From NCBI RefSeq assembly GCF_900109735.1, contig NZ_FOAS01000002.1:124001-188000 (forward strand): a stretch of DNA of 64,000 nt, written 5' to 3'. The position numbers and the translations under genes are program-made. Source of the DNA: Atopomonas hussainii. GTDB lineage: Bacteria; Pseudomonadota; Gammaproteobacteria; Pseudomonadales; Pseudomonadaceae. Below, piece by piece: positions 1 through 64,000 of the stretch (positions are counted from its first letter, which is position 1; each line of letters starts with the position of its first letter). Under the pieces are notes generated by a model. The model ran no database searches and was not told the origin of the DNA. It saw only the letters and a list, made by a program, of their open reading frames with translations.

Positions 1-1019
1 CACTGCGTTGGCGGCAGGCTGTTCACCGCTTTTTGTCCGGCGCCTTGGTACACGGCTTCGATGATGGCGTTTTTATTCACCGCCATATCCAGCGCTTGGC
101 GCACTTCCAGCTTATCCAGCGGCGCGTGGGTGACGTTGTAGGCGATGTAGCCCAAGTTAAAGCCCGCTTGTTCGATGACTTTTAAGTTCGGGTCGGCCTT
201 CATCGCCGCCAAATCGGCTGGGCGCGGGTTAAGAGTGGCCTGACACTCGCCAGTCTTGAGCTTCTGATAGCGCACCGAGGCATCGGTGTTAATGGCGAAG
301 ATCAGGTTATCCAGCTTCACCTCACCGGCTTGCCAGTAATCTTGGTTGCCCTTAAAGCGGATCTGCGCATCTTTTTGATAGCGGCCAAACACAAACGGGC
401 CGGTGCCGATCGGCTTGCTATTGATATCGCTGGCCTTACCGGCTTTGAGCAGCTGGTCTGCGTATTCGGCGCTGTGGATCGAGGCAAAGCTCATCGCGAG
501 GTTTTGGATAAAGGCCGCATCGACGGTGTTGAGGGTAAAGCGCACGGTCATGTCGTCGAGCTTTTCCAGCTTGGCGATGTTGGCGTCCATACCCATGTCG
601 GTGAAGTAGGGGAACTCGCTGGGATACGCCTTACGGAACGGATGCTCGGCGTTGAGCATGCGCTCGAAGGTGAACAACACGTCATCGGCATTAAAGGTGC
701 GGCTGGGTTTGAAGTACTCGGTGCTATGAAACTTCACCCCGGGGCGCAGGTGGAAGGTGTACACCAAACCGTCGTCGCTGATCTCCCATTTTTCCGCCAA
801 GCCCGGCTCTACGGCGGTGCCGCCACGCTCAAACTGGGTGAGGCGGTTAAACACGGTTTCCGCCGCGGCATCAAAGTCGGTGCCGGTGGTGTACTGGCCG
901 GGGTCGAAACCGGCGGGGCTGCCTTCCGAGCAGAAAATCATGTTGCCGGCCGTAGCAGCGCTGCTGGCGCCGGCTAAAGCAACCGCAAGAACCAGCGGGG
1001 AAAGTGCATTCCTACGCAT
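1..1019 (-). CDS. Dipeptide/oligopeptide ABC transporter substrate-binding protein (partial, DppA-like)
   Basis: Periplasmic receptor of the family 5 peptide-binding proteins, which deliver di- or oligopeptides to a Dpp/Opp ABC importer. The gene runs off the left edge, so only about the first 340 residues are present. The start is the ATG at 1019-1017, preceded by an AAGAGGAA ribosome site. Residues 1-25 form a Sec signal peptide (MRRN, hydrophobic stretch, then AATA-GN). Just after it comes FCSEGSPAGFDPGQYTTGT, the hallmark of DppA-type proteins, and later TFNADDVLFTFERM and NSKPIGTGPFVF, typical of the family. It is divergent from roxS; Pseudomonas aeruginosa also has dppA-type genes beside roxSR (from memory). 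A tandem ArgR-like operator lies upstream at 1145-1186. Substrate specificity cannot be read from the sequence. Confidence 0.9.
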   Translation of the reverse strand, partial: MRRNALSPLVLAVALAGASSAATAGNMIFCSEGSPAGFDPGQYTTGTDFDAAAETVFNRLTQFERGGTAVEPGLAEKWEISDDGLVYTFHLRPGVKFHSTEYFKPSRTFNADDVLFTFERMLNAEHPFRKAYPSEFPYFTDMGMDANIAKLEKLDDMTVRFTLNTVDAAFIQNLAMSFASIHSAEYADQLLKAGKASDINSKPIGTGPFVFGRYQKDAQIRFKGNQDYWQAGEVKLDNLIFAINTDASVRYQKLKTGECQATLNPRPADLAAMKADPNLKVIEQAGFNLGYIAYNVTHAPLDKLEVRQALDMAVNKNAIIEAVYQGAGQKAVNSLPPTQ

Positions 1020-1144
1020 GGGTATTCCTCTTGTTTTATTGGTTTGGGAATGTCTGGCGCATCAAAACCCTGCGATGCGCGTGGGCATAACTCACAGCAA
1101 TGCCCATACCGCTGGCAAGTGCTAAGCACAAAAACTAGCAGGGC

Positions 1145-1186
1145 TGTCGCATGTTGATTGGTGGATGTCGCATGGCGATAACGGCT
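1145..1186. promoter_or_regulatory. Putative ArgR operator, two direct half-sites
   Basis: TGTCGC occurs at 1145-1150 and again at 1166-1171, exactly 21 bp apart. The second copy is followed by N8 and AA. Pseudomonas ArgR is known to bind tandem half-sites of the form TGTCGC-N8-AA-N5, so both spacing and sequence fit. The site lies 126 bp upstream of the peptide-binding gene (minus strand) and about 110 bp upstream of the roxS start. I infer control of the peptide receptor; binding is not shown. Confidence 0.6.
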
Positions 1187-1293
1187 AGCTAAAAAGCTGG
1201 CCAGTGGCTGCTATTGGCGCTGTGCCAAATGAGTGCGCAGTGTGCGACCGATTGTCGCGGCGCTGGCTTAGCGTGCGTGGTTATACTGCGCGC

Positions 1294-2568
1294 ATGTCTA
1301 ATGCAGCGTTTCGCCCACCCATTTTGTTGCTCTCGGCCAGCCGGCAGAATTTGCTGCGCTTGGTGTGGCTGCGCCTGTCGGTGTGGTTGGCGCAGGTGTG
1401 TTCGGTGGCGGTGATCTGGTGGCAGGGCGATTTCGTTTTGCCCTATGCCGGCATCGCCGTGTGTTTAAGTGCCGCTGGCGCTTTGATCATGTTTACCGTA
1501 CTGCGTTTACGCGTGCGCTGGCCGGTGACTGATCTGGAATACGGCGTGCACCTCGCGCTGGATATTCTGCTGTTTACTGCGCTGCTGTATTTCTCCGGCG
1601 GCGCCACTAACCCGTTTGTGTCGTATTACCTGGTGCCGTTGGCCATTGCTGCCACCACAGTGCCGTGGCGGCAGAGCGTGATGCTCTCGGCGTTGGCGCT
1701 CAGCGGTTACTCGCTGCTGCTGCTGTTTTATCGGCCCATTCATGCGCAAACCATCGCCGCGCGCGAGCTGCTGGTGAGCACGCATTTATTCGGCATGTGG
1801 CTGAGCTTGGCGATGGCGGCCGGCTTGCTGACCTTATTCGTGGCGCCGATGGCCGCCTCTTTGCGCCGCCAGTTGCGCCAGCAGGCCGAGCGCCGCGAAT
1901 TATCGCTGCGCGATGAACAGCTGCTGGCCGTGGCCACCCAAGCCGCCGGTGCGGCGCATGAGCTAGGCACGCCGCTGTCGACTATGAGCGTGCTGCTGAA
2001 AGAGTTGCGCCAAGACCACAAAGACAACCCCGCCCTGCAAGGCGACCTCGCCTTGCTGCAAGCGCAAGTGGCGCAGTGCAAGCACAGCCTACAAACCTTA
2101 GTGCGCAGTGCCGAGCGCGAGCGTCAGCACAGCGCGCCCAGCTTAGATGCCCACGCGTGGTTGGTGCAGGTGTTGGAGCGCTTTAGCTTGATGCGCCCGG
2201 AAGCCAGCTGGCGCTTGCAGGTGCAAGCCGGCGAGGTGCCGGTGCTTAGCGTGCCGGCGGATTTATCCCAAGCGCTGCTTAACCTGCTGAACAACGCCGC
2301 TGACGCCTGCGCTGACAACCTGCGCCTTGAGCTGAGCTGGGATAGCCGCGAAGTGTGCCTGCGCATTCGCGACCACGGCCCCGGCCTGCCGATGGGCATG
2401 GCCGAGCAACTCGGCACGCCGTTTTTAACCACCAAAGGAGGCGGCTTGGGCTTGGGCTTGTTCTTAAGCCAAGCCAGCGTCAACCGTGCCGGTGGGCGCG
2501 TGACTTTGTATAACCATGAAGAGGGCGGCACCGTCAGCGAGCTGGTGTTGCCGCGTAAAGGAATCTGA
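1294..2568 (+). CDS. roxS: Redox-sensing sensor histidine kinase RoxS (RegB/PrrB family)
   Basis: Membrane histidine kinase of the RegB/PrrB/RoxS family, which responds to respiratory redox state and phosphorylates the partner regulator encoded next. It has 424 residues. The N-terminal third carries several membrane helices (roughly residues 20-190) and the sequence GGATNPFVSYYLVPLAIAA, which matches the GGxxNPF quinone-binding motif of RegB. The phosphoacceptor region is AAGAAHELGTPLSTMSVLL, followed by a HATPase domain with NLLNNAADAC (N box), DHGPGLP and GGGLGLGLFLS (G boxes). I chose the ATG at 1294 because family members begin just before the SASRQNLLRL segment. An upstream in-frame start at 1204 would add 30 residues with no family resemblance. 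TATACT lies only 7 bp before this ATG, so a very short leader is possible. Its stop is one base from the roxR start. Confidence 0.92.
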   Translation: MSNAAFRPPILLLSASRQNLLRLVWLRLSVWLAQVCSVAVIWWQGDFVLPYAGIAVCLSAAGALIMFTVLRLRVRWPVTDLEYGVHLALDILLFTALLYFSGGATNPFVSYYLVPLAIAATTVPWRQSVMLSALALSGYSLLLLFYRPIHAQTIAARELLVSTHLFGMWLSLAMAAGLLTLFVAPMAASLRRQLRQQAERRELSLRDEQLLAVATQAAGAAHELGTPLSTMSVLLKELRQDHKDNPALQGDLALLQAQVAQCKHSLQTLVRSAERERQHSAPSLDAHAWLVQVLERFSLMRPEASWRLQVQAGEVPVLSVPADLSQALLNLLNNAADACADNLRLELSWDSREVCLRIRDHGPGLPMGMAEQLGTPFLTTKGGGLGLGLFLSQASVNRAGGRVTLYNHEEGGTVSELVLPRKGI

Positions 2569-2569
2569 C

Positions 2570-3136
2570 ATGGCTGATTTAGACGAATTACTCGAAGGCA
2601 ACGACAGCCCGCCGCACATCTTGCTGGTGGATGACGATGAGACTTTCTCCCATGTGCTGGGCCGCGCCCTAAGCCGTCGTGGTTTGCGCGTGACCACCGC
2701 CGCCGACGCCGAACAAGCCCTAGCCAAAGCCCGCGCCGATGCGCCGGATTTTGCCGTGCTGGATTTAAAAATGCCCGGTGACTCGGGGCTGGTCTTGCTG
2801 CCGCAATTGCTCGAGGTGGTGCCAGAGGTGCGCGTGGTGATTCTCACCGGCTATTCGAGCATCACCACCGCGGTAGAGGCGATTAAACGCGGCGCCTGCA
2901 ACTATTTATGTAAGCCCGCCGATGCCGACGACGTGCTCACCGCCTTGCTCTGCGATGACGCCGACCCCGATGCCTTGGTGCCGGATAACCCCATCTCGGT
3001 CGATCGCCTGCAGTGGGAGCATATCCAGCGTGTGCTGGCCGAGCACGAGGGCAATATTTCTGCCACCGCCCGCGCCTTAGGCATGCACCGGCGTACCTTG
3101 CAGCGCAAATTGCAGAAGCGCCCAGTGCGCCGCTAA
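2570..3136 (+). CDS. roxR: Response regulator RoxR (RegA/PrrA family)
   Basis: DNA-binding partner of RoxS; in pseudomonads this system controls terminal oxidases and other respiratory genes. The protein has 188 residues. An N-terminal receiver has the acidic pocket ILLVDDDETF, the phosphoacceptor Asp65 in FAVLDLKMPG, and the conserved Lys in NYLCKPADADD. The C-terminus is a Fis-type helix-turn-helix (GNISATARALGMHRRTLQRK) nearly invariant in the RegA family. The start is the ATG at 2570, one base after the roxS stop, with AAAGGAAT as ribosome site inside roxS, so the two are clearly cotranscribed and coupled. Length is usual for the family. Confidence 0.93.
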   Translation: MADLDELLEGNDSPPHILLVDDDETFSHVLGRALSRRGLRVTTAADAEQALAKARADAPDFAVLDLKMPGDSGLVLLPQLLEVVPEVRVVILTGYSSITTAVEAIKRGACNYLCKPADADDVLTALLCDDADPDALVPDNPISVDRLQWEHIQRVLAEHEGNISATARALGMHRRTLQRKLQKRPVRR

Positions 3137-3269
3137 GGCATTGCTTGAAGGGCTGCATCGCGCCAATCCTTTTCTGTAAGGCATGGCGCGAAAACCGCGA
3201 ACCCTCAATTTTTTCGCTAAGCTGCGGATATCCGTCTATTAAGCCAGTTGTCTGTAACGGGAATCCGCC

Positions 3270-4265
3270 ATGCTTTATACCTCCTCCACGCAAGCACAGC
3301 GCCTTTGGGCTTTAGCACACGGCGTTGCCTTGGCCGTTGTGTTGGGTGTGCTGTATCAACAGCAGCTGCTGCAATCGGTGTGGAGTGTGCTGTCGCTGTG
3401 GGTACTGGCCTGGCTGCCGTGGTTGTGGAAGCTCTCGCCGGTGGAGATGCGCTTGCCGCCGCACCCGCTGGATGCACAGGTGATCGAAGAGCACGCCGCC
3501 CTGCGCGAGCAAGTCGAGCAGCAGCAAGCGCGCGAGGCCGCTGAGTTGCAGCGCGAAAGCCAAGAGCGCGAATTACTGCGCGGCACCCTGCATGCGCAAA
3601 TCGAACAAGTCCAAGCCGCGCAAGATATTGGCGAGCAGCTGCGTGGCCTGTTGGCCGAGAGCCTGCCGCAAGCGCAAGCCTTAGTGGCTCAGTTAGAAAA
3701 CTGGCAGCAAGCCAGCGAGCGTGCGCGAACCGCCTTGCAACAGGCCGACGAACAACTTGGCGGCATGACCGAGCAAAGCGAGCAAAGTCTTAAGTTAATC
3801 GCCCAGCTCAACCAAACCAGCGAGCAAATTCAGGGCGTGGCGCAAACCATCGACAGCATTGCCAACCAAACCAACCTGCTGGCGCTGAATGCTGCTATCG
3901 AAGCCGCCCGCGCTGGCGACACCGGGCGTGGCTTTGCCGTGGTGGCCGATGAAGTACGTAACTTGGCCGGGCGTACCTCTGCCGCCACCAACGAAGTGGG
4001 CGGCATGGTCGAAGCCATCCGCGAGCAAGCGCAAGGCGTATTGGCGCAAATCGAAACACAAAATGCCCGTGGCCAGCAGGGCATGCAGCATTTAGACGAA
4101 TGCGGGGTAATGCTCAGCGCGCTCAATCAGCACAACCAAAGTCTTGGCGAAGGCCTAAGTCAGCTGCAACAACAGCTGGAGTGCTTAATTCCCGGTACAG
4201 AAAACTTAAGTGCCTGTTTGGCCAATGTGCCCGATGAGTTGCACAACGGCGTGGAACGCCTCTAG
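3270..4265 (+). CDS. Short methyl-accepting chemotaxis protein without periplasmic sensor
   Basis: Chemotaxis-type signal transducer of 331 residues. Residues 10-55 form two closely spaced membrane helices with almost no loop, so there is no periplasmic ligand domain. Residues 75-120 are a Gln/Glu-rich coiled coil. The signalling hairpin centres on [20 protein letters not shown] and [19 protein letters not shown], the signature that contacts CheA and CheW. No HAMP domain is visible. The C-terminal half of the signalling domain is short, since the protein ends about 100 residues after the hairpin tip. No CheR/CheB tether pentapeptide is seen at the end. It lies alone, 133 bp after roxR, with a terminator downstream. 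It may respond to membrane or cytoplasmic state rather than to an external ligand (inference). Confidence 0.85.
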
Positions 4266-4387
4266 CGACGTCTACGACCAAGGTGCAATAGCCCACGTTG
4301 ACGGGGCTGCGGCACACTGTACGCATCTTATGGCTTGGCCGTGAGATGCAAGCGTTTCTGTCCATTCCCTGGAATGACCTTTGAGGC

Positions 4388-4418
4388 AGGCGATACCCAC
4401 GTGTCGCCTTTTTTTTTG
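4388..4418 (+). terminator. Rho-independent terminator after the chemotaxis gene
   Basis: AGGCGATAC (4388-4396) pairs with GTGTCGCCT (4401-4409), one G-U pair, loop CCAC, followed by an uninterrupted run of Ts to 4418. This is a textbook intrinsic terminator. Confidence 0.88.
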
Positions 4419-4474
4419 TGTCGGTGATTCCCTGCTATACCCAATAATGCTGGGTGAGTGGCTGGAGAACCGCT

Positions 4475-5257
4475 ATGCGCATGTCTTGGCTGGGTTGGGT
4501 CAGCTTTGTGCTGGTGATGCCGGGGTACGCCGAGCAGCAAACGGTGACCATCAGTACTGGGGAGTTTCCGCCGTTTACCTCGGCAGATCTGCCTCACGGC
4601 GGGGTGGTTAATCAACTGGTGCAAGAGGCCTTCGCGGCACAAGGCTATTGGGTCGCGTTCCATTACTTACCCTGGCAGCGCGCCAAGCGCGAGGCACGTG
4701 CCGGGCGTCTCCAGGCGTCATCGTATTGGCAATGCAATGCAGAGAATGAGAAAGACTTTCTCTGCAGCTCGGCGCTTAAGCATGAGCAGTACGTGTTCTT
4801 CTACCATAAGTCCAAGCCCTTGCCCGATTGGCAAAACTTCGCCGATTTGCGCCCCTATCGCTTAGGGGCCACGGCGGGTTACTCCTACTCGCACGAATTT
4901 TGGTTGGCCGCAGAAACCGGGTTGCTGCAAGTCGAGCTGGTGCAGGAGGATGAGCAGAACATCGCCAAGTTGTTGCGTGGGCGTATCGATGGCCTGTTGC
5001 TCGACCCTATGGTGGCCTACGACATCTTGGCGCGGCGCTTTGCCCCGGGCACCGCGCACCTGCTGGAGTATCACCCCAAGCCCGTGGTGGAGATGACCGG
5101 GCATCTGCTGATCTCGCGCAAAGTCCACAATGCACAAGAGTTGTTGGGCGCGTTTGAAGCGGGGCTGAGCACACTCAAGGCCAATGGCCGCTTCGAAGAG
5201 CTGTGGGACGCCATGCTGCAGCCGCAGGATGCTCCTGCCGGCAACGGCGCGCCGTAA
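4475..5257 (+). CDS. Periplasmic family 3 solute-binding protein
   Basis: Small secreted protein of 260 residues in the amino-acid-type (family 3) periplasmic binding fold. The signal peptide is MRMSWLGWVSFVLVMPGYA, cleaved before EQQ. Mature residues begin with VTISTGEFPPFTSADLPHGG, where family 3 proteins contact ligand, and continue with FHYLPWQRAKREA, a feature of the orphan transporter-substrate-binding-domain proteins common in Pseudomonas. The start at 4475 is supported by GGAG 7 bp upstream; an in-frame GTG at 4454 would spoil the signal peptide. No permease or ATPase gene is adjacent, so it may work with a distant transporter or act only as a sensor. The ligand is unknown. Confidence 0.8.
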   Translation: MRMSWLGWVSFVLVMPGYAEQQTVTISTGEFPPFTSADLPHGGVVNQLVQEAFAAQGYWVAFHYLPWQRAKREARAGRLQASSYWQCNAENEKDFLCSSALKHEQYVFFYHKSKPLPDWQNFADLRPYRLGATAGYSYSHEFWLAAETGLLQVELVQEDEQNIAKLLRGRIDGLLLDPMVAYDILARRFAPGTAHLLEYHPKPVVEMTGHLLISRKVHNAQELLGAFEAGLSTLKANGRFEELWDAMLQPQDAPAGNGAP

Positions 5258-5377
5258 CCTGCGCACATTAAGCCCCCGCCAACGCTGCCCCTGTGCGACC
5301 AACGTCCAATGGTCGGCAGGGTGGTGGCGTATGACACTTTTTGCCATGCACAACAAGAACTCCCGACGAGGTGTGAC

Positions 5378-7333
<1,956 letters not shown>

Positions 7334-7353
7334 CGCGCTTGTTAGCCAAACAA

Positions 7354-7385
7354 AAGCCCCGCTGAGCCTGTGCTTGGCGGGGCTT
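7354..7385 (+). terminator. Stem-loop terminator after acsA
   Basis: AAGCCCCGC (7354-7362) pairs perfectly with GCGGGGCTT (7377-7385) across a 14-base loop. The stem itself is strong, but only a weak T-rich tail follows, so termination may be partial. Confidence 0.65.
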
Positions 7386-7476
7386 GTGTGCTGTGTAACT
7401 TGGTAACAAATCGCTACGCATCTGCGTTAGGGGTGTCAACCGACAAAGTTGGCAATTTTGTTGCCAGTTATATACA

Positions 7477-7519
7477 TGTCGCTTTGACGAAACTCGCTTT
7501 ACTGGCGCATCGCTAAAAT
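7477..7519 (+). promoter_or_regulatory. Putative ArgR half-site and promoter region of aotJ
   Basis: TGTCGC at 7477-7482 is followed by N8 and AA at 7491-7492, a full match to the Pseudomonas ArgR half-site. Downstream, TAAAAT at 7514-7519 could be a -10 element. The half-site ends where the -35 would be, and no good -35 is seen, as expected for an activator-dependent promoter. No clear second half-site 21 bp away was found; a related TGGCGC-N8-AA begins at 7503. Confidence 0.5.
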
Positions 7520-7623
7520 GCCTCGCAACGATCATCAGGTGCTAAGCCTGAGATTTCAGTCGCGGCCGTACGTGGACGGTCGATTGGCTCCTGATTGATA
7601 AAAAAACTCAAAGGAGAGTTGCG

Positions 7624-8400
7624 ATGAAAAAGTTAATGCTGCTGGGTGCGATGGCCCTGTCTGCGGTTGTTGCTATGCCGGCCATGGCGGAAAAGCCGCT
7701 GCGCATCGGTATTGAAGCGGCGTACCCGCCCTTCGCCTTCAAAACCCCCGAAGGCACCATCAGCGGTTTTGACTACGACATCGGCAACGCTCTGTGCGCC
7801 GAGATGAAAGTTGAGTGTAAGTGGGTTGAGCAAGAGTTCGACGGCCTGATTCCTGCCCTTAAAGTGCGTAAGTTCGACGCTGTGCTGTCGTCGATGAGCA
7901 TCACCCCGGAGCGTTTGAAGTCAGTGGACTTCACCAACAAGTACTACCACACCCCCGCTAAGCTGGCGATGGCTGAAGGCGCAGCGGTTAACGACCCGGC
8001 TGCCGACCTTAAAGGCAAGAAAATCGGCGTGCAGCGCGGCTCGATCTACGACCGTTACGCCACCGACAAATTCATCCCGGCCGGCGTTGAAGTGGTGCGC
8101 TACAGCACCCAGAACGAAATCTTCCTCGACATGACCGCCAAGCGTTTGGACGGCACCTTGGCTGACTCGGTGAACATCGACGACGGCTTCCTGAAGACCG
8201 ACGCCGGTAAAGGTTTTGCCTTCGCCGGCCCGGACTTCACCGAAGTGGCGTACTTCGGCAACGGTGCTGGTATCGCCGTGCGTAAAGGCGATGCCGAGCT
8301 GGCTGGCAAGATCAACAAGGCCATCGCCGCTATCCGCGCCAACGGCAAGTACCAAGAAGTGCAAAACAAGTACTTCAACTTCAACGTCTACGGCGAATAA
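7624..8400 (+). CDS. aotJ: Arginine/ornithine ABC transporter periplasmic binding protein AotJ
   Basis: Periplasmic receptor that captures basic amino acids for the AotQMP importer. It has 258 residues, starting at an ATG preceded by AAAGGAGAG. The signal peptide is [20 protein letters not shown], cleaved after AMA. Mature residues [28 protein letters not shown] and [20 protein letters not shown] are characteristic of the HisJ/ArgT/AotJ subgroup, including the ligand-contacting segments. It is the first gene of aotJQMOP-argR. A perfect stem-loop directly after it probably keeps its expression above that of the membrane subunits. Confidence 0.95.
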
Positions 8401-8414
8401 ACCCGCTGTCTGAT

Positions 8415-8436
8415 GCCGGGCGCTTAAGCGCCCGGC
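8415..8436 (+). terminator. Perfect intercistronic stem-loop between aotJ and aotQ
   Basis: GCCGGGCGCTT is followed directly by its reverse complement, giving a 22-base perfect palindrome 14 bases after the aotJ stop. It lacks a T tract. It probably acts as an mRNA stabiliser or attenuator that raises the binding protein over the permeases, a pattern known from other binding-protein operons. Confidence 0.65.
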
Positions 8437-8527
8437 GTCCCTTCGATTGTTGTCGGTCTGCGCAAGGTGTTAGCGGCCTCGCTACGCTTGTGTGGTGATT
8501 TCCGACCCTCCCTAAGAGGTGCACTCC

Positions 8528-9217
8528 ATGCTGCATGGTTATGGCGCAAGCCTGCTTGATGGCGCTTGGCTCACCCTGCAATTGGCCTTGTCATCAATTG
8601 CCTTGGCTGTTGTGTTGGGTTTGATTGGCGCGGCTTTCCGTCTGTCGCCGGTGAAATGGATTGCGTTTTTAGGCGAGGTGTACGCCACCGTGGTGCGCGG
8701 CATCCCGGATTTAGTGCTGATTCTGCTGTTGTTCTACGGCGGCCAGCAGGTGGTCAACCAAGTCGCCCCGTTGGTGGGCTATGACGACTACATCGACCTC
8801 AACCCGTTTATCTCTGGCGTCGGCACCTTAGGTTTTATCTTTGGTGCGTACCTGTCGGAAACCTTCCGCGGCGCCTTTATGGCCATCCCCAAAGGGCAGG
8901 CCGAAGCCGGCGTGGCCTATGGCTTAAGCAGCATGCAGGTGTTTTTCCGCATTCTGGTGCCGCAGATGATCCGCTTCGCCATTCCCGGTTTTACCAACAA
9001 CTGGTTGGTACTCACCAAGGCCACCGCGCTGGTGTCGGTGGTGGGCTTGCAGGATGTGATGTTTAAGGCCAAGCAGGCGGCCGATGCCCTGCGTGAGCCG
9101 TTTACTTTTTATTTGGCTGTGGCGGCGGCCTATCTGGTGCTCACCAGTGTGTCGCTATTGGCCCTGCGTTATCTGGAAAAACGCTACAGCGCTGGCGTTA
9201 AGGCGGCCGAACTATGA
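8528..9217 (+). CDS. aotQ: Arginine/ornithine ABC transporter permease AotQ
   Basis: Inner-membrane subunit of the HisQ/ArtQ type that pairs with AotM to form the translocation pore. It has 229 residues and about five membrane helices, beginning LLDGAWLTLQLALSSIALAV. The coupling-loop (EAA) motif is seen at GQAEAGVAYGLSSMQVFFRI, where the ATPase docks. The start ATG at 8528 has AAGAGG 8 bp upstream; an in-frame GTG at 8519 overlaps that site. Its stop overlaps the aotM start in ATGA, so translation is coupled. Confidence 0.93.
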   Translation: MLHGYGASLLDGAWLTLQLALSSIALAVVLGLIGAAFRLSPVKWIAFLGEVYATVVRGIPDLVLILLLFYGGQQVVNQVAPLVGYDDYIDLNPFISGVGTLGFIFGAYLSETFRGAFMAIPKGQAEAGVAYGLSSMQVFFRILVPQMIRFAIPGFTNNWLVLTKATALVSVVGLQDVMFKAKQAADALREPFTFYLAVAAAYLVLTSVSLLALRYLEKRYSAGVKAAEL

Positions 9218-9912
9218 TGCTCGACTTCGACGTAATCTGGGCCAGCCTGCCGCTGTTCTTCAGTGGGCTTAAAGTCACCCTTGAACTGCTGCTGATCGCT
9301 TTGGGCGTGGGCCTGCTGCTGGCCGTGCCGCTGGCTTTGATGCGGGTATCGAAGAACCCGCTGATCAACTTCCCAGCATGGCTGTACACCTATGTGATTC
9401 GCGGCACGCCGATGCTGGTGCAGCTGTTTTTGATCTACTACGGCTTGGGTCAGTTTGAAGCCGTGCGCGAAAGCTGGGCGTGGCCTTGGCTGTCGCAGGC
9501 CAGCTTCTGTGCTTGGTTAGCCTTTGCAATTAACACCAGTGCCTACACCGCCGAGATTCTTGCTGGCAGCTTGAAGGCCACCCCCGGCGGCGAAATTGAA
9601 GCGGCCAAAGCCATCGGCATGCCGCGCCTGATGATGTACCGCCGCATTGTGCTGCCCTCGGCGCTGCGCCGTGCGCTGCCGCAGTACAGCAACGAAGTGA
9701 TCATGATGCTGCACACCACCTCGCTGGCTTCGCTGGTGACCTTAGTGGATATCACCGGCGCGGCGCGCACGGTGAACTCGCAGTACTACATGCCGTTTGA
9801 GGCGTTTATTACTGCAGCGGTGTTCTACCTGTGTTTGACCTTCTGTTTGGTGCGCTTGTTTAAGCACTTAGAAGGCCGCTACTTAGCCTACTTGGCGCCG
9901 CGCAAGGCCTAA
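9214..9912 (+). CDS. aotM: Arginine/ornithine ABC transporter permease AotM
   Basis: Second inner-membrane subunit (HisM/ArtM type) of the importer, 232 residues. It has hydrophobic helices from LPLFFSGLKVTLELLLIALG onward, the family segment YTYVIRGTPMLVQLFLIYYG, and the ATPase-docking motif GGEIEAAKAIGMPRLMMYRR. The ATG overlaps the aotQ stop by four bases, and another ATG follows directly at 9217. The next gene begins 2 bases after its stop. Confidence 0.93.
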   Translation: MMLDFDVIWASLPLFFSGLKVTLELLLIALGVGLLLAVPLALMRVSKNPLINFPAWLYTYVIRGTPMLVQLFLIYYGLGQFEAVRESWAWPWLSQASFCAWLAFAINTSAYTAEILAGSLKATPGGEIEAAKAIGMPRLMMYRRIVLPSALRRALPQYSNEVIMMLHTTSLASLVTLVDITGAARTVNSQYYMPFEAFITAAVFYLCLTFCLVRLFKHLEGRYLAYLAPRKA

Positions 9913-9914
9913 CC

Positions 9915-11033
9915 GTGCAGCGTATCGATCATCCCCTGCCGTGGGGCAGCCTAGGCACCAAGCGCACGCTCAGCGTGTTCCGCTTTGGTGACGCCGCCGC
10001 CCCACGCAAGGCCTATATCCAAGCCAGCCTGCATGCTGATGAGTTGCCCGGCATGCGCGTGGCGTGGGCGCTTAAAAAGCGCTTGCAGGTGCTGGAAGCG
10101 GCGGGGCAGATCAGCGGATGTATCGAGCTGGTGCCGGTAGCCAATCCGATTGGTTTGGCACAAGCGGTGTACGCCCAGCAGCAAGGTCGTTTTGAGCTGG
10201 GTAGCGGCAGTAACTTTAACCGTGACTTTGCCGATTTAGCGGCCTTAGTGGCCGAGCGCCTTGAGGGCCAGTTAAGTGATGAGGCTGCGGCTAACGTCGC
10301 GCTGATCCGCCAAGCCATGCGTGACGCGCTGGCTACCTTGCCGCCGGCGGGTAGCGAGCTAGAAGGCCTACGCCGCTTGCTGCTCAGTCACGCCTGCGAT
10401 GCCGATGTGGTGCTCGATCTGCACTGTGATTTTGAATCCATCCTGCTGCTCTACACCTTGCCGCAGCTGTGGCCGCAGATTGAGCCTTTAGCGCAGCGCT
10501 TAGGCGCGGGCATGACCTTGCTGGCCGAAGATTCGGGCGGTTTCTCCTTTGATGAAGCCTGCTCGTTGCCGTGGGCGCGTTTAGCGGCGCGCTTTGCTGA
10601 GCAACCGATTCCTTTGGCATGCGCGGCAGCAACCCTAGAGTTGCGTGGCATGTTGGATACTGATGCAGAACAAGCCGCAGCCGATGCCGAGGCGATTTTG
10701 GCTTACTTGGCTGAGCAAGGTTTGCTCACCGGGCAATGGCCGGCGCGCGCACAAGACGCCGCCCCGGCGTGCCCGTTTGCTGGCGCCGATTACCTGCTCG
10801 CTCCGCATGCTGGTGTGGTGAGTTTTCTCAAGCCGCTGGGCGCCTGGGTAAAGCAGGGCGAGGCGGTGTTTGAAGTGGTAGACCCGATTACCGATCGCGT
10901 CAGTGTGGTGACCAGCCGCACCGACGGGGTGCTTTATGCCCGCGAGCGTTTGCGATACGCCTTGCCGGGTTTGTGGCTGGCCAAAGTGGCTGGTGAAAAG
11001 ACGCTGCGTCACGGACGTCTGCTCAGCGATTAA
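9915..11033 (+). CDS. aotO: AotO: zinc carboxypeptidase-like (AstE/aspartoacylase family) protein in the aot operon
   Basis: Predicted cytoplasmic zinc hydrolase of the succinylglutamate desuccinylase/aspartoacylase family (M14-like), 372 residues from a GTG start. The zinc-binding pair is visible as [12 protein letters not shown] (His and Glu) and, later, [14 protein letters not shown] (His). The last 85 residues ([20 protein letters not shown], then [12 protein letters not shown]) form the small barrel typical of the family. It occupies the same place as aotO in the P. aeruginosa aotJQMOP operon, where it is reported as dispensable for transport (from memory). It may deacylate N-acyl amino acids entering by this importer; that is inference. 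It is 2 bases from aotM and touches the aotP region. Confidence 0.85.
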
Positions 11034-11047
11034 TGCGAGAAATGACC

Positions 11048-11812
11048 ATGTACAAACTCGAAGTTCACGATTTGCACAAGCGCTACGGCAGCCACGAGGT
11101 GCTTAAAGGCGTCACCCTCACCGCCAAGGCGGGCGATGTGACCAGCATTATCGGCTCCAGCGGCTCGGGCAAGAGCACCTTCCTGCGCTGCATTAACCTG
11201 CTGGAGCAGCCGTACGAAGGGCGCATTGTGCTCAACGGCGAAGAGCTCAAGCTGGTGAAGAACAAGCACGGCGAACTAAAAGCCGCCGATGCCAAACAGT
11301 TGGCGCGTATTCGCTCGCGTTTGGCCATGGTGTTTCAGCACTTCAATTTGTGGTCACACATGACCGCGCTGGAAAACATCATCGAAGCGCCGGTGCATGT
11401 GCTTGGCGTGTCGAAGAAAGAAGCGCTGGAAAAAGCGGAGTATTACTTGAACAAGGTCGGCGTCGCGCATCGCAAAGATGCCTATCCTGCGCATATGTCC
11501 GGCGGCGAGCAGCAGCGTGTGGCGATTGCTCGTGCGCTGGCCGTGGAGCCGGAAGTGATGCTGTTTGATGAGCCCACCTCGGCGCTCGACCCGGAGCTGG
11601 TCGGCGAAGTGCTTAAAGTCATGCGTGACTTGGCCGAAGAAGGTCGCACTATGGTGGTGGTCACTCACGAAATGGGCTTTGCCCGCGAAGTGTCGAACCA
11701 GCTGATCTTCTTGCATCAAGGCCGTGTCGAAGAACAAGGTTGCCCGCGTGAAGTGTTGGCCAATCCGAGTTCGCAACGACTGCAACAATTTCTCACCGGT
11801 AGCCTAAAGTAA
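11048..11812 (+). CDS. aotP: Arginine/ornithine ABC transporter ATP-binding protein AotP
   Basis: Cytoplasmic ATPase that powers the AotQM pore; 254 residues from the ATG at 11048. It has Walker A ([15 protein letters not shown]), Q loop ([12 protein letters not shown]), ABC signature ([16 protein letters not shown]), Walker B ([14 protein letters not shown]) and H loop (VVTHEMGF). Two upstream in-frame ATGs (11033 and 11042) would add 2-5 residues; 11048 matches AotP/HisP N-termini (MYKLEV) and has GAGA 7 bases before it. Four bases separate its stop from argR. Confidence 0.94.
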
Positions 11813-11816
11813 GCAC

Positions 11817-12803
11817 ATGCCCATTAAACGCATCGGATTCCTCGTTTGGCCTAGCACCCGGCCGCTGACCCTAGCCCTGCTGGATGAAGCGCTGCGGGTG
11901 GCTGCGCGCGTGAGCAAGGAGTCGGCGTTGCATTGCAGCTGGTGGGTGGCCGAAGGCGACGCCAGCAGCATGAGCTTTCCGGGTATCGAATTTGCCCCAT
12001 TGCCCAGCTCGCTAGAAGGCTACGATCGCTTGATCGTGCTGGCTGACGAGCCCATGGCGCAGCTGCCCACCGCCACTGCCAATGCGGTGCGCCAAGCAGC
12101 GCGTGCCTCGGTACCGTTAACCGCGATCTCGGCGGGGGTGTACGTGTTGGCCCAGCTGGGCTTGCTCGACGGTGTGCGCACCGCCGTGCACTGGCGTTGG
12201 CAAGACGACTTTGCCGAACGCTTCCCTAAGGTGATCGCTACCACGCATTTGTTTGAGTGGGAAAAGCACCGCGTCACCGCCTGCGGTGGCATGGCCACGC
12301 TGGATTTGGCACTGGCCTTGTTAGGCCGCGAATTTGGCGGCGAGCTGGCAGGTTCGGTGTCGGAAGAGTTAGTGGTCGAGCGCATCCGCGATGGCGGCGA
12401 ACGGCAGCGCATTCCGCTGCGCAATCGCTTGGGCTCGTCGCACCCTAAGCTCACCCAAGCGGTGATGCTGATGGAAGCCAATATCGAAGAACCGCTCACC
12501 ACCGACGAAATCGCCACACACGTGTGCGTGTCGCGTCGCCAGCTCGAGCGCATCTTCAAGCAATACTTAAATCGCGTGCCCAGCCAGTACTACTTAGAGC
12601 TGCGCTTAAACCGCGCGCGCAAGTTACTGCTGCAAACCAGCAAGTCGATTATTCAGATTGGCCTGTCGTGCGGCTTCTCTTCTGGGCCGCACTTCTCGAG
12701 CGCTTATCGCAATTTCTTTGGCGTCACTCCGCGTGACGACCGTAATCAGCGTCGCGCCAGTGGTGCGGTTGAGGGTGTGGCGGCGCTGCCGCCCGAGCAA
12801 TAA
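11817..12803 (+). CDS. argR: Arginine-responsive AraC-family regulator ArgR
   Basis: Transcription factor of the Pseudomonas type: unrelated to E. coli ArgR, it is an AraC/XylS protein that activates arginine uptake and catabolism and represses biosynthesis. It has 328 residues. Residues 1-190 form a DJ-1/PfpI-like domain (for example IGFLVWPSTRPLTLALLDEA and SVPLTAISAGVYVLAQLGLL). Residues 220-310 carry two helix-turn-helix motifs: LTTDEIATHVCVSRRQLERIF and SIIQIGLSCGFSSGPHFSSA, followed by YRNFFGVTPR. It is the last gene of the aot operon, as in P. aeruginosa, so it is likely autoregulated through the aotJ promoter. Candidate targets in this window are the sites at 1145, 7477 and 13086. Confidence 0.95.
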   Translation: MPIKRIGFLVWPSTRPLTLALLDEALRVAARVSKESALHCSWWVAEGDASSMSFPGIEFAPLPSSLEGYDRLIVLADEPMAQLPTATANAVRQAARASVPLTAISAGVYVLAQLGLLDGVRTAVHWRWQDDFAERFPKVIATTHLFEWEKHRVTACGGMATLDLALALLGREFGGELAGSVSEELVVERIRDGGERQRIPLRNRLGSSHPKLTQAVMLMEANIEEPLTTDEIATHVCVSRRQLERIFKQYLNRVPSQYYLELRLNRARKLLLQTSKSIIQIGLSCGFSSGPHFSSAYRNFFGVTPRDDRNQRRASGAVEGVAALPPEQ

Positions 12804-12904
12804 CGCGGCTGAGCGCTGATATGTCGGCGTTGCCACGGTTGGCTTAAATCTCGCTGTTATTGGCCGATCTGCGGTTTAATGGCAGCCCTGCGAGGGGCTG
12901 CAGC

Positions 12905-13052
12905 CTAGGAGGCGCTGATTGAATCGGCGAACGGCTTAAGCACAAGGCGTACGGAGCGCAGCAACCGAGACATACCTTGTGGTAGGTGAGGTTGCGAGCA
13001 CCGCACAACGCCGTGATTAAGTCGTGCAGGCATTCAAGCAATGCCTCCTTAG
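12905..13052. repeat. Large imperfect palindrome (MITE-like extragenic element)
   Basis: Two arms of about 70 bases are imperfect reverse complements of each other. The left outer end CCTAGGAGGCGCTGATTGAA matches, inverted, the right end TTCAAGCAATGCCTCCTTAG; near the centre GCAACC..ACATACC faces GGTAGGT..GGTTGC across TTGT. It has no coding capacity. It fills most of the 364-base gap between argR and aruC and stops 34 bases before the ArgR-like site. The form suggests a non-autonomous, transposase-mobilised element or a REP-like unit. As transcribed RNA it would fold into one long hairpin and could end argR transcription. Confidence 0.65.
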
Positions 13053-13085
13053 CTATTGGCGCGGAAAAAGCCCGCTGTAATAAGT

Positions 13086-13128
13086 TGTCGCATGGCGGCA
13101 AGGCTCGCCGCAAACCAGTCCCTACAAT
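13086..13128 (+). promoter_or_regulatory. Putative ArgR half-site and aru operon promoter
   Basis: TGTCGC at 13086-13091, then N8 and AA at 13100-13101, matches the ArgR half-site. A weak second copy (CGCCGC) begins 20 bases later. TACAAT at 13123-13128 fits a -10 element; no good -35 is visible, consistent with activation by ArgR bound next to it. The start codon of aruC is 40 bases further on. Confidence 0.55.
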
Positions 13129-13134
13129 CATTAA

Positions 13135-14388
<1,254 letters not shown>

Positions 14389-14402
14389 TTTTGCAATAGA
14401 CC

Positions 14403-14431
14403 GGGCAGGAGCCAGCGCTCCTGCCCATTTT
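14403..14431 (+). terminator. Intercistronic hairpin between aruC and aruF
   Basis: GGGCAGGAGC (14403-14412) pairs perfectly with GCTCCTGCCC (14417-14426), loop CAGC, followed by ATTTT. It looks like an intrinsic terminator placed inside the operon, 14 bases after the aruC stop. It could let aruC be made in excess, which fits its double role in arginine synthesis and breakdown (inference). Confidence 0.75.
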
Positions 14432-14444
14432 GGGAGGAATGCCA

Positions 14445-15467
14445 ATGCTGGTGATGCGCCCTGCGCAACTGTCTGATCTGGCGCAAGTCCGCAAACTGGC
14501 CGCTGCTAGTTTGATCGGCGTGACGTCGCTGCCGGATGATGACGAACGCCTGCGCGAGAAAATCCTGGCCTCAGAGGCCTCGTTCACTTCGGATGTGAGC
14601 TTCAACGGCGAAGAAAGCTATTTCTTCGTGCTCGAAGACTTAACCCGTGGTGAGCTGGTCGGCTGTAGCGGCATTGTCGCCTCGGCGGGGTATTCCGAAC
14701 CTTTTTACAGCTTCCGTAACGAGACGTTCGTGCACGCCTCGCGTGAGCTGAAAATCCACAACAAGATTCATGTGCTGTCGCTGTGCCACGACCTGACCGG
14801 CAATAGCCTGCTGACCTCGTTCTTCGTCGAGCCCGGCGCCGCCGCTCAGCACGATGCCGCTGCCGAGCTGAACTCGCGCTCGCGCTTGCTGTTCGTCGCT
14901 ACCCACCCGGAGCGCTTTGCCGATTCGGTGGTGGTCGAGATCGTCGGCTTTAGTGACGAGCAAGGCCAGTCGCCGTTTTGGGATGCCGTGGGCAAGAACT
15001 TCTTCGACATGAGCTACGAAGAGGCCGAAGTGCTGTGCGGGCAAAAGAGCCGCACCTTCTTGGCCGAGCTGATGCCCAGTTACCCCATCTATGTGCCGCT
15101 GCTCTCCGATGCCGCGCAAGAGTCCATGGGCCAAGTGCATCCCGGTGCCGAGATCAACTTCGACATCCTCATGCGCGAAGGCTTCGAGACCGATCACTAC
15201 ATCGATATTTTCGACGGTGGCCCAACCTTGCATGCACGCTGCGACAGCATTCGCTCCATCGCGCAAAGCCGTTTGGCGGCGGTAATGGTGGGCGAGCCGA
15301 GTGCCAATGGCCGGCCGTATCTGGTCGCGCACGGGCGCTTGCAAGATTTCCGCGCCATCGTCGCGACCCTCGACTGGGCTCCCGGTCGTCCCGTCACCTT
15401 AAGTGCGGCGCAAGCCGAAGCACTGGGGGTGGAGAAAGGCTCCAACGTTCGCCTGGTGGCGGTGTAA
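14445..15467 (+). CDS. aruF: Arginine/ornithine N-succinyltransferase alpha subunit AruF
   Basis: First enzyme of the AST pathway, with AruG: succinyl-CoA and arginine (or ornithine) give the N2-succinyl derivative. It has 340 residues of the AstA/AruF family, with landmarks MRPAQLSDLAQVRKLA, GVTSLPDDDERL, NGEESYFFVLED and FSDEQGQSPFWDAVGKNFF. GGGAGGA lies 6 bases before the ATG at 14445; nearby in-frame starts at 14430, 14439 and 14454 differ by a few residues. It is paralogous to aruG, which follows after 9 bases; the two subunits assemble as a heteromer in Pseudomonas. Confidence 0.95.
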   Translation: MLVMRPAQLSDLAQVRKLAAASLIGVTSLPDDDERLREKILASEASFTSDVSFNGEESYFFVLEDLTRGELVGCSGIVASAGYSEPFYSFRNETFVHASRELKIHNKIHVLSLCHDLTGNSLLTSFFVEPGAAAQHDAAAELNSRSRLLFVATHPERFADSVVVEIVGFSDEQGQSPFWDAVGKNFFDMSYEEAEVLCGQKSRTFLAELMPSYPIYVPLLSDAAQESMGQVHPGAEINFDILMREGFETDHYIDIFDGGPTLHARCDSIRSIAQSRLAAVMVGEPSANGRPYLVAHGRLQDFRAIVATLDWAPGRPVTLSAAQAEALGVEKGSNVRLVAV

Positions 15468-15476
15468 GAGGTCCCT

Positions 15477-16496
15477 ATGATTGTTCGTCCTGCCAAACTG
15501 AGCGACCTGCCAGCCTTAATTGAGCTGGCCAAAAGCACCGGCGTCGGCGTGACCAGCCTGCCGGCTAACGAAGACCGCCTTGGCGCGCGTCTGGCCTGGG
15601 CTGAAAAAGCCTTTGCCGGCCAAGCCGAGATGGCCGACTGCGACTACTTGTTCGTGCTCGAAGACGATGCCGGCAAAGTGCATGGCATCAGTGGCCTGAT
15701 CGCCGCCGTGGGTTTGCGTGAACCTTGGTACAACTACCGCGTGGGCTTAACCGTGAGCGCCTCGCAAGAGCTGGGCATTCACCGGCAGATCCCTACGCTG
15801 TTCTTGGCCAACGACTTAACCGGCCATTCCGAGCTGTGCTCGCTGTTTGTCCATCCGGATTCGCGTACCGGCTTAAATGGCCGGCTGATTTCTAAGTCGC
15901 GCTTCTTGTTTATGGCCGAGTTCCCCGAGCTATTTGGCGACAAAGTGATCGCCGAAATGCGCGGCATGTCGGATGAAGAGGGCAAGTCGCCGTTCTGGGA
16001 AAGCCTCGGTAGGCACTTCTTCAAAATGGAATTCTCCCAAGCCGATTACCTAACCGGCGTGGGCAACAAGGCGTTTATCGCCGAGTTGATGCCCAAGTTC
16101 CCGCTCTACACCTGCTTCTTAGACGAGCAAGCGCGTGAGGTGATCGGCAAGGTACACCCGCAAACCGAGCCCGCGCTGGCCATGCTTAACGGCGAAGGCT
16201 TCCGCTATCAGGGCTATGTCGACATCTTCGATGCGGGCCCGGCGATTGAGTGCGAGCGCAGTCAGATTCGCGCGGTGCGCGACTCGCAAGTGCTGGTGCT
16301 GCAAGTGGGTTCGCTGGGTGACGATGCCAAACCGTATTTAATTTCTAACCGCAGTCGCGAAGGCTGCCGCATTACTGCGGCGTCGGCGAAAGTGGCTGCA
16401 GGCACGCTGGTGGTGGATGCCGCCACCGCACGCCGTTTACAGATGTCCGCTGGTAGCTCGGTGCGTGCCGTGCCGCTGTCAGCGCGGGAGGCCTAA
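15477..16496 (+). CDS. aruG: Arginine/ornithine N-succinyltransferase beta subunit AruG
   Basis: Second subunit of the heteromeric succinyltransferase; 339 residues. It parallels AruF along its length: IVRPAKLSDLPALIELAKST, GVTSLPANEDRLGARLAWAE, YLFVLEDDAGKVHGISG, MSDEEGKSPFWESLGRHFF and AELMPKFPLYT. Its start has GAGG 5 bases upstream. It is followed by aruD with only 3 bases between. Enterobacteria have a single AstA; the tandem pair is a Pseudomonas trait. Confidence 0.95.
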   Translation: MIVRPAKLSDLPALIELAKSTGVGVTSLPANEDRLGARLAWAEKAFAGQAEMADCDYLFVLEDDAGKVHGISGLIAAVGLREPWYNYRVGLTVSASQELGIHRQIPTLFLANDLTGHSELCSLFVHPDSRTGLNGRLISKSRFLFMAEFPELFGDKVIAEMRGMSDEEGKSPFWESLGRHFFKMEFSQADYLTGVGNKAFIAELMPKFPLYTCFLDEQAREVIGKVHPQTEPALAMLNGEGFRYQGYVDIFDAGPAIECERSQIRAVRDSQVLVLQVGSLGDDAKPYLISNRSREGCRITAASAKVAAGTLVVDAATARRLQMSAGSSVRAVPLSAREA

Positions 16497-17962
<1,466 letters not shown>

Positions 17963-17963
<1 letters not shown>

Positions 17964-19309
17964 TGAACGCTTATGAAGTGAATTTCGACGGCTTAGTGGG
18001 CCCTACCCACAACTACGGTGGTTTGTCGTACGGCAACGTGGCCTCGCAGAGCAACTCGCAGGCGGTCTCCAACCCGCGCGAGGCGGCTAAGCAAGGTTTG
18101 GCCAAGATGAAGGCGCTGAAAGACATGGGCTTTCAGCAAGGCGTGCTCGCCCCGCAAGAGCGCCCCGATGTTGGCACTCTGCGCGCGCTGGGCTTTACCG
18201 GCAGCGATGCGCAAGTGATCGAAAAGGCCGCAAAAGAAGCTATGCCGCTGTTAGTGGCCTGCTCGTCGGCCTCCAGCATGTGGACGGCCAACGCCGCCAC
18301 CGTGAGCCCGAGTGCCGATACCGCCGACGGCAAGGTGCACTTCACCGCGGCGAACCTGAACTGCAAGTTTCACCGCTCGATCGAGCATCCGGTGACTTCG
18401 CGCATCTTGGGCGCCATGTTCGCCAACGAGCAGCACTTCGCCCATCACGCCGCGCTGCCTGCGGTGGGTCAGTTTGGTGATGAAGGTGCGGCCAATCACA
18501 CGCGCTTCTGCAACGGTTACGGCAATCCGGGCGTCGAATTCTTCGTCTTCGGTCGCAGCGCGTTTGACCCGCGCTACCCCGCGCCGCAGCGCTACCCCGC
18601 GCGACAAACGCTGGAAGCCTGTCAGGCCGTGGCGCGTTTGCACGGCCTTAACGACGCCGGCGTGGTGTATGCCCAACAGAATCCGGCGGTGATCGACCAA
18701 GGCGTGTTCCATAACGACGTGATCGCCGTGGGCAATGCCGAGCTGCTGTTCTATCACGAAGAAGCCTTCCTCGACACCGACAAGACGCTCGATGAGCTGC
18801 GCAACAAACTCGCCGTAGTGGGTGGCCAGTTCACTCACCTGTGTGTGCCGAGCAGTGCAGTCAGCGTGCAAGATGCGGTCAAGTCGTACCTGTTCAACAG
18901 CCAGCTGCTCTGTCGCGCCGATGGTCGCATGATGCTGGTGGTGCCGGATGAGTGCCGGCAGAACGCTAGCGTGTGGGCGTACCTGCAAGAGCAAACCAGC
19001 GGCAACGGCCCGATTGCGGAAGTTAAAGTGTTCGACCTAAAGCAAAGCATGCAAAACGGCGGCGGCCCCGCTTGCCTGCGTTTGCGTGTGGCGCTGAACG
19101 AGCAAGAGCTGGCGGCGGTTAACCCTAAGGTGCTGATGAACGACCAACTGCACGACACGCTTGTCGCGTGGGTCGACAAACATTACCGTGACCGCCTCAG
19201 TGAAACCGACTTGGCCGATCCGCAATTACTTATCGAGTGCCGTACCGCATTGGATGAGCTAACGCAGATTTTGGGCCTCGGTTCGGTGTACCCATTCCAG
19301 CGCGTTTAA
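17963..19309 (+). CDS. aruB: N-succinylarginine dihydrolase AruB
   Basis: Second AST enzyme: N2-succinylarginine is hydrolysed to succinylornithine, CO2 and two ammonia, the step that releases nitrogen. It has 448 residues, the usual AstB length, in the amidinotransferase-like fold. Landmarks are [20 protein letters not shown] at the N-terminus, [31 protein letters not shown] and [20 protein letters not shown] near the C-terminus, where the catalytic Cys lies. The ATG at 17963 overlaps the last base of aruD; a GTG one codon earlier is possible. Confidence 0.95.
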
Positions 19310-19324
19310 TGAAGAGATTCTGAT

Positions 19325-19612
19325 ATGGAAAGCTTGCCGATCCTGCTTGAAGACCAAACTGGCGAACAGCGTTCGACCCACACTGCACGCTTAGGCATTC
19401 GCTTGAATGACCGCGACCTGTGGCTGGAGTCCGATGGCAAAGGCGGCTTGGTGATCTACGCCGAAGCCCACGAAAGCGACGACGAAATCCCCGTGTTGGT
19501 GGTCAAGCCGCAAGCGGTGAACCAGCTCAACTTAAGCGTGGCGCTGGAGCCCGCCGAAGGTGAGGAGTGTTTGCCCGACTGCGGTTGTGACGATCACCAA
19601 CATAGCCACTAG
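19325..19612 (+). CDS. Small acidic conserved protein between aruB and aruE
   Basis: A 95-residue acidic cytoplasmic protein of unknown function, starting MESLPILLEDQTGEQ. It ends ECLPDCGCDDHQHSH, a Cys- and His-rich tail (CxxCxCxxHxHxH) that looks able to bind a metal. A small gene occupies the same position between aruB and aruE in P. aeruginosa (PA0900, from memory), so it is probably real and cotranscribed. The start lies 15 bases after the aruB stop, with GAGAT as a weak ribosome site. I do not recognise a domain. A metallochaperone role for zinc-dependent AruE would be a guess. Confidence 0.75.
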   Translation: MESLPILLEDQTGEQRSTHTARLGIRLNDRDLWLESDGKGGLVIYAEAHESDDEIPVLVVKPQAVNQLNLSVALEPAEGEECLPDCGCDDHQHSH

Positions 19613-19626
19613 ACTGATACCTACCA

Positions 19627-19708
19627 GCCGGCACTCATGCGGTGCCGGCGTTCACTGCGCGGTGCTTGCCGTCAGCAGGCGGCCACCGAGTGACGGGCAT
19701 TGCCCGTC
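19627..19708 (+). other. Two hairpins in the aruB-aruE gap
   Basis: GCCGGCAC (19627-19634) pairs with GTGCCGGC (19642-19649). A second stem GACGGGC (19692-19698) pairs with GCCCGTC (19702-19708) over an ATT loop and ends only 5 bases before the AAGGAGGA ribosome site of aruE. They may tune aruE expression or mRNA stability. No T tract follows either one. Confidence 0.55.
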
Positions 19709-19726
19709 TGCCAAGGAGGAAGCCCC

Positions 19727-20731
19727 ATGCTGTCACTGGGCAAGTTTCTCGAACTGTCGCTGACTGGCCGTGAGCCGTGCGAAAAAATCCAACTTAATGC
19801 CGAAAGCACCCGCCTGCACTGGCGCGGTGAAGGTGTGCTGGAAGTCGTCCCGCCGTCAGCGAGTGACTGCGGTCGCGACTTGATTCTCTCTGCTGGTATT
19901 CACGGCAACGAAACCGCTCCCATCGAACTGCTCGACCGCTTGTTGGTGCGCATCGCCAGCAATCAGCTCAAGGTCGGTACGCGGGTGCTGTTTGTGCTCG
20001 GCAATCTTGAAGCCATGCGCAAAGGCGAGCGCTATCTGGCAGAAGACTTAAACCGCTTATTTAGCGGCAAACACGAAATGGCCGAAGGCAGCGAAGCGCT
20101 GCGCGCCGATGAGCTGGAAAAATACTGCATCGCTTTCTATCAAGGCGTTGAAAGCAACGGCCACGCCCGCGAGCGGTTGCACTTTGATTTGCACACGGCG
20201 ATTCGTGGCTCGCGAGTGGAAAAATTCGCCCTGTACCCGTTTGTGGAAGGGCGCGAACTGCCAGAGCGCTCTTTGGCGCGCTTGCAAGCCGGTGCGGTGA
20301 ATACCGTGCTGAAGCAAAATCGCCACGCCAGCACCTTCTCGGCCTTTACCGCCACGCACTTAGACGCCGAATCGTTCACCTTAGAGCTCGGCAAGGCGCG
20401 CCCCTTTGGCCACAACGAAGGAGTGAACCTTGAAGCGCTGGAAGCCATGCTCGCCACGCTTATCAGCGGCGGTGATGTGGACGACAACGCCTACCAGCCA
20501 GAGCACACCCAGCTCTACCAAGTGGCGCGCGAGGTGATTAAGCACAGCGAATCGTTCCGCCTGCACTTGGCCGATGACGTGGAAAACTTCACCGAGCTGG
20601 AAACCGGCTACCTGCTGGCCGAAGACTGCGGCGAGCGGTTTGTGGTCGAAGAAGCCGGCGCGCGCATCATCTTCCCCAACCCGAGGGTGAAGAATGGCCT
20701 GCGTGCGGGCTTGCTGATCGTGCCTGCATAG
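19727..20731 (+). CDS. aruE: Succinylglutamate desuccinylase AruE
   Basis: Last AST enzyme: N-succinylglutamate is hydrolysed to glutamate and succinate. It is a zinc carboxypeptidase-type protein of 334 residues. Zinc ligands are in [19 protein letters not shown] (His, Glu) and [20 protein letters not shown] (His). The family segment [20 protein letters not shown] carries the presumed catalytic Glu. A strong AAGGAGGA precedes the ATG at 19727. It closes the aru operon, with a hairpin terminator 20 bases downstream. It is distantly related to AotO upstream. Confidence 0.95.
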
Positions 20732-20751
20732 GCTTTGGGCATCTTTAACTG

Positions 20752-20777
20752 GCAGCCGCATTGGCGGCTGCTGGGTT
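20752..20777 (+). terminator. Terminator of the aru operon
   Basis: GCAGCCGC (20752-20759) pairs with GCGGCTGC (20764-20771), loop ATTG, then a T-rich TGGGTTTGTT. Placed 20 bases after aruE, it fits a modest intrinsic terminator. Confidence 0.65.
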
Positions 20778-20852
20778 TGTTAGGCGACGAAAAGCGCTTT
20801 TCTCTAGGTTTTCAAGGCTGTTAGGCCCGTGCACGGCTCAACAAAGTACGCC

Positions 20853-20858
20853 TATAAT
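20853..20858 (+). promoter_or_regulatory. Probable -10 element of alaS
   Basis: A consensus TATAAT sits 54 bases before the alaS start codon. The -35 position carries only a weak match (TGCACG), so I am sure of the -10 only. Confidence 0.55.
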
Positions 20859-20911
20859 GCGCGTCTTTGTTTTTTCGCCGCCGTTTGCGCGTGTCTGCTC
20901 GGAAAGGATCT

Positions 20912-23530
20912 ATGAAAAGCGCTGAAATCCGTGAAGCCTTCTTGCGTTTCTTTGAAGAAAAGGGCCATGCCCGTGTTGCCTCTAGTTCACTGATTCCGGC
21001 CAACGACCCGACCCTGCTGTTCACCAACGCCGGGATGAATCAGTTTAAAGACTGTTTCTTGGGTCTTGAGAAGCGCGCCTACACCCGCGCCACCACCAGC
21101 CAAAAGTGCGTGCGTGCCGGTGGCAAGCACAACGATTTGGAAAACGTCGGTTACACCGCACGTCACCACACCTTCTTTGAAATGCTGGGTAACTTCAGCT
21201 TTGGCGACTACTTCAAGCGTGACGCCATCCACTATGCGTGGGAATTTCTCACCAGCGAACAGTGGCTGAACCTGCCCAAAGACAAGCTCTGGGTCACCGT
21301 CTACGCCAGCGATGACGAAGCCTATGACATCTGGACGCAAGAAGTCGGCATCCCTGCAGAACGCATGGTGCGTATCGGCGACAACAAAGGCGCGCCGTAT
21401 GCCTCGGACAACTTCTGGGCGATGGGTGACACTGGTCCGTGCGGCCCGTGCACCGAAATCTTCTTCGACCACGGCGAACACATCTGGGGCGGCCCGCCTG
21501 GCTCGCCAGAAGAAGACGGCGACCGCTATATCGAAATTTGGAACAACGTGTTCATGCAGTTCAACCGCACCGCCGATGGCGTGATGCACCCGCTGCCAGC
21601 ACCCTCGGTGGATACCGGTATGGGCCTGGAGCGCATCAGCGCCGTGCTGCAGCATGTGAACTCCAACTACGAGATCGACCTGTTCCAAAGCCTGCTTAAC
21701 GCCGCCGCTCAAGCCATCGGCTGCGCCAATGAAGGCCAGGCCTCGCTGAAAGTGGTCGCCGACCATATTCGTTCGTGCAGCTTCTTGATTGCCGATGGCG
21801 TCACGCCGTCCAACGAAGGTCGTGGCTATGTGCTGCGCCGCATCATTCGTCGCGCTTGCCGTCACGGTAACAAGCTGGGTGCGCAGGGTGCCTTCTTCCA
21901 CAAGATCGTCGCCGCGCTGGTGGCCGAAATGGGCGATGCCTATGCCGAGCTGAAAAGCCAGCAAGGGCAGATCGAGCGCGTACTGAAAACCGAAGAAGAA
22001 CAGTTCGCCAAGACGCTCGACCAAGGCCTGAAAATTCTTGAGCAAGACTTGGCCGGCCTGAAAGGCCAAGTGATCCCCGGTGATGTGGTGTTCAAGCTGT
22101 ACGACACCTACGGCTTCCCGGTGGATTTGACCGCCGACATCGCCCGCGAGCGAGAGCTGTCGATTGACGAAGCCGGCTTCGAGCGTGAGATGGAAGCGCA
22201 GCGTGAGCGCGCGCGCTCGGCCAGCAACTTTGGTCTCGACTACAACAGCTTGGTGAAAGTTGATGCCGACACCCGTTTCGACGGTTACACCGCCGTGGCT
22301 GGCAGCGGCACCATCGTGGCCCTGTTTAAAGACGGCCAAGCGGTTGAGCAAATCAATGAAGGCGAGCAGGGCGTTGTGGTGCTGGATGCCACGCCGTTCT
22401 ATGCCGAGTCCGGTGGCCAAGTGGGCGACTGCGGCACCTTAACCGGCGCTGGCGTACGTTTCGACGTGCGCGACACCACCAAAGCCGGCGGCGCGCATTT
22501 GCACCACGGCATTGTGGCGCAAGGTAGCCTGAGTGTCGGTGCCAGCGTGAAGGCCGATGTGGCCGCGCAGGTGCGTCACGCCACCGCGCTCAATCACTCT
22601 GCCACCCACTTGCTGCACGCCGCGCTGCGTAATGTGCTGGGTGAGCATGTGCAACAGAAAGGCTCGTTGGTGGATAGCCAGCGCCTGCGCTTTGATTTCA
22701 GCCATTTCGAGGCCATCAAGCCCGAGCAGATCAAGGCACTGGAAGCGCAGGTGAATGCCGAGATTCGCAAGAACAGCGCGGTAGAAACCGAAGTTACCGA
22801 TATCGATGCCGCCAAAGCCAAAGGCGCTATGGCGCTGTTTGGTGAGAAGTACGGCGACAGCGTGCGTGTGCTGACCATGGGCGGCGGTTATTCGGTCGAG
22901 CTGTGTGGTGGTATTCATGCGCAGCGCACCGGCGACATCGGCCTGATCAAAATTATTAGCGAAGGCGGCGTAGCCGCTGGCGTGCGCCGTATCGAAGCGG
23001 TGACCGGCGAAGCCGCACTGGCGTACTTAAACGGCGCCGAAGACACCCTCAAAGAAGCCGCTGGCTTGGTCAAAGGCAGCCGCGACAATCTGCTCGATAA
23101 GCTCGGCGCGCTGCTCGATCGCAATCGTCAGCTGGAAAAAGAGCTCGAGCAGCTCAAGGCTAAGGCTGCTAGCGCCGCTGGCGATGATCTGGCCGGCCAA
23201 GCTAAAGACATTAATGGCGTGAAAGTACTCGCCGTGCAGCTCGACGGTTTAGACGGCAAAGCCTTGCTGGCGCTGGTCGATCAGTTGAAAAACAAGCTGG
23301 GCAGTGCGGTGATTTTGCTCGGCAGCGTGGCTGACGACAAAGTCGTGCTGGTCGCCGGCGTAACACAAGATTTGACCAAGCAATTCAAAGCCGGCGACTT
23401 GATGAAGCAAGCCGCTGCCGCTGTTGGCGGTAAAGGCGGCGGTCGTCCGGATATGGCGCAAGGGGGCGGTACCGATGCCGCCGCCTTGCCGCAAGCACTG
23501 GCGCTGGCTGAGGCCTTCGTCGCCGGTTGA
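20912..23530 (+). CDS. alaS: Alanyl-tRNA synthetase
   Basis: Charges tRNA-Ala with alanine; class II synthetase of 872 residues. Visible in order are the catalytic core ([67 protein letters not shown]), the editing domain with zinc residues [13 protein letters not shown] and [13 protein letters not shown], and the C-terminal oligomerisation/DHHA1 region ending [26 protein letters not shown] precedes the ATG at 20912. An earlier in-frame start at 20867 overlaps the promoter and is rejected. Order alaS-lysC-rsmA is as in other pseudomonads. Confidence 0.97.
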
Positions 23531-23537
23531 TTTTCTT

Positions 23538-23568
23538 GCGCTCGGTCTACGCCCGCCGAGCGCGTTTT
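23538..23568 (+). terminator. Stem-loop after alaS
   Basis: GCGCTCGG (23538-23545) pairs with CCGAGCGC (23556-23563), 10-base loop, then GTTTTG. A likely terminator, perhaps leaky because lysC starts 44 bases later. Confidence 0.7.
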
Positions 23569-23611
23569 GCCCAGTAAGGCAGCTGAGGGCGGTGTTGCAA
23601 GGGGATACGCA

Positions 23612-24844
23612 GTGGCACTGATCGTACAGAAGTTTGGCGGCACCTCCGTGGGCTCGGTCGAGCGCATCGAGGCGGTTGCTGAAAAGCTAAAGAAGTTCCG
23701 CGAAGCCGGTGATGATCTGGTCGTGGTGGTTTCCGCCATGAGCGGTGAAACCAATCGCCTGATCGAGCTGGCTAAGCAGGTGATGGAACAGCCCGACCCG
23801 CGCGAGCTGGATGTGATGGTTTCCACCGGTGAGCAAGTGACTATTGGCCTGCTGGCCATGGCGCTGAAAAAACGCGGTGTACCGGCGGTGTCTTACACCG
23901 GTAACCAAGTGCGCATTCTCACCGACAGTGCACATACCAAAGCGCGTATCCAAAAGATTGATGACGAGCGCATTCGCGCCGACTTGGCTGAAGGCAAGGT
24001 CGTGGTGGTCGCCGGTTTCCAAGGCGTCGACGAAAACGGCAGCATCACCACGCTGGGTCGCGGTGGTTCGGACACCACCGGCGTGGCCTTAGCCGCAGCG
24101 CTGAAAGCCGACGAATGCCAGATCTACACCGACGTCGATGGCGTTTACACCACCGATCCGCGTGTGGTGCCAGCGGCGCGTCGCTTAGAAAAAATCACCT
24201 TCGAAGAAATGCTGGAAATGGCCAGCTTGGGCTCGAAAGTGTTGCAAATCCGCTCGGTTGAATTCGCCGGCAAATACAATGTCCCGCTGCGCGTGCTGCA
24301 CAGCTTCAAGGAGGGTCCGGGTACCCTCATTACCCTTGATGACGAGGAATCCATGGAACAGCCGATCATTTCCGGTATCGCCTTTAACCGCGACGAAGCC
24401 AAACTGACCGTACGTGGCGTGCCGGATATTCCGGGCGTAGCGTTCAAGATTCTTGGCCCGGTGAGCGCGGCGAACATTGAAGTCGACATGATCGTGCAGA
24501 ACGTCTCGCAAGACGGCACCACCGACTTCACCTTCACCGTGCACCGCAACGACTACAACAACGCGCTGGAAATCTTGAAAAAGACCGCCGGGGAAATCGG
24601 CGCGCGTGAAACCATTGGCGATACCAAGATCGCCAAGGTGTCGATCGTGGGTGTGGGCATGCGTTCGCACGCCGGTGTGGCCAGCAAGATGTTTGAAGCG
24701 CTGGCCAAGGAAAGCATCAACATTCAGTTGATCTCCACCTCAGAAATCAAAGTGTCTGTGGTGATCGAAGAGAAATACCTAGAGTTGGCTGTGCGTGCAC
24801 TGCACACCGCATTCGAGCTGGACAGCCCCGTACAAGCGGGTTAA
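23612..24844 (+). CDS. lysC: Aspartate kinase LysC
   Basis: Phosphorylates aspartate, opening the lysine, threonine and methionine pathway. It has 410 residues from the GTG at 23612, which has AAGGGGAT upstream and gives the invariant VQKFGGTSVG N-terminus; a start at 23567 would add 15 unrelated residues. The kinase domain shows VVSAMSGETNRL, STGEQVTIGLLAMAL and TLGRGGSDTTGVALAAAL, followed by two ACT domains for feedback control by lysine/threonine (residues 265-335 and 340-410). An internal in-frame ATG at 24353 could give a separate 163-residue beta subunit, as in Bacillus and Corynebacterium enzymes. Confidence 0.96.
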   Translation: MALIVQKFGGTSVGSVERIEAVAEKLKKFREAGDDLVVVVSAMSGETNRLIELAKQVMEQPDPRELDVMVSTGEQVTIGLLAMALKKRGVPAVSYTGNQVRILTDSAHTKARIQKIDDERIRADLAEGKVVVVAGFQGVDENGSITTLGRGGSDTTGVALAAALKADECQIYTDVDGVYTTDPRVVPAARRLEKITFEEMLEMASLGSKVLQIRSVEFAGKYNVPLRVLHSFKEGPGTLITLDDEESMEQPIISGIAFNRDEAKLTVRGVPDIPGVAFKILGPVSAANIEVDMIVQNVSQDGTTDFTFTVHRNDYNNALEILKKTAGEIGARETIGDTKIAKVSIVGVGMRSHAGVASKMFEALAKESINIQLISTSEIKVSVVIEEKYLELAVRALHTAFELDSPVQAG

Positions 24845-24851
24845 CGCCAGC

Positions 24852-24888
24852 AAAAAAGGCGCGACTTCAGGCAGTCGCGCCTTTTTTC
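24852..24888 (+). terminator. Strong terminator of lysC
   Basis: AAAAAAGGCGCGACT (24852-24866) pairs perfectly with AGTCGCGCCTTTTTT (24873-24887), loop TCAGGC. A 15-base stem with A and T arms, typical intrinsic terminator, possibly active in both directions. Confidence 0.93.
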
Positions 24889-25020
24889 TTGAACTGGGCA
24901 AACTTTCCTTTTGCCCAGACTCAACGATACTTCTAAGAGGCCGTGTTGAAATGGTCCGCCTGACTGACTTTACTTTTTTTGCAGACTAAAACTTCCCGGG
25001 AAGGGAAAGGAGATAAGGAA

Positions 25021-25206
25021 ATGCTGATTCTGACTCGTCGAGTTGGCGAAACCCTGATGGTCGGTGACGAAGTCACCATCACCGTGCTCGGCGTAAAGGG
25101 CAATCAGGTGCGCATTGGTGTAAACGCCCCGAAAGAAGTGGCCGTGCACCGTGAAGAAATTTATCAACGTATTCAAAAAGAAAAAGAGAACGAACCAAAC
25201 CACTAA
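25021..25206 (+). CDS. rsmA: Carbon storage/secondary metabolism regulator RsmA (CsrA)
   Basis: Small RNA-binding dimer that represses translation by covering GGA motifs in mRNA leaders; part of the Gac/Rsm system of pseudomonads. It has 61 residues: [20 protein letters not shown], then [20 protein letters not shown] and [10 protein letters not shown], which contains the conserved Arg44 needed for RNA binding. AAGGAG lies 8 bases before the ATG at 25021; upstream in-frame starts are not plausible. It follows lysC after a terminator, so it has its own promoter in the 130-base gap, which I could not assign. Confidence 0.96.
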
Positions 25207-25225
25207 TTTTGTTGAATTTTTTGCT

Positions 25226-25253
25226 TTGCAATTGGGGTGAACATGAGTATCAT
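25226..25253 (+). promoter_or_regulatory. Promoter of tRNA-Ser
   Basis: TTGCAA (25226-25231) and TATCAT (25248-25253) are 16 bases apart, and the tRNA begins 12 bases after the -10. A GC-rich discriminator (GCGCCCC) follows, as expected for stringently controlled genes. Confidence 0.65.
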
Positions 25254-25265
25254 GCGCCCCGTTGC

Positions 25266-25356
25266 GGTGAGGTGGCCGAGAGGCCGAAGGCGCTCCCCTG
25301 CTAAGGGAGTACACCTCAAAAGGGTGTCGAGGGTTCGAATCCCTCCCTCACCGCCA
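25266..25356 (+). tRNA. tRNA-Ser (anticodon GCU)
   Basis: A 91-base class II tRNA with an encoded CCA end. GGTGAGG pairs with CCTCACC in the acceptor stem. The anticodon loop reads CTGCTAA with stem CTCCC/GGGAG. The long variable arm (TACACCTCAAAAGGGTGT) and T loop GGTTCGAATCC are clear. It reads AGC/AGU codons. It follows rsmA as in P. aeruginosa. Confidence 0.97.
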
Positions 25357-25459
25357 TCCCTTTTCTTGTTATAGCCAAGTGTTTTAACAAGGGTCGGGAA
25401 AGCAAGTTTTGAAGAGTTCAGAAATCACCTAAGTTTCTGAAAAATCTGAAAAAAGTTGC

Positions 25460-25487
25460 TTGACAGTGAAGCGTAACACTCTATAAT
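25460..25487 (+). promoter_or_regulatory. Strong sigma-70 promoter of tRNA-Arg
   Basis: Consensus TTGACA (25460-25465) and TATAAT (25482-25487) are separated by 16 bases, followed by a GC-rich discriminator. The tRNA starts 15 bases after the -10. Confidence 0.9.
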
Positions 25488-25501
25488 GCGCACCACGAAA
25501 C

Positions 25502-25578
25502 GCATCCGTAGCTCAGCTGGATAGAGTACTCGGCTACGAACCGAGCGGTCAGAGGTTCGAATCCTCTCGGATGCGCCA
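25502..25578 (+). tRNA. tRNA-Arg (anticodon ACG)
   Basis: A 77-base tRNA with an encoded CCA. GCATCCG pairs with CGGATGC; the D arm is GCTCAGCTGGATAGAGT; the anticodon stem-loop is CTCGGCTACGAACCGAG; the T arm is AGAGGTTCGAATCCTCT. The A34 would be edited to inosine to read CGU/CGC/CGA. Confidence 0.97.
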
Positions 25579-25583
25579 AATAG

Positions 25584-25614
25584 AAAAGGGCTTGCAGCAA
25601 TGCAAGCCCTTTTT
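25584..25614 (+). terminator. Terminator of tRNA-Arg
   Basis: AAAAGGGCTTGCA (25584-25596) pairs with TGCAAGCCCTTTT (25601-25613), loop GCAA, followed by further Ts. It starts six bases after the tRNA CCA end. Confidence 0.93.
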
Positions 25615-25718
25615 CTTTGTCTGCTGTTTTTGTCACGCGTGCTGGGTATGCTGGCCGGCGTTCAGGTTCGGTTCAGGCATGCTGGCGTAAGCTGCCCGGC
25701 GAACCCGTGGAGGCCGTT

Positions 25719-27152
25719 ATGCATCAGCCAGGCAACAATCTCACTCAACAAGCCCGTTTGGATGAAGTGCGCGACGCTTTACTGCGTTTGCACCGTCTGG
25801 ATGAGTTGGCGCATCGCCAGCATGGCCTGCAACCAGAACGTGTTGAGCTACTCAGCCACCGTCAGGCCCTGGTCGACTTAGAGCGCCGCCTAGCCCCGCT
25901 GCATCCAGCGGATATCGCCGATGTGCTGGAAGCCTTGCCGCTCAATGAGCGCTTATTGGTTTGGCAGCATCTGCGTCCAGCGCTGTATGGCGAGGTGCTG
26001 CTGGAAGTCTCTGATGCGGTGCGTGAGCATCTGCTGGAGCAAATGGATGACGCCGCCATCCTGCAGGTGGCGGAGCATTTGGCCCCGGATGAGCTGGCCG
26101 ATCTGGCTCAAGACCTGTCGCGGCGTACCTTGCGTGAGTTGTTCGATAACCTAGATGTAGCGCGCCGTGCCCGATTGCGCTCGGCACTGTCGTATCGCGA
26201 GGATCAAGTCGGCGCCTTGATGGATTTCGAGCTGCCGAGCATTCGTGAGGACGTCAGCCTAGAAACCGTGCTGCGCTATCTGCGGCGCTTTAAAGAGCTG
26301 CCCGAGCACACTGACAAGTTGTTTGTGGTTAATGAGGGCGGTCAGTTGGTGGGGGTCCTGCCGCTGCGCCGTTTGTTGGTGGCTGACCCCGAACGGCTGG
26401 TGAGTGAGGTCATGGCCAAGGAGCCGGTGACATTTGCCCCTGAAGATGACGCCGACGATGCCGCCGAAGCTTTCGAGCGCTATGACCTGATTACCGCCCC
26501 GGTGGTCGATCACCAACAGCGTTTGGTGGGGCGTTTGGTGGTCGATGAAGTGCTCGACCATATCCGCGAAGAAAGTCAGCAAGAAGCCCTGCAGCGCGCC
26601 GGCCTGCGCGAGGAAGAAGATATCTTCGCCGGCGTGTGGCGCTCGGTGCGCAACCGTTGGGGTTGGCTGGCGATCAATCTGGTCACAGCGTTTATTGCCT
26701 CGCGGGTGATCGATGCCTTTGAGGGCACCATCGAGCAATTGGTGGCCCTAGCGGCGCTGATGCCGATTGTCGCCGGCATCGGCGGCAACTCGGGCAACCA
26801 AACCATCACCATGATCGTGCGTTCTTTGGCGCTGGACCAAGTCGATACCAGCCATACCCGCCGCTTGTTGCTCAAAGAGCTAGGGGTGGGGCTGGCCAAT
26901 GGCATGATTTGGGGTGGCGTGTTGGGCTTAGTCGCCTGGCTGTTGTACGACAGCCCCATGCTGGGCCTAGTGATGACCGCGGCGATGACCCTTAACTTGC
27001 TGCTGGCGGCGTTGATGGGGGTGCTCATCCCTATGCTGCAGGTGCGCTTGCGCCGCGACCCGGCGCTGGGTTCTAGCGTGATCATCACGGCGATGACCGA
27101 CAGCGGCGGCTTCTTTATCTTTCTCGGACTGGCCAGTCTGTTCTTGCTCTAA
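25719..27152 (+). CDS. mgtE: Magnesium transporter MgtE
   Basis: Magnesium channel/transporter of 477 residues. Domains in order are an N-terminal helical MgtE_N domain (residues about 50-160), a pair of CBS domains (about 165-290, for example LFVVNEGGQLVGVLPLRRLL) that close the pore when magnesium is high, and five membrane helices (about 310-477). The pore signature is MPIVAGIGGNSGNQTITMIV. I chose the ATG at 25719, preceded by GGAGG, because the frame upstream runs back into the tRNA-Arg terminator. A complex hairpin terminator follows directly. Confidence 0.94.
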   Translation: MHQPGNNLTQQARLDEVRDALLRLHRLDELAHRQHGLQPERVELLSHRQALVDLERRLAPLHPADIADVLEALPLNERLLVWQHLRPALYGEVLLEVSDAVREHLLEQMDDAAILQVAEHLAPDELADLAQDLSRRTLRELFDNLDVARRARLRSALSYREDQVGALMDFELPSIREDVSLETVLRYLRRFKELPEHTDKLFVVNEGGQLVGVLPLRRLLVADPERLVSEVMAKEPVTFAPEDDADDAAEAFERYDLITAPVVDHQQRLVGRLVVDEVLDHIREESQQEALQRAGLREEEDIFAGVWRSVRNRWGWLAINLVTAFIASRVIDAFEGTIEQLVALAALMPIVAGIGGNSGNQTITMIVRSLALDQVDTSHTRRLLLKELGVGLANGMIWGGVLGLVAWLLYDSPMLGLVMTAAMTLNLLLAALMGVLIPMLQVRLRRDPALGSSVIITAMTDSGGFFIFLGLASLFLL

Positions 27153-27161
27153 CCTGGCGCT

Positions 27162-27206
27162 GGCTTGGCTAGAAAAAACGCCAAGCCCAGGCGTGTCGTT
27201 TTTTCA
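27162..27206 (+). terminator. Terminator after mgtE with alternative pairings
   Basis: GGCTTGGC (27162-27169) can pair with GCCAAGCC (27180-27187). Alternatively GAAAAAACG (27172-27180) can pair with CGTTTTTTC (27197-27205) enclosing a small GGC stem. The final run of Ts supports termination. Confidence 0.72.
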
Positions 27207-27357
27207 TATGAATAGGTCGAAAATTGATCCAAGAGGTTTGCCAGTACCTAGGGGGTGGGGTAAGGTTCTGGCGGTTTTACCGTTGCGATATTCACCATGG
27301 GGTATCGTGCATCGATAAGAAAGTACGGCCAGCGAGCCGTCGCCTTTTGGAGCTTTC

Positions 27358-27621
27358 ATGACTGCCAACGAGCTTCTCCTAGAAGGGTTCGAACTCATGC
27401 TGCTTGGCATGGGTATCGTTTTCTCCTTTCTCATTCTGCTGATCTTTGCCACCAAAGCCATGTCGGCCTTGGTGACCCGCTTTGCGCCGACGCCTGCGCC
27501 GGTGATTAAAGCGGCACCGAAGAAGGTCGCTGCTGCCGGGGCTGCCGCACCCGAGCAAGATGCCGAACTGTTGGCCGTTTTGCAGGCCGCCATTAGCCAG
27601 CACCGCGCACGTCGCGGCTGA
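27358..27621 (+). CDS. oadG: Oxaloacetate decarboxylase gamma subunit OadG
   Basis: Small membrane subunit (87 residues) of the sodium-pumping oxaloacetate decarboxylase; it holds the complex together and in known enzymes binds zinc through its C-terminal tail. One membrane helix is visible at about residues 13-35 (MLLGMGIVFSFLILLIFATK). An Ala/Pro-rich linker follows, then a soluble tail ending ISQHRARRG. The order gamma-alpha-beta with close spacing (25 and 12 bases) is that of classic oad operons. No clear promoter was identified in the 150 bases upstream. Confidence 0.9.
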   Translation: MTANELLLEGFELMLLGMGIVFSFLILLIFATKAMSALVTRFAPTPAPVIKAAPKKVAAAGAAAPEQDAELLAVLQAAISQHRARRG

Positions 27622-27646
27622 TCGTTTTATTTTGGGGAGCGTTTAA

Positions 27647-29422
27647 ATGACTCAAGCGAAAAAGCCGCTAGGTATCACCGATGTGGTGCTGCGCGATGCG
27701 CACCAATCTATTCTGGCCACGCGTATGCGTTTGGCCGACATGCTGCCGATTGCCGAGAAGCTCGATAAGGTCGGCTTCTGGTCGTTGGAGACTTGGGGTG
27801 GGGCGACTTTCGACTCGTGCATCCGCTACTTGGGCGAAGACCCGTGGGAGCGCATCCGCGAACTGAAAAAAGCCATGCCCAACACCCCTCAGCAAATGCT
27901 CCTGCGCGGGCAAAACCTGTTGGGCTATCGCCACTACGCCGATGACGTGGTGGAAAAGTTCGTTGAGCGCGCCGCCACCAATGGCGTAGACGTGTTCCGC
28001 GTGTTCGATGCGATGAACGACCCACGCAACCTCGACACCGCACTCAAAGCAGTCAAGAAGCAGGGCAAGCACGCGCAAGGTACGATTTCTTACACCACCA
28101 GCGCTGTGCATACGCTGGATATGTGGGTTGATCTGGCCAAGCAAATCGAAGACATGGGCGCCGACTCGGTGGCCATTAAAGACATGGCCGGTATCCTCAC
28201 GCCTTATGTGTCGTTTGAGTTGGTATCGCGCTTAAAGAGCAGCTTGTCGATTCCGGTGCAGCTGCACTGCCATGCCACCGCTGGGCTTTCCAGTGCGGCC
28301 ATTCTTAAGGCCGTTGAAGCGGGTGTGGATGCGGTGGATGCGGCGATTTCCTCGCTGTCGATGACCTACGGCCACTCGCCAACCGAGTCGATTGTTGCGA
28401 TGTTCCAAGGTACCGACCGTGACACTGGCTTAGATCTCAACCTGTTGGAAGAGATCGCCGCGTATTTCCGCGATGTGCGCAAGAAGTACGCCAAGTTTGA
28501 AGGCAACCTGAAAGGCGTCGATTCGCGCATTCTGGTCGCCCAAGTGCCGGGCGGCATGCTCACCAACATGGAAAACCAGCTGCGCGAGCAGGGCGCCTCG
28601 GGCAAGTTTGACGAAGTGCTGCAAGAAATCCCGCGTGTGCGTGAGGATTTAGGTTTTATCCCGCTGGTAACACCAACCTCGCAAATCGTTGGTACCCAAG
28701 CGGTGATCAACGTGCTCACTGGCGAGCGCTATAAGTCGATCACCAAAGAAACCGCAGGCGTGCTCAAGGGCGAATACGGCGCAGCGCCGGCGGCTTACAA
28801 CGCTGAACTGCAAGCGCGCGTGCTGGATGGCGCCGAGGCCATCACCTGTCGCCCGGCTGATCTGCTGGAGCCAGAAATGGACAAGCTGACTGCCGAAGTC
28901 ACCAGCGAAGCGAAGAGCAAGGGCATCAAGCTTGCCGCCGAGGTGATCGACGATGTGCTGACCGTGGCGCTGTTCCCGCAGATTGGCATGAAGTTCCTTG
29001 AGAACCGTGGCAACCCAGAGGCCTTCGAGCCCGTGCCGACTGGCCAAGAAACTGTGGCCCGTGAAGCCGGTAAGCCAGAGGTCTACACCGTTAACGTCAG
29101 CGGCAAGAGCTACGTGGTGGAAGTTAGCGACGGCGGCGATATCAGCGGCATCAAGGCTGTGGGTGGCGCTGCCAGTGCCCCGGCGCCGGTGGCCGCACCC
29201 AGTGGTGATGGCGAGCCGCAAAGCGCGCCATTGGCCGGCAACATCTTCAAGGTGCTGGTGCAGCCAGGCCAAGAGGTGGAAGACGGCGAGCTGGTGATGA
29301 TTCTCGAAGCCATGAAAATGGAAACCGAAATCCGCGCCTTTAAGGCCGGCACTGTGGCCAGTGTGAACGTCAAGGTCGGCGATGCCGTGTCCGTTGGCGA
29401 TACCCTGCTGACCATCGCTTAA
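27647..29422 (+). CDS. oadA: Oxaloacetate decarboxylase alpha subunit OadA
   Basis: Carboxyltransferase and biotin carrier: moves the carboxyl group of oxaloacetate to biotin. It has 591 residues. The N-terminal TIM barrel shows [53 protein letters not shown] and [19 protein letters not shown], the last two holding the metal and catalytic Lys. A Pro/Ala linker leads to a biotinyl domain with [19 protein letters not shown]; Lys557 in AMKM is the biotinylation site. GGGGAGCG precedes the ATG. With OadB and OadG beside it, the sodium-pump enzyme is more likely than a pyruvate carboxylase subunit. Confidence 0.94.
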
Positions 29423-29434
29423 GGGGACTGCAGC

Positions 29435-30574
29435 ATGGATAAGTTGTTGCAGCTTTGGCACAACACGGGGATTTACCACCTCGAGTTTGGCCAGTTTTTG
29501 ATGATCAGCGTGTGCGCGGGATTGATCTGTCTCGCGATTAAAAAGGGCTTCGAGCCCTTGCTGCTGATTCCGATTGGCTTTGGCGGCATTCTGGCCAACA
29601 TTCCAGTGGCTAACATGGCGGAAGGCGCGGGCTTGCTACACCTGCTGTATGAGGTTGGCCTGCCGACCACTGTGTTCCCGCTGATGATCTTTATGGGCGT
29701 CGGTGCGATGACCGACTTCGGGCCTATGCTGGCCAACCCGAAAACCTTGCTGCTTGGTGCTGCCGCGCAGTTCGGTATTTTCGGCACCTTGCTGGGTGCC
29801 TTGGCGCTGGCCGCTGCCGGTATTCCGGGCATGGACTTCAGCCTGCAAGAAGCCGCGTCGATTGCGATTATCGGCGGGGCCGACGGCCCAACGTCGATCT
29901 TCGTGACCTCGAAGCTGGCGCCTGATTTGCTCGGTCCGATTGCTGTGGCTGCCTACTCCTACATGGCTTTGGTGCCGCTGTTGCAGCCGCCGATCATGCG
30001 TGCGCTGACCACTAAGGAAGAGCGCGCCATCGTGATGACGCAGCTGCGTCCGGTGTCGCAAACCGAGAAGATCGTCTTCCCCATCGTGCTGTGCTTGCTG
30101 ATTGGTATGTTGCTGCCAGACGCCGCGCCGCTGGTGGGCATGTTCTGCTTCGGTAACTTGCTGCGCGAGTCCGGTGTGGTTGAGCGCTTGGCGGATACCG
30201 CCCGCAACGCGCTGATCAACATTGTCACCATCGCGCTGGGTTTAACCGTGGGTGCCAAGCTGTCGGCAGAAGCCTTCCTGCAGATCAAAACCCTCGGCAT
30301 CATGGTGCTGGGTATGGTGGCCTTCTGTGGTGGTACCGCTGCAGGGGTGATCATGGCGAAGATCATGAACAAGTTCAGTAAGACACCGATTAACCCGCTG
30401 ATTGGCTCGGCCGGTGTGTCGGCGGTGCCGATGGCAGCGCGGGTGTCGAACAAGGTAGGCCTTGAGGCCAACCCGCAGAACTTCCTGTTGATGCATGCCA
30501 TGGGCCCGAACGTGGCTGGGGTGATTGGCTCTGCGGTGGCAGCCGGTGTGCTGCTGACGTTTGCAGCAGGCTAG
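29435..30574 (+). CDS. oadB: Oxaloacetate decarboxylase beta subunit OadB (sodium pump)
   Basis: Integral membrane subunit (379 residues, roughly nine helices) that decarboxylates carboxybiotin and exports sodium ions. The family core [20 protein letters not shown] contains the essential Asp of region IIIa, and [20 protein letters not shown] is the conserved region IV. Compared with many OadB proteins (about 430 residues) it is at the short end, lacking some N-terminal residues, but all core motifs are intact. AAGGGGA lies upstream of the ATG. A hairpin terminator follows 21 bases after the stop. Confidence 0.94.
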
Positions 30575-30595
30575 TTAATCGCTGGTGGTTATGTA

Positions 30596-30619
30596 CAAGG
30601 CGCCTTAGGGCGCCTTGTT
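30596..30619 (+). terminator. Terminator of oadGAB
   Basis: CAAGGCGCC (30596-30604) pairs with GGCGCCTTG (30609-30617), loop TTAG, followed by TTGCTTT. Good stem, moderate T tract. Confidence 0.78.
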
Positions 30620-30650
30620 GCTTTGGGCGATGCGCTGGCTATTCATCAGA

Positions 30651-30710
30651 TATGTCGATATTAATGATGGTTTTTTTGTGCTTTTTTATCGATATATCGC
30701 TAGGTATTGT
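30651..30710 (+). promoter_or_regulatory. Possible operator/promoter of azoR
   Basis: TCGATAT occurs at 30655-30661 and 30689-30695. The second copy is part of the perfect palindrome CGATATATCG (30690-30699). TATTGT at 30705-30710 could be a -10. The AT-rich repeats stand out from the surrounding GC-rich DNA and resemble a binding site for a small regulator; which one is unknown. Confidence 0.4.
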
Positions 30711-30742
30711 GGCTGCACAGTCACTGACCGAGGTATCTCGCC

Positions 30743-31342
30743 ATGTCGCAGTTATTAGTCATCGAATCTAGCGCCCGCCATGAGGGCTCCATCTCCCGCC
30801 AGCTCACACAAGACTTTATTGCCCAGTGGCAGGCACAGCAGCCGCACGCCCAGGTGGTGGTGCGCGACGTGGCTAAACAGCCCTTGCCGCATTTGGATGG
30901 CGATTTGCTCGCCGGTTGGATGTTGCCCAAGGCGGAGCAGACAGCCGCCCAGCAAGCCGCTGTGCTGCGTTCCGATCAGGCCATTGAGCAACTCTTGGCC
31001 GCCGATGTTTTGCTGCTGGCTGCGCCCATGTACAACTTCAGTATTCCCAGCACGTTAAAGGCCTGGTTTGACCATGTGCTGCGCGCTGGCGTGACGTTTA
31101 AATACACCGAGCAAGGCCCGCAAGGCTTGCTCAGCGGTAAGCGCGCGGTGGTGCTTACTGCCCGCGGCGGCGTGCATGCCGGCTTGCCGAGCGATCATCA
31201 GGAGGCTTATCTGCGCCAAGTGCTCGGCTTTATGGGCATTGATGACGTGCAGTTCGTTCACGCTGAAGGCCTAAATATGGGGCAAGACAGCGCCACGCAA
31301 GGGCTTAACAAGGCGCAGCAAGCTCTAGCTCGGGTGGCTTGA
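30743..31342 (+). CDS. azoR: FMN-dependent NADH azoreductase
   Basis: Cytoplasmic flavodoxin-fold quinone/azo reductase of 199 residues that reduces quinones and azo dyes by two electrons, often in defence against thiol or quinone stress. The FMN phosphate loop is LVIESSARHEGSISRQL and the FMN-ring segment is MYNFSIPSTLKAWFDHVLRA, followed by GVTFKYTEQGPQGLLSGKRA and the loop TARGGVHAG. These are family signatures. GAGG precedes the ATG by about 10 bases. It is a single gene with its own promoter; the AT-rich palindrome upstream suggests induction by an unidentified regulator. Confidence 0.9.
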   Translation: MSQLLVIESSARHEGSISRQLTQDFIAQWQAQQPHAQVVVRDVAKQPLPHLDGDLLAGWMLPKAEQTAAQQAAVLRSDQAIEQLLAADVLLLAAPMYNFSIPSTLKAWFDHVLRAGVTFKYTEQGPQGLLSGKRAVVLTARGGVHAGLPSDHQEAYLRQVLGFMGIDDVQFVHAEGLNMGQDSATQGLNKAQQALARVA

Positions 31343-31484
31343 GGGTAGCCAGCTAAAGGCTGTATGTGACACTTTCGGGCAGGCTGGCGCGGTGCTATCG
31401 CCGTGCTGCTGCCCGGCAGCCGGTTACGCCTTGTTTGGCGTGTTTTTTGCGATGCGCTTGGCATCGTTGTTGGGAATTACCGCT

Positions 31485-32096
31485 ATGTCCGCCTCACCAC
31501 AGCCACTGGTTAATGATTGGGATGCCCTAGAAAAAGAGTCGCACTTAGAGTGGGACTTAGACAGCATCACCAATCGCCGTGAGGCTATCGATTTTCTGCG
31601 CCGCTTTGAGAATCGCCTGTGTATTTATTCGGGCTTTGTCGAAAAACTCTACAGCGCTTACAGCTTTGTGGTGCCCGAGGATGACGAGCGTGGTGCGCTG
31701 ACCATCTTGCCCGACGAGCGCAACTGGCATGACACCTTCCACGATATTCCCGCCTGCGCGGTAGAAGAAACCGGCATCCATATCATGCCCGGCGAAACCA
31801 TGGGCCATGCTGGGCTGTACTTGAAAATACCGGGTTTAAACCGCCTTGCCGGCTCAAAAGAGCTGCCTTTTCGCGAGGGGCTAAAAGATTTAGTGCAGCG
31901 TTATAAAGCGGCGGGGGATACCTTTTTGCCGGTGCTGGTGAAAGGCGACTTGCGCGAGTACGAATCGCGCTTGCCTTCGCTGCATCTGCACCGTGTGCGC
32001 TTAGATCGGCTTGAGCATTTATCAGCACTGAGCCGACAAATGCTGCGTCGCGCCATTGCGGATCATCTGATTGCCTTGTTTCAGCACCACAGCTAA
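31485..32096 (+). CDS. Conserved hypothetical protein
   Basis: A 203-residue soluble protein that I do not recognise. It has no signal peptide or membrane helix. Composition is balanced, with charged helices at the C-terminus (LDRLEHLSALSRQMLRRAIA) and an N-terminal part rich in acidic and aromatic residues (ESHLEWDLDSITNRREAIDF). Codon use looks like that of its neighbours, and it fills the space between azoR and the cigR-like gene with no overlap, so I believe it is a real gene. An in-frame start exists at 31392, but that part is Cys/Ala-rich and unlike a protein N-terminus; the ATG at 31485 is more likely, although its ribosome site is poor. Function unknown. Confidence 0.65.
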   Translation: MSASPQPLVNDWDALEKESHLEWDLDSITNRREAIDFLRRFENRLCIYSGFVEKLYSAYSFVVPEDDERGALTILPDERNWHDTFHDIPACAVEETGIHIMPGETMGHAGLYLKIPGLNRLAGSKELPFREGLKDLVQRYKAAGDTFLPVLVKGDLREYESRLPSLHLHRVRLDRLEHLSALSRQMLRRAIADHLIALFQHHS

Positions 32097-32112
32097 GCCA
32101 GCATTTCCCTGA

Positions 32113-32511
32113 TTACTGCAGCACCCCATACAACACATCGGCAATCACGCGGGTGGCGGTTTCTACCAGTACCACGTCGGTGCCTGCTATTTCCCAGTCA
32201 TAACCGGGATAGCGGGGTAGTTGGCTGAGCACGTTGGGCGAGAAGCGCTTAGCAATGCCCGGCGGCAGCGGCTTACCTTTGGCAAGGCGCTTTTGCATAC
32301 CCGGCGGCAGTGCTTTCACGGGGCCGATGGCCTCACGTTGGCCGAGCAGAATGCGGCGAATCTCTTCGCTGTTAATCAGCGGCGCGTCTTGATGGTGCGC
32401 CGCTGCTTCCTGCTTGCCATGCTGGCCTTGATGTTTGTCTTTGTGGTTGCCAGCGTGGGCGTTAAACGCCACACATAGGCTGATAGCAAATAGTGACAGT
32501 GTGCGCAGCAT
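32113..32511 (-). CDS. CigR-like small secreted protein
   Basis: A 132-residue protein with a signal peptide (MLRTLSLFAISLCVAFNAHA), then a His/Lys-rich stretch (GNHKDKHQGQHGKQEAAAHH) and a C-terminal domain with LPPGMQKRLAKGKPLPPGIA and PGYDWEIAGTDVVLVETATR. The paired LPPG-x-x-K motifs and the final TDVVLV..T segment are typical of the family named after Salmonella CigR, reported as an anti-virulence regulator; its role in Pseudomonas is unclear. The ATG at 32511 has GAGG 6 bases upstream; a GTG five codons earlier is less likely. It lies 17 bases downstream of the pomB stop on the same strand, so it may be cotranscribed with pomAB. Confidence 0.75.
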   Translation of the reverse strand: MLRTLSLFAISLCVAFNAHAGNHKDKHQGQHGKQEAAAHHQDAPLINSEEIRRILLGQREAIGPVKALPPGMQKRLAKGKPLPPGIAKRFSPNVLSQLPRYPGYDWEIAGTDVVLVETATRVIADVLYGVLQ

Positions 32512-32528
32512 AGAAAACCTCAACACGG

Positions 32529-33410
32529 TTAGTTCATGTCGATGCTGTCGCGGAAATCATCCGGAATCGCATCGCCCAAGGCTTGTTTGCTTTCATCGTG
32601 GCCTTCGCCGTTGCTCTTGTCGATGATGATTTCGACGCGGCGGTTAAGTGCCCGGTTCTCTGCTGTGTCGTTATCCACGCGAGGTTTAGTGTCGGCGAAG
32701 CCGGAGACACGAAACTGTAACGGGTCTAGCTTTTCGCTAGACAGCAACACGTTGGCCACGGCGGCGGCCCGTGAGGCGGATAAGTCCCAGTTGGACTGAA
32801 ACATCGCAGTGCTGATCGGGATGTTGTCGGAATGCCCTTCGATGGTGATGGTGCCTTCGATATCGGCCAGCACATCGGCCATGCGCAGCAGCATGTCGAA
32901 GAAGGCGTCGGTCACGTAGGCCGAGCCAGACTGGAACGAGCCTTTTTCTTCCACACGCACAATGATGCGCTTGGGCTCTTGCTCGATGGAGATGCGCCCT
33001 TGGGCGACTTCTTCTTTCAAGCTGGCGGTCAGCTGCTCGATCTGCTTGGTGATTTCTTCGGTTTCTTGTTGTTCTTTTTCTTTGAGTATTTGGCTGGTGT
33101 TGGTTTCCAAGTTGGGCGTTTCTTGGCTAGTCACTTGGCGGACGATTTCCAGCGGAGTTTCTTCGGGCTTACCGGGGGAAAACTTATCGAAAATAGCGCT
33201 GGTACCCATCGGCACGTCCATGGCGTACACATCGCGCTGCACACCGAAGGCGACTTGCAAAGAGCCGGCAATTTGCTTGAACTTTTTCGCGTCAATCTCG
33301 GCAAATGACAACAGCAGTACGAAGAAGCACATCAGCAGCGACATTAAGTCGGCAAAGGTGGCCAGCCACAGGGGGGCGCCTGCTGGTGGATCGTCTTGCG
33401 GCTCGTCCAT
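32529..33410 (-). CDS. pomB: Flagellar stator protein PomB (MotB family)
   Basis: Stator subunit that anchors the ion channel to peptidoglycan. It has 293 residues. One membrane helix contains the ion-binding Asp21 in WLATFADLMSLLMCFFVLLL. The plug and linker follow, then an OmpA-like peptidoglycan domain (EGHSDNIPISTAMFQSNWDL, ENRALNRRVEIII). The sequence after the helix (DAKKFKQIAGSLQVAFGVQ) is that of sodium-type PomB of Vibrio and Shewanella rather than of MotB or MotD. The start has an AAGGAG site. It is 9 bases downstream of pomA. Ion choice is inferred from similarity. Confidence 0.9.
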   Translation of the reverse strand: MDEPQDDPPAGAPLWLATFADLMSLLMCFFVLLLSFAEIDAKKFKQIAGSLQVAFGVQRDVYAMDVPMGTSAIFDKFSPGKPEETPLEIVRQVTSQETPNLETNTSQILKEKEQQETEEITKQIEQLTASLKEEVAQGRISIEQEPKRIIVRVEEKGSFQSGSAYVTDAFFDMLLRMADVLADIEGTITIEGHSDNIPISTAMFQSNWDLSASRAAAVANVLLSSEKLDPLQFRVSGFADTKPRVDNDTAENRALNRRVEIIIDKSNGEGHDESKQALGDAIPDDFRDSIDMN

Positions 33411-33419
33411 GGTGGCTCC

Positions 33420-34184
33420 TTAACCTTCTGCGGCGGGTAGGTCGCGCTTGGCGGTCGGTAGGTAGGCACGCAGCATTTGCTCAATGATGCGGGGGTTGCG
33501 GCCTTCTTGAATCGACATAATGGCGTCGATCAGCAGCGCTTGGTTTTGTGCTTCGTCACCGGCGCGTAGGTCGAGTTTGTCGGCGATGGGCAGGGCGAAC
33601 ATATTGGCGACCATGGCGCCGTAAAGAGTAGTGAGCAGCGCTACTGCCATGGCCGGGCCAATCGCCGCAGGGTCGGACATGTTGGCCAGCATCTGCACCA
33701 AGCCCACTAGCGTACCGATCATGCCCATGGCTGGGGCTACGTCGCCCAAGGCGCGGAAGATTTTCGCCCCCAGTTTGTTTTCGCCAATGGTCAGTACGCG
33801 CTCTTTGTTGAGCAGCTCTTGCACGGTTTCGGCGCTTTGACCGTCGATCAACAGTTGCATGCCTTTCTTTAAGAAGGGCGAGCTGAACTCGCGAGATTCC
33901 AGTGCCAGCACGCCTTCTTTGCGCGCAATACCGGCAATTTCAACCAGCTCAGTGATGGTGTCTTCGGTGCTCGGGAGCTTGAACGAGAAGGCCCGCGCAG
34001 CCACTTTTACCGCGCCCAAGAATTGCCCGAGGCTGAATTTGGCCATCACCACAAAGAGTGAACCAACAAGCACGATAAGGATGGAGGGCACGTCAACGAA
34101 TGAGTTGGGGTCACCGCCTAAGAAAATGGCGGCCAGAATGATCCCCAAGGCGCCTATCAGGCCTACTAAGGTTGCGAGATCCAC
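33420..34184 (-). CDS. pomA: Flagellar stator protein PomA (MotA family)
   Basis: Ion-channel subunit of the flagellar stator; 254 residues with four membrane helices. It starts at a GTG with a near-perfect AAGGAG site. Hallmarks are DLATLVGLIGALGIILAAIF, FVDVPSILIVLVGSLFVVMA (PomA-type helix 2) and ALGDVAPAMGMIGTLVGLVQ followed by AIGPAMAVALLTTLYGA in helices 3-4. Length and motifs match Vibrio PomA, not the longer MotA of about 280 residues. It forms a two-gene operon with pomB. No other flagellar genes lie in the window, so this is a detached stator set, perhaps additional to MotAB/MotCD. Confidence 0.9.
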   Translation of the reverse strand: MDLATLVGLIGALGIILAAIFLGGDPNSFVDVPSILIVLVGSLFVVMAKFSLGQFLGAVKVAARAFSFKLPSTEDTITELVEIAGIARKEGVLALESREFSSPFLKKGMQLLIDGQSAETVQELLNKERVLTIGENKLGAKIFRALGDVAPAMGMIGTLVGLVQMLANMSDPAAIGPAMAVALLTTLYGAMVANMFALPIADKLDLRAGDEAQNQALLIDAIMSIQEGRNPRIIEQMLRAYLPTAKRDLPAAEG

Positions 34185-34357
34185 TTGTACTCCTTAACGC
34201 GAAAAAGGGCTGATCCACTAAGGCGACCAACGCCCGACTGAGCGCAGTGTAAAGGCTCAGCGGCGACTGTGCACTGTGACCTTAGCGCAGGCCGTGCTTG
34301 TGTCGGTCGTGATGCCGATTTCTTTAAAGGATAGAAGTGTGCGTGCGGCTTTGCATG

Positions 34358-34384
34358 AAGAAATTGTGGCCCGTGAGGGCCACA
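34358..34384 (-). terminator. Terminator of the GMC oxidoreductase gene
   Basis: On the minus strand TGTGGCCC pairs with GGGCCACA over TCAC (34365-34384), followed by AATTTCTTC. It begins 15 bases after the stop codon of the gene that ends at 34400. Confidence 0.8.
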
Positions 34385-34399
34385 CAGCCTGCCGAGGGA

Positions 34400-35989
34400 T
34401 TAAGCGTTGTTGATCAAGTCGGCGGCTTTTTCGCCAATCATGATCGACGGGGCGTTGGTGTTGCCGCCAATCAAGGTGGGCATGACTGAAGCATCCACCA
34501 CGCGCAGGTTCTCTAGGCCTTTGACACGTAAGGTGTGGTCGACCACCGCCAGCTCATCTTTACCCATGCGGCAGGTGCTAACGGGGTGATACACAGTGTC
34601 GGCGCGCTGGCGAATCAGTCGACGCAGTTGCTCGTCGCTGAGATAGGCCTCTTTGTGCAGTGAGCGGCCACGGTAATCGCGCAGCGCCGATTGCTCCATG
34701 ATCTCTTGGGTCATGCGGGTGCCTTTAAGCAGCAGCTCAAGGTCGGCTTCTTCATTTAAAAAGCCGGGGTCGATCAGCGGGGCATCCAGCGGGTTGGCCG
34801 AGGCTAAGCGTAGCGAGCCGCTGCTTTTAGGGCGCAACACGCATACGTGACAGGCGATGCCGTAGTCGTGGTACAGGGTGCGGGCGTGATCTTCCACCAG
34901 CGCGGCGCCAAAGTGCAGCTGCAAATCCGGGCGCTTTAAGCGTTTGTCCGAGCGTAAGAAGCCGCCGGCCTCGGCAAAGTTGGAGCTCATCATGCCGCGA
35001 CCACCGGCAAAGAACTTCGGCGCTTCGCTGGCGACTTTCAGCGCGCTGCCGGCGGTGATGCCGAACACGTCCTTGCGCGGGCATTGGTAGCCCAAGATGT
35101 AGTCGATGTGGTCTTGCAGGCCTTTGCCGACGCCCGGCAGCTCGTGCTGCACGGCAATTTGGTGGCGACCTAGCTCTTCGGCATCACCAATGCCTGAGAG
35201 CATCAGCAGTTGCGGCGAGCCAAACGCACCGGCACTTAAGATGACTTCTTTGCGCGCCTTAAGGGTGACCGGCTGGCCGCGTTGCAGCACTTCAATACCA
35301 GTGCAGGTTTTGCCGTCGAGCAGTAAGCGCAGTGCGTGGCTTTCTGGCATGACCTTTAGGTTGCTGCGCTTTTCTGCTTCGGCGGGGCCTAAGTATGCGC
35401 GGGCGGCGCTCCAGCGGCGGCCGTTCTTTTGCGTGAGCTGATACAGGCCAACGCCTTCTTGATCGGCGCCGTTAAAGTCGGGGTTGAACTTGTAACCGGC
35501 TTGCACGCCGGCCTCGACAAAGCGGTCCGAGGCGGCAAGCCCCGAGCGACCGTCACACACCGAGAGCGGGCCCGCGTCGCCGTGCCATTCATTGGCGCCG
35601 CGCTCGTTGTTCTCTGACTTTAAGAAGTATGGCAATACGTCTTGCCAGCCCCAGCCAGGGTTGCCGGCCGCGGCCCAGTCGTCGTAATCGCTTTGGTGGC
35701 CACGGATATAAATCATCGCATTCAGCGAACTACTGCCGCCTAACGCTTTGCCACGCGGTTGATAGCCACGGCGGCCATTTAGGCCCGGTTGCGGTACGGT
35801 TTCATAGGCCCAGTTGTAGAGCGGCCGGGGCAGCATGGCGACCACGCCAATCGGCCAGTGAATCAGCGGTGACTTGTCGGCTTTGCCGGCTTCGAGCAGC
35901 AGAACGTTGTTACTGGCGTTTTCACTCAGTCGCGCGGCGAGGGCACAACCGGCCGAGCCACCGCCAACGATGATGTAGTCGAACTCCAT
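34400..35989 (-). CDS. GMC-family FAD-dependent alcohol dehydrogenase (AlkJ/BetA-like)
   Basis: Flavoprotein oxidoreductase of 529 residues in the glucose-methanol-choline family, oxidising alcohols with transfer of electrons to the respiratory chain. The FAD fold is FDYIIVGGGSAGCALAARLS, then the GMC signatures GKALGGSSSLNAMIYIRG and LSAGAFGSPQLLMLSGIG. The C-terminal catalytic region contains VYHPVSTCRMG (His) and ASVMPTLIGGNTNAPSIMIG (His replaced by Asn, as is usual in AlkJ-type enzymes). It resembles AlkJ and polyethylene-glycol dehydrogenases more than choline dehydrogenase, as no betaine gene is nearby. AAGGAGG precedes the ATG. Exact substrate unknown. Confidence 0.88.
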   Translation of the reverse strand: MEFDYIIVGGGSAGCALAARLSENASNNVLLLEAGKADKSPLIHWPIGVVAMLPRPLYNWAYETVPQPGLNGRRGYQPRGKALGGSSSLNAMIYIRGHQSDYDDWAAAGNPGWGWQDVLPYFLKSENNERGANEWHGDAGPLSVCDGRSGLAASDRFVEAGVQAGYKFNPDFNGADQEGVGLYQLTQKNGRRWSAARAYLGPAEAEKRSNLKVMPESHALRLLLDGKTCTGIEVLQRGQPVTLKARKEVILSAGAFGSPQLLMLSGIGDAEELGRHQIAVQHELPGVGKGLQDHIDYILGYQCPRKDVFGITAGSALKVASEAPKFFAGGRGMMSSNFAEAGGFLRSDKRLKRPDLQLHFGAALVEDHARTLYHDYGIACHVCVLRPKSSGSLRLASANPLDAPLIDPGFLNEEADLELLLKGTRMTQEIMEQSALRDYRGRSLHKEAYLSDEQLRRLIRQRADTVYHPVSTCRMGKDELAVVDHTLRVKGLENLRVVDASVMPTLIGGNTNAPSIMIGEKAADLINNA

Positions 35990-36095
35990 GCATGCCTCCT
36001 TGTTGTTATGTTGGGCAAGTCACTTTTCGCGCTTAACCGTGAGTGCTTTTTTGCCATAAGGCAAGCGCGCTGTGTGTAACAAAACGTCAAGCTGT

Positions 36096-36107
36096 GCGTT
36101 TAAACGC
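36096..36107. promoter_or_regulatory. Perfect palindrome in the 294-base divergent gap
   Basis: GCGTTTAAACGC is a 12-base perfect palindrome between the divergently read GMC dehydrogenase (start 35989) and the membrane peroxiredoxin-like gene (start 36284). It could be an operator shared by both. The rest of the gap shows no gene and no convincing promoter elements. Confidence 0.35.
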
Positions 36108-36283
36108 CAGTGGGTGCGCAGTCTGTGCTTTGGATTGGCCGTTATGCCGCAGGGCATGCACGACAATCGCCCAATCCATCATCAACCTGTGCCGTGGTTA
36201 GCGGTACTTTGCTGTCGTGCCGCTGAACTGTGGTTGCTGGTTTGCTTAGGCGGCCGCAGGGCTCGTGCACAGAAGGGGAAAGC

Positions 36284-37111
36284 ATGCTCAAGCGACTGTA
36301 TATCTCAACCTATTTAAGCCTCTTGCCGCTGTTGTTGGCCTATGCCGGCTGGCAGTTTTATCAGCAGGGTGGGTTGGCGTGGCTCGCTGCCTGTGTGGCT
36401 TGTGCCGCAGGGTTGGCGTTTTTTCTGCGCTTGTTTTTACAGCCAGCGGCGCGTACCTCGGCCTTGTTGCCCGGTTATTGGTTGGCGATTGGCACAGGTT
36501 TGTTGGGCAGCGCGTTGGCGTTGCCCGCGTGGCAGCCTCTTGCGGTGAGTGGGTTGGCGCTGCTCGGCTGGGCCATTTATGTGTTTTGGTATTCACGCCT
36601 TGAGCGCCCCGAGGCTGGTGTGGTGGTTGGTCAGCCGTTGCCGGCGTTGGCCTTTCACAATGCCCAAGGCGAGCCGGTATCCAGCTTGGATTGGCAGGGC
36701 GAGATTAGTTTGCTGTTGTTCTTTCGCGGCAACTGGTGCCCGCTGTGCATGGCGCAGATTAAAGAAGTGGCTGCGCATTACCGGGCGCTGGATCAGCGCG
36801 GCGTGAAAGTGCGCTTGATCAGCCCGCAAAGCCAAGCACATACCGCGCAGTTGGCAGCGCGCTTCGAAGCGCCGATGGATTTTTTGGTCGATACCAATGG
36901 CGCCATGGCTAAGCAGTTAGGACTGTTTGCCGAAGATGGCACGCCCGCTGGCCTAGAGGCCTTGGGTTACGACAGCGATACCGTGCTGCCCACGGTGATC
37001 ATCAGCGATGCCGAGGGCATCGTGCGTTATGTGGATTTGACCGATAACTACCGTGTGCGCCCCGAGCCGGAGGTGTTTTTGCAGGTGGTGGATCAGCTGG
37101 CTTTGGCTTAA
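36284..37111 (+). CDS. Membrane-anchored peroxiredoxin/thioredoxin-like protein
   Basis: A 275-residue fusion-like protein: residues 5-105 hold four predicted membrane helices (for example YLSLLPLLLAYAGWQFY and LAVSGLALLGWAIYVFWYS). Residues 115-275 hold a redoxin domain of the AhpC/TSA type, beginning VVGQPLPALAFHNAQGEPV. The active site is FFRGNWCPLCMAQIKEVAAH, with a CPLC pair rather than a lone peroxidatic Cys, and the strand VLPTVIISDAEGIVRYVDLT closes the fold. The ATG at 36284 has AGGGGAAAG upstream. It probably handles thiol-disulfide or peroxide chemistry at the membrane; the side facing the domain and its partner are unknown. It stands alone, convergent with glxK. Confidence 0.8.
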   Translation: MLKRLYISTYLSLLPLLLAYAGWQFYQQGGLAWLAACVACAAGLAFFLRLFLQPAARTSALLPGYWLAIGTGLLGSALALPAWQPLAVSGLALLGWAIYVFWYSRLERPEAGVVVGQPLPALAFHNAQGEPVSSLDWQGEISLLLFFRGNWCPLCMAQIKEVAAHYRALDQRGVKVRLISPQSQAHTAQLAARFEAPMDFLVDTNGAMAKQLGLFAEDGTPAGLEALGYDSDTVLPTVIISDAEGIVRYVDLTDNYRVRPEPEVFLQVVDQLALA

Positions 37112-37153
37112 ATCAGCCATCAGCGTTTCCAAGATGCTTGGGAGCAGCGCAGA

Positions 37154-38299
37154 TTAGGGCGACAGTGTTTCGCGCAGGGTCAACAGCCGCGCCACGTTTT
37201 CTGCCTGCTGGCTTAACAGTGCCGCGCCGTTAGCGATGGCCGTGGCTAAGTCCATCGGCGCATGGCACAGGCTAAACGCCGCCGTAATGCCTTGCGCGGC
37301 CAGCTGCGCAGGCTCGGCGCTTAAGCTGCCGCACAGGGCAATACAGGGAATGCCGTGCTGCTGGGCTAAACGAGCGAGGGCGACGGGCGTTTTGCCGCCA
37401 AGGCTTTGTCCGTCGAGGCGGCCTTCGCCGGTGATCAGTAAGTCGCAGTGTTGAAGTTGCTCCGGCAGCTGGCGGCGTTCGGCAATGAGGCTGAGGCCCG
37501 CTTGCAGGGTGGCTTGCGGGGCAATCGATAACAGGGCAAACGCCGCGCCGCCCGCGGCGCCGGCACCGGGCTGCGTGCGCAGATCGCGGCCACAAGCTTG
37601 GGCGAGTACATCGGCAAAGTGATTGAGTGCACTGTCTAGCTCGGCCACTTCGGCAGGGCTGGCGCCTTTTTGTGGGCCGAACACCGCGCTGGCACCGTGC
37701 GGGCCGCACAGTGGGTTATCTACATCGCAGGCAATGGCGATGGGGATTGTTTTCAGCGCCGCAGGTAAAGGCGTTAGATCAAGCGTGGCTAATTGAGTGA
37801 GCGCCGCGCCGCCGCGTTTTAGTGGTTGCCCGTGCTTATTCAGCAAACGTGCGCCGAGGGCTTGCAAAATACCCGCGCCGCCATCGTTACAGGCGCTGCC
37901 TCCTAAGGTGATCAGCAAAGCGCGGGCACTCGCTTGCAGCGCGGCGTTGATCAGCTGCCCCGTGCCAAAGCTGCTGCTGGTTAACGCGTTGCGCTCGTTA
38001 GACGCTATATGCTGAATGCCGCTGGCTTCGGCCAGTTCGATCACCGCGAGGCCGTCGGGCCACAGGCCCCACTGCGCTTGTCGCGGTTGGCCCAGTGGGC
38101 CTTCGACTGTGCAATGCTGAGCTTGGCCTTGACCGTCGCTTAACAACACCGCAAGGCTGCCTTCACCGCCGTCGGCCATCGGTAGCAGTACCAGCTCATC
38201 GTGGGGTCTGGCGCGTTGCCAGCCTAGGGCGATGGCTTGGTTGGCGGCCTCGGCGCTTAAACTGTCTTTAAACGCATCGCAGGCGATCAGGATGCGCAT
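37154..38299 (-). CDS. glxK: Glycerate kinase
   Basis: Phosphorylates D-glycerate to (2-)phosphoglycerate, the exit of the glyoxylate-tartronate semialdehyde route. It has 381 residues of the GarK/GlxK family: MRILIACDAFKDSLSAEAAN, LLPMADGGEGSLAVLL, ITLGGSACNDGGAGILQALG (substrate loop) and LLITGEGRLDGQSLGGKTP. I chose the ATG at 38299, which overlaps the last base of the upstream AraC gene (TGATG), giving coupled translation; longer in-frame readings add unrelated residues. The reductase and isomerase of the same pathway are 10 kb away at 48375-50053. Confidence 0.92.
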   Translation of the reverse strand: MRILIACDAFKDSLSAEAANQAIALGWQRARPHDELVLLPMADGGEGSLAVLLSDGQGQAQHCTVEGPLGQPRQAQWGLWPDGLAVIELAEASGIQHIASNERNALTSSSFGTGQLINAALQASARALLITLGGSACNDGGAGILQALGARLLNKHGQPLKRGGAALTQLATLDLTPLPAALKTIPIAIACDVDNPLCGPHGASAVFGPQKGASPAEVAELDSALNHFADVLAQACGRDLRTQPGAGAAGGAAFALLSIAPQATLQAGLSLIAERRQLPEQLQHCDLLITGEGRLDGQSLGGKTPVALARLAQQHGIPCIALCGSLSAEPAQLAAQGITAAFSLCHAPMDLATAIANGAALLSQQAENVARLLTLRETLSP

Positions 38300-39297
38300 C
38301 AGTGCTCGCTCTGCCGGTAAGCGCCGGGGGTTTGCCCGGTCCATTTTTTAAACGCGCGGTGAAACGCCGAGGGCTCCGAGAAGCCCAGCTGCTCGCTAAT
38401 CGCTTGCAGGCTTAGTTCGTCGCGTTCGAGCAGGTAAATGGCTAAATCGCGGCGCAGCTGGTCTTTGATTTCTTGAAAGCTGGCACCTTCTTCGCGCAGA
38501 TGGCGGCGCAGGGTTTGCGGGCTCATGTGCAGCTGTTCGGCGGTTTGTTCAAGGTCTGGCCAGTGGCGGCAATCGCGGCCCAGCAAACGGCGGATTTGCC
38601 CCAGCAAGCTGCTGCCGTCATCGGGGCGCGAGAGCAAGTCAGCTGGCGAGTGCTTGAGGAATTCTTTCAGCGTGCGCTCGTCTTGCAACAGTGGCATGTC
38701 CAGATAGCGGCGCTGAAAAATCAGCTCGGTGGCGGCGCTGTCAAAGGTTTGCGGACAGGGGAATAACAAACGGTACTCGTCGCCATGCCCAGGGCGCGGA
38801 TAGGCGAAGTTGGCGGCTGCCAGCTGAATGCGTTGGCCGATAAGCCAGCTGCCTAGGCGATGCCAGATCACCAGCAACGACTCACAGAGAAAATGGTCGG
38901 GGTCGAAGCGCCCGGCATCGTTATAGCGCAGGTGCGCCATGTCGCCGTGCAGCTCTAGGCTGATGTGCGGTGCCTCGGGAAACAGCTGATAAAACCGGCT
39001 GCCACGCTGCAAAGCGCGTTCTAGGGTGCGGCAGTGAATAATCGCCAAGCACATCATGGCAAAGGTGCCACGCCGGCTGCGGCTGTTGCCAAAGCCCATG
39101 TATTCGTCGTCGAGTTCTTCCCACAGCAGTTGAATTAGCCGGGTGTACGGCGCAGGGGCAATGCGTGTGCGCGGGTCGTTTAACAGCGCCGGGCGAATGC
39201 CGGCGCGCAGCAGCAGCGCGTGGGTGTCGTGGCCGTGGCGTTCGGCACCGCGCAGGGCGGCACGCACAAAATGTAACGGCACGCTGGCTTCGGGCAT
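38299..39297 (-). CDS. AraC-family transcriptional regulator (upstream of glxK)
   Basis: A 332-residue regulator. The N-terminal 220 residues are of the arabinose-binding-like type found in OruR/ArgR-unrelated Pseudomonas activators (LLRAGIRPALLNDPRTRIA, GFGNSRSRRGTFAMMCLAII). The C-terminal AraC domain carries TAEQLHMSPQTLRRHLREEG and LSLQAISEQLGFSEPSAFHR, ending FKKWTGQTPGAYRQ. The ATG at 39297 has AAGGA 7 bases upstream; a TTG at 39327 is less likely. Its stop overlaps the glxK start. I infer control of glxK or of the acyl-CoA gene pair read divergently from 39483. It is a paralogue of the regulator at 42382. Confidence 0.86.
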   Translation of the reverse strand: MPEASVPLHFVRAALRGAERHGHDTHALLLRAGIRPALLNDPRTRIAPAPYTRLIQLLWEELDDEYMGFGNSRSRRGTFAMMCLAIIHCRTLERALQRGSRFYQLFPEAPHISLELHGDMAHLRYNDAGRFDPDHFLCESLLVIWHRLGSWLIGQRIQLAAANFAYPRPGHGDEYRLLFPCPQTFDSAATELIFQRRYLDMPLLQDERTLKEFLKHSPADLLSRPDDGSSLLGQIRRLLGRDCRHWPDLEQTAEQLHMSPQTLRRHLREEGASFQEIKDQLRRDLAIYLLERDELSLQAISEQLGFSEPSAFHRAFKKWTGQTPGAYRQSEH

Positions 39298-39482
39298 GCG
39301 GGAGTCCTTGCTGACCGATTGGGTCAATGGGGTTGAGCGCTACTGTCATTGAGCGCACCGGCTACGCTTCATAGTCTGAATGCTGATTCACGCGATGGAC
39401 TTGGCGCTGGCAAGTCGCAGACCTGCCGGCGCGTTTTTTTGCGTGAGCCCATAACAACAATGCATGTGAAGGCAGGCCGCGG

Positions 39483-41156
39483 ATGGAAACCTTACCCTTG
39501 GCGAAGTTTCGCCAGCAAGTCGAACAACACCCCGAGCGTGTTTGGTTGCGTCAGCCGCGCGCCGGGCAGCTGCTGAACCTGCGCTGGCAAGATGTCGATG
39601 AGCAAGCCCGCCGCCTAGCCGCAGCCTTACAGGCAATGGGCTGCGCACCCGGCGACCGCGTGGCGATTTGGGGTAAGAACTGCGCCGAGTGGTTTATCAG
39701 CGATTTGGCCATCATGATGGCTGGCTTGGTCAGCGTGCCGCTGTACCCGGCGCAGTCGGCCACCGGCTTGCGTTATGTGCTGGAGCACTCCAAGACCAAG
39801 GTGCTGATTATTGGTCGCTTGGATGACCTGCCGGATTTAAACAGTGCCGTGCCCGAACAGGTGATCCGCATCGCCATGCCGCTGTGTGATCTGCCTAGCC
39901 AGCATGATTGGGCCACTTTGCAAGCCAAGTACGCAGCTCTGCCGTTGGCGCAGCTACACCAGCAAAGCGCGGAAGAACTGGCGACGATTGTGTATACCTC
40001 AGGCACCACAGGTAACCCCAAAGGCGTGATGCACAGCCCGCGCACTATGGCCTTTGCCGCTGCGCAGGCGGTGGCGCATATGCAGATTAACGAAGACGAT
40101 CGCTTCTTCTCTTATTTGCCGCTAAGCCATGTGGCCGAGCGTTTTATGGTGGAAATGGCCAGCCTGTTTAGCGGCGCCCCGGTGAGCTTTGCCGAGTCGC
40201 TGGAGACCTTTGCCGATGACCTGCGCGATGTGCAGCCGACGGTGTTCTTCTCTGTACCGCGTTTGTGGACGCGCTTTCAGCAAGGCGTGCTGGAGAAAAT
40301 GCCTGCCGCCAAGCTGGATAAACTGCTCAAGCTGCCGCTGATTAATCGACTGGTAGCACGCAAAATTCGCCAAGCGCTGGGGCTTAATGCGGCGCGCATC
40401 ATGATCACCGGTGCCGCGCCGATCTCGCGCAGCTTGCTTACGTGGTACGCGCGCTTAGGCCTGCACCTCAACGAAGGCTATGGCATGAGCGAAAACATGG
40501 CCTATGGCTGCTTTAACCTGCCGGGGCAGATTCGCCATGGCACCGTGGGCAAGGCCATGCCGAATAACGAAGTGCGTATCAGCGAGACTGGCGAAATTCT
40601 GTTCCGCAGCCGCGCCTTGATGCAGGGCTATTACCTAGAGCCAGAAAAGACCGCCGAAACCTTGATAGACGGCTGGCTGCACACCGGCGATAAAGGCGAG
40701 CTGGATAGCGACGGCTACCTAACCATTACTGGTCGGGTGAAAGACATCTTCAAAACCAGCAAAGGCAAGTATGTAGCCCCAGCGCCGATTGAAGGCTTGC
40801 TGGCTGCGTCAGAGCTCATTGAGCAAGTCTGTTTGCTCGGTAGCGGCATGGATCAACCGGTGGCCTTGTTGGAGCTGGCGCCAGCCACTGGCGAGCTGGC
40901 GCAGGCCGAGATTGAACAGCGCCTAAGCGAACACCTAGGCCACGTCAATCGTCAGCTATTGGCCCACGAGCGGGTGCGCTTTGCCTATGTGGTCAGCCAG
41001 CCGTGGACGATTGATAACGGCTGCATGACGCCGACGTTAAAGATTCGCCGTAATCATTTAGAAAGCCTGTTTGCCGAATCGCTCGCTGCGCTTAAGCCCG
41101 AGCAGCCGGTACTCTGGCAAGCGCAACACACACAAAAGATCGGAGAGCCGGCATGA
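39483..41156 (+). CDS. Long-chain acyl-CoA synthetase (AMP-forming)
   Basis: A 557-residue member of the AMP-forming ligase superfamily that activates a carboxylic acid to its CoA thioester. Motifs are IVYTSGTTGNPKGVMHSPRT (P loop), EGYGMSENMAYGCFNLPGQ, GWLHTGDKGELDSDGYLTIT and GRVKDIFKTSKGKYVAPAPI. The last places it near the FadD/FACL (long- or branched-chain) group. It overlaps the next gene (CoA-transferase) by four bases, so the two act together: probably activation of a branched or unusual acid followed by CoA transfer or epimerisation. The ribosome site is weak (AGGCCGCGG). Confidence 0.88.
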   Translation: METLPLAKFRQQVEQHPERVWLRQPRAGQLLNLRWQDVDEQARRLAAALQAMGCAPGDRVAIWGKNCAEWFISDLAIMMAGLVSVPLYPAQSATGLRYVLEHSKTKVLIIGRLDDLPDLNSAVPEQVIRIAMPLCDLPSQHDWATLQAKYAALPLAQLHQQSAEELATIVYTSGTTGNPKGVMHSPRTMAFAAAQAVAHMQINEDDRFFSYLPLSHVAERFMVEMASLFSGAPVSFAESLETFADDLRDVQPTVFFSVPRLWTRFQQGVLEKMPAAKLDKLLKLPLINRLVARKIRQALGLNAARIMITGAAPISRSLLTWYARLGLHLNEGYGMSENMAYGCFNLPGQIRHGTVGKAMPNNEVRISETGEILFRSRALMQGYYLEPEKTAETLIDGWLHTGDKGELDSDGYLTITGRVKDIFKTSKGKYVAPAPIEGLLAASELIEQVCLLGSGMDQPVALLELAPATGELAQAEIEQRLSEHLGHVNRQLLAHERVRFAYVVSQPWTIDNGCMTPTLKIRRNHLESLFAESLAALKPEQPVLWQAQHTQKIGEPA

Positions 41157-42340
41157 GTGCGCCGCTTGCAGGGTTAAAAGTATTGGATTTTTCCACCTTG
41201 TTGCCGGGGCCGTTTGCCTCGATGTTGCTGGCGGATATGGGCGCTGAGGTGCTGCGCATCGAATCGCCCACGCGGATGGATTTGCTCCGCGTGCTACCAC
41301 CGCACGATCGCGGTACTTCGGCCAGCCATGCTTATCTCAACCGCAATAAGCGCTCGCTGGCGCTGGACTTAAAAAAGCCGGCGGCCATCGAGGTGGTTAA
41401 GCAGTTGGTGGCTGAGTACGACATCGTGCTCGATCAGTTCCGCCCCGGGGTAATGGATAAGCTCGGCATCGGCTATGCGGCACTAAAAGCGGTCAACCCG
41501 CAGCTAATTTACTGCGCGATTACCGGCTACGGGCAAACCGGGCCGTATAAAGATCGCGCCGGGCATGACATTAACTACTTAGCCCTCTCGGGCAGCAGTG
41601 CCTACACCGGCCGAAAAGACAGCGGCCCACTGCCGCTGGGCCTACAAGTGGCGGATGTGGCCGGTGGCTCGCTGCACGGGGTGATCGGCATTCTGGCCGC
41701 GGTGGTTAAGCGCCAAGCCAGCGGGCAGGGCGACTTTATCGACATCAGCATGACCGACTGCGCCTTCAGCCTGAATGCCATGAGCGCCGCCGGTTATTTG
41801 GCCGCAGGCCAAGAGCCTGAGCGCGAAGGCCATGCGCTGAATGGCGGCAGCTTCTATGACTATTACCAAGCCCGCGATGGCCAATGGTTTGCGGTGGGCA
41901 GTTTAGAGCCACAATTTATGCAGCAACTGTGCGCTGCACTGGGTAAGCCAGAGCTGGCCAAGCAAGGACTGGATCAGCGCCCTGAGGTGCAACAAGCGCT
42001 GAAAGCCGCGATTGCCGAAGCGTTTGCCGAGCATGACGGCAGTCACTGGCAGCAGGTGTTTGCGCCGTTGGACGCTTGCGTTGAACCGGTGCTGAGCTTT
42101 GCCGAGGCTTGCAAACATCCGCAACTGAAAGCCCGCGAGCTGACCCAGTCGGTGCCGCTCAAGGCCGGCAGTAGCGAGGTGCAAACACAGCTAGCCTGCC
42201 CGATTCGCTTTGCCGAGCCCTTGCCCGCAGCGCGTTTTGCTGGTGCTGCTTTAGGTGCGCATGGCGCTGAGGTGCTTGCTGAGCTGGGCTTAACAGAGGT
42301 GCAGATTGCCCAGCTGCGTGCCGACAAGGTACTCGCCTAA
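41153..42340 (+). CDS. CaiB/BaiF (family III) CoA-transferase, alpha-methylacyl-CoA racemase-like
   Basis: A 395-residue family III CoA-transferase. The N-terminus LKVLDFSTLLPGPFASMLLA and then MGAEVLRIESP are the family signature. AGHDINYLALSG and the catalytic Asp segment DISMTDCAFSLNA resemble alpha-methylacyl-CoA racemases, which invert the alpha-methyl centre of branched acyl-CoAs for beta-oxidation. Translational overlap with the acyl-CoA ligase (ATGA) supports a joint role in methyl-branched fatty acid or isoprenoid acid breakdown (inference). A formyl- or succinyl-CoA transferase activity cannot be excluded. Confidence 0.88.
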   Translation: MSAPLAGLKVLDFSTLLPGPFASMLLADMGAEVLRIESPTRMDLLRVLPPHDRGTSASHAYLNRNKRSLALDLKKPAAIEVVKQLVAEYDIVLDQFRPGVMDKLGIGYAALKAVNPQLIYCAITGYGQTGPYKDRAGHDINYLALSGSSAYTGRKDSGPLPLGLQVADVAGGSLHGVIGILAAVVKRQASGQGDFIDISMTDCAFSLNAMSAAGYLAAGQEPEREGHALNGGSFYDYYQARDGQWFAVGSLEPQFMQQLCAALGKPELAKQGLDQRPEVQQALKAAIAEAFAEHDGSHWQQVFAPLDACVEPVLSFAEACKHPQLKARELTQSVPLKAGSSEVQTQLACPIRFAEPLPAARFAGAALGAHGAEVLAELGLTEVQIAQLRADKVLA

Positions 42341-42381
42341 CGCCTGTGTTAGCGTGGGCCGCATAACAAGGCGGAGTTTCT

Positions 42382-43389
42382 ATGGCAACGCGGCCCATGC
42401 TTGGCTTCATTTATGTGCTTAAGGCGCTGCAAACGCTGGGCGAGCCTGTGGAGCGCGTATTGGCCGAGCGTGGTTTGGCGCTGGAGCAACTCGACCCCGC
42501 TGGGCAAATCAGCCGGCAATTAGAACTGGCGATTCTCAGCGACTTAGCGCCGAATCTGCGTGACCCCGGTTGCGGCCTAGCCGTGGGCGATGAATACCGC
42601 TTTGCCGGTTACGGCGTGCTCAGCATGCTGCTGATGACCTGCACCAATCTGCTGGAAGCCGTGCAGCTCGGCGTGCGCTTTCAGCAGCTGACTTACCTGT
42701 ATTGCCAACTGCGCTTTGTGCCCGGTCGCGAGAGCAGCCAGCTGCTGCTCGAACCTGCTGGGCTACCGGAGGCACTGCTGCGCTTTCGCGTCGATGCGGA
42801 AATGGCCGGCACCTTGCGCTTGGTGAAAGACTTAACTGCCTTGCTGGGGGTGACGGTGCCGCTAGAGTCGGTGCAGCTACCTTACGCTAAGCCGGCGGAT
42901 GCCGCGCGTTACCCGACGTTTTTTGCCTGCCCCGTGCAGTTTGGCTGTGCCACTGCCGGTTTTACCGTGAGCAATAGCGCGCTGCGTCATAGCCTACCGG
43001 TGGCTGATCGAAGCGGGCATAGCCTGTATCTGCAACAGTGCGAGCAGCTCTTGGCGGCGCAAATGCAATCGGCGCAGTACTGGCGCGATCAGGTGCTGGC
43101 GCACTTGAGTGTGTTTCAGGGCCAATACCCGGATGCCGATCAGGTCGCGGCCAGCTTAGGCCTCAGCGGTCGTAGCTTGCGTCGCTACTTGGCCGAAGAA
43201 GGAGTGAGCTTTCGCGAGCTGCTGGCGCAAGCACGGCGCTATAAAGCAGAGCAGTTGCTGCTACGCAGCCAGCACAGTGTTGAACAAATCGCCGCGCAGC
43301 TGGGCTACAGCGAGCCGGCGGCGTTTATTCATGCCTTTAAACGCTGGACGGGCAGCACGCCCTATCAGTTTCGCCTTCAGGCGCGGTAA
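42382..43389 (+). CDS. AraC-family transcriptional regulator (downstream of the CoA-transferase)
   Basis: A 335-residue regulator of the same architecture as the one at 38299-39297. Its N-terminal effector domain includes GDEYRFAGYGVLSMLLMTCT and LGVRFQQLTYLYCQLRFV. Its C-terminal DNA-binding domain has VAASLGLSGRSLRRYLAEEG and VEQIAAQLGYSEPAAFIHAF, then KRWTGSTPYQFR. GGAG precedes the ATG. It follows the ligase and transferase genes after 41 bases and probably controls them. Its last 13 bases overlap the end of the convergent tetR-type gene. Confidence 0.87.
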   Translation: MATRPMLGFIYVLKALQTLGEPVERVLAERGLALEQLDPAGQISRQLELAILSDLAPNLRDPGCGLAVGDEYRFAGYGVLSMLLMTCTNLLEAVQLGVRFQQLTYLYCQLRFVPGRESSQLLLEPAGLPEALLRFRVDAEMAGTLRLVKDLTALLGVTVPLESVQLPYAKPADAARYPTFFACPVQFGCATAGFTVSNSALRHSLPVADRSGHSLYLQQCEQLLAAQMQSAQYWRDQVLAHLSVFQGQYPDADQVAASLGLSGRSLRRYLAEEGVSFRELLAQARRYKAEQLLLRSQHSVEQIAAQLGYSEPAAFIHAFKRWTGSTPYQFRLQAR

Positions 43390-44012
43390 GCCTTTAAGAA
43401 CAGCTCAAGCGCTGCGTCGATGTGCTCTTGCTCATGGGGCAGGGCAGGGGTGTCGAGGCAGCCCGTTAGCACGCGCATATGGTTGAGCCCCTTCACCAAG
43501 CAAAAGAACTGATCGGCGGCTTGGGCTGGGTCGGCAATCTGTAATTGCTGGGCGGCGCAGGCGTCACGCAGCAGGCGCTCAAGCTCCATGATCAAACGCT
43601 TGGGGCCGGCGTCGAAAAACAGCTGCGCGAGGCGATTGTCTTTCTGCGAGGCAGCCACAATCAGGCGGTGCAGCTGAATGGCCTCGGGGTCGTAAATCAG
43701 GCTGACCACCGCATAGGCAATGTTGCGCAGCTGCTGCTCAATGCTTTGCTCGGGCTTGTAGTTAAACAGCTCGGAGGGCATTTGCGTTTCGCAGTGCGAG
43801 CGCACGGCGTGGCTGAACAGGGTGTCCTTGTCATTGAAGTGGCTGTACAGGGTCAGTTTGGACACCCCAGCGCTCTGGGCAATCGCGTCCATACTGGTGG
43901 CGTCATAGCCTTGGCTTAAGAACAGACATTTGGCGGCGTCCAGCACGGCCTGCTTCTTTTCCAGATCCTTTGGCCGACCTGGCTTCTGACGTGGCTTTTT
44001 TGTCTTGTTCAT
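43377..44012 (-). CDS. TetR-family repressor of the RND efflux operon
   Basis: A 211-residue TetR/AcrR regulator. The helix-turn-helix is MDAIAQSAGVSKLTLYSHFN, followed by DKDTLFSHAV, preceded by a basic N-terminal tail (KTKKPRQKPGRPKDLEKKQA). The ligand domain (residues 80-211) is helical. It is divergent from the RND adaptor gene, and a palindrome suited to a TetR protein (TATACT-N4-AGTATA) lies between the two starts, so repression of the pump and of itself is likely. Its 3' end overlaps the AraC gene tail to tail. Confidence 0.9.
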   Translation of the reverse strand: MNKTKKPRQKPGRPKDLEKKQAVLDAAKCLFLSQGYDATSMDAIAQSAGVSKLTLYSHFNDKDTLFSHAVRSHCETQMPSELFNYKPEQSIEQQLRNIAYAVVSLIYDPEAIQLHRLIVAASQKDNRLAQLFFDAGPKRLIMELERLLRDACAAQQLQIADPAQAADQFFCLVKGLNHMRVLTGCLDTPALPHEQEHIDAALELFLKAYRA

Positions 44013-44053
44013 GCTTTTGTCTAAAACTGGACTGATGGGTTTTGTAATCTTAG

Positions 44054-44069
44054 TATACTCGCCAGTATA
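44054..44069. promoter_or_regulatory. Putative TetR operator
   Basis: TATACT, four bases (CGCC), then AGTATA form a perfect inverted repeat in the 92-base gap between the tetR-type gene and the efflux adaptor gene. TATACT on either strand also resembles a -10 element, so bound repressor would block both promoters. Confidence 0.72.
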
Positions 44070-44104
44070 AATAATCCCGAAACTTAGTTGGGAAGCGCAG
44101 CGAA

Positions 44105-45235
44105 ATGTTTAAGTCCATGTTACCCCGTCTGGCGAAAGCCGGTGCTGTTACCTCACTGGCCTTGTTAGTGGCGGCCTGCGGCCAAGAAGAAGTGGTCGAG
44201 AAGCAGGTCCGTCCGGCGATTTTTGTTCAGCCCGTGCCCAGTGGCGGCGTGCTGGAAACCTATCCCGGCGAAGTTCGCGCCCGTTACGAGCCCGAGCTGG
44301 CCTTCCGCATTGGCGGCAAAGTAGCGCGCCGTTTAGTCGAAGTTGGCGAGCGGGTGAAGAAAGACCAACCGCTGGCTGAACTGAGTGCTGAAGACGTCAA
44401 CCTGCGTCTGCAAGCCGCGCAAGCTCAGCTGGCGGCTGCCGAGGCAGACATGAGCTTGGCGCGCTCCGAGCGCGACCGCTACGGCAAGCTGGTGTCGCGT
44501 CAGTTGGTTAGCCGATCGCAGTTTGAGAACGCCGAGAATGTCTACAAAGCCGCCGCTGCGCGCGTTAAGCAAATGCGTGCCGAGCTGGATGTGGCGAAAA
44601 ATCAAAACGACTACGCCATTCTGCGCTCGCCGAGCGACGGGGTGATTTCGCGCCGTTTGGTCGAGTCTGGCCAAGTGGTCGGCGCGGGGCAAACCGTGTT
44701 CACCTTGGCCACCGATGGCGAGCGTGAAGTATCCATCAACCTGCCGGAGCAAGGCATCGAGGCCTTTAAGCTTGGTCAAGAAGTGGGCGTGGAGCTGTGG
44801 ACTAAGCCCGGTAAGCGCTTTATCGGCAAGCTGCGTGAGCTAGCCCCAGCGGCGGACCCGGTGACCCGAACCTACGCGGCACGCGTGGCGTTTTCTGACA
44901 ACCAAGTGCCGGCGGAACTCGGCCAGAGTGCGCGGGTGTACTTCTTAATCGGTGAGAGCGCCGGCCTTGCCGTGCCGCTGTCGGCGGTGAGCGCCGAAGA
45001 GGGCGCGGCCTACGTGTTTGTGCTCGATGCGCAAACCTCTACCGTGAAGAAAACTCCGGTGCGCTTAGGCGCCTTTAGTGAGCGCTTAGTGCCGGTACTG
45101 GAAGGCTTGAGCGCGGCCGATTACGTGGTTGCTGCCGGCGTGCAATTGCTGCGCGATGGCTTAGAGGTCAAGCCGATTGACCGCGAGAATCGCCCGCTGA
45201 ATGTCAGCGGCCCCGCCACGGTTGGCGAGGAATAA
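44105..45235 (+). CDS. RND efflux periplasmic adaptor (membrane fusion) lipoprotein
   Basis: Links the inner-membrane pump to an outer-membrane channel. It has 376 residues. A lipoprotein signal ends at Cys25 (ALLVAACGQ). The mature protein has the adaptor order: barrel/lipoyl parts (AFRIGGKVARRLVEVGERVK), a helical hairpin (about residues 95-165) and VIRSP-like ILRSPSDGVISRRLVESGQ, then the beta-barrel domain (TRTYAARVAFSD). It belongs near the TriA/VexI-like group. The pump gene follows after 3 bases. It is controlled by the divergent TetR protein. Confidence 0.91.
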   Translation: MFKSMLPRLAKAGAVTSLALLVAACGQEEVVEKQVRPAIFVQPVPSGGVLETYPGEVRARYEPELAFRIGGKVARRLVEVGERVKKDQPLAELSAEDVNLRLQAAQAQLAAAEADMSLARSERDRYGKLVSRQLVSRSQFENAENVYKAAAARVKQMRAELDVAKNQNDYAILRSPSDGVISRRLVESGQVVGAGQTVFTLATDGEREVSINLPEQGIEAFKLGQEVGVELWTKPGKRFIGKLRELAPAADPVTRTYAARVAFSDNQVPAELGQSARVYFLIGESAGLAVPLSAVSAEEGAAYVFVLDAQTSTVKKTPVRLGAFSERLVPVLEGLSAADYVVAAGVQLLRDGLEVKPIDRENRPLNVSGPATVGEE

Positions 45236-45238
45236 GCT

Positions 45239-48200
45239 ATGTCGCGTTTTAACTTATCCGCCTGGGCGCTGCGTAACCGCGAGTTAGTGCGCTACCTGAT
45301 GGTGCTGTTGGCGCTGGCCGGCTTCTTTGCTTACGACCGCTTAGGGCAGAGCGAAGACCCGCCCTTTACCTTTAAGGCCATGGTGGTGCGTACCATTTGG
45401 CCGGGTGCCAGTGCTGAGGATGTGTCGCGGCAAGTGACCGAGCGCATCGAGAAGAAGCTGATGGAAACCGGCGACTTCGATAAGATCATTTCCTTTTCGC
45501 GCCCCGGTGAGTCGCAAGTCACCTTTATCGCCCGCGACGATATGCACTCGCGGGACATTCCCGAGCTTTGGTACCAAATCCGCAAAAAGGTTAATGACAT
45601 TCGGCACACTTTGCCGCGCGAGGCGGTCGGGCCATTCTTTAACGATGAGTTCGGCACCACCTACGGCAATATCTACGCCTTGGGTGGCGAAGGCTTCGAC
45701 TACGCAGTGCTGAAAGATTACGCCGACCGTCTGCAGCTGCACCTGCAGCGGGTGAAAGATGTCGGCAAGGTCGAGATTCTTGGCCTGCAAGACGAGAAAA
45801 TCTGGATCGAACTGTCCAACGTGAAAATGGCCACCTTAGGCCTGCCGCTGGCCGCCGTGCAGCAAGCGTTGGAGCAGCAAAACGCCGTGGCCTCATCGGG
45901 CTACTTTGAAACTCCCAGCGACCGGATTCACTTGCGCGTGTCGGGGCGTTTCTCCTCGGTGGAAGAAATCGAGCAGTTCCCCATTCGCTTTGGCGAGCGC
46001 ACCTTCCGCATTGCCGATGTTGCCAAGGTGTACCGCGGCTTTGCCGATCCGCCAGCGCCGCGCGTGCGCTTTATGGGTGAGGACGCGCTGGCCATTGCCG
46101 TATCGATGAAAAACGGCGGCGACATCCTGCGCTTGGGTGAAGCGCTGGAAGGCGAGTTTGCCCGTCTGCAAGAAACCCTGCCGGTGGGCATGACGCTGGC
46201 CAAAGTATCCGACCAGCCGGCGGCGGTAAAAACCGGCGTGGGTGAGTTCGTTCGCGTGCTGTTTGAAGCAGTGGCGATCGTGCTGCTGGTGAGCTTCTTC
46301 TCGCTCGGTAAGCGCGCCGGTTTGGTGGTGGCGTTGTCCATCCCACTGGTGTTGGCGATGACGTTTGCGCTGATGTACTACTTCAACATCGGCCTGCACA
46401 AAATCTCCCTCGGCGCCTTGGTGCTGGCGCTCGGGCTCTTGGTGGATGACGCCATCATTGCCGTGGAGATGATGTCGATCAAAATGGAGCAAGGCTTTAG
46501 TCGTCTTAAAGCCGCCAGCTATGCCTGGAGCAGCACGGCCTTCCCGATGCTCACCGGCACCTTGATTACCGCCGCAGGCTTCTTGCCGATTGCCACCGCG
46601 CAGTCCGGCACTGGCGAATACACTCGCTCGATCTTCCAAGTGGTGACCATCGCCTTGATCGTCTCGTGGATTGCCGCCGTGGTGTTCGTGCCGTACTTGG
46701 GCGACCGCCTGCTGCCGGATATGACCAAACTGCATGACGGCAAAGAGCACGACCCCTACGGCACGCCGTTTTATCAGCGCTTCCGCCGCTTGGTGGGCTG
46801 GTGTGTGGAAAACCGCTTTAAGGTGATCATGATTACCGTGGGCCTGTTTGTGCTTTCGGTGGTGGGCTTTAAGTATGTGCAGCAGCAGTTCTTCCCCGCC
46901 TCGGCGCGCCTTGAGGTGATGGTTGACCTTAAGCTCAGCGAAGGCAGCTCGCTGAAGGCCACCGAAGAACAGGTGCATAAGCTCGAAGCCATGCTCAAAG
47001 AGCAAAAAGGCATCGACAACTATGTGGCTTACGTGGGTACCGGTTCGCCGCGCTTCTATCTGCCGTTGGATCAACAACTGCCGGCAGCCAGCTTTGCCCA
47101 AGTGGTGGTGCTAACCGATTCGCTGGAGAGTCGCGAACGCTTGCGCTTGTGGCTGATTGAAACCTTGCGTGAAGAGTTCCCCGATGTGCGCACCCGTGTG
47201 AGCCGTTTGGAAAACGGCCCGCCGGTAGGCTATCCGGTGCAGTTCCGCGTGGCCGGTGAACATATCGAAACCGTGCGTGCGCTGGCCCGCCAAGTGGCTG
47301 ACAAGGTGCGTGACAACCCGCACGTCAGCAATGTGCACTTGGATTGGGAAGAGCCGAGCAAGGTGATCCGCCTCAACGTCGACCAAGACCGTGCCCGTGC
47401 CTTGGGTGTGAGCACGCAGAACCTGTCGAACTTCCTGCAAAGCGCCATCACCGGCGCCACGGTCAGTCAGTACCGTGAAGGCAATGAGCTGATCGATATC
47501 GTGCTGCGTGGCCCGGAGAAAGAACGTCGCGAGCTGGAGCTGTTATCGAGCTTGGCGATTCCGACCGAGAGCAACCGTAGCGTCTCGCTGGGGCAAATCG
47601 CCACGCTGGAATATGGCTTTGAAGAAGGCATTATCTGGCGCCGCAACCGCCTGCCGACCGTGACCATCCGTGGTGACATCTATGGCGAAGTGCAGCCGGC
47701 CACTGTGGTGAACGAAGTCATGCCGCGCTTGGCCGATGTGCAGGCGCAGCTGCCTAGCGGTTACCTGCTGACGGTGGGCGGCACGGTGGAAGACTCGCAG
47801 CGTGGCCAAGGTTCGGTCGTCGCCGGTGTGCCGCTGTTTATCGTGGTGGTGCTGACCTTGCTGATGATGCAGCTGAAGAGCTTCTCGCGCGTGCTGATGG
47901 TGTTCCTCACCGCGCCGCTGGGCTTGATCGGCGTGACGCTGTTCTTGTTGTTGTTCCAGCAGCCGTTTGGCTTCGTGGCCATGCTTGGCACCATCGCCTT
48001 GTCGGGCATGATCATGCGTAACTCGGTGATCTTGGTCGACCAGATCGAGCAGGACGTGAAAGACGGCCTAAGCCGCTACCAAGCCACCATCGAGGCCACC
48101 GTGCGGCGCTTCCGCCCCATCGTGCTGACGGCCTTGGCGGCGGTACTGGCGATGATCCCGCTGTCACGCAGCGTGTTCTTCGGCCCCATGGCCGTGGCGA

Positions 48201-48292
48201 TTATGGGCGGCTTGATTGTCGCCACGGCGCTGACCTTGTTGTTCCTGCCGGCCTTGTATGCCGCGTGGTTTAGGGTCAAGCCCGAGCATTAA
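45239..48292 (+). CDS. RND efflux inner-membrane pump (TriC/VexK-like)
   Basis: Proton-driven drug/detergent exporter of the HAE RND family, 1017 residues. It has 12 membrane helices with two large periplasmic loops. The proton-relay helix 4 is LGALVLALGLLVDDAIIAVE, with the paired Asp residues. Other family marks are TIWPGASAEDVSRQVTERIE, GTLITAAGFLPIATAQSGTG and, in the second half, GMIMRNSVILVDQIEQDV. The N-terminus MSRFNLSAWALRNREL is typical of the TriC/VexK branch. No outer-membrane factor gene is adjacent, so it must borrow a TolC/OpmH-like channel. A perfect 16-base-stem terminator follows. Confidence 0.93.
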   Translation: MSRFNLSAWALRNRELVRYLMVLLALAGFFAYDRLGQSEDPPFTFKAMVVRTIWPGASAEDVSRQVTERIEKKLMETGDFDKIISFSRPGESQVTFIARDDMHSRDIPELWYQIRKKVNDIRHTLPREAVGPFFNDEFGTTYGNIYALGGEGFDYAVLKDYADRLQLHLQRVKDVGKVEILGLQDEKIWIELSNVKMATLGLPLAAVQQALEQQNAVASSGYFETPSDRIHLRVSGRFSSVEEIEQFPIRFGERTFRIADVAKVYRGFADPPAPRVRFMGEDALAIAVSMKNGGDILRLGEALEGEFARLQETLPVGMTLAKVSDQPAAVKTGVGEFVRVLFEAVAIVLLVSFFSLGKRAGLVVALSIPLVLAMTFALMYYFNIGLHKISLGALVLALGLLVDDAIIAVEMMSIKMEQGFSRLKAASYAWSSTAFPMLTGTLITAAGFLPIATAQSGTGEYTRSIFQVVTIALIVSWIAAVVFVPYLGDRLLPDMTKLHDGKEHDPYGTPFYQRFRRLVGWCVENRFKVIMITVGLFVLSVVGFKYVQQQFFPASARLEVMVDLKLSEGSSLKATEEQVHKLEAMLKEQKGIDNYVAYVGTGSPRFYLPLDQQLPAASFAQVVVLTDSLESRERLRLWLIETLREEFPDVRTRVSRLENGPPVGYPVQFRVAGEHIETVRALARQVADKVRDNPHVSNVHLDWEEPSKVIRLNVDQDRARALGVSTQNLSNFLQSAITGATVSQYREGNELIDIVLRGPEKERRELELLSSLAIPTESNRSVSLGQIATLEYGFEEGIIWRRNRLPTVTIRGDIYGEVQPATVVNEVMPRLADVQAQLPSGYLLTVGGTVEDSQRGQGSVVAGVPLFIVVVLTLLMMQLKSFSRVLMVFLTAPLGLIGVTLFLLLFQQPFGFVAMLGTIALSGMIMRNSVILVDQIEQDVKDGLSRYQATIEATVRRFRPIVLTALAAVLAMIPLSRSVFFGPMAVAIMGGLIVATALTLLFLPALYAAWFRVKPEH

Positions 48293-48306
48293 TCGGCACG
48301 CAAGGT

Positions 48307-48342
48307 AAAACACAAACCCCGCTTTGGCGGGGTTTGTGTTTT
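48307..48342 (+). terminator. Strong terminator after the RND operon
   Basis: AAAACACAAACCCCGC (48307-48322) and GCGGGGTTTGTGTTTT (48327-48342) form a perfect 16-base stem with loop TTTG, ending in Ts. Confidence 0.93.
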
Positions 48343-48374
48343 AGAATCGCCGCAAGTTGGTTTGAGGAGTGTGC

Positions 48375-49256
48375 ATGAGCATGCGCGTAGGGTTTGCCGG
48401 TATTGGCTTGATGGGCCTGCCGATGTGTCAGCGCCTGTTGGCCGCTGGCGTGCCGCTGACGGTGTATAACCGCACTGCCAGTAAGTGCGCGCCGCTGCTG
48501 GCGCAAGGTGCGCAGCAGGCAGACAATCTTGCAGCGCTGGCCGCTAGTAGTGATGTGCTGATGCTTTGCTTAGCCGACACCGCCGCCGTGCATGACCTGC
48601 TGTTTAGTGAGCACGGTTTAGCGCAGCACTTGCGCGCAGGCCAGCTGCTGGTGGATTTCTCCAGCCTAGAGCCGGCTGCGACGCGCGAGATGGCCGCGCG
48701 CTTATTAGCCGAGCGCGGCGTGTACTGGGTGGATGCGCCGGTGTCCGGCGGTGTGCAAGGCGCGGCAGACGGCAGCTTGGCGATTATGGCCGGTGGCCGC
48801 GCGCAAGATATCGATGCTATTCGGCCCTTGCTGGCGCACTTAGGCCAGCGCGTCACGCGCATGGGCGAGGTCGGCGCCGGGCAAGTGACCAAGGTATGTA
48901 ACCAAATGCTGGTAGCCTGCAACGCGCTGGTGATTGCCGAAGTGGTTGCGCTGGCCGAGCGCAGTGGCGTGGATGCCGCGCAGCTGGCGCCGGCACTGGC
49001 CGGTGGCTTTGCCGACAGCAAACCGCTGCAGATACTGGCCCCGCAAATGGCCGCGCGTGAATTCGAGCCCATCAAGTGGCATGTGCGCACTTTGCTAAAA
49101 GACTTAGACACCGCCGTTAAGCTCAGTCAGAGTGCCGTCAGTAGCACGCCGATGGCCGGCTTAGCCGCGCAGCTGATGCGCCTGCACGCCGCCAACGGTT
49201 TTGCCGAGCAAGACCCTGCGACCTTAGTGCAGCTGCATCTTAATTTCACCGAATAA
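48375..49256 (+). CDS. glxR: Tartronate semialdehyde reductase (2-hydroxy-3-oxopropionate reductase)
   Basis: NAD(P)-dependent beta-hydroxyacid dehydrogenase of 293 residues that reduces tartronate semialdehyde to glycerate. The cofactor fold is VGFAGIGLMGLPMCQRLLAA, substrate loop DAPVSGGVQGAADGSLAIMA, and the catalytic Lys lies in GAGQVTKVCNQMLVACNAL. The closely related 3-hydroxyisobutyrate dehydrogenases share these motifs; the neighbouring hydroxypyruvate isomerase favours the glyoxylate pathway. GAGGAG lies 5 bases before the ATG at 48375; an in-frame GTG at 48369 overlaps that site. The hyi gene follows after 11 bases. Confidence 0.87.
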   Translation: MSMRVGFAGIGLMGLPMCQRLLAAGVPLTVYNRTASKCAPLLAQGAQQADNLAALAASSDVLMLCLADTAAVHDLLFSEHGLAQHLRAGQLLVDFSSLEPAATREMAARLLAERGVYWVDAPVSGGVQGAADGSLAIMAGGRAQDIDAIRPLLAHLGQRVTRMGEVGAGQVTKVCNQMLVACNALVIAEVVALAERSGVDAAQLAPALAGGFADSKPLQILAPQMAAREFEPIKWHVRTLLKDLDTAVKLSQSAVSSTPMAGLAAQLMRLHAANGFAEQDPATLVQLHLNFTE

Positions 49257-49267
49257 GGACACCTCGC

Positions 49268-50053
49268 ATGGCTAACGCGCTTTGCGCCAACCTCACGCTG
49301 TTATTTACCGAGCTGCCATTGCCGGCGCGCATCGCCGCAGCCAAGCAAGCTGGTTTCGCGGGGGTAGAGATTCAGTTCCCTTACGCAGTGCCAGCGGCTG
49401 AATTAAAAGCCGCGCTGGACGCTGCAGGCCTGCCGCTGGTGCTGATTAACCTGCCCGCCGGTGATTTACTTGATGGTGGCGCGGGCTTGGCGTGTGTACC
49501 AGACTGCCAAGCCGAGTTTGATGCCGCATTGGCCGAGGCCTTGGCCTATGCCGAGGTGGTTAAGCCGCAGCAGGTCAACGTGCTGCCGGGGCGCTTTGTC
49601 GCCAATGTGGAAGAAAGCACGGCGCTGGATTGCCTCGCCGCTAACGTGCGCAAAACCGCCGAGGCTTTTGCGCCGCTGGGTATTGGCGTGGTCTGTGAAG
49701 CGATTAACCCGTTCGACTTGCCGGGCTTTGCCGTAAGCACGCCGCAAGCGCTGCGTGCGCTGCTCGAACAAGTGAATCACCCCAATGCCAAAGCCCAGCT
49801 CGACCTGTACCACATGGCACGTCAAGGCTTTGAGCTGCCTGAGGCGATTGCTGAGCTGGCCGGCCTGATCGGTCATGTGCAATTTGCCGACTACCCTGGC
49901 CGCGCCCAGCCGGGCAGCGGTAAGTTGGATTTTGCCGAAGTGCGCGCGGCCTTGAGCGCAGCGGGCTACCGAGGCTGGTTGTCGGCCGAGTACCGCCCAC
50001 ACGGCGACCCGGCAGCGAGTTTGGCGTGGCTGGCCGATTGGCCGCGTGATTGA
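49268..50053 (+). CDS. hyi: Hydroxypyruvate isomerase
   Basis: Interconverts hydroxypyruvate and tartronate semialdehyde; 261 residues of the xylose-isomerase-like TIM barrel family. Visible features are ANLTLLFTELPLPARIAAAK, GFAGVEIQFPYAVPAAEL, VVCEAINPFDLPGFAVSTPQ (metal Glu), LDLYHMARQGFELPEAIAEL and LSAEYRPHGDPAASLAWL. It lies in an operon with glxR but no glyoxylate carboligase (gcl), which in P. aeruginosa precedes them. Its last 8 bases overlap the start of the next gene. Confidence 0.9.
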   Translation: MANALCANLTLLFTELPLPARIAAAKQAGFAGVEIQFPYAVPAAELKAALDAAGLPLVLINLPAGDLLDGGAGLACVPDCQAEFDAALAEALAYAEVVKPQQVNVLPGRFVANVEESTALDCLAANVRKTAEAFAPLGIGVVCEAINPFDLPGFAVSTPQALRALLEQVNHPNAKAQLDLYHMARQGFELPEAIAELAGLIGHVQFADYPGRAQPGSGKLDFAEVRAALSAAGYRGWLSAEYRPHGDPAASLAWLADWPRD

Positions 50054-50693
50054 GTCAGGGTTACTAAGAGCCGCCTGTCCACACTGGCGGGCACGTGTTG
50101 CCGAAGGCGGCGTAACACCGTGGCGACACGACCCAGCCCCAGCGTGGCACCGTGGCCGACCTTGGTTTGCCGTATGGGCATTAGTGCCGCGTGAGCCCGC
50201 CGTAGCGGCGCACCTAGCGCGCTTACAAGCCGGATTAGCGCCGTGGCTTGCACCGAATTACCGCCGTCAGGCGCATATCACCTTGGCTGTGGCCGGTTTT
50301 CCTGTGCGTTGCGCGCAGCAGGCCGATGAAGTCAGCTGGGCAGAGCTGCGCCAGCAAATGCAGCTTTTAAAGCGCTTAAATAATGAACCGGTGGTGTGCC
50401 GAACGAGTTACTTAAGCAGCTTCGCCCATGCGCCTTTCTTGGCCGTAGAAGTGCCTGAGCTGGTGAATCAGTGGCGCACTTTGTTGGGCGCAGAGCATCG
50501 CGAGGCGGCACATCAGTTTCGCTTTACCCCGCATCTCACCTTAGGCGTGTATCGCTATCACTTAGCCTTGCCGGCGCTTGAACGGCGCTTAAAAGCGTTA
50601 GATCACCTAGCGCCGCTGAGCTTTAGCGCTGACTTAGCGTTACTTGGGTATCGGCCCGCAGAATTCTGCGGGCGCTTAACCCGTTTGCTGTGA
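50046..50693 (+). CDS. 2H phosphoesterase (RNA 2',3'-cyclic phosphodiesterase/2'-5' ligase-like)
   Basis: A 215-residue protein of the 2H superfamily. Two H-x-T motifs are visible, HIT at residues 77-79 and HLT at 163-165, each in a short beta strand (RQAHITLAVAG and TPHLTLGVYR), spaced as in the LigT/ThpR family. Such enzymes open or close 2',3'-cyclic or 2'-5' RNA linkages; the biological target is often unknown. It starts at a GTG that overlaps the hyi stop by 8 bases, so it is translationally coupled to carbon genes for no obvious reason. Its stop touches the convergent mksB stop with no gap. Confidence 0.8.
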   Translation: MIESGLLRAACPHWRARVAEGGVTPWRHDPAPAWHRGRPWFAVWALVPREPAVAAHLARLQAGLAPWLAPNYRRQAHITLAVAGFPVRCAQQADEVSWAELRQQMQLLKRLNNEPVVCRTSYLSSFAHAPFLAVEVPELVNQWRTLLGAEHREAAHQFRFTPHLTLGVYRYHLALPALERRLKALDHLAPLSFSADLALLGYRPAEFCGRLTRLL

Positions 50694-53528
50694 TCAGACG
50701 GCAGCGTCTTCGCTAATCGGCTCGGCAGGTTGATCCGCAGTGCTGCTGGTCTCGCGGCGCTCGATAAACTTCCAGTCGGCTTCGTCCAGATAAATGCCCT
50801 GCGGCGTGCTGCCGCCTTCCAAGTCGATGGCCACTGCGGCCGAGACCTGCGGTTTCACCGAGGCAAGAATCGGCACAAAGCCTAGCTGCTGGCTGGTTTC
50901 GATCAGCGCCATTTGGTTGCGCTCGTCGATATCGGCGGCTTCGTCGAGGTAGTAGGGCAGGCGAATGCGGCTGGCTTGCTCGCGGTCCATCAGGTGCAGC
51001 AACAAATACATGTTGGTCAGCGCCTTGATGGTCATGGTGGTGCCGTTGGAGGCCGCACCGTCGATATCGGTGTGCAGCACCGGCTGACCGCCGACCTTGG
51101 TGATCTCAAAGGCCAGCTCGAACAAGTCCTTCAGGCCCAACTGGTTGTTGTTGGCTTGCACCAGCTTGGCGAGGAAATCTCGCGCGGCATCGTTGCGCGC
51201 GTCTTCGTCGGGGTTCGGTTTTAAGTCGAACACCGACAGGGTTTCACCTTCTTCGTACTGGCTGGCGCTGTGGATGATCTGGTCGATGTGCTTAAGCGCC
51301 TCGCGGTGCGGGGCCAGCACAATGCGGAAGCTTTCCAGGTTAGACACCTGGCGACGGTTGATCTCGCGGTTAAACAGCCCCAGCTGGTGCTCAAGATTGT
51401 CGTAGTCGTTACGAATATTGCGCAGCGTACGAGCAATGTCGGTAACCGCCGCGCGGCGCGCCTTGGCCAGCGTGGCGGCTTCTTCTTCGCGGTGTGCATA
51501 GGCGTTAACCAGCAGCTTTAAGCGGCGCTCGGGGTCTTCTTCGTTATCGAACTTGGCCACGCCTTTGAGGCGCACTTGGGCGTAAAGCGCGTCGATTTGT
51601 TGGTCGATGCGCATCAGTTGCTGCCACGTGTCTTGATAGTCATTGAGCAGCGGCAGCAGGTTGTCCAGCGAGTCGTCCACCGGGTCGATACAGCGGATGC
51701 CTTCGGGCAAGTCTTTGGGCAACAGCTGACGGCGGCGCAGGGCGTCCTCCAGTGTGCGTTCTTTGGCTTCCAGGTCAGCCAGTTGGCGGCTTAATAGCTG
51801 AATTTTGCCGGACAGCTGCTGCACACGTTCGGTAAAGGCATCGCTGGCGCGGGCGCGTTCTTCGCGAGCGGCGGAGACTTGCTCGAGCTGCGCGGCTTGC
51901 TCGGCGGCTTGTTGCTCAAGGGTTTGCAGGCGGCGGTAGTCTTCCAGTGCTTTTTGCGCTTCCAGCACGGCTTGATAGAGGCGGTCGGCCTCGGCGCGGC
52001 TGGCGGCAATGTCGGCGGCTACCGCTTGCTGGGTTTTCAGTTGTTTCAGCTCACGCTCGAGGCGGTCTTTCTGATCGCGCAGCGCGGTGCGGTCGGCCAG
52101 CGCTTGCAGCTGTGGCGGCTCGATGCTGCTTAGGTCGATGGTCAGCCCCGGCAGGCTCAGCACATTGCCGGTGAAGCGCTCGAGCAACTGCTCAAGGCTG
52201 GTGACCCAGTCGTCGCCGTCCAGTGTGATGCCTTTGTCGGCCAGCGGCAGGCTGAATAGCTCGCTGTTGCACAGGCGCATCAGGCGCTCTACATCGGCTT
52301 GGGTAAATTCTTCGCGCAGGCGGGAATACAGGTTGTTGTCGGCGTGATCGAGCTTGCCGCGCACGTCTTTTAGGCGCTTTTCTAAGTCGCGCACGCGGGC
52401 ATCCAGATCGGCGCTGGAGAACTGCCGCGACTGGGCAATCGCACCGGCCAAGTCATCGTGAACGTCTTTGGCGGCGAGTAGCTGTTGTTCCAGCTGCGCG
52501 GTGTCGGTGACTAAAGCAAAGCGCTGGCGCAGCTCGTCCAGCTCGCTGTGCCATTTTTCCAGTGCGGCGATATCGCGCTCTAAGCGCAGCAGTTCGGCGG
52601 TGGTGCCGCGCTGTTCTTGTTGCAGGCCGTCTTGCTGCTGACGGTGATGTTCGTGCAGACCGAGCAGTTCTTCTTTGCGCGCGTCGGCGTAGTCGTGCCA
52701 GCTGCTGAGTAGCACGTCGAGCAGCGGCGACAGCTTATGCAAGCGGCCGCGCAGCACATCGCGCTGGGTGACGCCGGCAGACAGGGCGTCAATCAACGGG
52801 CCGGCGGCGACCAGCGCGTGGTAGTCCTGCTCCATGCGGCGCACATCGCGGAAGGCTTCTTCGCAGGCGGCGATGTAATCCACGCTGCCCGAGCGCAGGC
52901 TGTGCTCGAAGGCATCCAAGAACAGCTGCTTAAGCTTGGCAGCGGTGATTTCGCGCATGTGCAGCAAGTTGATAAACAGCGCGCGGAAGGTTTTCAGGCT
53001 CTGCTCGCTGGTCGAGCGCAGTGGGATCAGGGTGAGGTCGAGCGGAATCGAGGTGTGCCCGCCAACCAATAAGCGGCGCAGTTCTTCGGGTTTTACCTCG
53101 TGGGCGTGAATGCCTTCGCGCTCTAGGTTGGCGAACAGTTCGCGCTGGCGCAGGCAGGTGCCGTTTTTCTGGTAGTGGGCCAGGTCCAGCTCGCCTTGGT
53201 AGACAAAGAACTGGTGGCCAAAACCGCCACCGGGGCCGCGCCCGGCCACGCCGATCACATGGCGGCCGTGGGCGAGTTCTAGCTCAATGAGGATGTAGCT
53301 GGTGTCGCTGGCGAAATAAAACTTGCGTGACTGTTCGAGGCTGTATTTGCCAAAGCTCATGTCCGACATTCGCGCCAGAATGGGGAATTGCAGCGCGTTA
53401 ATCGACGCCGATTTACCCAAGTTGTTGGCGCCGTAAATCGACAGCGGTTTTTCCAGCGGGAAGATGCCGAGGCTGTAGCCCGCAGTATTCAGCAGGGCAA
53501 AGCGGCGAATGCCGTAGCGGGTGCTCAT
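50694..53528 (-). CDS. mksB: Condensin subunit MksB (SMC-like ATPase)
   Basis: ATPase of the MksBEF condensin, an SMC-like complex that compacts chromosomes in Pseudomonas. It has 944 residues. Walker A is PLSIYGANNLGKSASINALQ. Long heptad coiled coils run from about residue 275 to 400 and 480 to 735, separated by a small hinge-like region. The C-terminal half-head has SNGTTMTIKALTNMYLLLHL (signature-like) and Walker B LPYYLDEAADIDERNQMALI. The head halves and central coil are in the order of MksB rather than of RecN or Rad50. The start overlaps the mksE stop (ATGA). Confidence 0.92.
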   Translation of the reverse strand: MSTRYGIRRFALLNTAGYSLGIFPLEKPLSIYGANNLGKSASINALQFPILARMSDMSFGKYSLEQSRKFYFASDTSYILIELELAHGRHVIGVAGRGPGGGFGHQFFVYQGELDLAHYQKNGTCLRQRELFANLEREGIHAHEVKPEELRRLLVGGHTSIPLDLTLIPLRSTSEQSLKTFRALFINLLHMREITAAKLKQLFLDAFEHSLRSGSVDYIAACEEAFRDVRRMEQDYHALVAAGPLIDALSAGVTQRDVLRGRLHKLSPLLDVLLSSWHDYADARKEELLGLHEHHRQQQDGLQQEQRGTTAELLRLERDIAALEKWHSELDELRQRFALVTDTAQLEQQLLAAKDVHDDLAGAIAQSRQFSSADLDARVRDLEKRLKDVRGKLDHADNNLYSRLREEFTQADVERLMRLCNSELFSLPLADKGITLDGDDWVTSLEQLLERFTGNVLSLPGLTIDLSSIEPPQLQALADRTALRDQKDRLERELKQLKTQQAVAADIAASRAEADRLYQAVLEAQKALEDYRRLQTLEQQAAEQAAQLEQVSAAREERARASDAFTERVQQLSGKIQLLSRQLADLEAKERTLEDALRRRQLLPKDLPEGIRCIDPVDDSLDNLLPLLNDYQDTWQQLMRIDQQIDALYAQVRLKGVAKFDNEEDPERRLKLLVNAYAHREEEAATLAKARRAAVTDIARTLRNIRNDYDNLEHQLGLFNREINRRQVSNLESFRIVLAPHREALKHIDQIIHSASQYEEGETLSVFDLKPNPDEDARNDAARDFLAKLVQANNNQLGLKDLFELAFEITKVGGQPVLHTDIDGAASNGTTMTIKALTNMYLLLHLMDREQASRIRLPYYLDEAADIDERNQMALIETSQQLGFVPILASVKPQVSAAVAIDLEGGSTPQGIYLDEADWKFIERRETSSTADQPAEPISEDAAV

Positions 53529-54292
53529 GCGTTGTGCTCCTCTTCGCTAATGCGCAGCGCGGCTTCAGCGCGTTCTTCGGCAATGGCGCGGGCCAGTTCG
53601 TCGTCTTCGTTGTCTGCTGCCGGCGCTGTTGCTACGGCTGGCGCAATGCGTTCGGGCACTGCAGCTTCGCTTGCCTCATCGACTGCATCCACTTCATCTG
53701 CTTCATCTGCTTCGACGGGCAAGACTGGGGCAGGCAAGGGCAGATCGCTGGCGAGGCTGGCGGCCAAGTCGCGGTCTTGTTGTACGCTCAGGCATACATC
53801 TAAGAAGCGGTGCATGGGCGGTAAAAACTGGTACACGCCGTTGTCTTCGCGGGCAAAGCCCAGCTGCACCAGGCGACGGAGAATTTTGTCGTCCAAGTCT
53901 TCCAAGCTCAGCACTTCGGCCTGCACGAACAGCTCGCGGTATTTGTCGAATAGCGGCGGCAGTTCATCGCGGCCCAAGCTGCCGCCATCCAGTACCGCCA
54001 GCGGGTCGCGGTTTTGGTCGGCTAAGTGCTCGACCACGATAAAGGTGAACAAGGCCAAGCGCTGCGCGGTTTTATTCACCTGCGCGCCGGTCTGCTCGGG
54101 GACAAAATAATAGAAGCCGCGATGGTCGCAGACCAGCTCAAACCCCAAGGTTTTAAACAGGCTGCGGTAGCTGTCTTGCAGGTTGTTCAGCTGGGCGTAT
54201 AACTCGTGGTCGCGCGGGCTGATGTGGTAGCCCTTAAACAACTCGCGGAAGATCGGCGCGAGCAGGCTCAGCTCGGCAATATCAACGGACAT
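53525..54292 (-). CDS. mksE: Condensin subunit MksE
   Basis: Accessory winged-helix subunit of the MksBEF condensin, 255 residues. The N-terminal 175 residues show the MksE/MukE-like winged helices (PIFRELFKGYHISPRDHELY, SLFKTLGFELVCDHRGFYYF, YQFLPPMHRFLDVCLSV). The last 75 residues are an acidic, Ala/Glu-rich low-complexity tail (for example EADEADEVDAVDEASEAAV), probably disordered. It overlaps mksF by 11 bases and mksB by 4, so all three are made from one coupled message. Confidence 0.9.
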   Translation of the reverse strand: MSVDIAELSLLAPIFRELFKGYHISPRDHELYAQLNNLQDSYRSLFKTLGFELVCDHRGFYYFVPEQTGAQVNKTAQRLALFTFIVVEHLADQNRDPLAVLDGGSLGRDELPPLFDKYRELFVQAEVLSLEDLDDKILRRLVQLGFAREDNGVYQFLPPMHRFLDVCLSVQQDRDLAASLASDLPLPAPVLPVEADEADEVDAVDEASEAAVPERIAPAVATAPAADNEDDELARAIAEERAEAALRISEEEHNA

Positions 54293-55532
54293 AAGGTGTC
54301 TCGCTTTCGGTCAACTGGTAGGAGCACAGGCTGATCTGGTGCTCGCGGGTTTGGTAGCTGGCACGCGGCAGGCGCGCACGGTTAAAGCGCGCATCGCGGG
54401 CTAAGCGCGAGAACCAATACAGCAGCTCATCGCTGGCGGCCTCGCGTTCGTGGTCGATCAGCCATTGCATTAAATCGGGCAGCGGCAGCGCGGCTTCGGC
54501 GCGGTTAAGCATTTCTTTTGCCGTGAGCGGTGCGCGAGTAACGGGACGGCTTTGCTTGCGCTCCACACTGGGGAAGCGCGCCGGGCGGCTCTCAAAGCGC
54601 GCCAAGGCATACACATAGCTTTCCACTTGGCTGGAGGTGCCTAAAAAGGTGCTCTGCGGGCGGGTAAAAATCGGTAGCGCCGCTTGCGGCACGGCATCCA
54701 GCCCGCGTTTGCGCATGGCTGCTAAGGCCAGCGCTGCGCCACGGGTGATCGTGTTATGCCGACGGGCTTCTTCACGCAGCGGCAGCAGCAAGTCGCGGGC
54801 TTTGCGCAGGGTCAGCTGGGCGGCGCCTTGCATCTCAAGAATCCGCGCTTGGGCGCGCAGAATCAGATCGTCTTCCACCAAACTGCCGATGCGCTGTTGC
54901 TCGCCATATAAACGCAGCAAGGTGTTTTCCACTTGGCGCATGCCGGTCTCGAAGGGGCCGCTGGCGCTGACCAAGTGAATCATCGGTTCGACGTACTCAT
55001 CCCAGGTCGCCAAGACTTCGGCATAACGCTGGCGCAGGGGGATTTGCCGGTCGTTGGTTTTCGCCCGCTCGGCTACGCCGATCAGCGCTTGTTCGTCGTT
55101 GGCGAGTTTTTTCAGCACATCGCGCACGCGCATGTCTAACAGGCGCAGCTGGCGGGCGAGCTCCAGCGCATCGCGTGCGGCAAAGGCGTCTTCAATGTAA
55201 TGCCCAAGGCGCTCTAGGTGGCGCAGGTAGGCTTCGATCTCAAGACACAGGCCAAGGCGGTGTTCTTTACGCAGGTAGGCGAGAAAGTCGTGAATCTGCG
55301 CGTTGAGCTCGAAGCGATTGGGGCTTTTGGCCACCGGAATCAGAATATCCAGCTTGAGCCATTGGTCGATCAGCGCGGTGACCGCCAGTGGGTCGCTGTC
55401 TTTGAGCTGCTCGGCCAGGCGCGTGCGCAGCTCGACCAAGCTTAAGGTGCCTTGATCAAAGTGGTCGCACAGGGGCTCCAGCAAGGCCCAGTGCTCAGCC
55501 AGTGCGCGCAGCACGCGTTTGGGGTCAATCAT
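54282..55532 (-). CDS. mksF: Condensin kleisin subunit MksF
   Basis: First gene of the mksFEB operon: the kleisin that bridges the two MksB heads and recruits MksE. It has 416 residues, mainly helical. The N-terminal winged helix (RVLRALAEHWALLEPLCDHF) is followed by a long helical middle (YLRHLERLGHYIEDAFAARD, MRQVENTLLRLYGEQQRIGS) and a C-terminal winged helix (DELLYWFSRLARDARFNRAR). No MksG/JetD nuclease gene is present, so this is the chromosomal-condensin type, not the anti-plasmid Wadjet type. The ribosome site at 55532 is weak. Confidence 0.9.
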   Translation of the reverse strand: MIDPKRVLRALAEHWALLEPLCDHFDQGTLSLVELRTRLAEQLKDSDPLAVTALIDQWLKLDILIPVAKSPNRFELNAQIHDFLAYLRKEHRLGLCLEIEAYLRHLERLGHYIEDAFAARDALELARQLRLLDMRVRDVLKKLANDEQALIGVAERAKTNDRQIPLRQRYAEVLATWDEYVEPMIHLVSASGPFETGMRQVENTLLRLYGEQQRIGSLVEDDLILRAQARILEMQGAAQLTLRKARDLLLPLREEARRHNTITRGAALALAAMRKRGLDAVPQAALPIFTRPQSTFLGTSSQVESYVYALARFESRPARFPSVERKQSRPVTRAPLTAKEMLNRAEAALPLPDLMQWLIDHEREAASDELLYWFSRLARDARFNRARLPRASYQTREHQISLCSYQLTESETPYVR

Positions 55533-55722
55533 GGCAGTCGCCTAACAACACAAAGCGGCGATTCTACTGCAAAGCGCCGGCAGGCCAAGCGACGCCGGTC
55601 TGCAAACTGCTGAGTGCTGTTGCGCGGCGGCAACTGACGGGTAGTCAGGTAACGCTCAGTTAATTAGTAAACCGCCGAGTGATGTTTTTGCCTGATCGAT
55701 TGGCAGGTTTTGCCCTAAGCCC

Positions 55723-55775
55723 CACCTAGGCACTCTGCCAGCACGGGAGAAGTAAGCAGTTCCCAGCGAGGTGCC
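55723..55775 (+). other. Possible structured leader before the secreted-protein cluster (in the 296-base gap)
   Basis: Between mksF and the first cluster gene, GGCAC (55729-55733) can pair with GTGCC (55771-55775), and inside it GGGA (55745-55748) with TCCC (55761-55764). An alternative outer pair is CACCT (55723-55727) with AGGTG (55769-55773). The two arrangements exclude each other, as in a switching leader. The remaining 50 bases before the start codon are A-rich and unstructured. I could not assign promoters for either direction. Confidence 0.35.
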
Positions 55776-55828
55776 GATGGAATCAGCGCCACCCATAGAC
55801 AAGAACAAGAAATCTAGGGGCTGCTTAT

Positions 55829-56875
55829 ATGAACAGTTTCAGTGTCCGGGCGCGTGCTTGGGCTTTGCTGTTGGGGATGGGCGCGTGTGCGCCGTTTACC
55901 AGCTATGCCGCCATGCAAGAGCTGGCTGATGAAGACCTGGCCGATGTGCATGGTCAAGCGTTCATCAATCTCACCACGCACTCTGCCGGTGGCTTGGACT
56001 TCACCCGCATTAACCTCGGCCTTGATATCGAAACTCAAATGAATGCGCGCAAGTTGCAGCTGGGCTTGTACGATCGCGCCGGTGAGGCGGGCAATACCGC
56101 CGATTTGGATATCAATGCTTTTGCCTTGGGTACCGTGAATGACGCCACGGGGCAGGTGAATCCGTTTCGCATCAAAGACCCGTATCTAGAAGTGGCGTAT
56201 CGCGGTAGCAAAATTGTCGGTGTGCGCGTGGGCTTTGGTGAGGCCAAAGGCGAGCTGTCCGGCGAGATCAACCGGCTGACGGGTAATGTGCCGGTGTTTA
56301 TTAAAGGCACAGCCAATGCCATTTACGATAAAGCCGATGCCGGTCAGCGCTTCTTGCTGTTTTTGGCGGGGGTATATCGCTCAAGCCAGATTGAGGCGAA
56401 TGCCGAGCTGGTAACCCCCGGCGGACAGGTCGACCCAGTGCGTGCGACGCATTCGGGGATTCCTAATGGCAGTGGTATGGAATGCGTGAGCGGCTGCGCG
56501 GGTGGCTGGACAGATGCCTTGCTGGGGGCGTTTGCCTCCAACAATTGCTCGATTTTGGGTATCGCCACTTGTTTTGGTTTGAATCAATTTCAAACCCTGC
56601 CGGTGGGAGACTTGAGCCGCGCAGGCATGGATGGCGCCGTGCGCGACATGTTTATCTCGATGCAAACCGAGTCGTTGACGTGGAAGGGCAGCAGTGGCCA
56701 GCCGGATGTCAACGCCATTGTCGGCGCTTTCATGAATTTGCCTAAGTATGTGGATGCTAACGGTCAGCTTAAGGCGCCGATTCAGCTGGACTTTGGCCAG
56801 GCCTTGAACGGGATACCGCGTAAAGACACCTGCTTTGGTGCGTCGAATGGCAGCACGGCGCAGGGCGGCTGTTAA
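55829..56875 (+). CDS. Secreted protein of the VxGQ-motif family, copy 1
   Basis: A 348-residue protein of unknown function, first of five in a row. A signal peptide (residues 1-28, core WALLLGMGACAPFTSYA) is followed at once by QELADEDLADVHGQAFINLT, the motif shared by all five genes; it recalls N-termini annotated DUF6160 in other Pseudomonas (from memory, not checked). The next 130 residues are beta-rich and polar (GLDIETQMNARKLQLGLYDR, VGVRVGFGEAKGELSGEINR). Cysteines come in pairs: CX3C, CX7C and a C-terminal CX12C. They suggest disulfides in an exported protein. About two thirds of residues in the first half match the next gene. The ATG has GGGG about 8 bases upstream. Confidence 0.75.
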   Translation: MNSFSVRARAWALLLGMGACAPFTSYAAMQELADEDLADVHGQAFINLTTHSAGGLDFTRINLGLDIETQMNARKLQLGLYDRAGEAGNTADLDINAFALGTVNDATGQVNPFRIKDPYLEVAYRGSKIVGVRVGFGEAKGELSGEINRLTGNVPVFIKGTANAIYDKADAGQRFLLFLAGVYRSSQIEANAELVTPGGQVDPVRATHSGIPNGSGMECVSGCAGGWTDALLGAFASNNCSILGIATCFGLNQFQTLPVGDLSRAGMDGAVRDMFISMQTESLTWKGSSGQPDVNAIVGAFMNLPKYVDANGQLKAPIQLDFGQALNGIPRKDTCFGASNGSTAQGGC

Positions 56876-57034
56876 GTGTTACTGCTCTGGGGAGGGTGGT
56901 AACGCTTTGTCTTTGTGTTTGGTCGCTAGCGTAGGCTGTGGAGGTCTGCGCTAAACGAGAGTTGGCAGCCAAGGGCGGCGCGCTTCAGTAACGTGGCAGG
57001 GTGAGCAAATTTTGACCGATGTGTGTGGTGGCCA

Positions 57035-58066
57035 ATGTTCAAGAAAATCCTGTCCCAATTGAGTTTTAGCCTGCTGCTGGGCGTGAACTTTACTGCGCAA
57101 GCTGAGCTGGTAGCGCTGTCAGATGAAAAACTCTCTGAAGTGACAGGGCAGGCGTTTATGAACATGACCACGGATTCACACAATGGCTTGACCTTCACGC
57201 GCTTGAATCTTGGCGTTGATATTGAGACGCAGATGAACATCAAGAAGCTCGAGCTGGGCAATTACACCCGTGCTGGCGAGGCGGCAGGCACGGCGGATAT
57301 CTCGATCAATAATTTTGCCTTGGGCTCAGTGAATGATGCGACAGGGCAGGTGAATCCATTTTCTATTAAGAACCCCTATCTAGAGATCGCTTATTCGGGC
57401 ACCAAAGTAGTTGGGGTGCGCATGGGGTTTGGTGAGGCTAAAGGGCATCTTTCAGGCGATATCAATAGGATCACCGGTAATGTGCCGGTTGATATCTATG
57501 GCAAGGGCAGTTATCTGGCTTCGCAAATTAGCTGCGCTTGGTATGACCTAGTTTGTCATGGCGCAAAAGGGATCGTTGGTGGTGCTTACGCTAATAGTGA
57601 CTTCGCCGCGCAGGCCCAACTGGTGACTAGTCCCGGAGGGGACCCAGACCCTGTTCGCGCCCAGTTTATCGGTATGGTGGATGGGCAGAAGCTGAGTATT
57701 CCCTCTGGTTCTGGTTTCGATAATTTTTTGCTGGGACTTTTCTCATCTAATAACTGTGCGCTGCTGGGTACCACAACGTGTTTTTCGCTAGCAAATTATG
57801 GTTCTTTTCCAGTCGGGCAGTTTAATGCGGCCACCCAGCAATTCACCGACTCAGCTAAAGGCGTGTTTTTGTCGATGCAAACGCAAAATGTGCAATGGCG
57901 AGATCAGCAAGATGCCACCAAGTTTGTTGAGGCGTTGGCTGGGGCTTTTATGAATTTGCCGCGTAATGCCGATGGCTCGGCGGCCATTCGAACCAGTTTC
58001 CAAGAGGCTTTCGAGGGTATCCCGCGCGTGGATACCTGCTTGGGGCCGCAAACCAAGGGGTGCTGA
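57035..58066 (+). CDS. Secreted protein of the VxGQ-motif family, copy 2 (paralogue of copy 1)
   Basis: A 343-residue paralogue of the preceding gene. Signal peptide residues 1-23 (SFSLLLGVNFTAQA) lead into ELVALSDEKLSEVTGQAFMN. Regions TRLNLGVDIETQMNIKKLEL, ALGSVNDATGQVNPFSIK and VVGVRMGFGEAKGHLSGDIN are near copies of the first protein. Cys pairs are CX6C, CX7C and a final CX7C (DTCLGPQTKGC). An insertion of about 20 residues (residues 160-185) separates it from copy 1. The ATG at 57035 has no good ribosome site; a GTG four codons upstream is an alternative. The middle part uses more AT-rich codons than its neighbours. A 159-base gap precedes it. Confidence 0.73.
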   Translation: MFKKILSQLSFSLLLGVNFTAQAELVALSDEKLSEVTGQAFMNMTTDSHNGLTFTRLNLGVDIETQMNIKKLELGNYTRAGEAAGTADISINNFALGSVNDATGQVNPFSIKNPYLEIAYSGTKVVGVRMGFGEAKGHLSGDINRITGNVPVDIYGKGSYLASQISCAWYDLVCHGAKGIVGGAYANSDFAAQAQLVTSPGGDPDPVRAQFIGMVDGQKLSIPSGSGFDNFLLGLFSSNNCALLGTTTCFSLANYGSFPVGQFNAATQQFTDSAKGVFLSMQTQNVQWRDQQDATKFVEALAGAFMNLPRNADGSAAIRTSFQEAFEGIPRVDTCLGPQTKGC

Positions 58067-58068
58067 GT

Positions 58069-59115
58069 ATGCAGCGACTGTTCTTGGCCAGTTTGTTAGG
58101 TGGCTTAGCGGGGCTGGCTAATGCCGAACTGCAAGCGCTGGATGATGAAAAACTCGCCACGGTGTCCGGCGCCGGTTTTGGCATGGTCATTGAGAATTTT
58201 CTCTACGACGGCACCCAAGCCACCATCACTATTAACGACATCACCAACGGTAGCGGGCAGAACGTACCGATTGCTGTTAAAGAGCTTTATGTCGGTGCCA
58301 CCGGCAGTAATAAAGGCAGCAACCTGCAGCCGGTCAATATTGGCCGTTTGAGCTACCCGTGGACGCTCGATTTGGTGAAGGGTGAGAACCTGAAAACCCT
58401 GCGCGATGACGGTCAGTTGGTGCAAACCGTGCCGACCAACCTGTCGATATTAAGCTTTGCCGCGCCAGACAAGATTTTTGGCGCCGGTGGCCAGCCGTGT
58501 ATTTCCGGTTATGCAGCAGCGGGTAACAACTGCTCGATGCGCAGCACCGAGAAGGTGGATGCCGGTATTCGCTTCGATTTCAGCGTTACCGGTAGCCGCA
58601 CCGATGTCATCAATATGGACTTCACCGAGCTGACCATGGACGGCTCGTACCTGCGCTTATGGGGTGACAATAGCCGCCAGCAGTTGGTCGGTGAGGCACG
58701 CATTAACCTGTATGCCAAGACGTTGGAAATTCTCTCCTGCGCGACAGGGGCGGCAGGTTGTAACACAGCCCAAGAGCTAGCAGCGCGGACGATTTATTTC
58801 ACTAACACTTACGCGCAATTTGCACTGGGCTATGGCAAGTCGCAGCCGCTGCTGTTTGACGTCACCTCCAATGGCCAGTTTGTGCTGGAGCTGCCTAACC
58901 CGGTGGCTGGGGTAACCAATGCCACTACCCGTAATCAGATCGCGGCGGACTTTTACGCCAACGCGCCGCGCACCAATATCCTTATCGATAACCTCAATTT
59001 TGGTGGCACACGCTCATCGCCCACCGCGGTGCCTACCGGCGGCTATAACTTTGGCCGCAATGAGATTTCCGGCATGAGCTTTAACTACCTGAAGGTGTCC
59101 AGCCATGACCTCTAA
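58069..59115 (+). CDS. Secreted protein of the VxGQ-motif family, member 3
   Basis: A 348-residue exported protein. Signal peptide residues 1-19 (LFLASLLGGLAGLANA) precede ELQALDDEKLATVSGAGFGM, the family motif with GAG in place of GQ. The mature part is beta-rich, with repeated short strands such as DFSVTGSRTDVINMDFTELT and LTMDGSYLRLWGD. Two cysteine pairs are seen: CX10C (ISGYAAAGNN between) and CX6C (ATGAAG between). The ATG at 58069 is 2 bases after the copy 2 stop, with GGGG upstream. Its end overlaps the next gene by 11 bases, so the cluster is an operon. Not otherwise recognised. Confidence 0.75.
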   Translation: MQRLFLASLLGGLAGLANAELQALDDEKLATVSGAGFGMVIENFLYDGTQATITINDITNGSGQNVPIAVKELYVGATGSNKGSNLQPVNIGRLSYPWTLDLVKGENLKTLRDDGQLVQTVPTNLSILSFAAPDKIFGAGGQPCISGYAAAGNNCSMRSTEKVDAGIRFDFSVTGSRTDVINMDFTELTMDGSYLRLWGDNSRQQLVGEARINLYAKTLEILSCATGAAGCNTAQELAARTIYFTNTYAQFALGYGKSQPLLFDVTSNGQFVLELPNPVAGVTNATTRNQIAADFYANAPRTNILIDNLNFGGTRSSPTAVPTGGYNFGRNEISGMSFNYLKVSSHDL

Positions 59116-59686
59116 GCTCTGTATTGCTTTTGCTGCGTTGCTCGCTGGGCCGGCTTGGGCCGAGCTGCAAGCCTTGGATGACAGCGACTTAAGCCAAGTC
59201 GATGGCCAAGGTGGGGTGTATCTGTCTGGCGAGTTCAGTATTAACAAGAATGGCGGTGTGCTGTGGTCGACACCGACCAATGCGAACCCGGCAACTTGGT
59301 CGGCCAGTCAGCGTGGTTGCGGTACCACCAACTTAGAAGTTTGTGGTTTACGCCTCGCGGTGCGTACCGAAAACGGTGGTGGTTGGTTTGTGCTGGACAA
59401 CATCAAAGGCATTTTCAGTTTCGAAGGCTTAACCCTGCGTACCCGCCTGATCAACTCCGGCTTCAATGGCGATGGCGCCGGCTTTAATCAGGATGTGCTG
59501 GAGCTGGGCTTGCCCAATGAGATGAAGTTCAAAAACGCCGCCTTCAGTGTGGCCGTGGCGAATCAGGGCGGTTGGCAGAACAACAAGACCTACGCGCCGA
59601 GCTTCCAGCAGACCAATATCTTTTCCGCCAAGATCGACGGCACCGTGCGCATGCAGGGCAATGTGCTGATCTTCCCGAAAAACTAA
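59105..59686 (+). CDS. Secreted protein of the VxGQ-motif family, member 4 (short)
   Basis: The smallest of the five, 193 residues. Signal peptide (LCIAFAALLAGPAWA, cleaved before E20), then ELQALDDSDLSQVDGQGGVY. One cysteine pair, CX7C (GTTNLEV between), lies at residues about 74-82. The rest is polar and predicted beta-rich (ENGGGWFVLDNIKGIFSFEG, FKNAAFSVAVANQGGWQNNK). It overlaps the end of member 3 by 11 bases and ends 11 bases before member 5. Function unknown; its length suggests a minor or accessory component. Confidence 0.73.
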   Translation: MTSKLCIAFAALLAGPAWAELQALDDSDLSQVDGQGGVYLSGEFSINKNGGVLWSTPTNANPATWSASQRGCGTTNLEVCGLRLAVRTENGGGWFVLDNIKGIFSFEGLTLRTRLINSGFNGDGAGFNQDVLELGLPNEMKFKNAAFSVAVANQGGWQNNKTYAPSFQQTNIFSAKIDGTVRMQGNVLIFPKN

Positions 59687-59697
59687 GAGGCTGACCT

Positions 59698-62049
59698 ATG
59701 CGCATCACTGCTCTGACTGCCGCCCTTATGTTGGCCAACACCGCACAGGCCATGCAGGCATTGGATGACGATGCGCTGGCCGATGTTAGCGGGCAAGCGG
59801 GGATCAGCCTAGAAACCGTATCGTCGGGCTGGACGGCGGGTAAAGTCAGTTATAGCCAAGATGGCAAAAGCCTCGACATGAATAATGTCGCGGTGGGCAG
59901 CGATCCGCGTGCTGGTAGCACCAGTAAAACCACTACGACCGTCGATGTGGTGGGTGATCGTGTGGTGGTCGAGAGCCAATCCACAGCGAAAAAAGCCAGT
60001 GTGGCGAGCATCACCATGGCCGGCAGCAGCAATAGCTTTGGCGCCGTGAATGCGTTTTACACCTTGGGTTCGACGCTCAAACTCAAGGGCGGTGGCGCCA
60101 GTGGCGTGGCTGGGATTGATCTGGACGGCAGTCGCCTGAGCCTGACCAATGCCACGGTGTACTACCGCGACAACGGCCACGACCTGATTATTGATGGTGT
60201 CAGCCTAGAGGCTTATCTCAATGCGGCCTATATCGACATCGTCAACGGTGGCTCTGGCAGTGAGGTGCAGCTGAACTTAGGCACTTCGCGCTTTGTGGGG
60301 CAAATCAATGGACTGCGCATGGACTTAGCGCAAGGCGACCCAAGCTCATCCGTCACCCCGAGCACGCCCGATACCCGTGACCCTAACTACAACCGTAGTT
60401 TTGGTCGCCTGAGCATGGACTTGAACCTCGGCGGCAGCATTCGCATCGCCGGCGGCGGAGCCAGCGGCGATGGCTTGCGCATTAAGCCCAACATCACCTT
60501 CAGCAACAGCCTGTTTCAGTATCAGGATGCCGGCATTCTGCGTGCAGAGAATTTCTCCGGCACCATCGCCAGCACCAGTGGCATCACCTTGGACTTGGAC
60601 AGCGATGCCCGCGGCCCCTACGCGCAGCTGGCCTTTGCCGACTTAAATATCAACACCACCTTCGGTGGCTTGATCATGGGTAACCCGACCAATCAGAAGC
60701 TGGGTAGCTTAGGGTTGAACCTGAACTTTATTGATCAGGGCGCGCAGAAAAACTGGCTGAAACTGCGCCCGGGCGGTGCCAGCACCTCGGCCGCGCAAGG
60801 GGTAACGGCGGATGTGTCGTGGAACATGGCCAACAGCTCGGCGGTGGTCACCGATAACGGCAACAGCATGTGGTTCAGCGGCCTGAAAACCAACGGCACC
60901 GGCACCTTTACCTTAGATATGACCAAAGGTTGCGGCACCGGCGGTGTTACCACCGGTTGCTATGCCGGCACCAGTGGTTTTACCGACCCCAGCAAAGGCA
61001 ACTACAACGGTCATTACGACGGCCTGCGCATTGGCTTTAATAATGTGGTGGGCAGCTACAGCTTTGACGGCTTGCGGGTAGGTAGCGCTAATGCGCCACT
61101 GCAAGGCGGTACGGAGCTGTTGGTGTTGGCGGAGATCTTCCCTGCCTACGACTTCACCTTAAACGGTCACTTCACCTTATTGCCCGGCGGTAGCAGCGGC
61201 GACGGCATTCGCTATAACGCCGACCTGTTCATCACCGATGCGCGTGCGGCGATCACTGTGGATGAAACCGGCAAAGGCCTATGGCTCTCCGGTACCAGCT
61301 ACAACATGCACTTTCGCAATGGCTCGGTGGATGTCACCAACAACGGTATCGAGCTGAATAAGGGCGAGTACTGGTCCAATCTGGATGTCAGTGATGTGCG
61401 CTGGGGCAACAAGCTCACCGGCACCAGTCTCGGTCGTTTGGTGCTACGCCGTTATGAGCAAGGCTCCACCTTGGCGATTAGCTCCGGTGGGGCTGGCGCG
61501 CTGTGCGTAGGCGGCACAGGGACTAACTCGGGCACCTGCGCCGCTAGTGGCGGGCGTTGGGAAGATCGCGGCAACGAAGGCATCACCGCTAAGTTGAAAA
61601 ACGTCTGGGTTAAAGGCACTACTTCGACCGCCAATACTGTGGTGACCGACGAGAAGCGCAACCAGATCATCTGGGAAACCAACCGTAGTGGCGGTAATGG
61701 CACCGGCAGTCAGATCGTGGTGGATAACCTGCACACCAGCGACGGCAATGCCTCGGTGGCCAATGGCGGCAACGGCACCGGCGCTACTAACGGCACTAAC
61801 ACCTATGGCTTTAACGTCGACCTGAACCTCGACGTGGCGCCGACCAAGGTGCGCAACAAAACCACGGGTCAATACGTTAGCCCCGATCCGCTGGGCTTTG
61901 CGGTAAACGGTCGCGTGCACTTTAAAGAAATCAATATCGACCGCGTGCAAAACGTGCATCCCACCGGCGGAGCGGTCACCTCCATGTACGGCGTGAAGCT
62001 GCAAAACGCCGATATCAGCGCCAACATGACGGCCACGCCGATCAACTGA
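59698..62049 (+). CDS. Large repeat-containing secreted protein of the VxGQ-motif family, member 5
   Basis: A 783-residue exported protein. Signal peptide residues 1-18 (ITALTAALMLANTAQA) precede MQALDDDALADVSGQAGISL. At least four internal modules begin with a GGxSG-type turn at about residues 131 (KGGGASGVAGIDLDG), 252 (AGGGASGDGLRIKP), 359 (PGGASTSAAQGVTA) and 497 (PGGSSGDGIRYNA). Each is followed by a strand pair and an acidic D-x-G turn. Cys pairs CX8C and CX10C are present. Gly, Asn, Thr and Ser are abundant and there are no long helices, suggesting a beta-solenoid or barrel-like surface protein. GAGG lies 8 bases before the ATG. A perfect terminator follows. Confidence 0.78.
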   Translation: MRITALTAALMLANTAQAMQALDDDALADVSGQAGISLETVSSGWTAGKVSYSQDGKSLDMNNVAVGSDPRAGSTSKTTTTVDVVGDRVVVESQSTAKKASVASITMAGSSNSFGAVNAFYTLGSTLKLKGGGASGVAGIDLDGSRLSLTNATVYYRDNGHDLIIDGVSLEAYLNAAYIDIVNGGSGSEVQLNLGTSRFVGQINGLRMDLAQGDPSSSVTPSTPDTRDPNYNRSFGRLSMDLNLGGSIRIAGGGASGDGLRIKPNITFSNSLFQYQDAGILRAENFSGTIASTSGITLDLDSDARGPYAQLAFADLNINTTFGGLIMGNPTNQKLGSLGLNLNFIDQGAQKNWLKLRPGGASTSAAQGVTADVSWNMANSSAVVTDNGNSMWFSGLKTNGTGTFTLDMTKGCGTGGVTTGCYAGTSGFTDPSKGNYNGHYDGLRIGFNNVVGSYSFDGLRVGSANAPLQGGTELLVLAEIFPAYDFTLNGHFTLLPGGSSGDGIRYNADLFITDARAAITVDETGKGLWLSGTSYNMHFRNGSVDVTNNGIELNKGEYWSNLDVSDVRWGNKLTGTSLGRLVLRRYEQGSTLAISSGGAGALCVGGTGTNSGTCAASGGRWEDRGNEGITAKLKNVWVKGTTSTANTVVTDEKRNQIIWETNRSGGNGTGSQIVVDNLHTSDGNASVANGGNGTGATNGTNTYGFNVDLNLDVAPTKVRNKTTGQYVSPDPLGFAVNGRVHFKEINIDRVQNVHPTGGAVTSMYGVKLQNADISANMTATPIN

Positions 62050-62063
62050 CATCTGCTTGCTGA

Positions 62064-62101
62064 ACAATGCCAGCCATCGTTGATGGCTGGCATTGTCGTT
62101 T
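62064..62101 (+). terminator. Strong terminator of the secreted-protein cluster
   Basis: ACAATGCCAGCCATC (62064-62078) pairs perfectly with GATGGCTGGCATTGT (62082-62096), loop GTT, then CGTTTTT. It sets the end of the five-gene unit. Confidence 0.93.
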
Positions 62102-62183
62102 TTGGCGCGGCAGTCTGTTGTTTAGGCAAAGTCAGTAGCGCGGCAAAGCTGGCTAAAAAACCGCCAAATTTTGCCCCAAGGGC

Positions 62184-62212
62184 TTACACAAGCTCGGCAA
62201 GATAGGCACAAT
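62184..62212 (+). promoter_or_regulatory. Possible promoter of nspC
   Basis: TTACAC (62184-62189) and CACAAT (62207-62212) are 17 bases apart, 64 bases before the nspC start. Each matches the sigma-70 consensus only in part. Confidence 0.35.
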
Positions 62213-62276
62213 TCGCCCCTTTATTTGCGGGGTGGGCCTGCCTGCCTCGTTTTGCCGCTTTCGACAGGGTGCTGTG

Positions 62277-63374
62277 ATGCTGAAAACACCGTATTACCTC
62301 ATTGATAAGCAGAAGCTGCTGTGCAATCTGGAAATCATCCGCACGGTGCGTGAGCAGTCCGGCGCCAAGGCGCTGCTGGCGCTGAAGTGCTTTGCGACGT
62401 GGTCGGTCTTCGACCTGATGCAGGAGTACATGGACGGCACTACCTCCAGCTCGTTGTTCGAGCTGAAACTGGGCCGCCAGAAGTTCGCCGGCGAAACCCA
62501 TGCTTACAGCGTGGCCTGGGCCGATGACGAAATCGACGAGATGGTCGAGAACTGCGACAAGATCATCTTCAACACCATCGGCCAGCTGCAGCGTTATGCC
62601 GCCGCCACCGAAGGCAAGATTCGTGGCCTGCGGGTAAACCCACAGGTGTCCAGCTCGGAATTCATCATCGCCGACCCAGCACGGCCGTTTAGCCGTTTGG
62701 GCGAGTGGGATGCCAGCAAGATCGAAGCGGTGATCGAACAGATCTCCGGCTTTATGTTCCACAACAACTGCGAGAACAGCGACTTTGCCCTGTTTGACCA
62801 GATGCTCAACACCATCGAAGAACGCTTTGGCCATCTGCTGCATAAAGTCAGCTGGGTGAGCTTGGGCGGCGGCATTCATTTCACCGGCGAAGGCTATCCG
62901 CTGGACAAGTTCTGTGCACGCCTAAAGCAGTTCTCCGAGCAGTACGGTGTGCAGGTGTACTTAGAGCCCGGCGAGGCGGCCATCACCCTAAGCAGCTCGC
63001 TGGAAGTCACTGTGCTCGACACCCTGTTCAACGGCAAAAACCTCGCCGTGGTGGACAGCTCTATCGAAGCGCACATGCTGGATCTGTTGATTTACCGCCA
63101 AGACGCCAAGATGGCGCCGTGTGATGGCGAGCACCGCTACATGGTGTGCGGCAAGTCGTGCTTAGCCGGCGATATCTTCGGTGAGTTTAATTTTGATCGT
63201 CCGCTGGCCATCGGCGATCGGCTGTCGTTTATCGACGCGGCAGGTTACACCATGGTCAAAAAGAACTGGTTTAACGGTGTGAAGATGCCGGCCATCGCGG
63301 TGCGTCAGCTCGACGGCAGCGTCGAAGTGGTGCGTGAATTTACCTTTAACGACTACCTGTCCAGCTTGTCCTAA
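62277..63374 (+). CDS. nspC: Carboxynorspermidine/carboxyspermidine decarboxylase NspC
   Basis: Pyridoxal-phosphate decarboxylase of the alanine-racemase fold that converts carboxy(nor)spermidine to (nor)spermidine, last step of the route used by Vibrio and many other bacteria in place of SpeD/SpeE. It has 365 residues. The cofactor Lys is in GAKALLALKCFATWSVFDLM. SLFELKLGRQKF, VNPQVSSSEFIIADPARPFS, HNNCENSDFALFDQML and VSWVSLGGGIHFTGEGYPLD are family signatures; CGKSCLAGDIFGEFNFD holds the catalytic Cys. The ATG at 62277 follows AGGGTG; a start 15 codons earlier is unlikely. The partner dehydrogenase follows after 21 bases. Confidence 0.93.
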   Translation: MLKTPYYLIDKQKLLCNLEIIRTVREQSGAKALLALKCFATWSVFDLMQEYMDGTTSSSLFELKLGRQKFAGETHAYSVAWADDEIDEMVENCDKIIFNTIGQLQRYAAATEGKIRGLRVNPQVSSSEFIIADPARPFSRLGEWDASKIEAVIEQISGFMFHNNCENSDFALFDQMLNTIEERFGHLLHKVSWVSLGGGIHFTGEGYPLDKFCARLKQFSEQYGVQVYLEPGEAAITLSSSLEVTVLDTLFNGKNLAVVDSSIEAHMLDLLIYRQDAKMAPCDGEHRYMVCGKSCLAGDIFGEFNFDRPLAIGDRLSFIDAAGYTMVKKNWFNGVKMPAIAVRQLDGSVEVVREFTFNDYLSSLS

Positions 63375-63395
63375 GGCTGACAGCAGGGGAGATAA

Positions 63396-64000
63396 ATGAA
63401 GAAGAACGTTCTTATCATTGGTGCAGGAGGTGTCGCCAAGGTGGTGGCCCATAAGTGCGCGCAGCACAACGACGAGTTGGGTCGTATTGCTATCGCGTCG
63501 CGTAACATCTCCAAGTGCCAGGCCATCATCGACAGTATTAACGCCAAAGGCAGCTTAAAGCAGCCGGGCGAGCTTAAAGCGTATGCCGTCAATGCGCTGG
63601 ATATCGAGGCGACCAAAGCCCTGATCCAAGAGACCGAATCACAGATTGTGATCAACGTAGGCTCGGCTTTCCTGAATATGTCCGTCCTGCGTGCCTGTAT
63701 TGATACCGGTGCTGCGTATCTGGACACCGCGATCCACGAAGACCCGAGCAAGATTTGCGAAACCCCGCCGTGGTACGCCAACTACGAGTGGAAACACCTG
63801 GACGAATGTAAAGACAAAGGCATCACCGCCATTTTGGGCGTGGGCTTTGATCCGGGTGTGGTGAATGCCTATGCGGCATTGGCCCAACAGGAACATTTCG
63901 ACAGCATCGAGTCGATCGACATCCTCGATGTGAATGCCGGCTCGCACGGCAAATATTTTGCGACCAACTTCGACCCGGAAATTAACTTCCGCGAATTCAC
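63396..64000 (+). CDS. Carboxynorspermidine dehydrogenase (saccharopine dehydrogenase family), partial
   Basis: NADPH-dependent enzyme that condenses aspartate semialdehyde with a diamine to carboxy(nor)spermidine, the substrate of NspC. The first 201 codons are present; the right edge cuts the gene. The Rossmann fold is KNVLIIGAGGVAKVVAHKCA, and family segments are DTAIHEDPSKICETPPWYAN, ILGVGFDPGVVNAYAALAQQ and VNAGSHGKYFATNFDPEINF. GGGGAGAT lies about 3-10 bases before the ATG. With nspC upstream it forms a complete alternative polyamine route. Vibrio has the two genes in the reverse order (from memory). Confidence 0.92.
   Translation, partial: MKKNVLIIGAGGVAKVVAHKCAQHNDELGRIAIASRNISKCQAIIDSINAKGSLKQPGELKAYAVNALDIEATKALIQETESQIVINVGSAFLNMSVLRACIDTGAAYLDTAIHEDPSKICETPPWYANYEWKHLDECKDKGITAILGVGFDPGVVNAYAALAQQEHFDSIESIDILDVNAGSHGKYFATNFDPEINFREF

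Follow-up and report, generated by a model that had tools for sequence, protein, structure and literature searches.

A probable C39-type leader motif in an operon of five exported DUF6160 proteins of Atopomonas hussainii and its probable link to a Fil/Fap-type secretion system

Five consecutive plus-strand open reading frames of Atopomonas hussainii (positions 55829-62049 of the window, the whole stretch of 64,000 nucleotides analysed) each encode a signal peptide followed by one 12-residue motif. Probably, with a likelihood of about three in four, this motif is where a C39-type leader of Sec-exported proteins is recognized and cleaved, the peptidase FilB making the cut before the proteins are exported through FilC and joined to a filament. 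The operon most likely adds to the substrates of a secretion system of the Fil/Fap type. At the level of sequence, this reading draws on the register of the motif, its co-occurrence with FilB, the conserved catalytic residues of the peptidase, the linkage of the genes and the homology of FilA to a filament subunit with a chain start at the predicted cut. The genes, designated w1 to w5, and their motifs are arranged as follows.

55829..56875, + strand: w1, exported protein of 348 aa with a DUF6160-type N-terminus; PF19657 22.3 bits (below cut-off)
55922..55957, + strand: leader motif of w1, LADEDLADVHGQ, residues 32-43
56874..56907, + strand: terminator-like hairpin between w1 and w2, 15 pairs, 5 GC (consensus scan only)
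57023..58066, + strand: w2, exported protein of 347 aa; PF19657 28.2 bits (above cut-off)
57116..57151, + strand: leader motif of w2, LSDEKLSEVTGQ, residues 32-43
58060..59115, + strand: w3, exported protein of 351 aa; PF19657 23.0 bits (below cut-off)
58138..58173, + strand: leader motif of w3, LDDEKLATVSGA, residues 27-38
59105..59686, + strand: w4, exported protein of 193 aa; PF19657 31.1 bits (above cut-off)
59174..59209, + strand: leader motif of w4, LDDSDLSQVDGQ, residues 24-35
59698..62049, + strand: w5, exported protein of 783 aa, mostly beta; PF19657 49.4 bits
59761..59796, + strand: leader motif of w5, LDDDALADVSGQ, residues 22-33
62064..62096, + strand: terminator-like hairpin at the operon end, 15 pairs, 8 GC (consensus scan only)

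The intergenic gaps from w1 to w5 are +147, -7, -11 and +11 bases, so that w2-w5 are tightly spaced or overlapping, as a previous sequence-only reading of this DNA had described. The terminator proposed there at the operon end corresponds to the second hairpin; the consensus scan finds 17 such sites in the window compared with 12.0 ± 4.7 in shuffled sequences. The same reading held that, apart from their shared start, the proteins differ in length; in one detail the picture is different, w1 and w2 being tandem duplicates.

All five motifs start 3-4 residues past a plausible signal peptidase site (judged by eye). When the 503 open reading frames of the window (stop to stop, at least 60 aa) were scored with a matrix of motif positions -12 to -2, the training set of which included w1-w5, these five gave the highest scores (23.0-27.1); the sixth-best frame scored 13.7, with its match deep inside the protein (about residue 392). 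The independent Pfam model PF19657 (DUF6160), a family correctly named in the sequence-only reading, detects w1-w5 with E values of 1.6e-4 or better, three of them above the gathering score of 27 bits and two below it. An origin of the motif by chance or as a signal-peptide artefact was ruled out by window-wide and multi-locus controls.

Searches of the bodies of w1-w5 against Pfam, NCBIfam and PHROGs produced, beyond DUF6160 and weak matches of w4 and w5 to NCBIfam FilA (17.5 and 27.3 bits, cut-off 220), only matches that were far below cut-off or unnamed. The w5 and w2 profiles had no match in the PDB by sequence at E ≤ 1, and a match of the single w5 sequence to 1bwy_A (E 0.15) was set aside as meaningless. 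The predicted model of w2 is mostly beta (pLDDT 84.8), with low confidence over the N-terminal 45 residues, and its fold search gave nothing above Z 5.2. The w5 model retrieved many barrels and beta sheets with large rmsd (Z no higher than 9.1), and the pilus-like filament 9xfv ranked 35th (E 0.47), a fold resemblance of low significance. No fold assignment is drawn from these two models, the ones that were searched.

The register of C39 'double-glycine' leaders (hydrophobic residues at -12, -7 and -4 and Gly at -2) is present in all five proteins. Among 156 unique N-termini, Leu or Met occupies -15 in 97% and -7 in 100%, Leu, Met, Ile or Val occupies -12 in 100%, Asp or Glu occupies -10 in 95%, Val or Ile occupies -4 in 82%, Gly occupies -2 in 97%, and -1 is Gln in 79% and Ala in 11%; these percentages are conditional on resemblance to the motif, since the N-termini were gathered (E ≤ 0.01) with a profile of this same motif made from seven sequences of this genome. 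The Gly, Ala or Ser expected at -1 is not the rule, with Gln in four of w1-w5 and Ala in w3, the orthologues of which end the motif in Gly-Ala in 39 of 40 cases. According to the excerpted text of PMC6363468, Glu-8, Glu-5 and Ala-3 are replaceable and a V-4T variant is still cut. A shared tag in this register fits the common processing step that had been suggested for the five proteins.

The partner, which had been expected elsewhere in the genome, is likely to be FilB together with FilC and FilD. These are encoded in a fil locus (contig C15; L008 8278-12198) containing homologues in the order FilA-FilB-FilC-FilD, which score below the NCBI cut-offs (FilA 55/220, FilB 290/475, FilC 335/630 and FilD 540/970 bits); a fifth gene of the locus carries a MalM domain. 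FilB is a stand-alone C39 cysteine peptidase (PF03412; 65.2 bits, cut-off 22) and adjoins FilC, a homologue of the amyloid exporter FapF, and FilD. The other C39 match in this genome is a 736-aa frame, as long as a peptidase-ABC transporter would be. FilC lies beside FilB in 18/18 loci, and of 30 FilB loci, each covering 3 kb, 15 contain a motif-bearing frame. Two arrangements link motif genes directly to the machinery: four in tandem lie immediately upstream of filB-filC-filD in L128, and two, one of them weak, in L126.

In the class sample of 369 genomes, DUF6160 and FilB occur in the identical six; they are found together in 7/7 relatives, and DUF6160 is present in all 30 genomes of the order sample with FilB of at least 262 bits; the limits separating FilB (at least 161 bits) from other C39 proteins were chosen after the gap between them was visible. 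Genomes with DUF6160 but not FilB are G025 (75% complete) and G758 (another class, 340 contigs); in G444, which has a DUF6160 match without FilB, no motif was seen. Conversely, a FilB-like protein without a DUF6160 match occurs in G445 (161 bits), with a motif-bearing frame nearby, and in G529 (a partial match of 88 bits in a genome that is 65% complete). The operon is likewise co-inherited, as the sequence-only reading would have it. The order w1/2-w3-w4-w5, with all four gene types, is found in 39 of 41 named loci, a second copy of the first gene being confined to an Atopomonas locus (L142) and the window. FilB is present in 38 of the 40 searched genomes with operon loci, the other two being bins of 2.7 and 3.3 Mb. 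The sequence ACCCATAGTC precedes w1/2 in 34 of the 40 regions compared, which come from 39 named loci and from the window. It was considered as a regulatory box shared with filA and rejected, being absent upstream of filA in the five regions obtained of six sought.

From these observations we infer a cut, the enzyme that makes it, the location of this enzyme, a route of export and a role for w1-w5 in a filament. The proteins would be exported by Sec and cut by signal peptidase, leaving a leader of about 15-16 residues at the new N-terminus, residues -12, -7 and -4 of which could occupy a hydrophobic groove of FilB. Homology to FapD, together with a hydrophobic N-terminus, suggests that FilB is placed on the periplasmic side, where it would cut after Gly-Gln, Gly-Ala or Gly-Arg. 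The mature beta-rich proteins could then pass the outer membrane by way of FilC, a barrel of the FapF type, perhaps with FilD, and join or decorate a pilus-like filament with FilA or a relative as its main subunit.

The last of these steps has a competitor, in which FilB processes the leaders but w1-w5 stay in the periplasm or outer membrane, for example in the uptake of hydrophobic compounds or in adhesion together with FilD. This reading is unlikely but deserves consideration; it shares its opening steps with the preferred explanation, and the two confidences are not exclusive. It accords with the homology of FilD, present in 13 of 18 FilB-FilC loci, to the FadL/Toluene_X family, with the match of FilC to the barrel family PF13557 and with the lack of a strong pilin fold match for the w5 and w2 models. 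However, FilC has the exporter FapF as a homologue, and FilA, the DUF6160 protein of this genome's fil locus, is related in sequence to the filament subunit 9xfv (E 2.3e-6), as is the C19 DUF6160 protein of this genome (E 5.6e-5). In addition, the available portions of two studies of Acinetobacter report increases of FilC and FilF in a biofilm and of FilF in pellicles (PMC8792954, PMC3203104).

Alternatively, the motif could be a docking tag that is bound uncut by FilB or recognized by a barrel such as FilC and that stays on the mature protein. The unusual Gln or Arg at -1 would agree with this, and C39-like domains that do not cut exist, according to the same excerpts of PMC6363468. Nevertheless, the catalytic Gln, Cys, His and Asp are kept in 36/36 unique FilB sequences, and the related FapD requires its active-site Cys for secretion (PMC5557850, in part). 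Furthermore, the deposited chain of 9xfv begins past the motif: in the alignment with the FilA profile (E 6.2e-13), chain residue 1 falls on the residue after G-Q. Retention of an uncut tag is improbable.

Cleavage of a leader by FilB may be an instance of a wider rule, as suggested by the recurrence of this register in proteins encoded next to other stand-alone C39 peptidases, among them FapE. At 30 C39 loci other than FilB, hand-picked, mostly from the top-scoring matches of this kind but without taking all of these, and with two from one genome, 28 of 90 nearby exported-like genes had a matrix score of at least 4 compared with 0/251 controls, exported-like being defined by a crude home-made signal-peptide rule. 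A match of at least 4 was found at 18 of the 30 loci in this strict count, which left out 101 w1-w5 members by stop coordinate, and at 25 of 30 (controls 2/262) when overlapping frames were allowed and known family members were left out by score. It is very improbable that the motif is no more than an N-terminus retained from an old pilin-like family and that FilB travels with the gene set without acting on it: DUF6160 does extend beyond the motif, and the FilA and w5 profiles align across 90 columns, but conservation peaks at the positions of contact with C39 peptidases and, close to these, at -15, -10 and -1, and the register recurs in these other exported proteins.

A more general proposal, which we put forward tentatively and at slightly less than even odds, is a Gram-negative two-leader pathway. 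A Sec signal peptide would be followed by a C39-type leader, the removal of which by stand-alone C39 peptidases (FilB, FapD and others) would license secretion through barrels of the FapF/FilC type, the leader acting as a lock against periplasmic assembly of filament subunits or initiators. DUF6160 would then be one branch, alongside others with true Gly-Gly or Ala-Gly sites, and FapE, already suspected to be a target of FapD, would be cut at LSDxELAQLRG(R/K).

In the literature searched, which covered few subscription journals and preprints, neither the motif as a C39-type leader on Sec-exported proteins nor a separate substrate operon was found, and no text joined 'FilB' with 'C39 family peptidase'; DUF6160 is mentioned by name in one paper. 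The proposal converts a domain of unknown function (DUF6160) into a testable protease site, links scattered operons of exported proteins to one machinery and offers a concrete candidate for where FapD cuts, an open question in the Fap system. If correct, it would define how surface fibres of a little-studied class are made, given that Acinetobacter biofilms express fil genes and that a filament is formed by a FilA relative.

The label of an undescribed system, which the sequence-only reading had proposed as a candidate, is not supported in that wording: NCBI models already give the machinery a name (FilA-FilD), and it shares homology with the Fap amyloid exporter. Among the closest known systems is Fil, a 'putative pilus system' (NCBIfam FilA NF050077, FilB NF050078, FilC NF050079 and FilD NF050080). 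All four homologues are present in this genome, differing from Fil in that their scores are under the curated cut-offs and that w1-w5 form a separate operon on another contig. The filament 9xfv ('Pilus-like-alpha', from a karst cave sample) is a solved structure in which the deposited chain begins right after the motif position. Its subunit has 173 aa and comes from another organism, and the w5 and w2 families do not match it by sequence. Among the matches listed in the literature searched, none was a paper on 9xfv, and the filament is known here by its PDB name and sequence match.

The Fap system (FapA-FapF) likewise pairs a C39 peptidase with an adjacent barrel exporter. The match of FilB to FapD has 115 bits and that of FilC to FapF 63 bits, short of the curated cut-offs of 330 and 700 bits, and FapE has a motif in the register of the window's leaders, while w1-w5 have no match to the FapB, FapC and FapE models at E ≤ 1. 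Fap, the relative studied best, does not follow a scheme in which each substrate bears a leader, since the main subunit FapC and FapB are unprocessed and only FapE seems to be cut, the part missing from FapE (∼70 residues) being longer than the predicted leader; these statements follow the accessible part of PMC5557850. The double-glycine leaders of bacteriocins and RiPPs (Nif11, nitrile-hydratase type, LahT/PCAT) share the register at -12, -7, -4 and -2. In the present case, by contrast, a Sec signal peptide precedes the leader, the peptidase is a stand-alone protein, the substrates are beta proteins of large size and Gln predominates at -1; this residue, like the Arg found in the motif family, differs from those known for C39 enzymes (Gly, Ala or Ser).

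The N-terminal motif shared by five exported proteins of the window is, at a rough probability of 0.8, a leader recognized and cut by FilB, a C39 peptidase encoded on contig C15 of the same genome. The five ORFs (w1-w5, w1 and w2 being tandem duplicates) are spaced by +147, -7, -11 and +11 bases, and each encodes a hydrophobic signal peptide followed by a single 12-residue motif.

Features of the operon and its surroundings
50694-55532, reverse strand: SMC-like three-gene operon, presumably of the MksB/MksE/MksF type, with only weak PADLOC matches (LmuB 27 bits, JetB 18 bits)
55829-62049, forward strand: w1, w2, w3, w4 and w5, ORFs of 348, 347, 351, 193 and 783 residues
Between w1 and w2: second terminator-like hairpin
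62064-62096: terminator-like hairpin of 15 pairs at the operon end
62232-63998, forward strand: downstream genes, which we take to resemble carboxynorspermidine decarboxylase and dehydrogenase

When scored with a matrix of DUF6160 motif positions, the training set of which included w1-w5 themselves, these proteins take the top five places among the 503 window ORFs (23.0-27.1), the sixth-best score (13.7) lying inside an unrelated protein. The Pfam model DUF6160, which is independent of the matrix, matches all five (E 5.8e-13 to 1.6e-4), three of them above its cut-off.

With -1 as the last residue before the predicted cut, the motif shares the register of C39-type leaders, namely hydrophobic residues at -12, -7 and -4 and a glycine at -2. 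Among 156 unique N-termini, position -15 is Leu or Met in 97%, -12 is Leu, Met, Ile or Val in 100%, -10 is Asp or Glu in 95%, -7 is Leu or Met in 100%, -4 is Val or Ile in 82% and -2 is Gly in 97%, with Gln (79%), Ala (11%), Glu (4%) or Arg (3%) at -1. A plausible signal peptidase site lies 3-4 residues before -12 in 129 of the 156. The predicted structure of w5 has pLDDT below 50 over residues 1-33 except residue 28, a short helix within the motif and a first strand beginning at residue 36; that of w2 has a short helix in the motif (32-43) and a first strand beginning at 47. Both models fit a removable leader.

The genome contains seven DUF6160 matches: w1-w5, C15:8281 and C19:121027. The C15 gene encodes FilA and is followed by genes for FilB, FilC, FilD and a MalM-domain protein; two MalT-like regulators precede this fil locus. 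FilB matches PF03412 (65 bits) and the NCBIfam models for FilB (290 bits) and FapD (115 bits), FilC those for FilC (335 bits) and FapF (63 bits), and FilD, of the FadL family, that for FilD (540 bits). The only other C39 match in this genome is a 736-residue frame, from its length probably a peptidase-ABC transporter. The hydrophobic N-terminus of FilB and the precedent of FapD suggest that it acts on the periplasmic side. The catalytic Gln, Cys, His and Asp are retained in all 36 unique FilB sequences. FilC accompanies FilB in 18 of 18 FilB loci (L123, L125-L141), and FilD is present in 13 of these 18. A motif ORF occurs in 15 of 30 3-kb FilB loci. Four tandem motif genes immediately precede filB-filC-filD in L128, and two, one of them weak, in L126. 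An internal TAA occurs within the aligned stretch of the FilB match at G615:C13:19728-20507, and likewise in genome G646. An extra large gene separates filD from filE in L016 (1165-5790, genome G029; 1541 residues) and L137 (4514, genome G436; 956 residues), the former with a weak internal DUF6160 match covering the part after the motif.

The distribution of DUF6160 follows that of FilB in four overlapping samples, the counts of which are not additive and the Fisher values of which ignore kinship. Among 37 genomes of relatives, DUF6160 is present in eight and FilB (at least 276 bits) in seven, all among those eight. In the class sample (369 genomes) the same six have DUF6160 and FilB (at least 211 bits); the next C39 score is 137 bits, and 50 more genomes with lower C39 scores all lack DUF6160. 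In the order sample (244 genomes) DUF6160 occurs in 33, among them every one of the 30 genomes with FilB of at least 262 bits; of the weaker cases, G406 has both (FilB 174 bits), G445 (161 bits) lacks a Pfam match yet has a motif ORF near filB, and G529, 65% complete, has a partial 88-bit FilB match and no DUF6160. Of 19 further genomes in that sample with lower C39 matches only, one (G025) has DUF6160. In the phylum sample (299 genomes) DUF6160 occurs in 11, which include all nine with FilB of at least 282 bits. DUF6160 without FilB was found in G025 (75% complete), in G758, a fragmented bin of another class in which the motif is visible, and in G444, in which the motif is absent on inspection. 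Genomes G174 and G286 (loci L122 and L124; FilB 212-218 bits) each have 13 DUF6160 matches, many in small proteins and some in tandem, making them candidates for an expanded set of substrates.

Scanning w5 orthologues in named genomes gave 41 operon loci: one from Atopomonas, the nearest relative of the window operon (89% identity), 39 from Pseudomonas, other Pseudomonadaceae and bins named only Gammaproteobacteria, and one from an Oceanospirillaceae bin. FilB of at least 265 bits is present in 38 of the 40 searched genomes that yielded such loci, a set without the Atopomonas genome; it is missing from two bins, 2.7 and 3.3 Mb in size. The order w1/2-w3-w4-w5 is complete in 39 of 41; the exceptions are L172, on a short contig, and L178, in an assembled bin, which lacks w1/2 and has w5 split into two frames (1836-4173). 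The first gene is doubled in just two cases, the window and the Atopomonas locus. Every operon protein whose N-terminus is present retains the motif, ending in Gly-Gln in w1/2 (40/40) and w4 (38/40), in Gly-Ala in w3 (39/40) and, with two w5 fragments lacking the N-terminus omitted, in Gly-Gln (21/40) or Gly-Arg (19/40) in w5. At least one gene of the SMC-like operon flanks the operon in 36 of the 41 loci, and the first downstream gene follows it in 21. Among 40 regions upstream of w1/2, taken from 39 named loci plus the window, 34 contain a box, ACCCATAGTC; the window itself has only ACCCATAG. The box is absent upstream of filA in the five regions obtained.

The predicted cut can be compared with PDB entry 9xfv, a 25-chain 'bacteria pilus (like)' filament, chain A of which is matched by FilA of this genome (E 2.3e-6), by the C19 DUF6160 protein (E 5.6e-5) and by a profile of 15 FilA-type proteins (E 6.2e-13). 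In the profile alignment, residue 1 of the chain falls on the residue after Gly-Gln and its last residue on the C-terminus of the FilA family. The deposited chain thus has no counterpart of the signal peptide and leader, although the deposited sequence may comprise modelled residues only. The w5 model also resembles 9xfv (Foldseek probability 0.97, TM 0.37 by target, r.m.s.d. 3.7), albeit at E 0.47 and rank 35.

In the proposed mechanism, w1-w5 would be exported by Sec and cut by signal peptidase, the leader would be removed by FilB, and the products would be exported via FilC and assembled with a FilA-type filament. Passage through FilC is slightly favored; a place on a filament is an even bet. 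For Acinetobacter, increased FilC and FilF in a biofilm and increased FilF in pellicles are reported (PMC8792954, PMC3203104).

Similar registers occur near other C39 peptidases. The matrix, with position -1 left out, was applied to 30 hand-picked, mostly highest-scoring loci around non-FilB C39 peptidases. Of the 90 exported-like genes lying no more than 3 kb from the peptidase gene and on its strand, 28, spread over 18 of the 30 loci, scored at least 4; none of 47 genes farther from the C39 gene did so, nor did any of 204 from the named operon loci. The 20 matches of at least 6 end in AG (six), GG (four), GR (three), GI (two) and GK, GD, GT, GN and GA (one each). A true Gly-Gly end is seen in exported-like ORFs, some overlapping the C39 gene, beside other stand-alone peptidases (L190, L191, L192, L196, L197 and L210). 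Several small exported-like proteins with an Ala-Gly end (e.g. VTAG, ITAG) beside the peptidase in L207, L211 and L212 look like families of small substrates. NCBIfam assigned five of eight proteins from non-FilB loci to FapE, four of them above cut-off (305-347 bits) and the fifth with 80 bits. Of the remaining three, one is similar to FapB and the other two matched nothing informative. All five FapE proteins carry the register shortly after the signal peptide (LSDTELAQLRGR, VSDEELAQLRGR, LKDQELAQLRGK, LSDHELAQLRGR and LSDEELGGLRGR).

FapE homologues beside a C39 peptidase, each with a register ending in LRG-R/K
L183, 8533-9306
L184, 6072-6863
L185, 6613-7485
L186, 7128-7928
L188, 7102-7974

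Judged from these sequences, the LRG-R/K end is a candidate FapD cleavage site. According to Rouse et al. (PMC5557850; also PMC6173800), FapD works in the periplasm and its active-site Cys is required for FapC secretion. They call its target unclear, describe Fap proteins as lacking canonical C39 sites and FapA-FapD as seemingly unprocessed, and name FapE as the likeliest substrate because no peptides came from its first ~70 residues. That stretch exceeds the predicted leader in length. The Fil machinery is already named in NCBI models and has a homologue in Fap; since the curated NCBI cut-offs are not reached, the operon is filed as a variant of the Fil/Fap kind rather than as a member of Fap. 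Its main interest lies in the two-leader design and in the precise candidate cleavage site in FapE.
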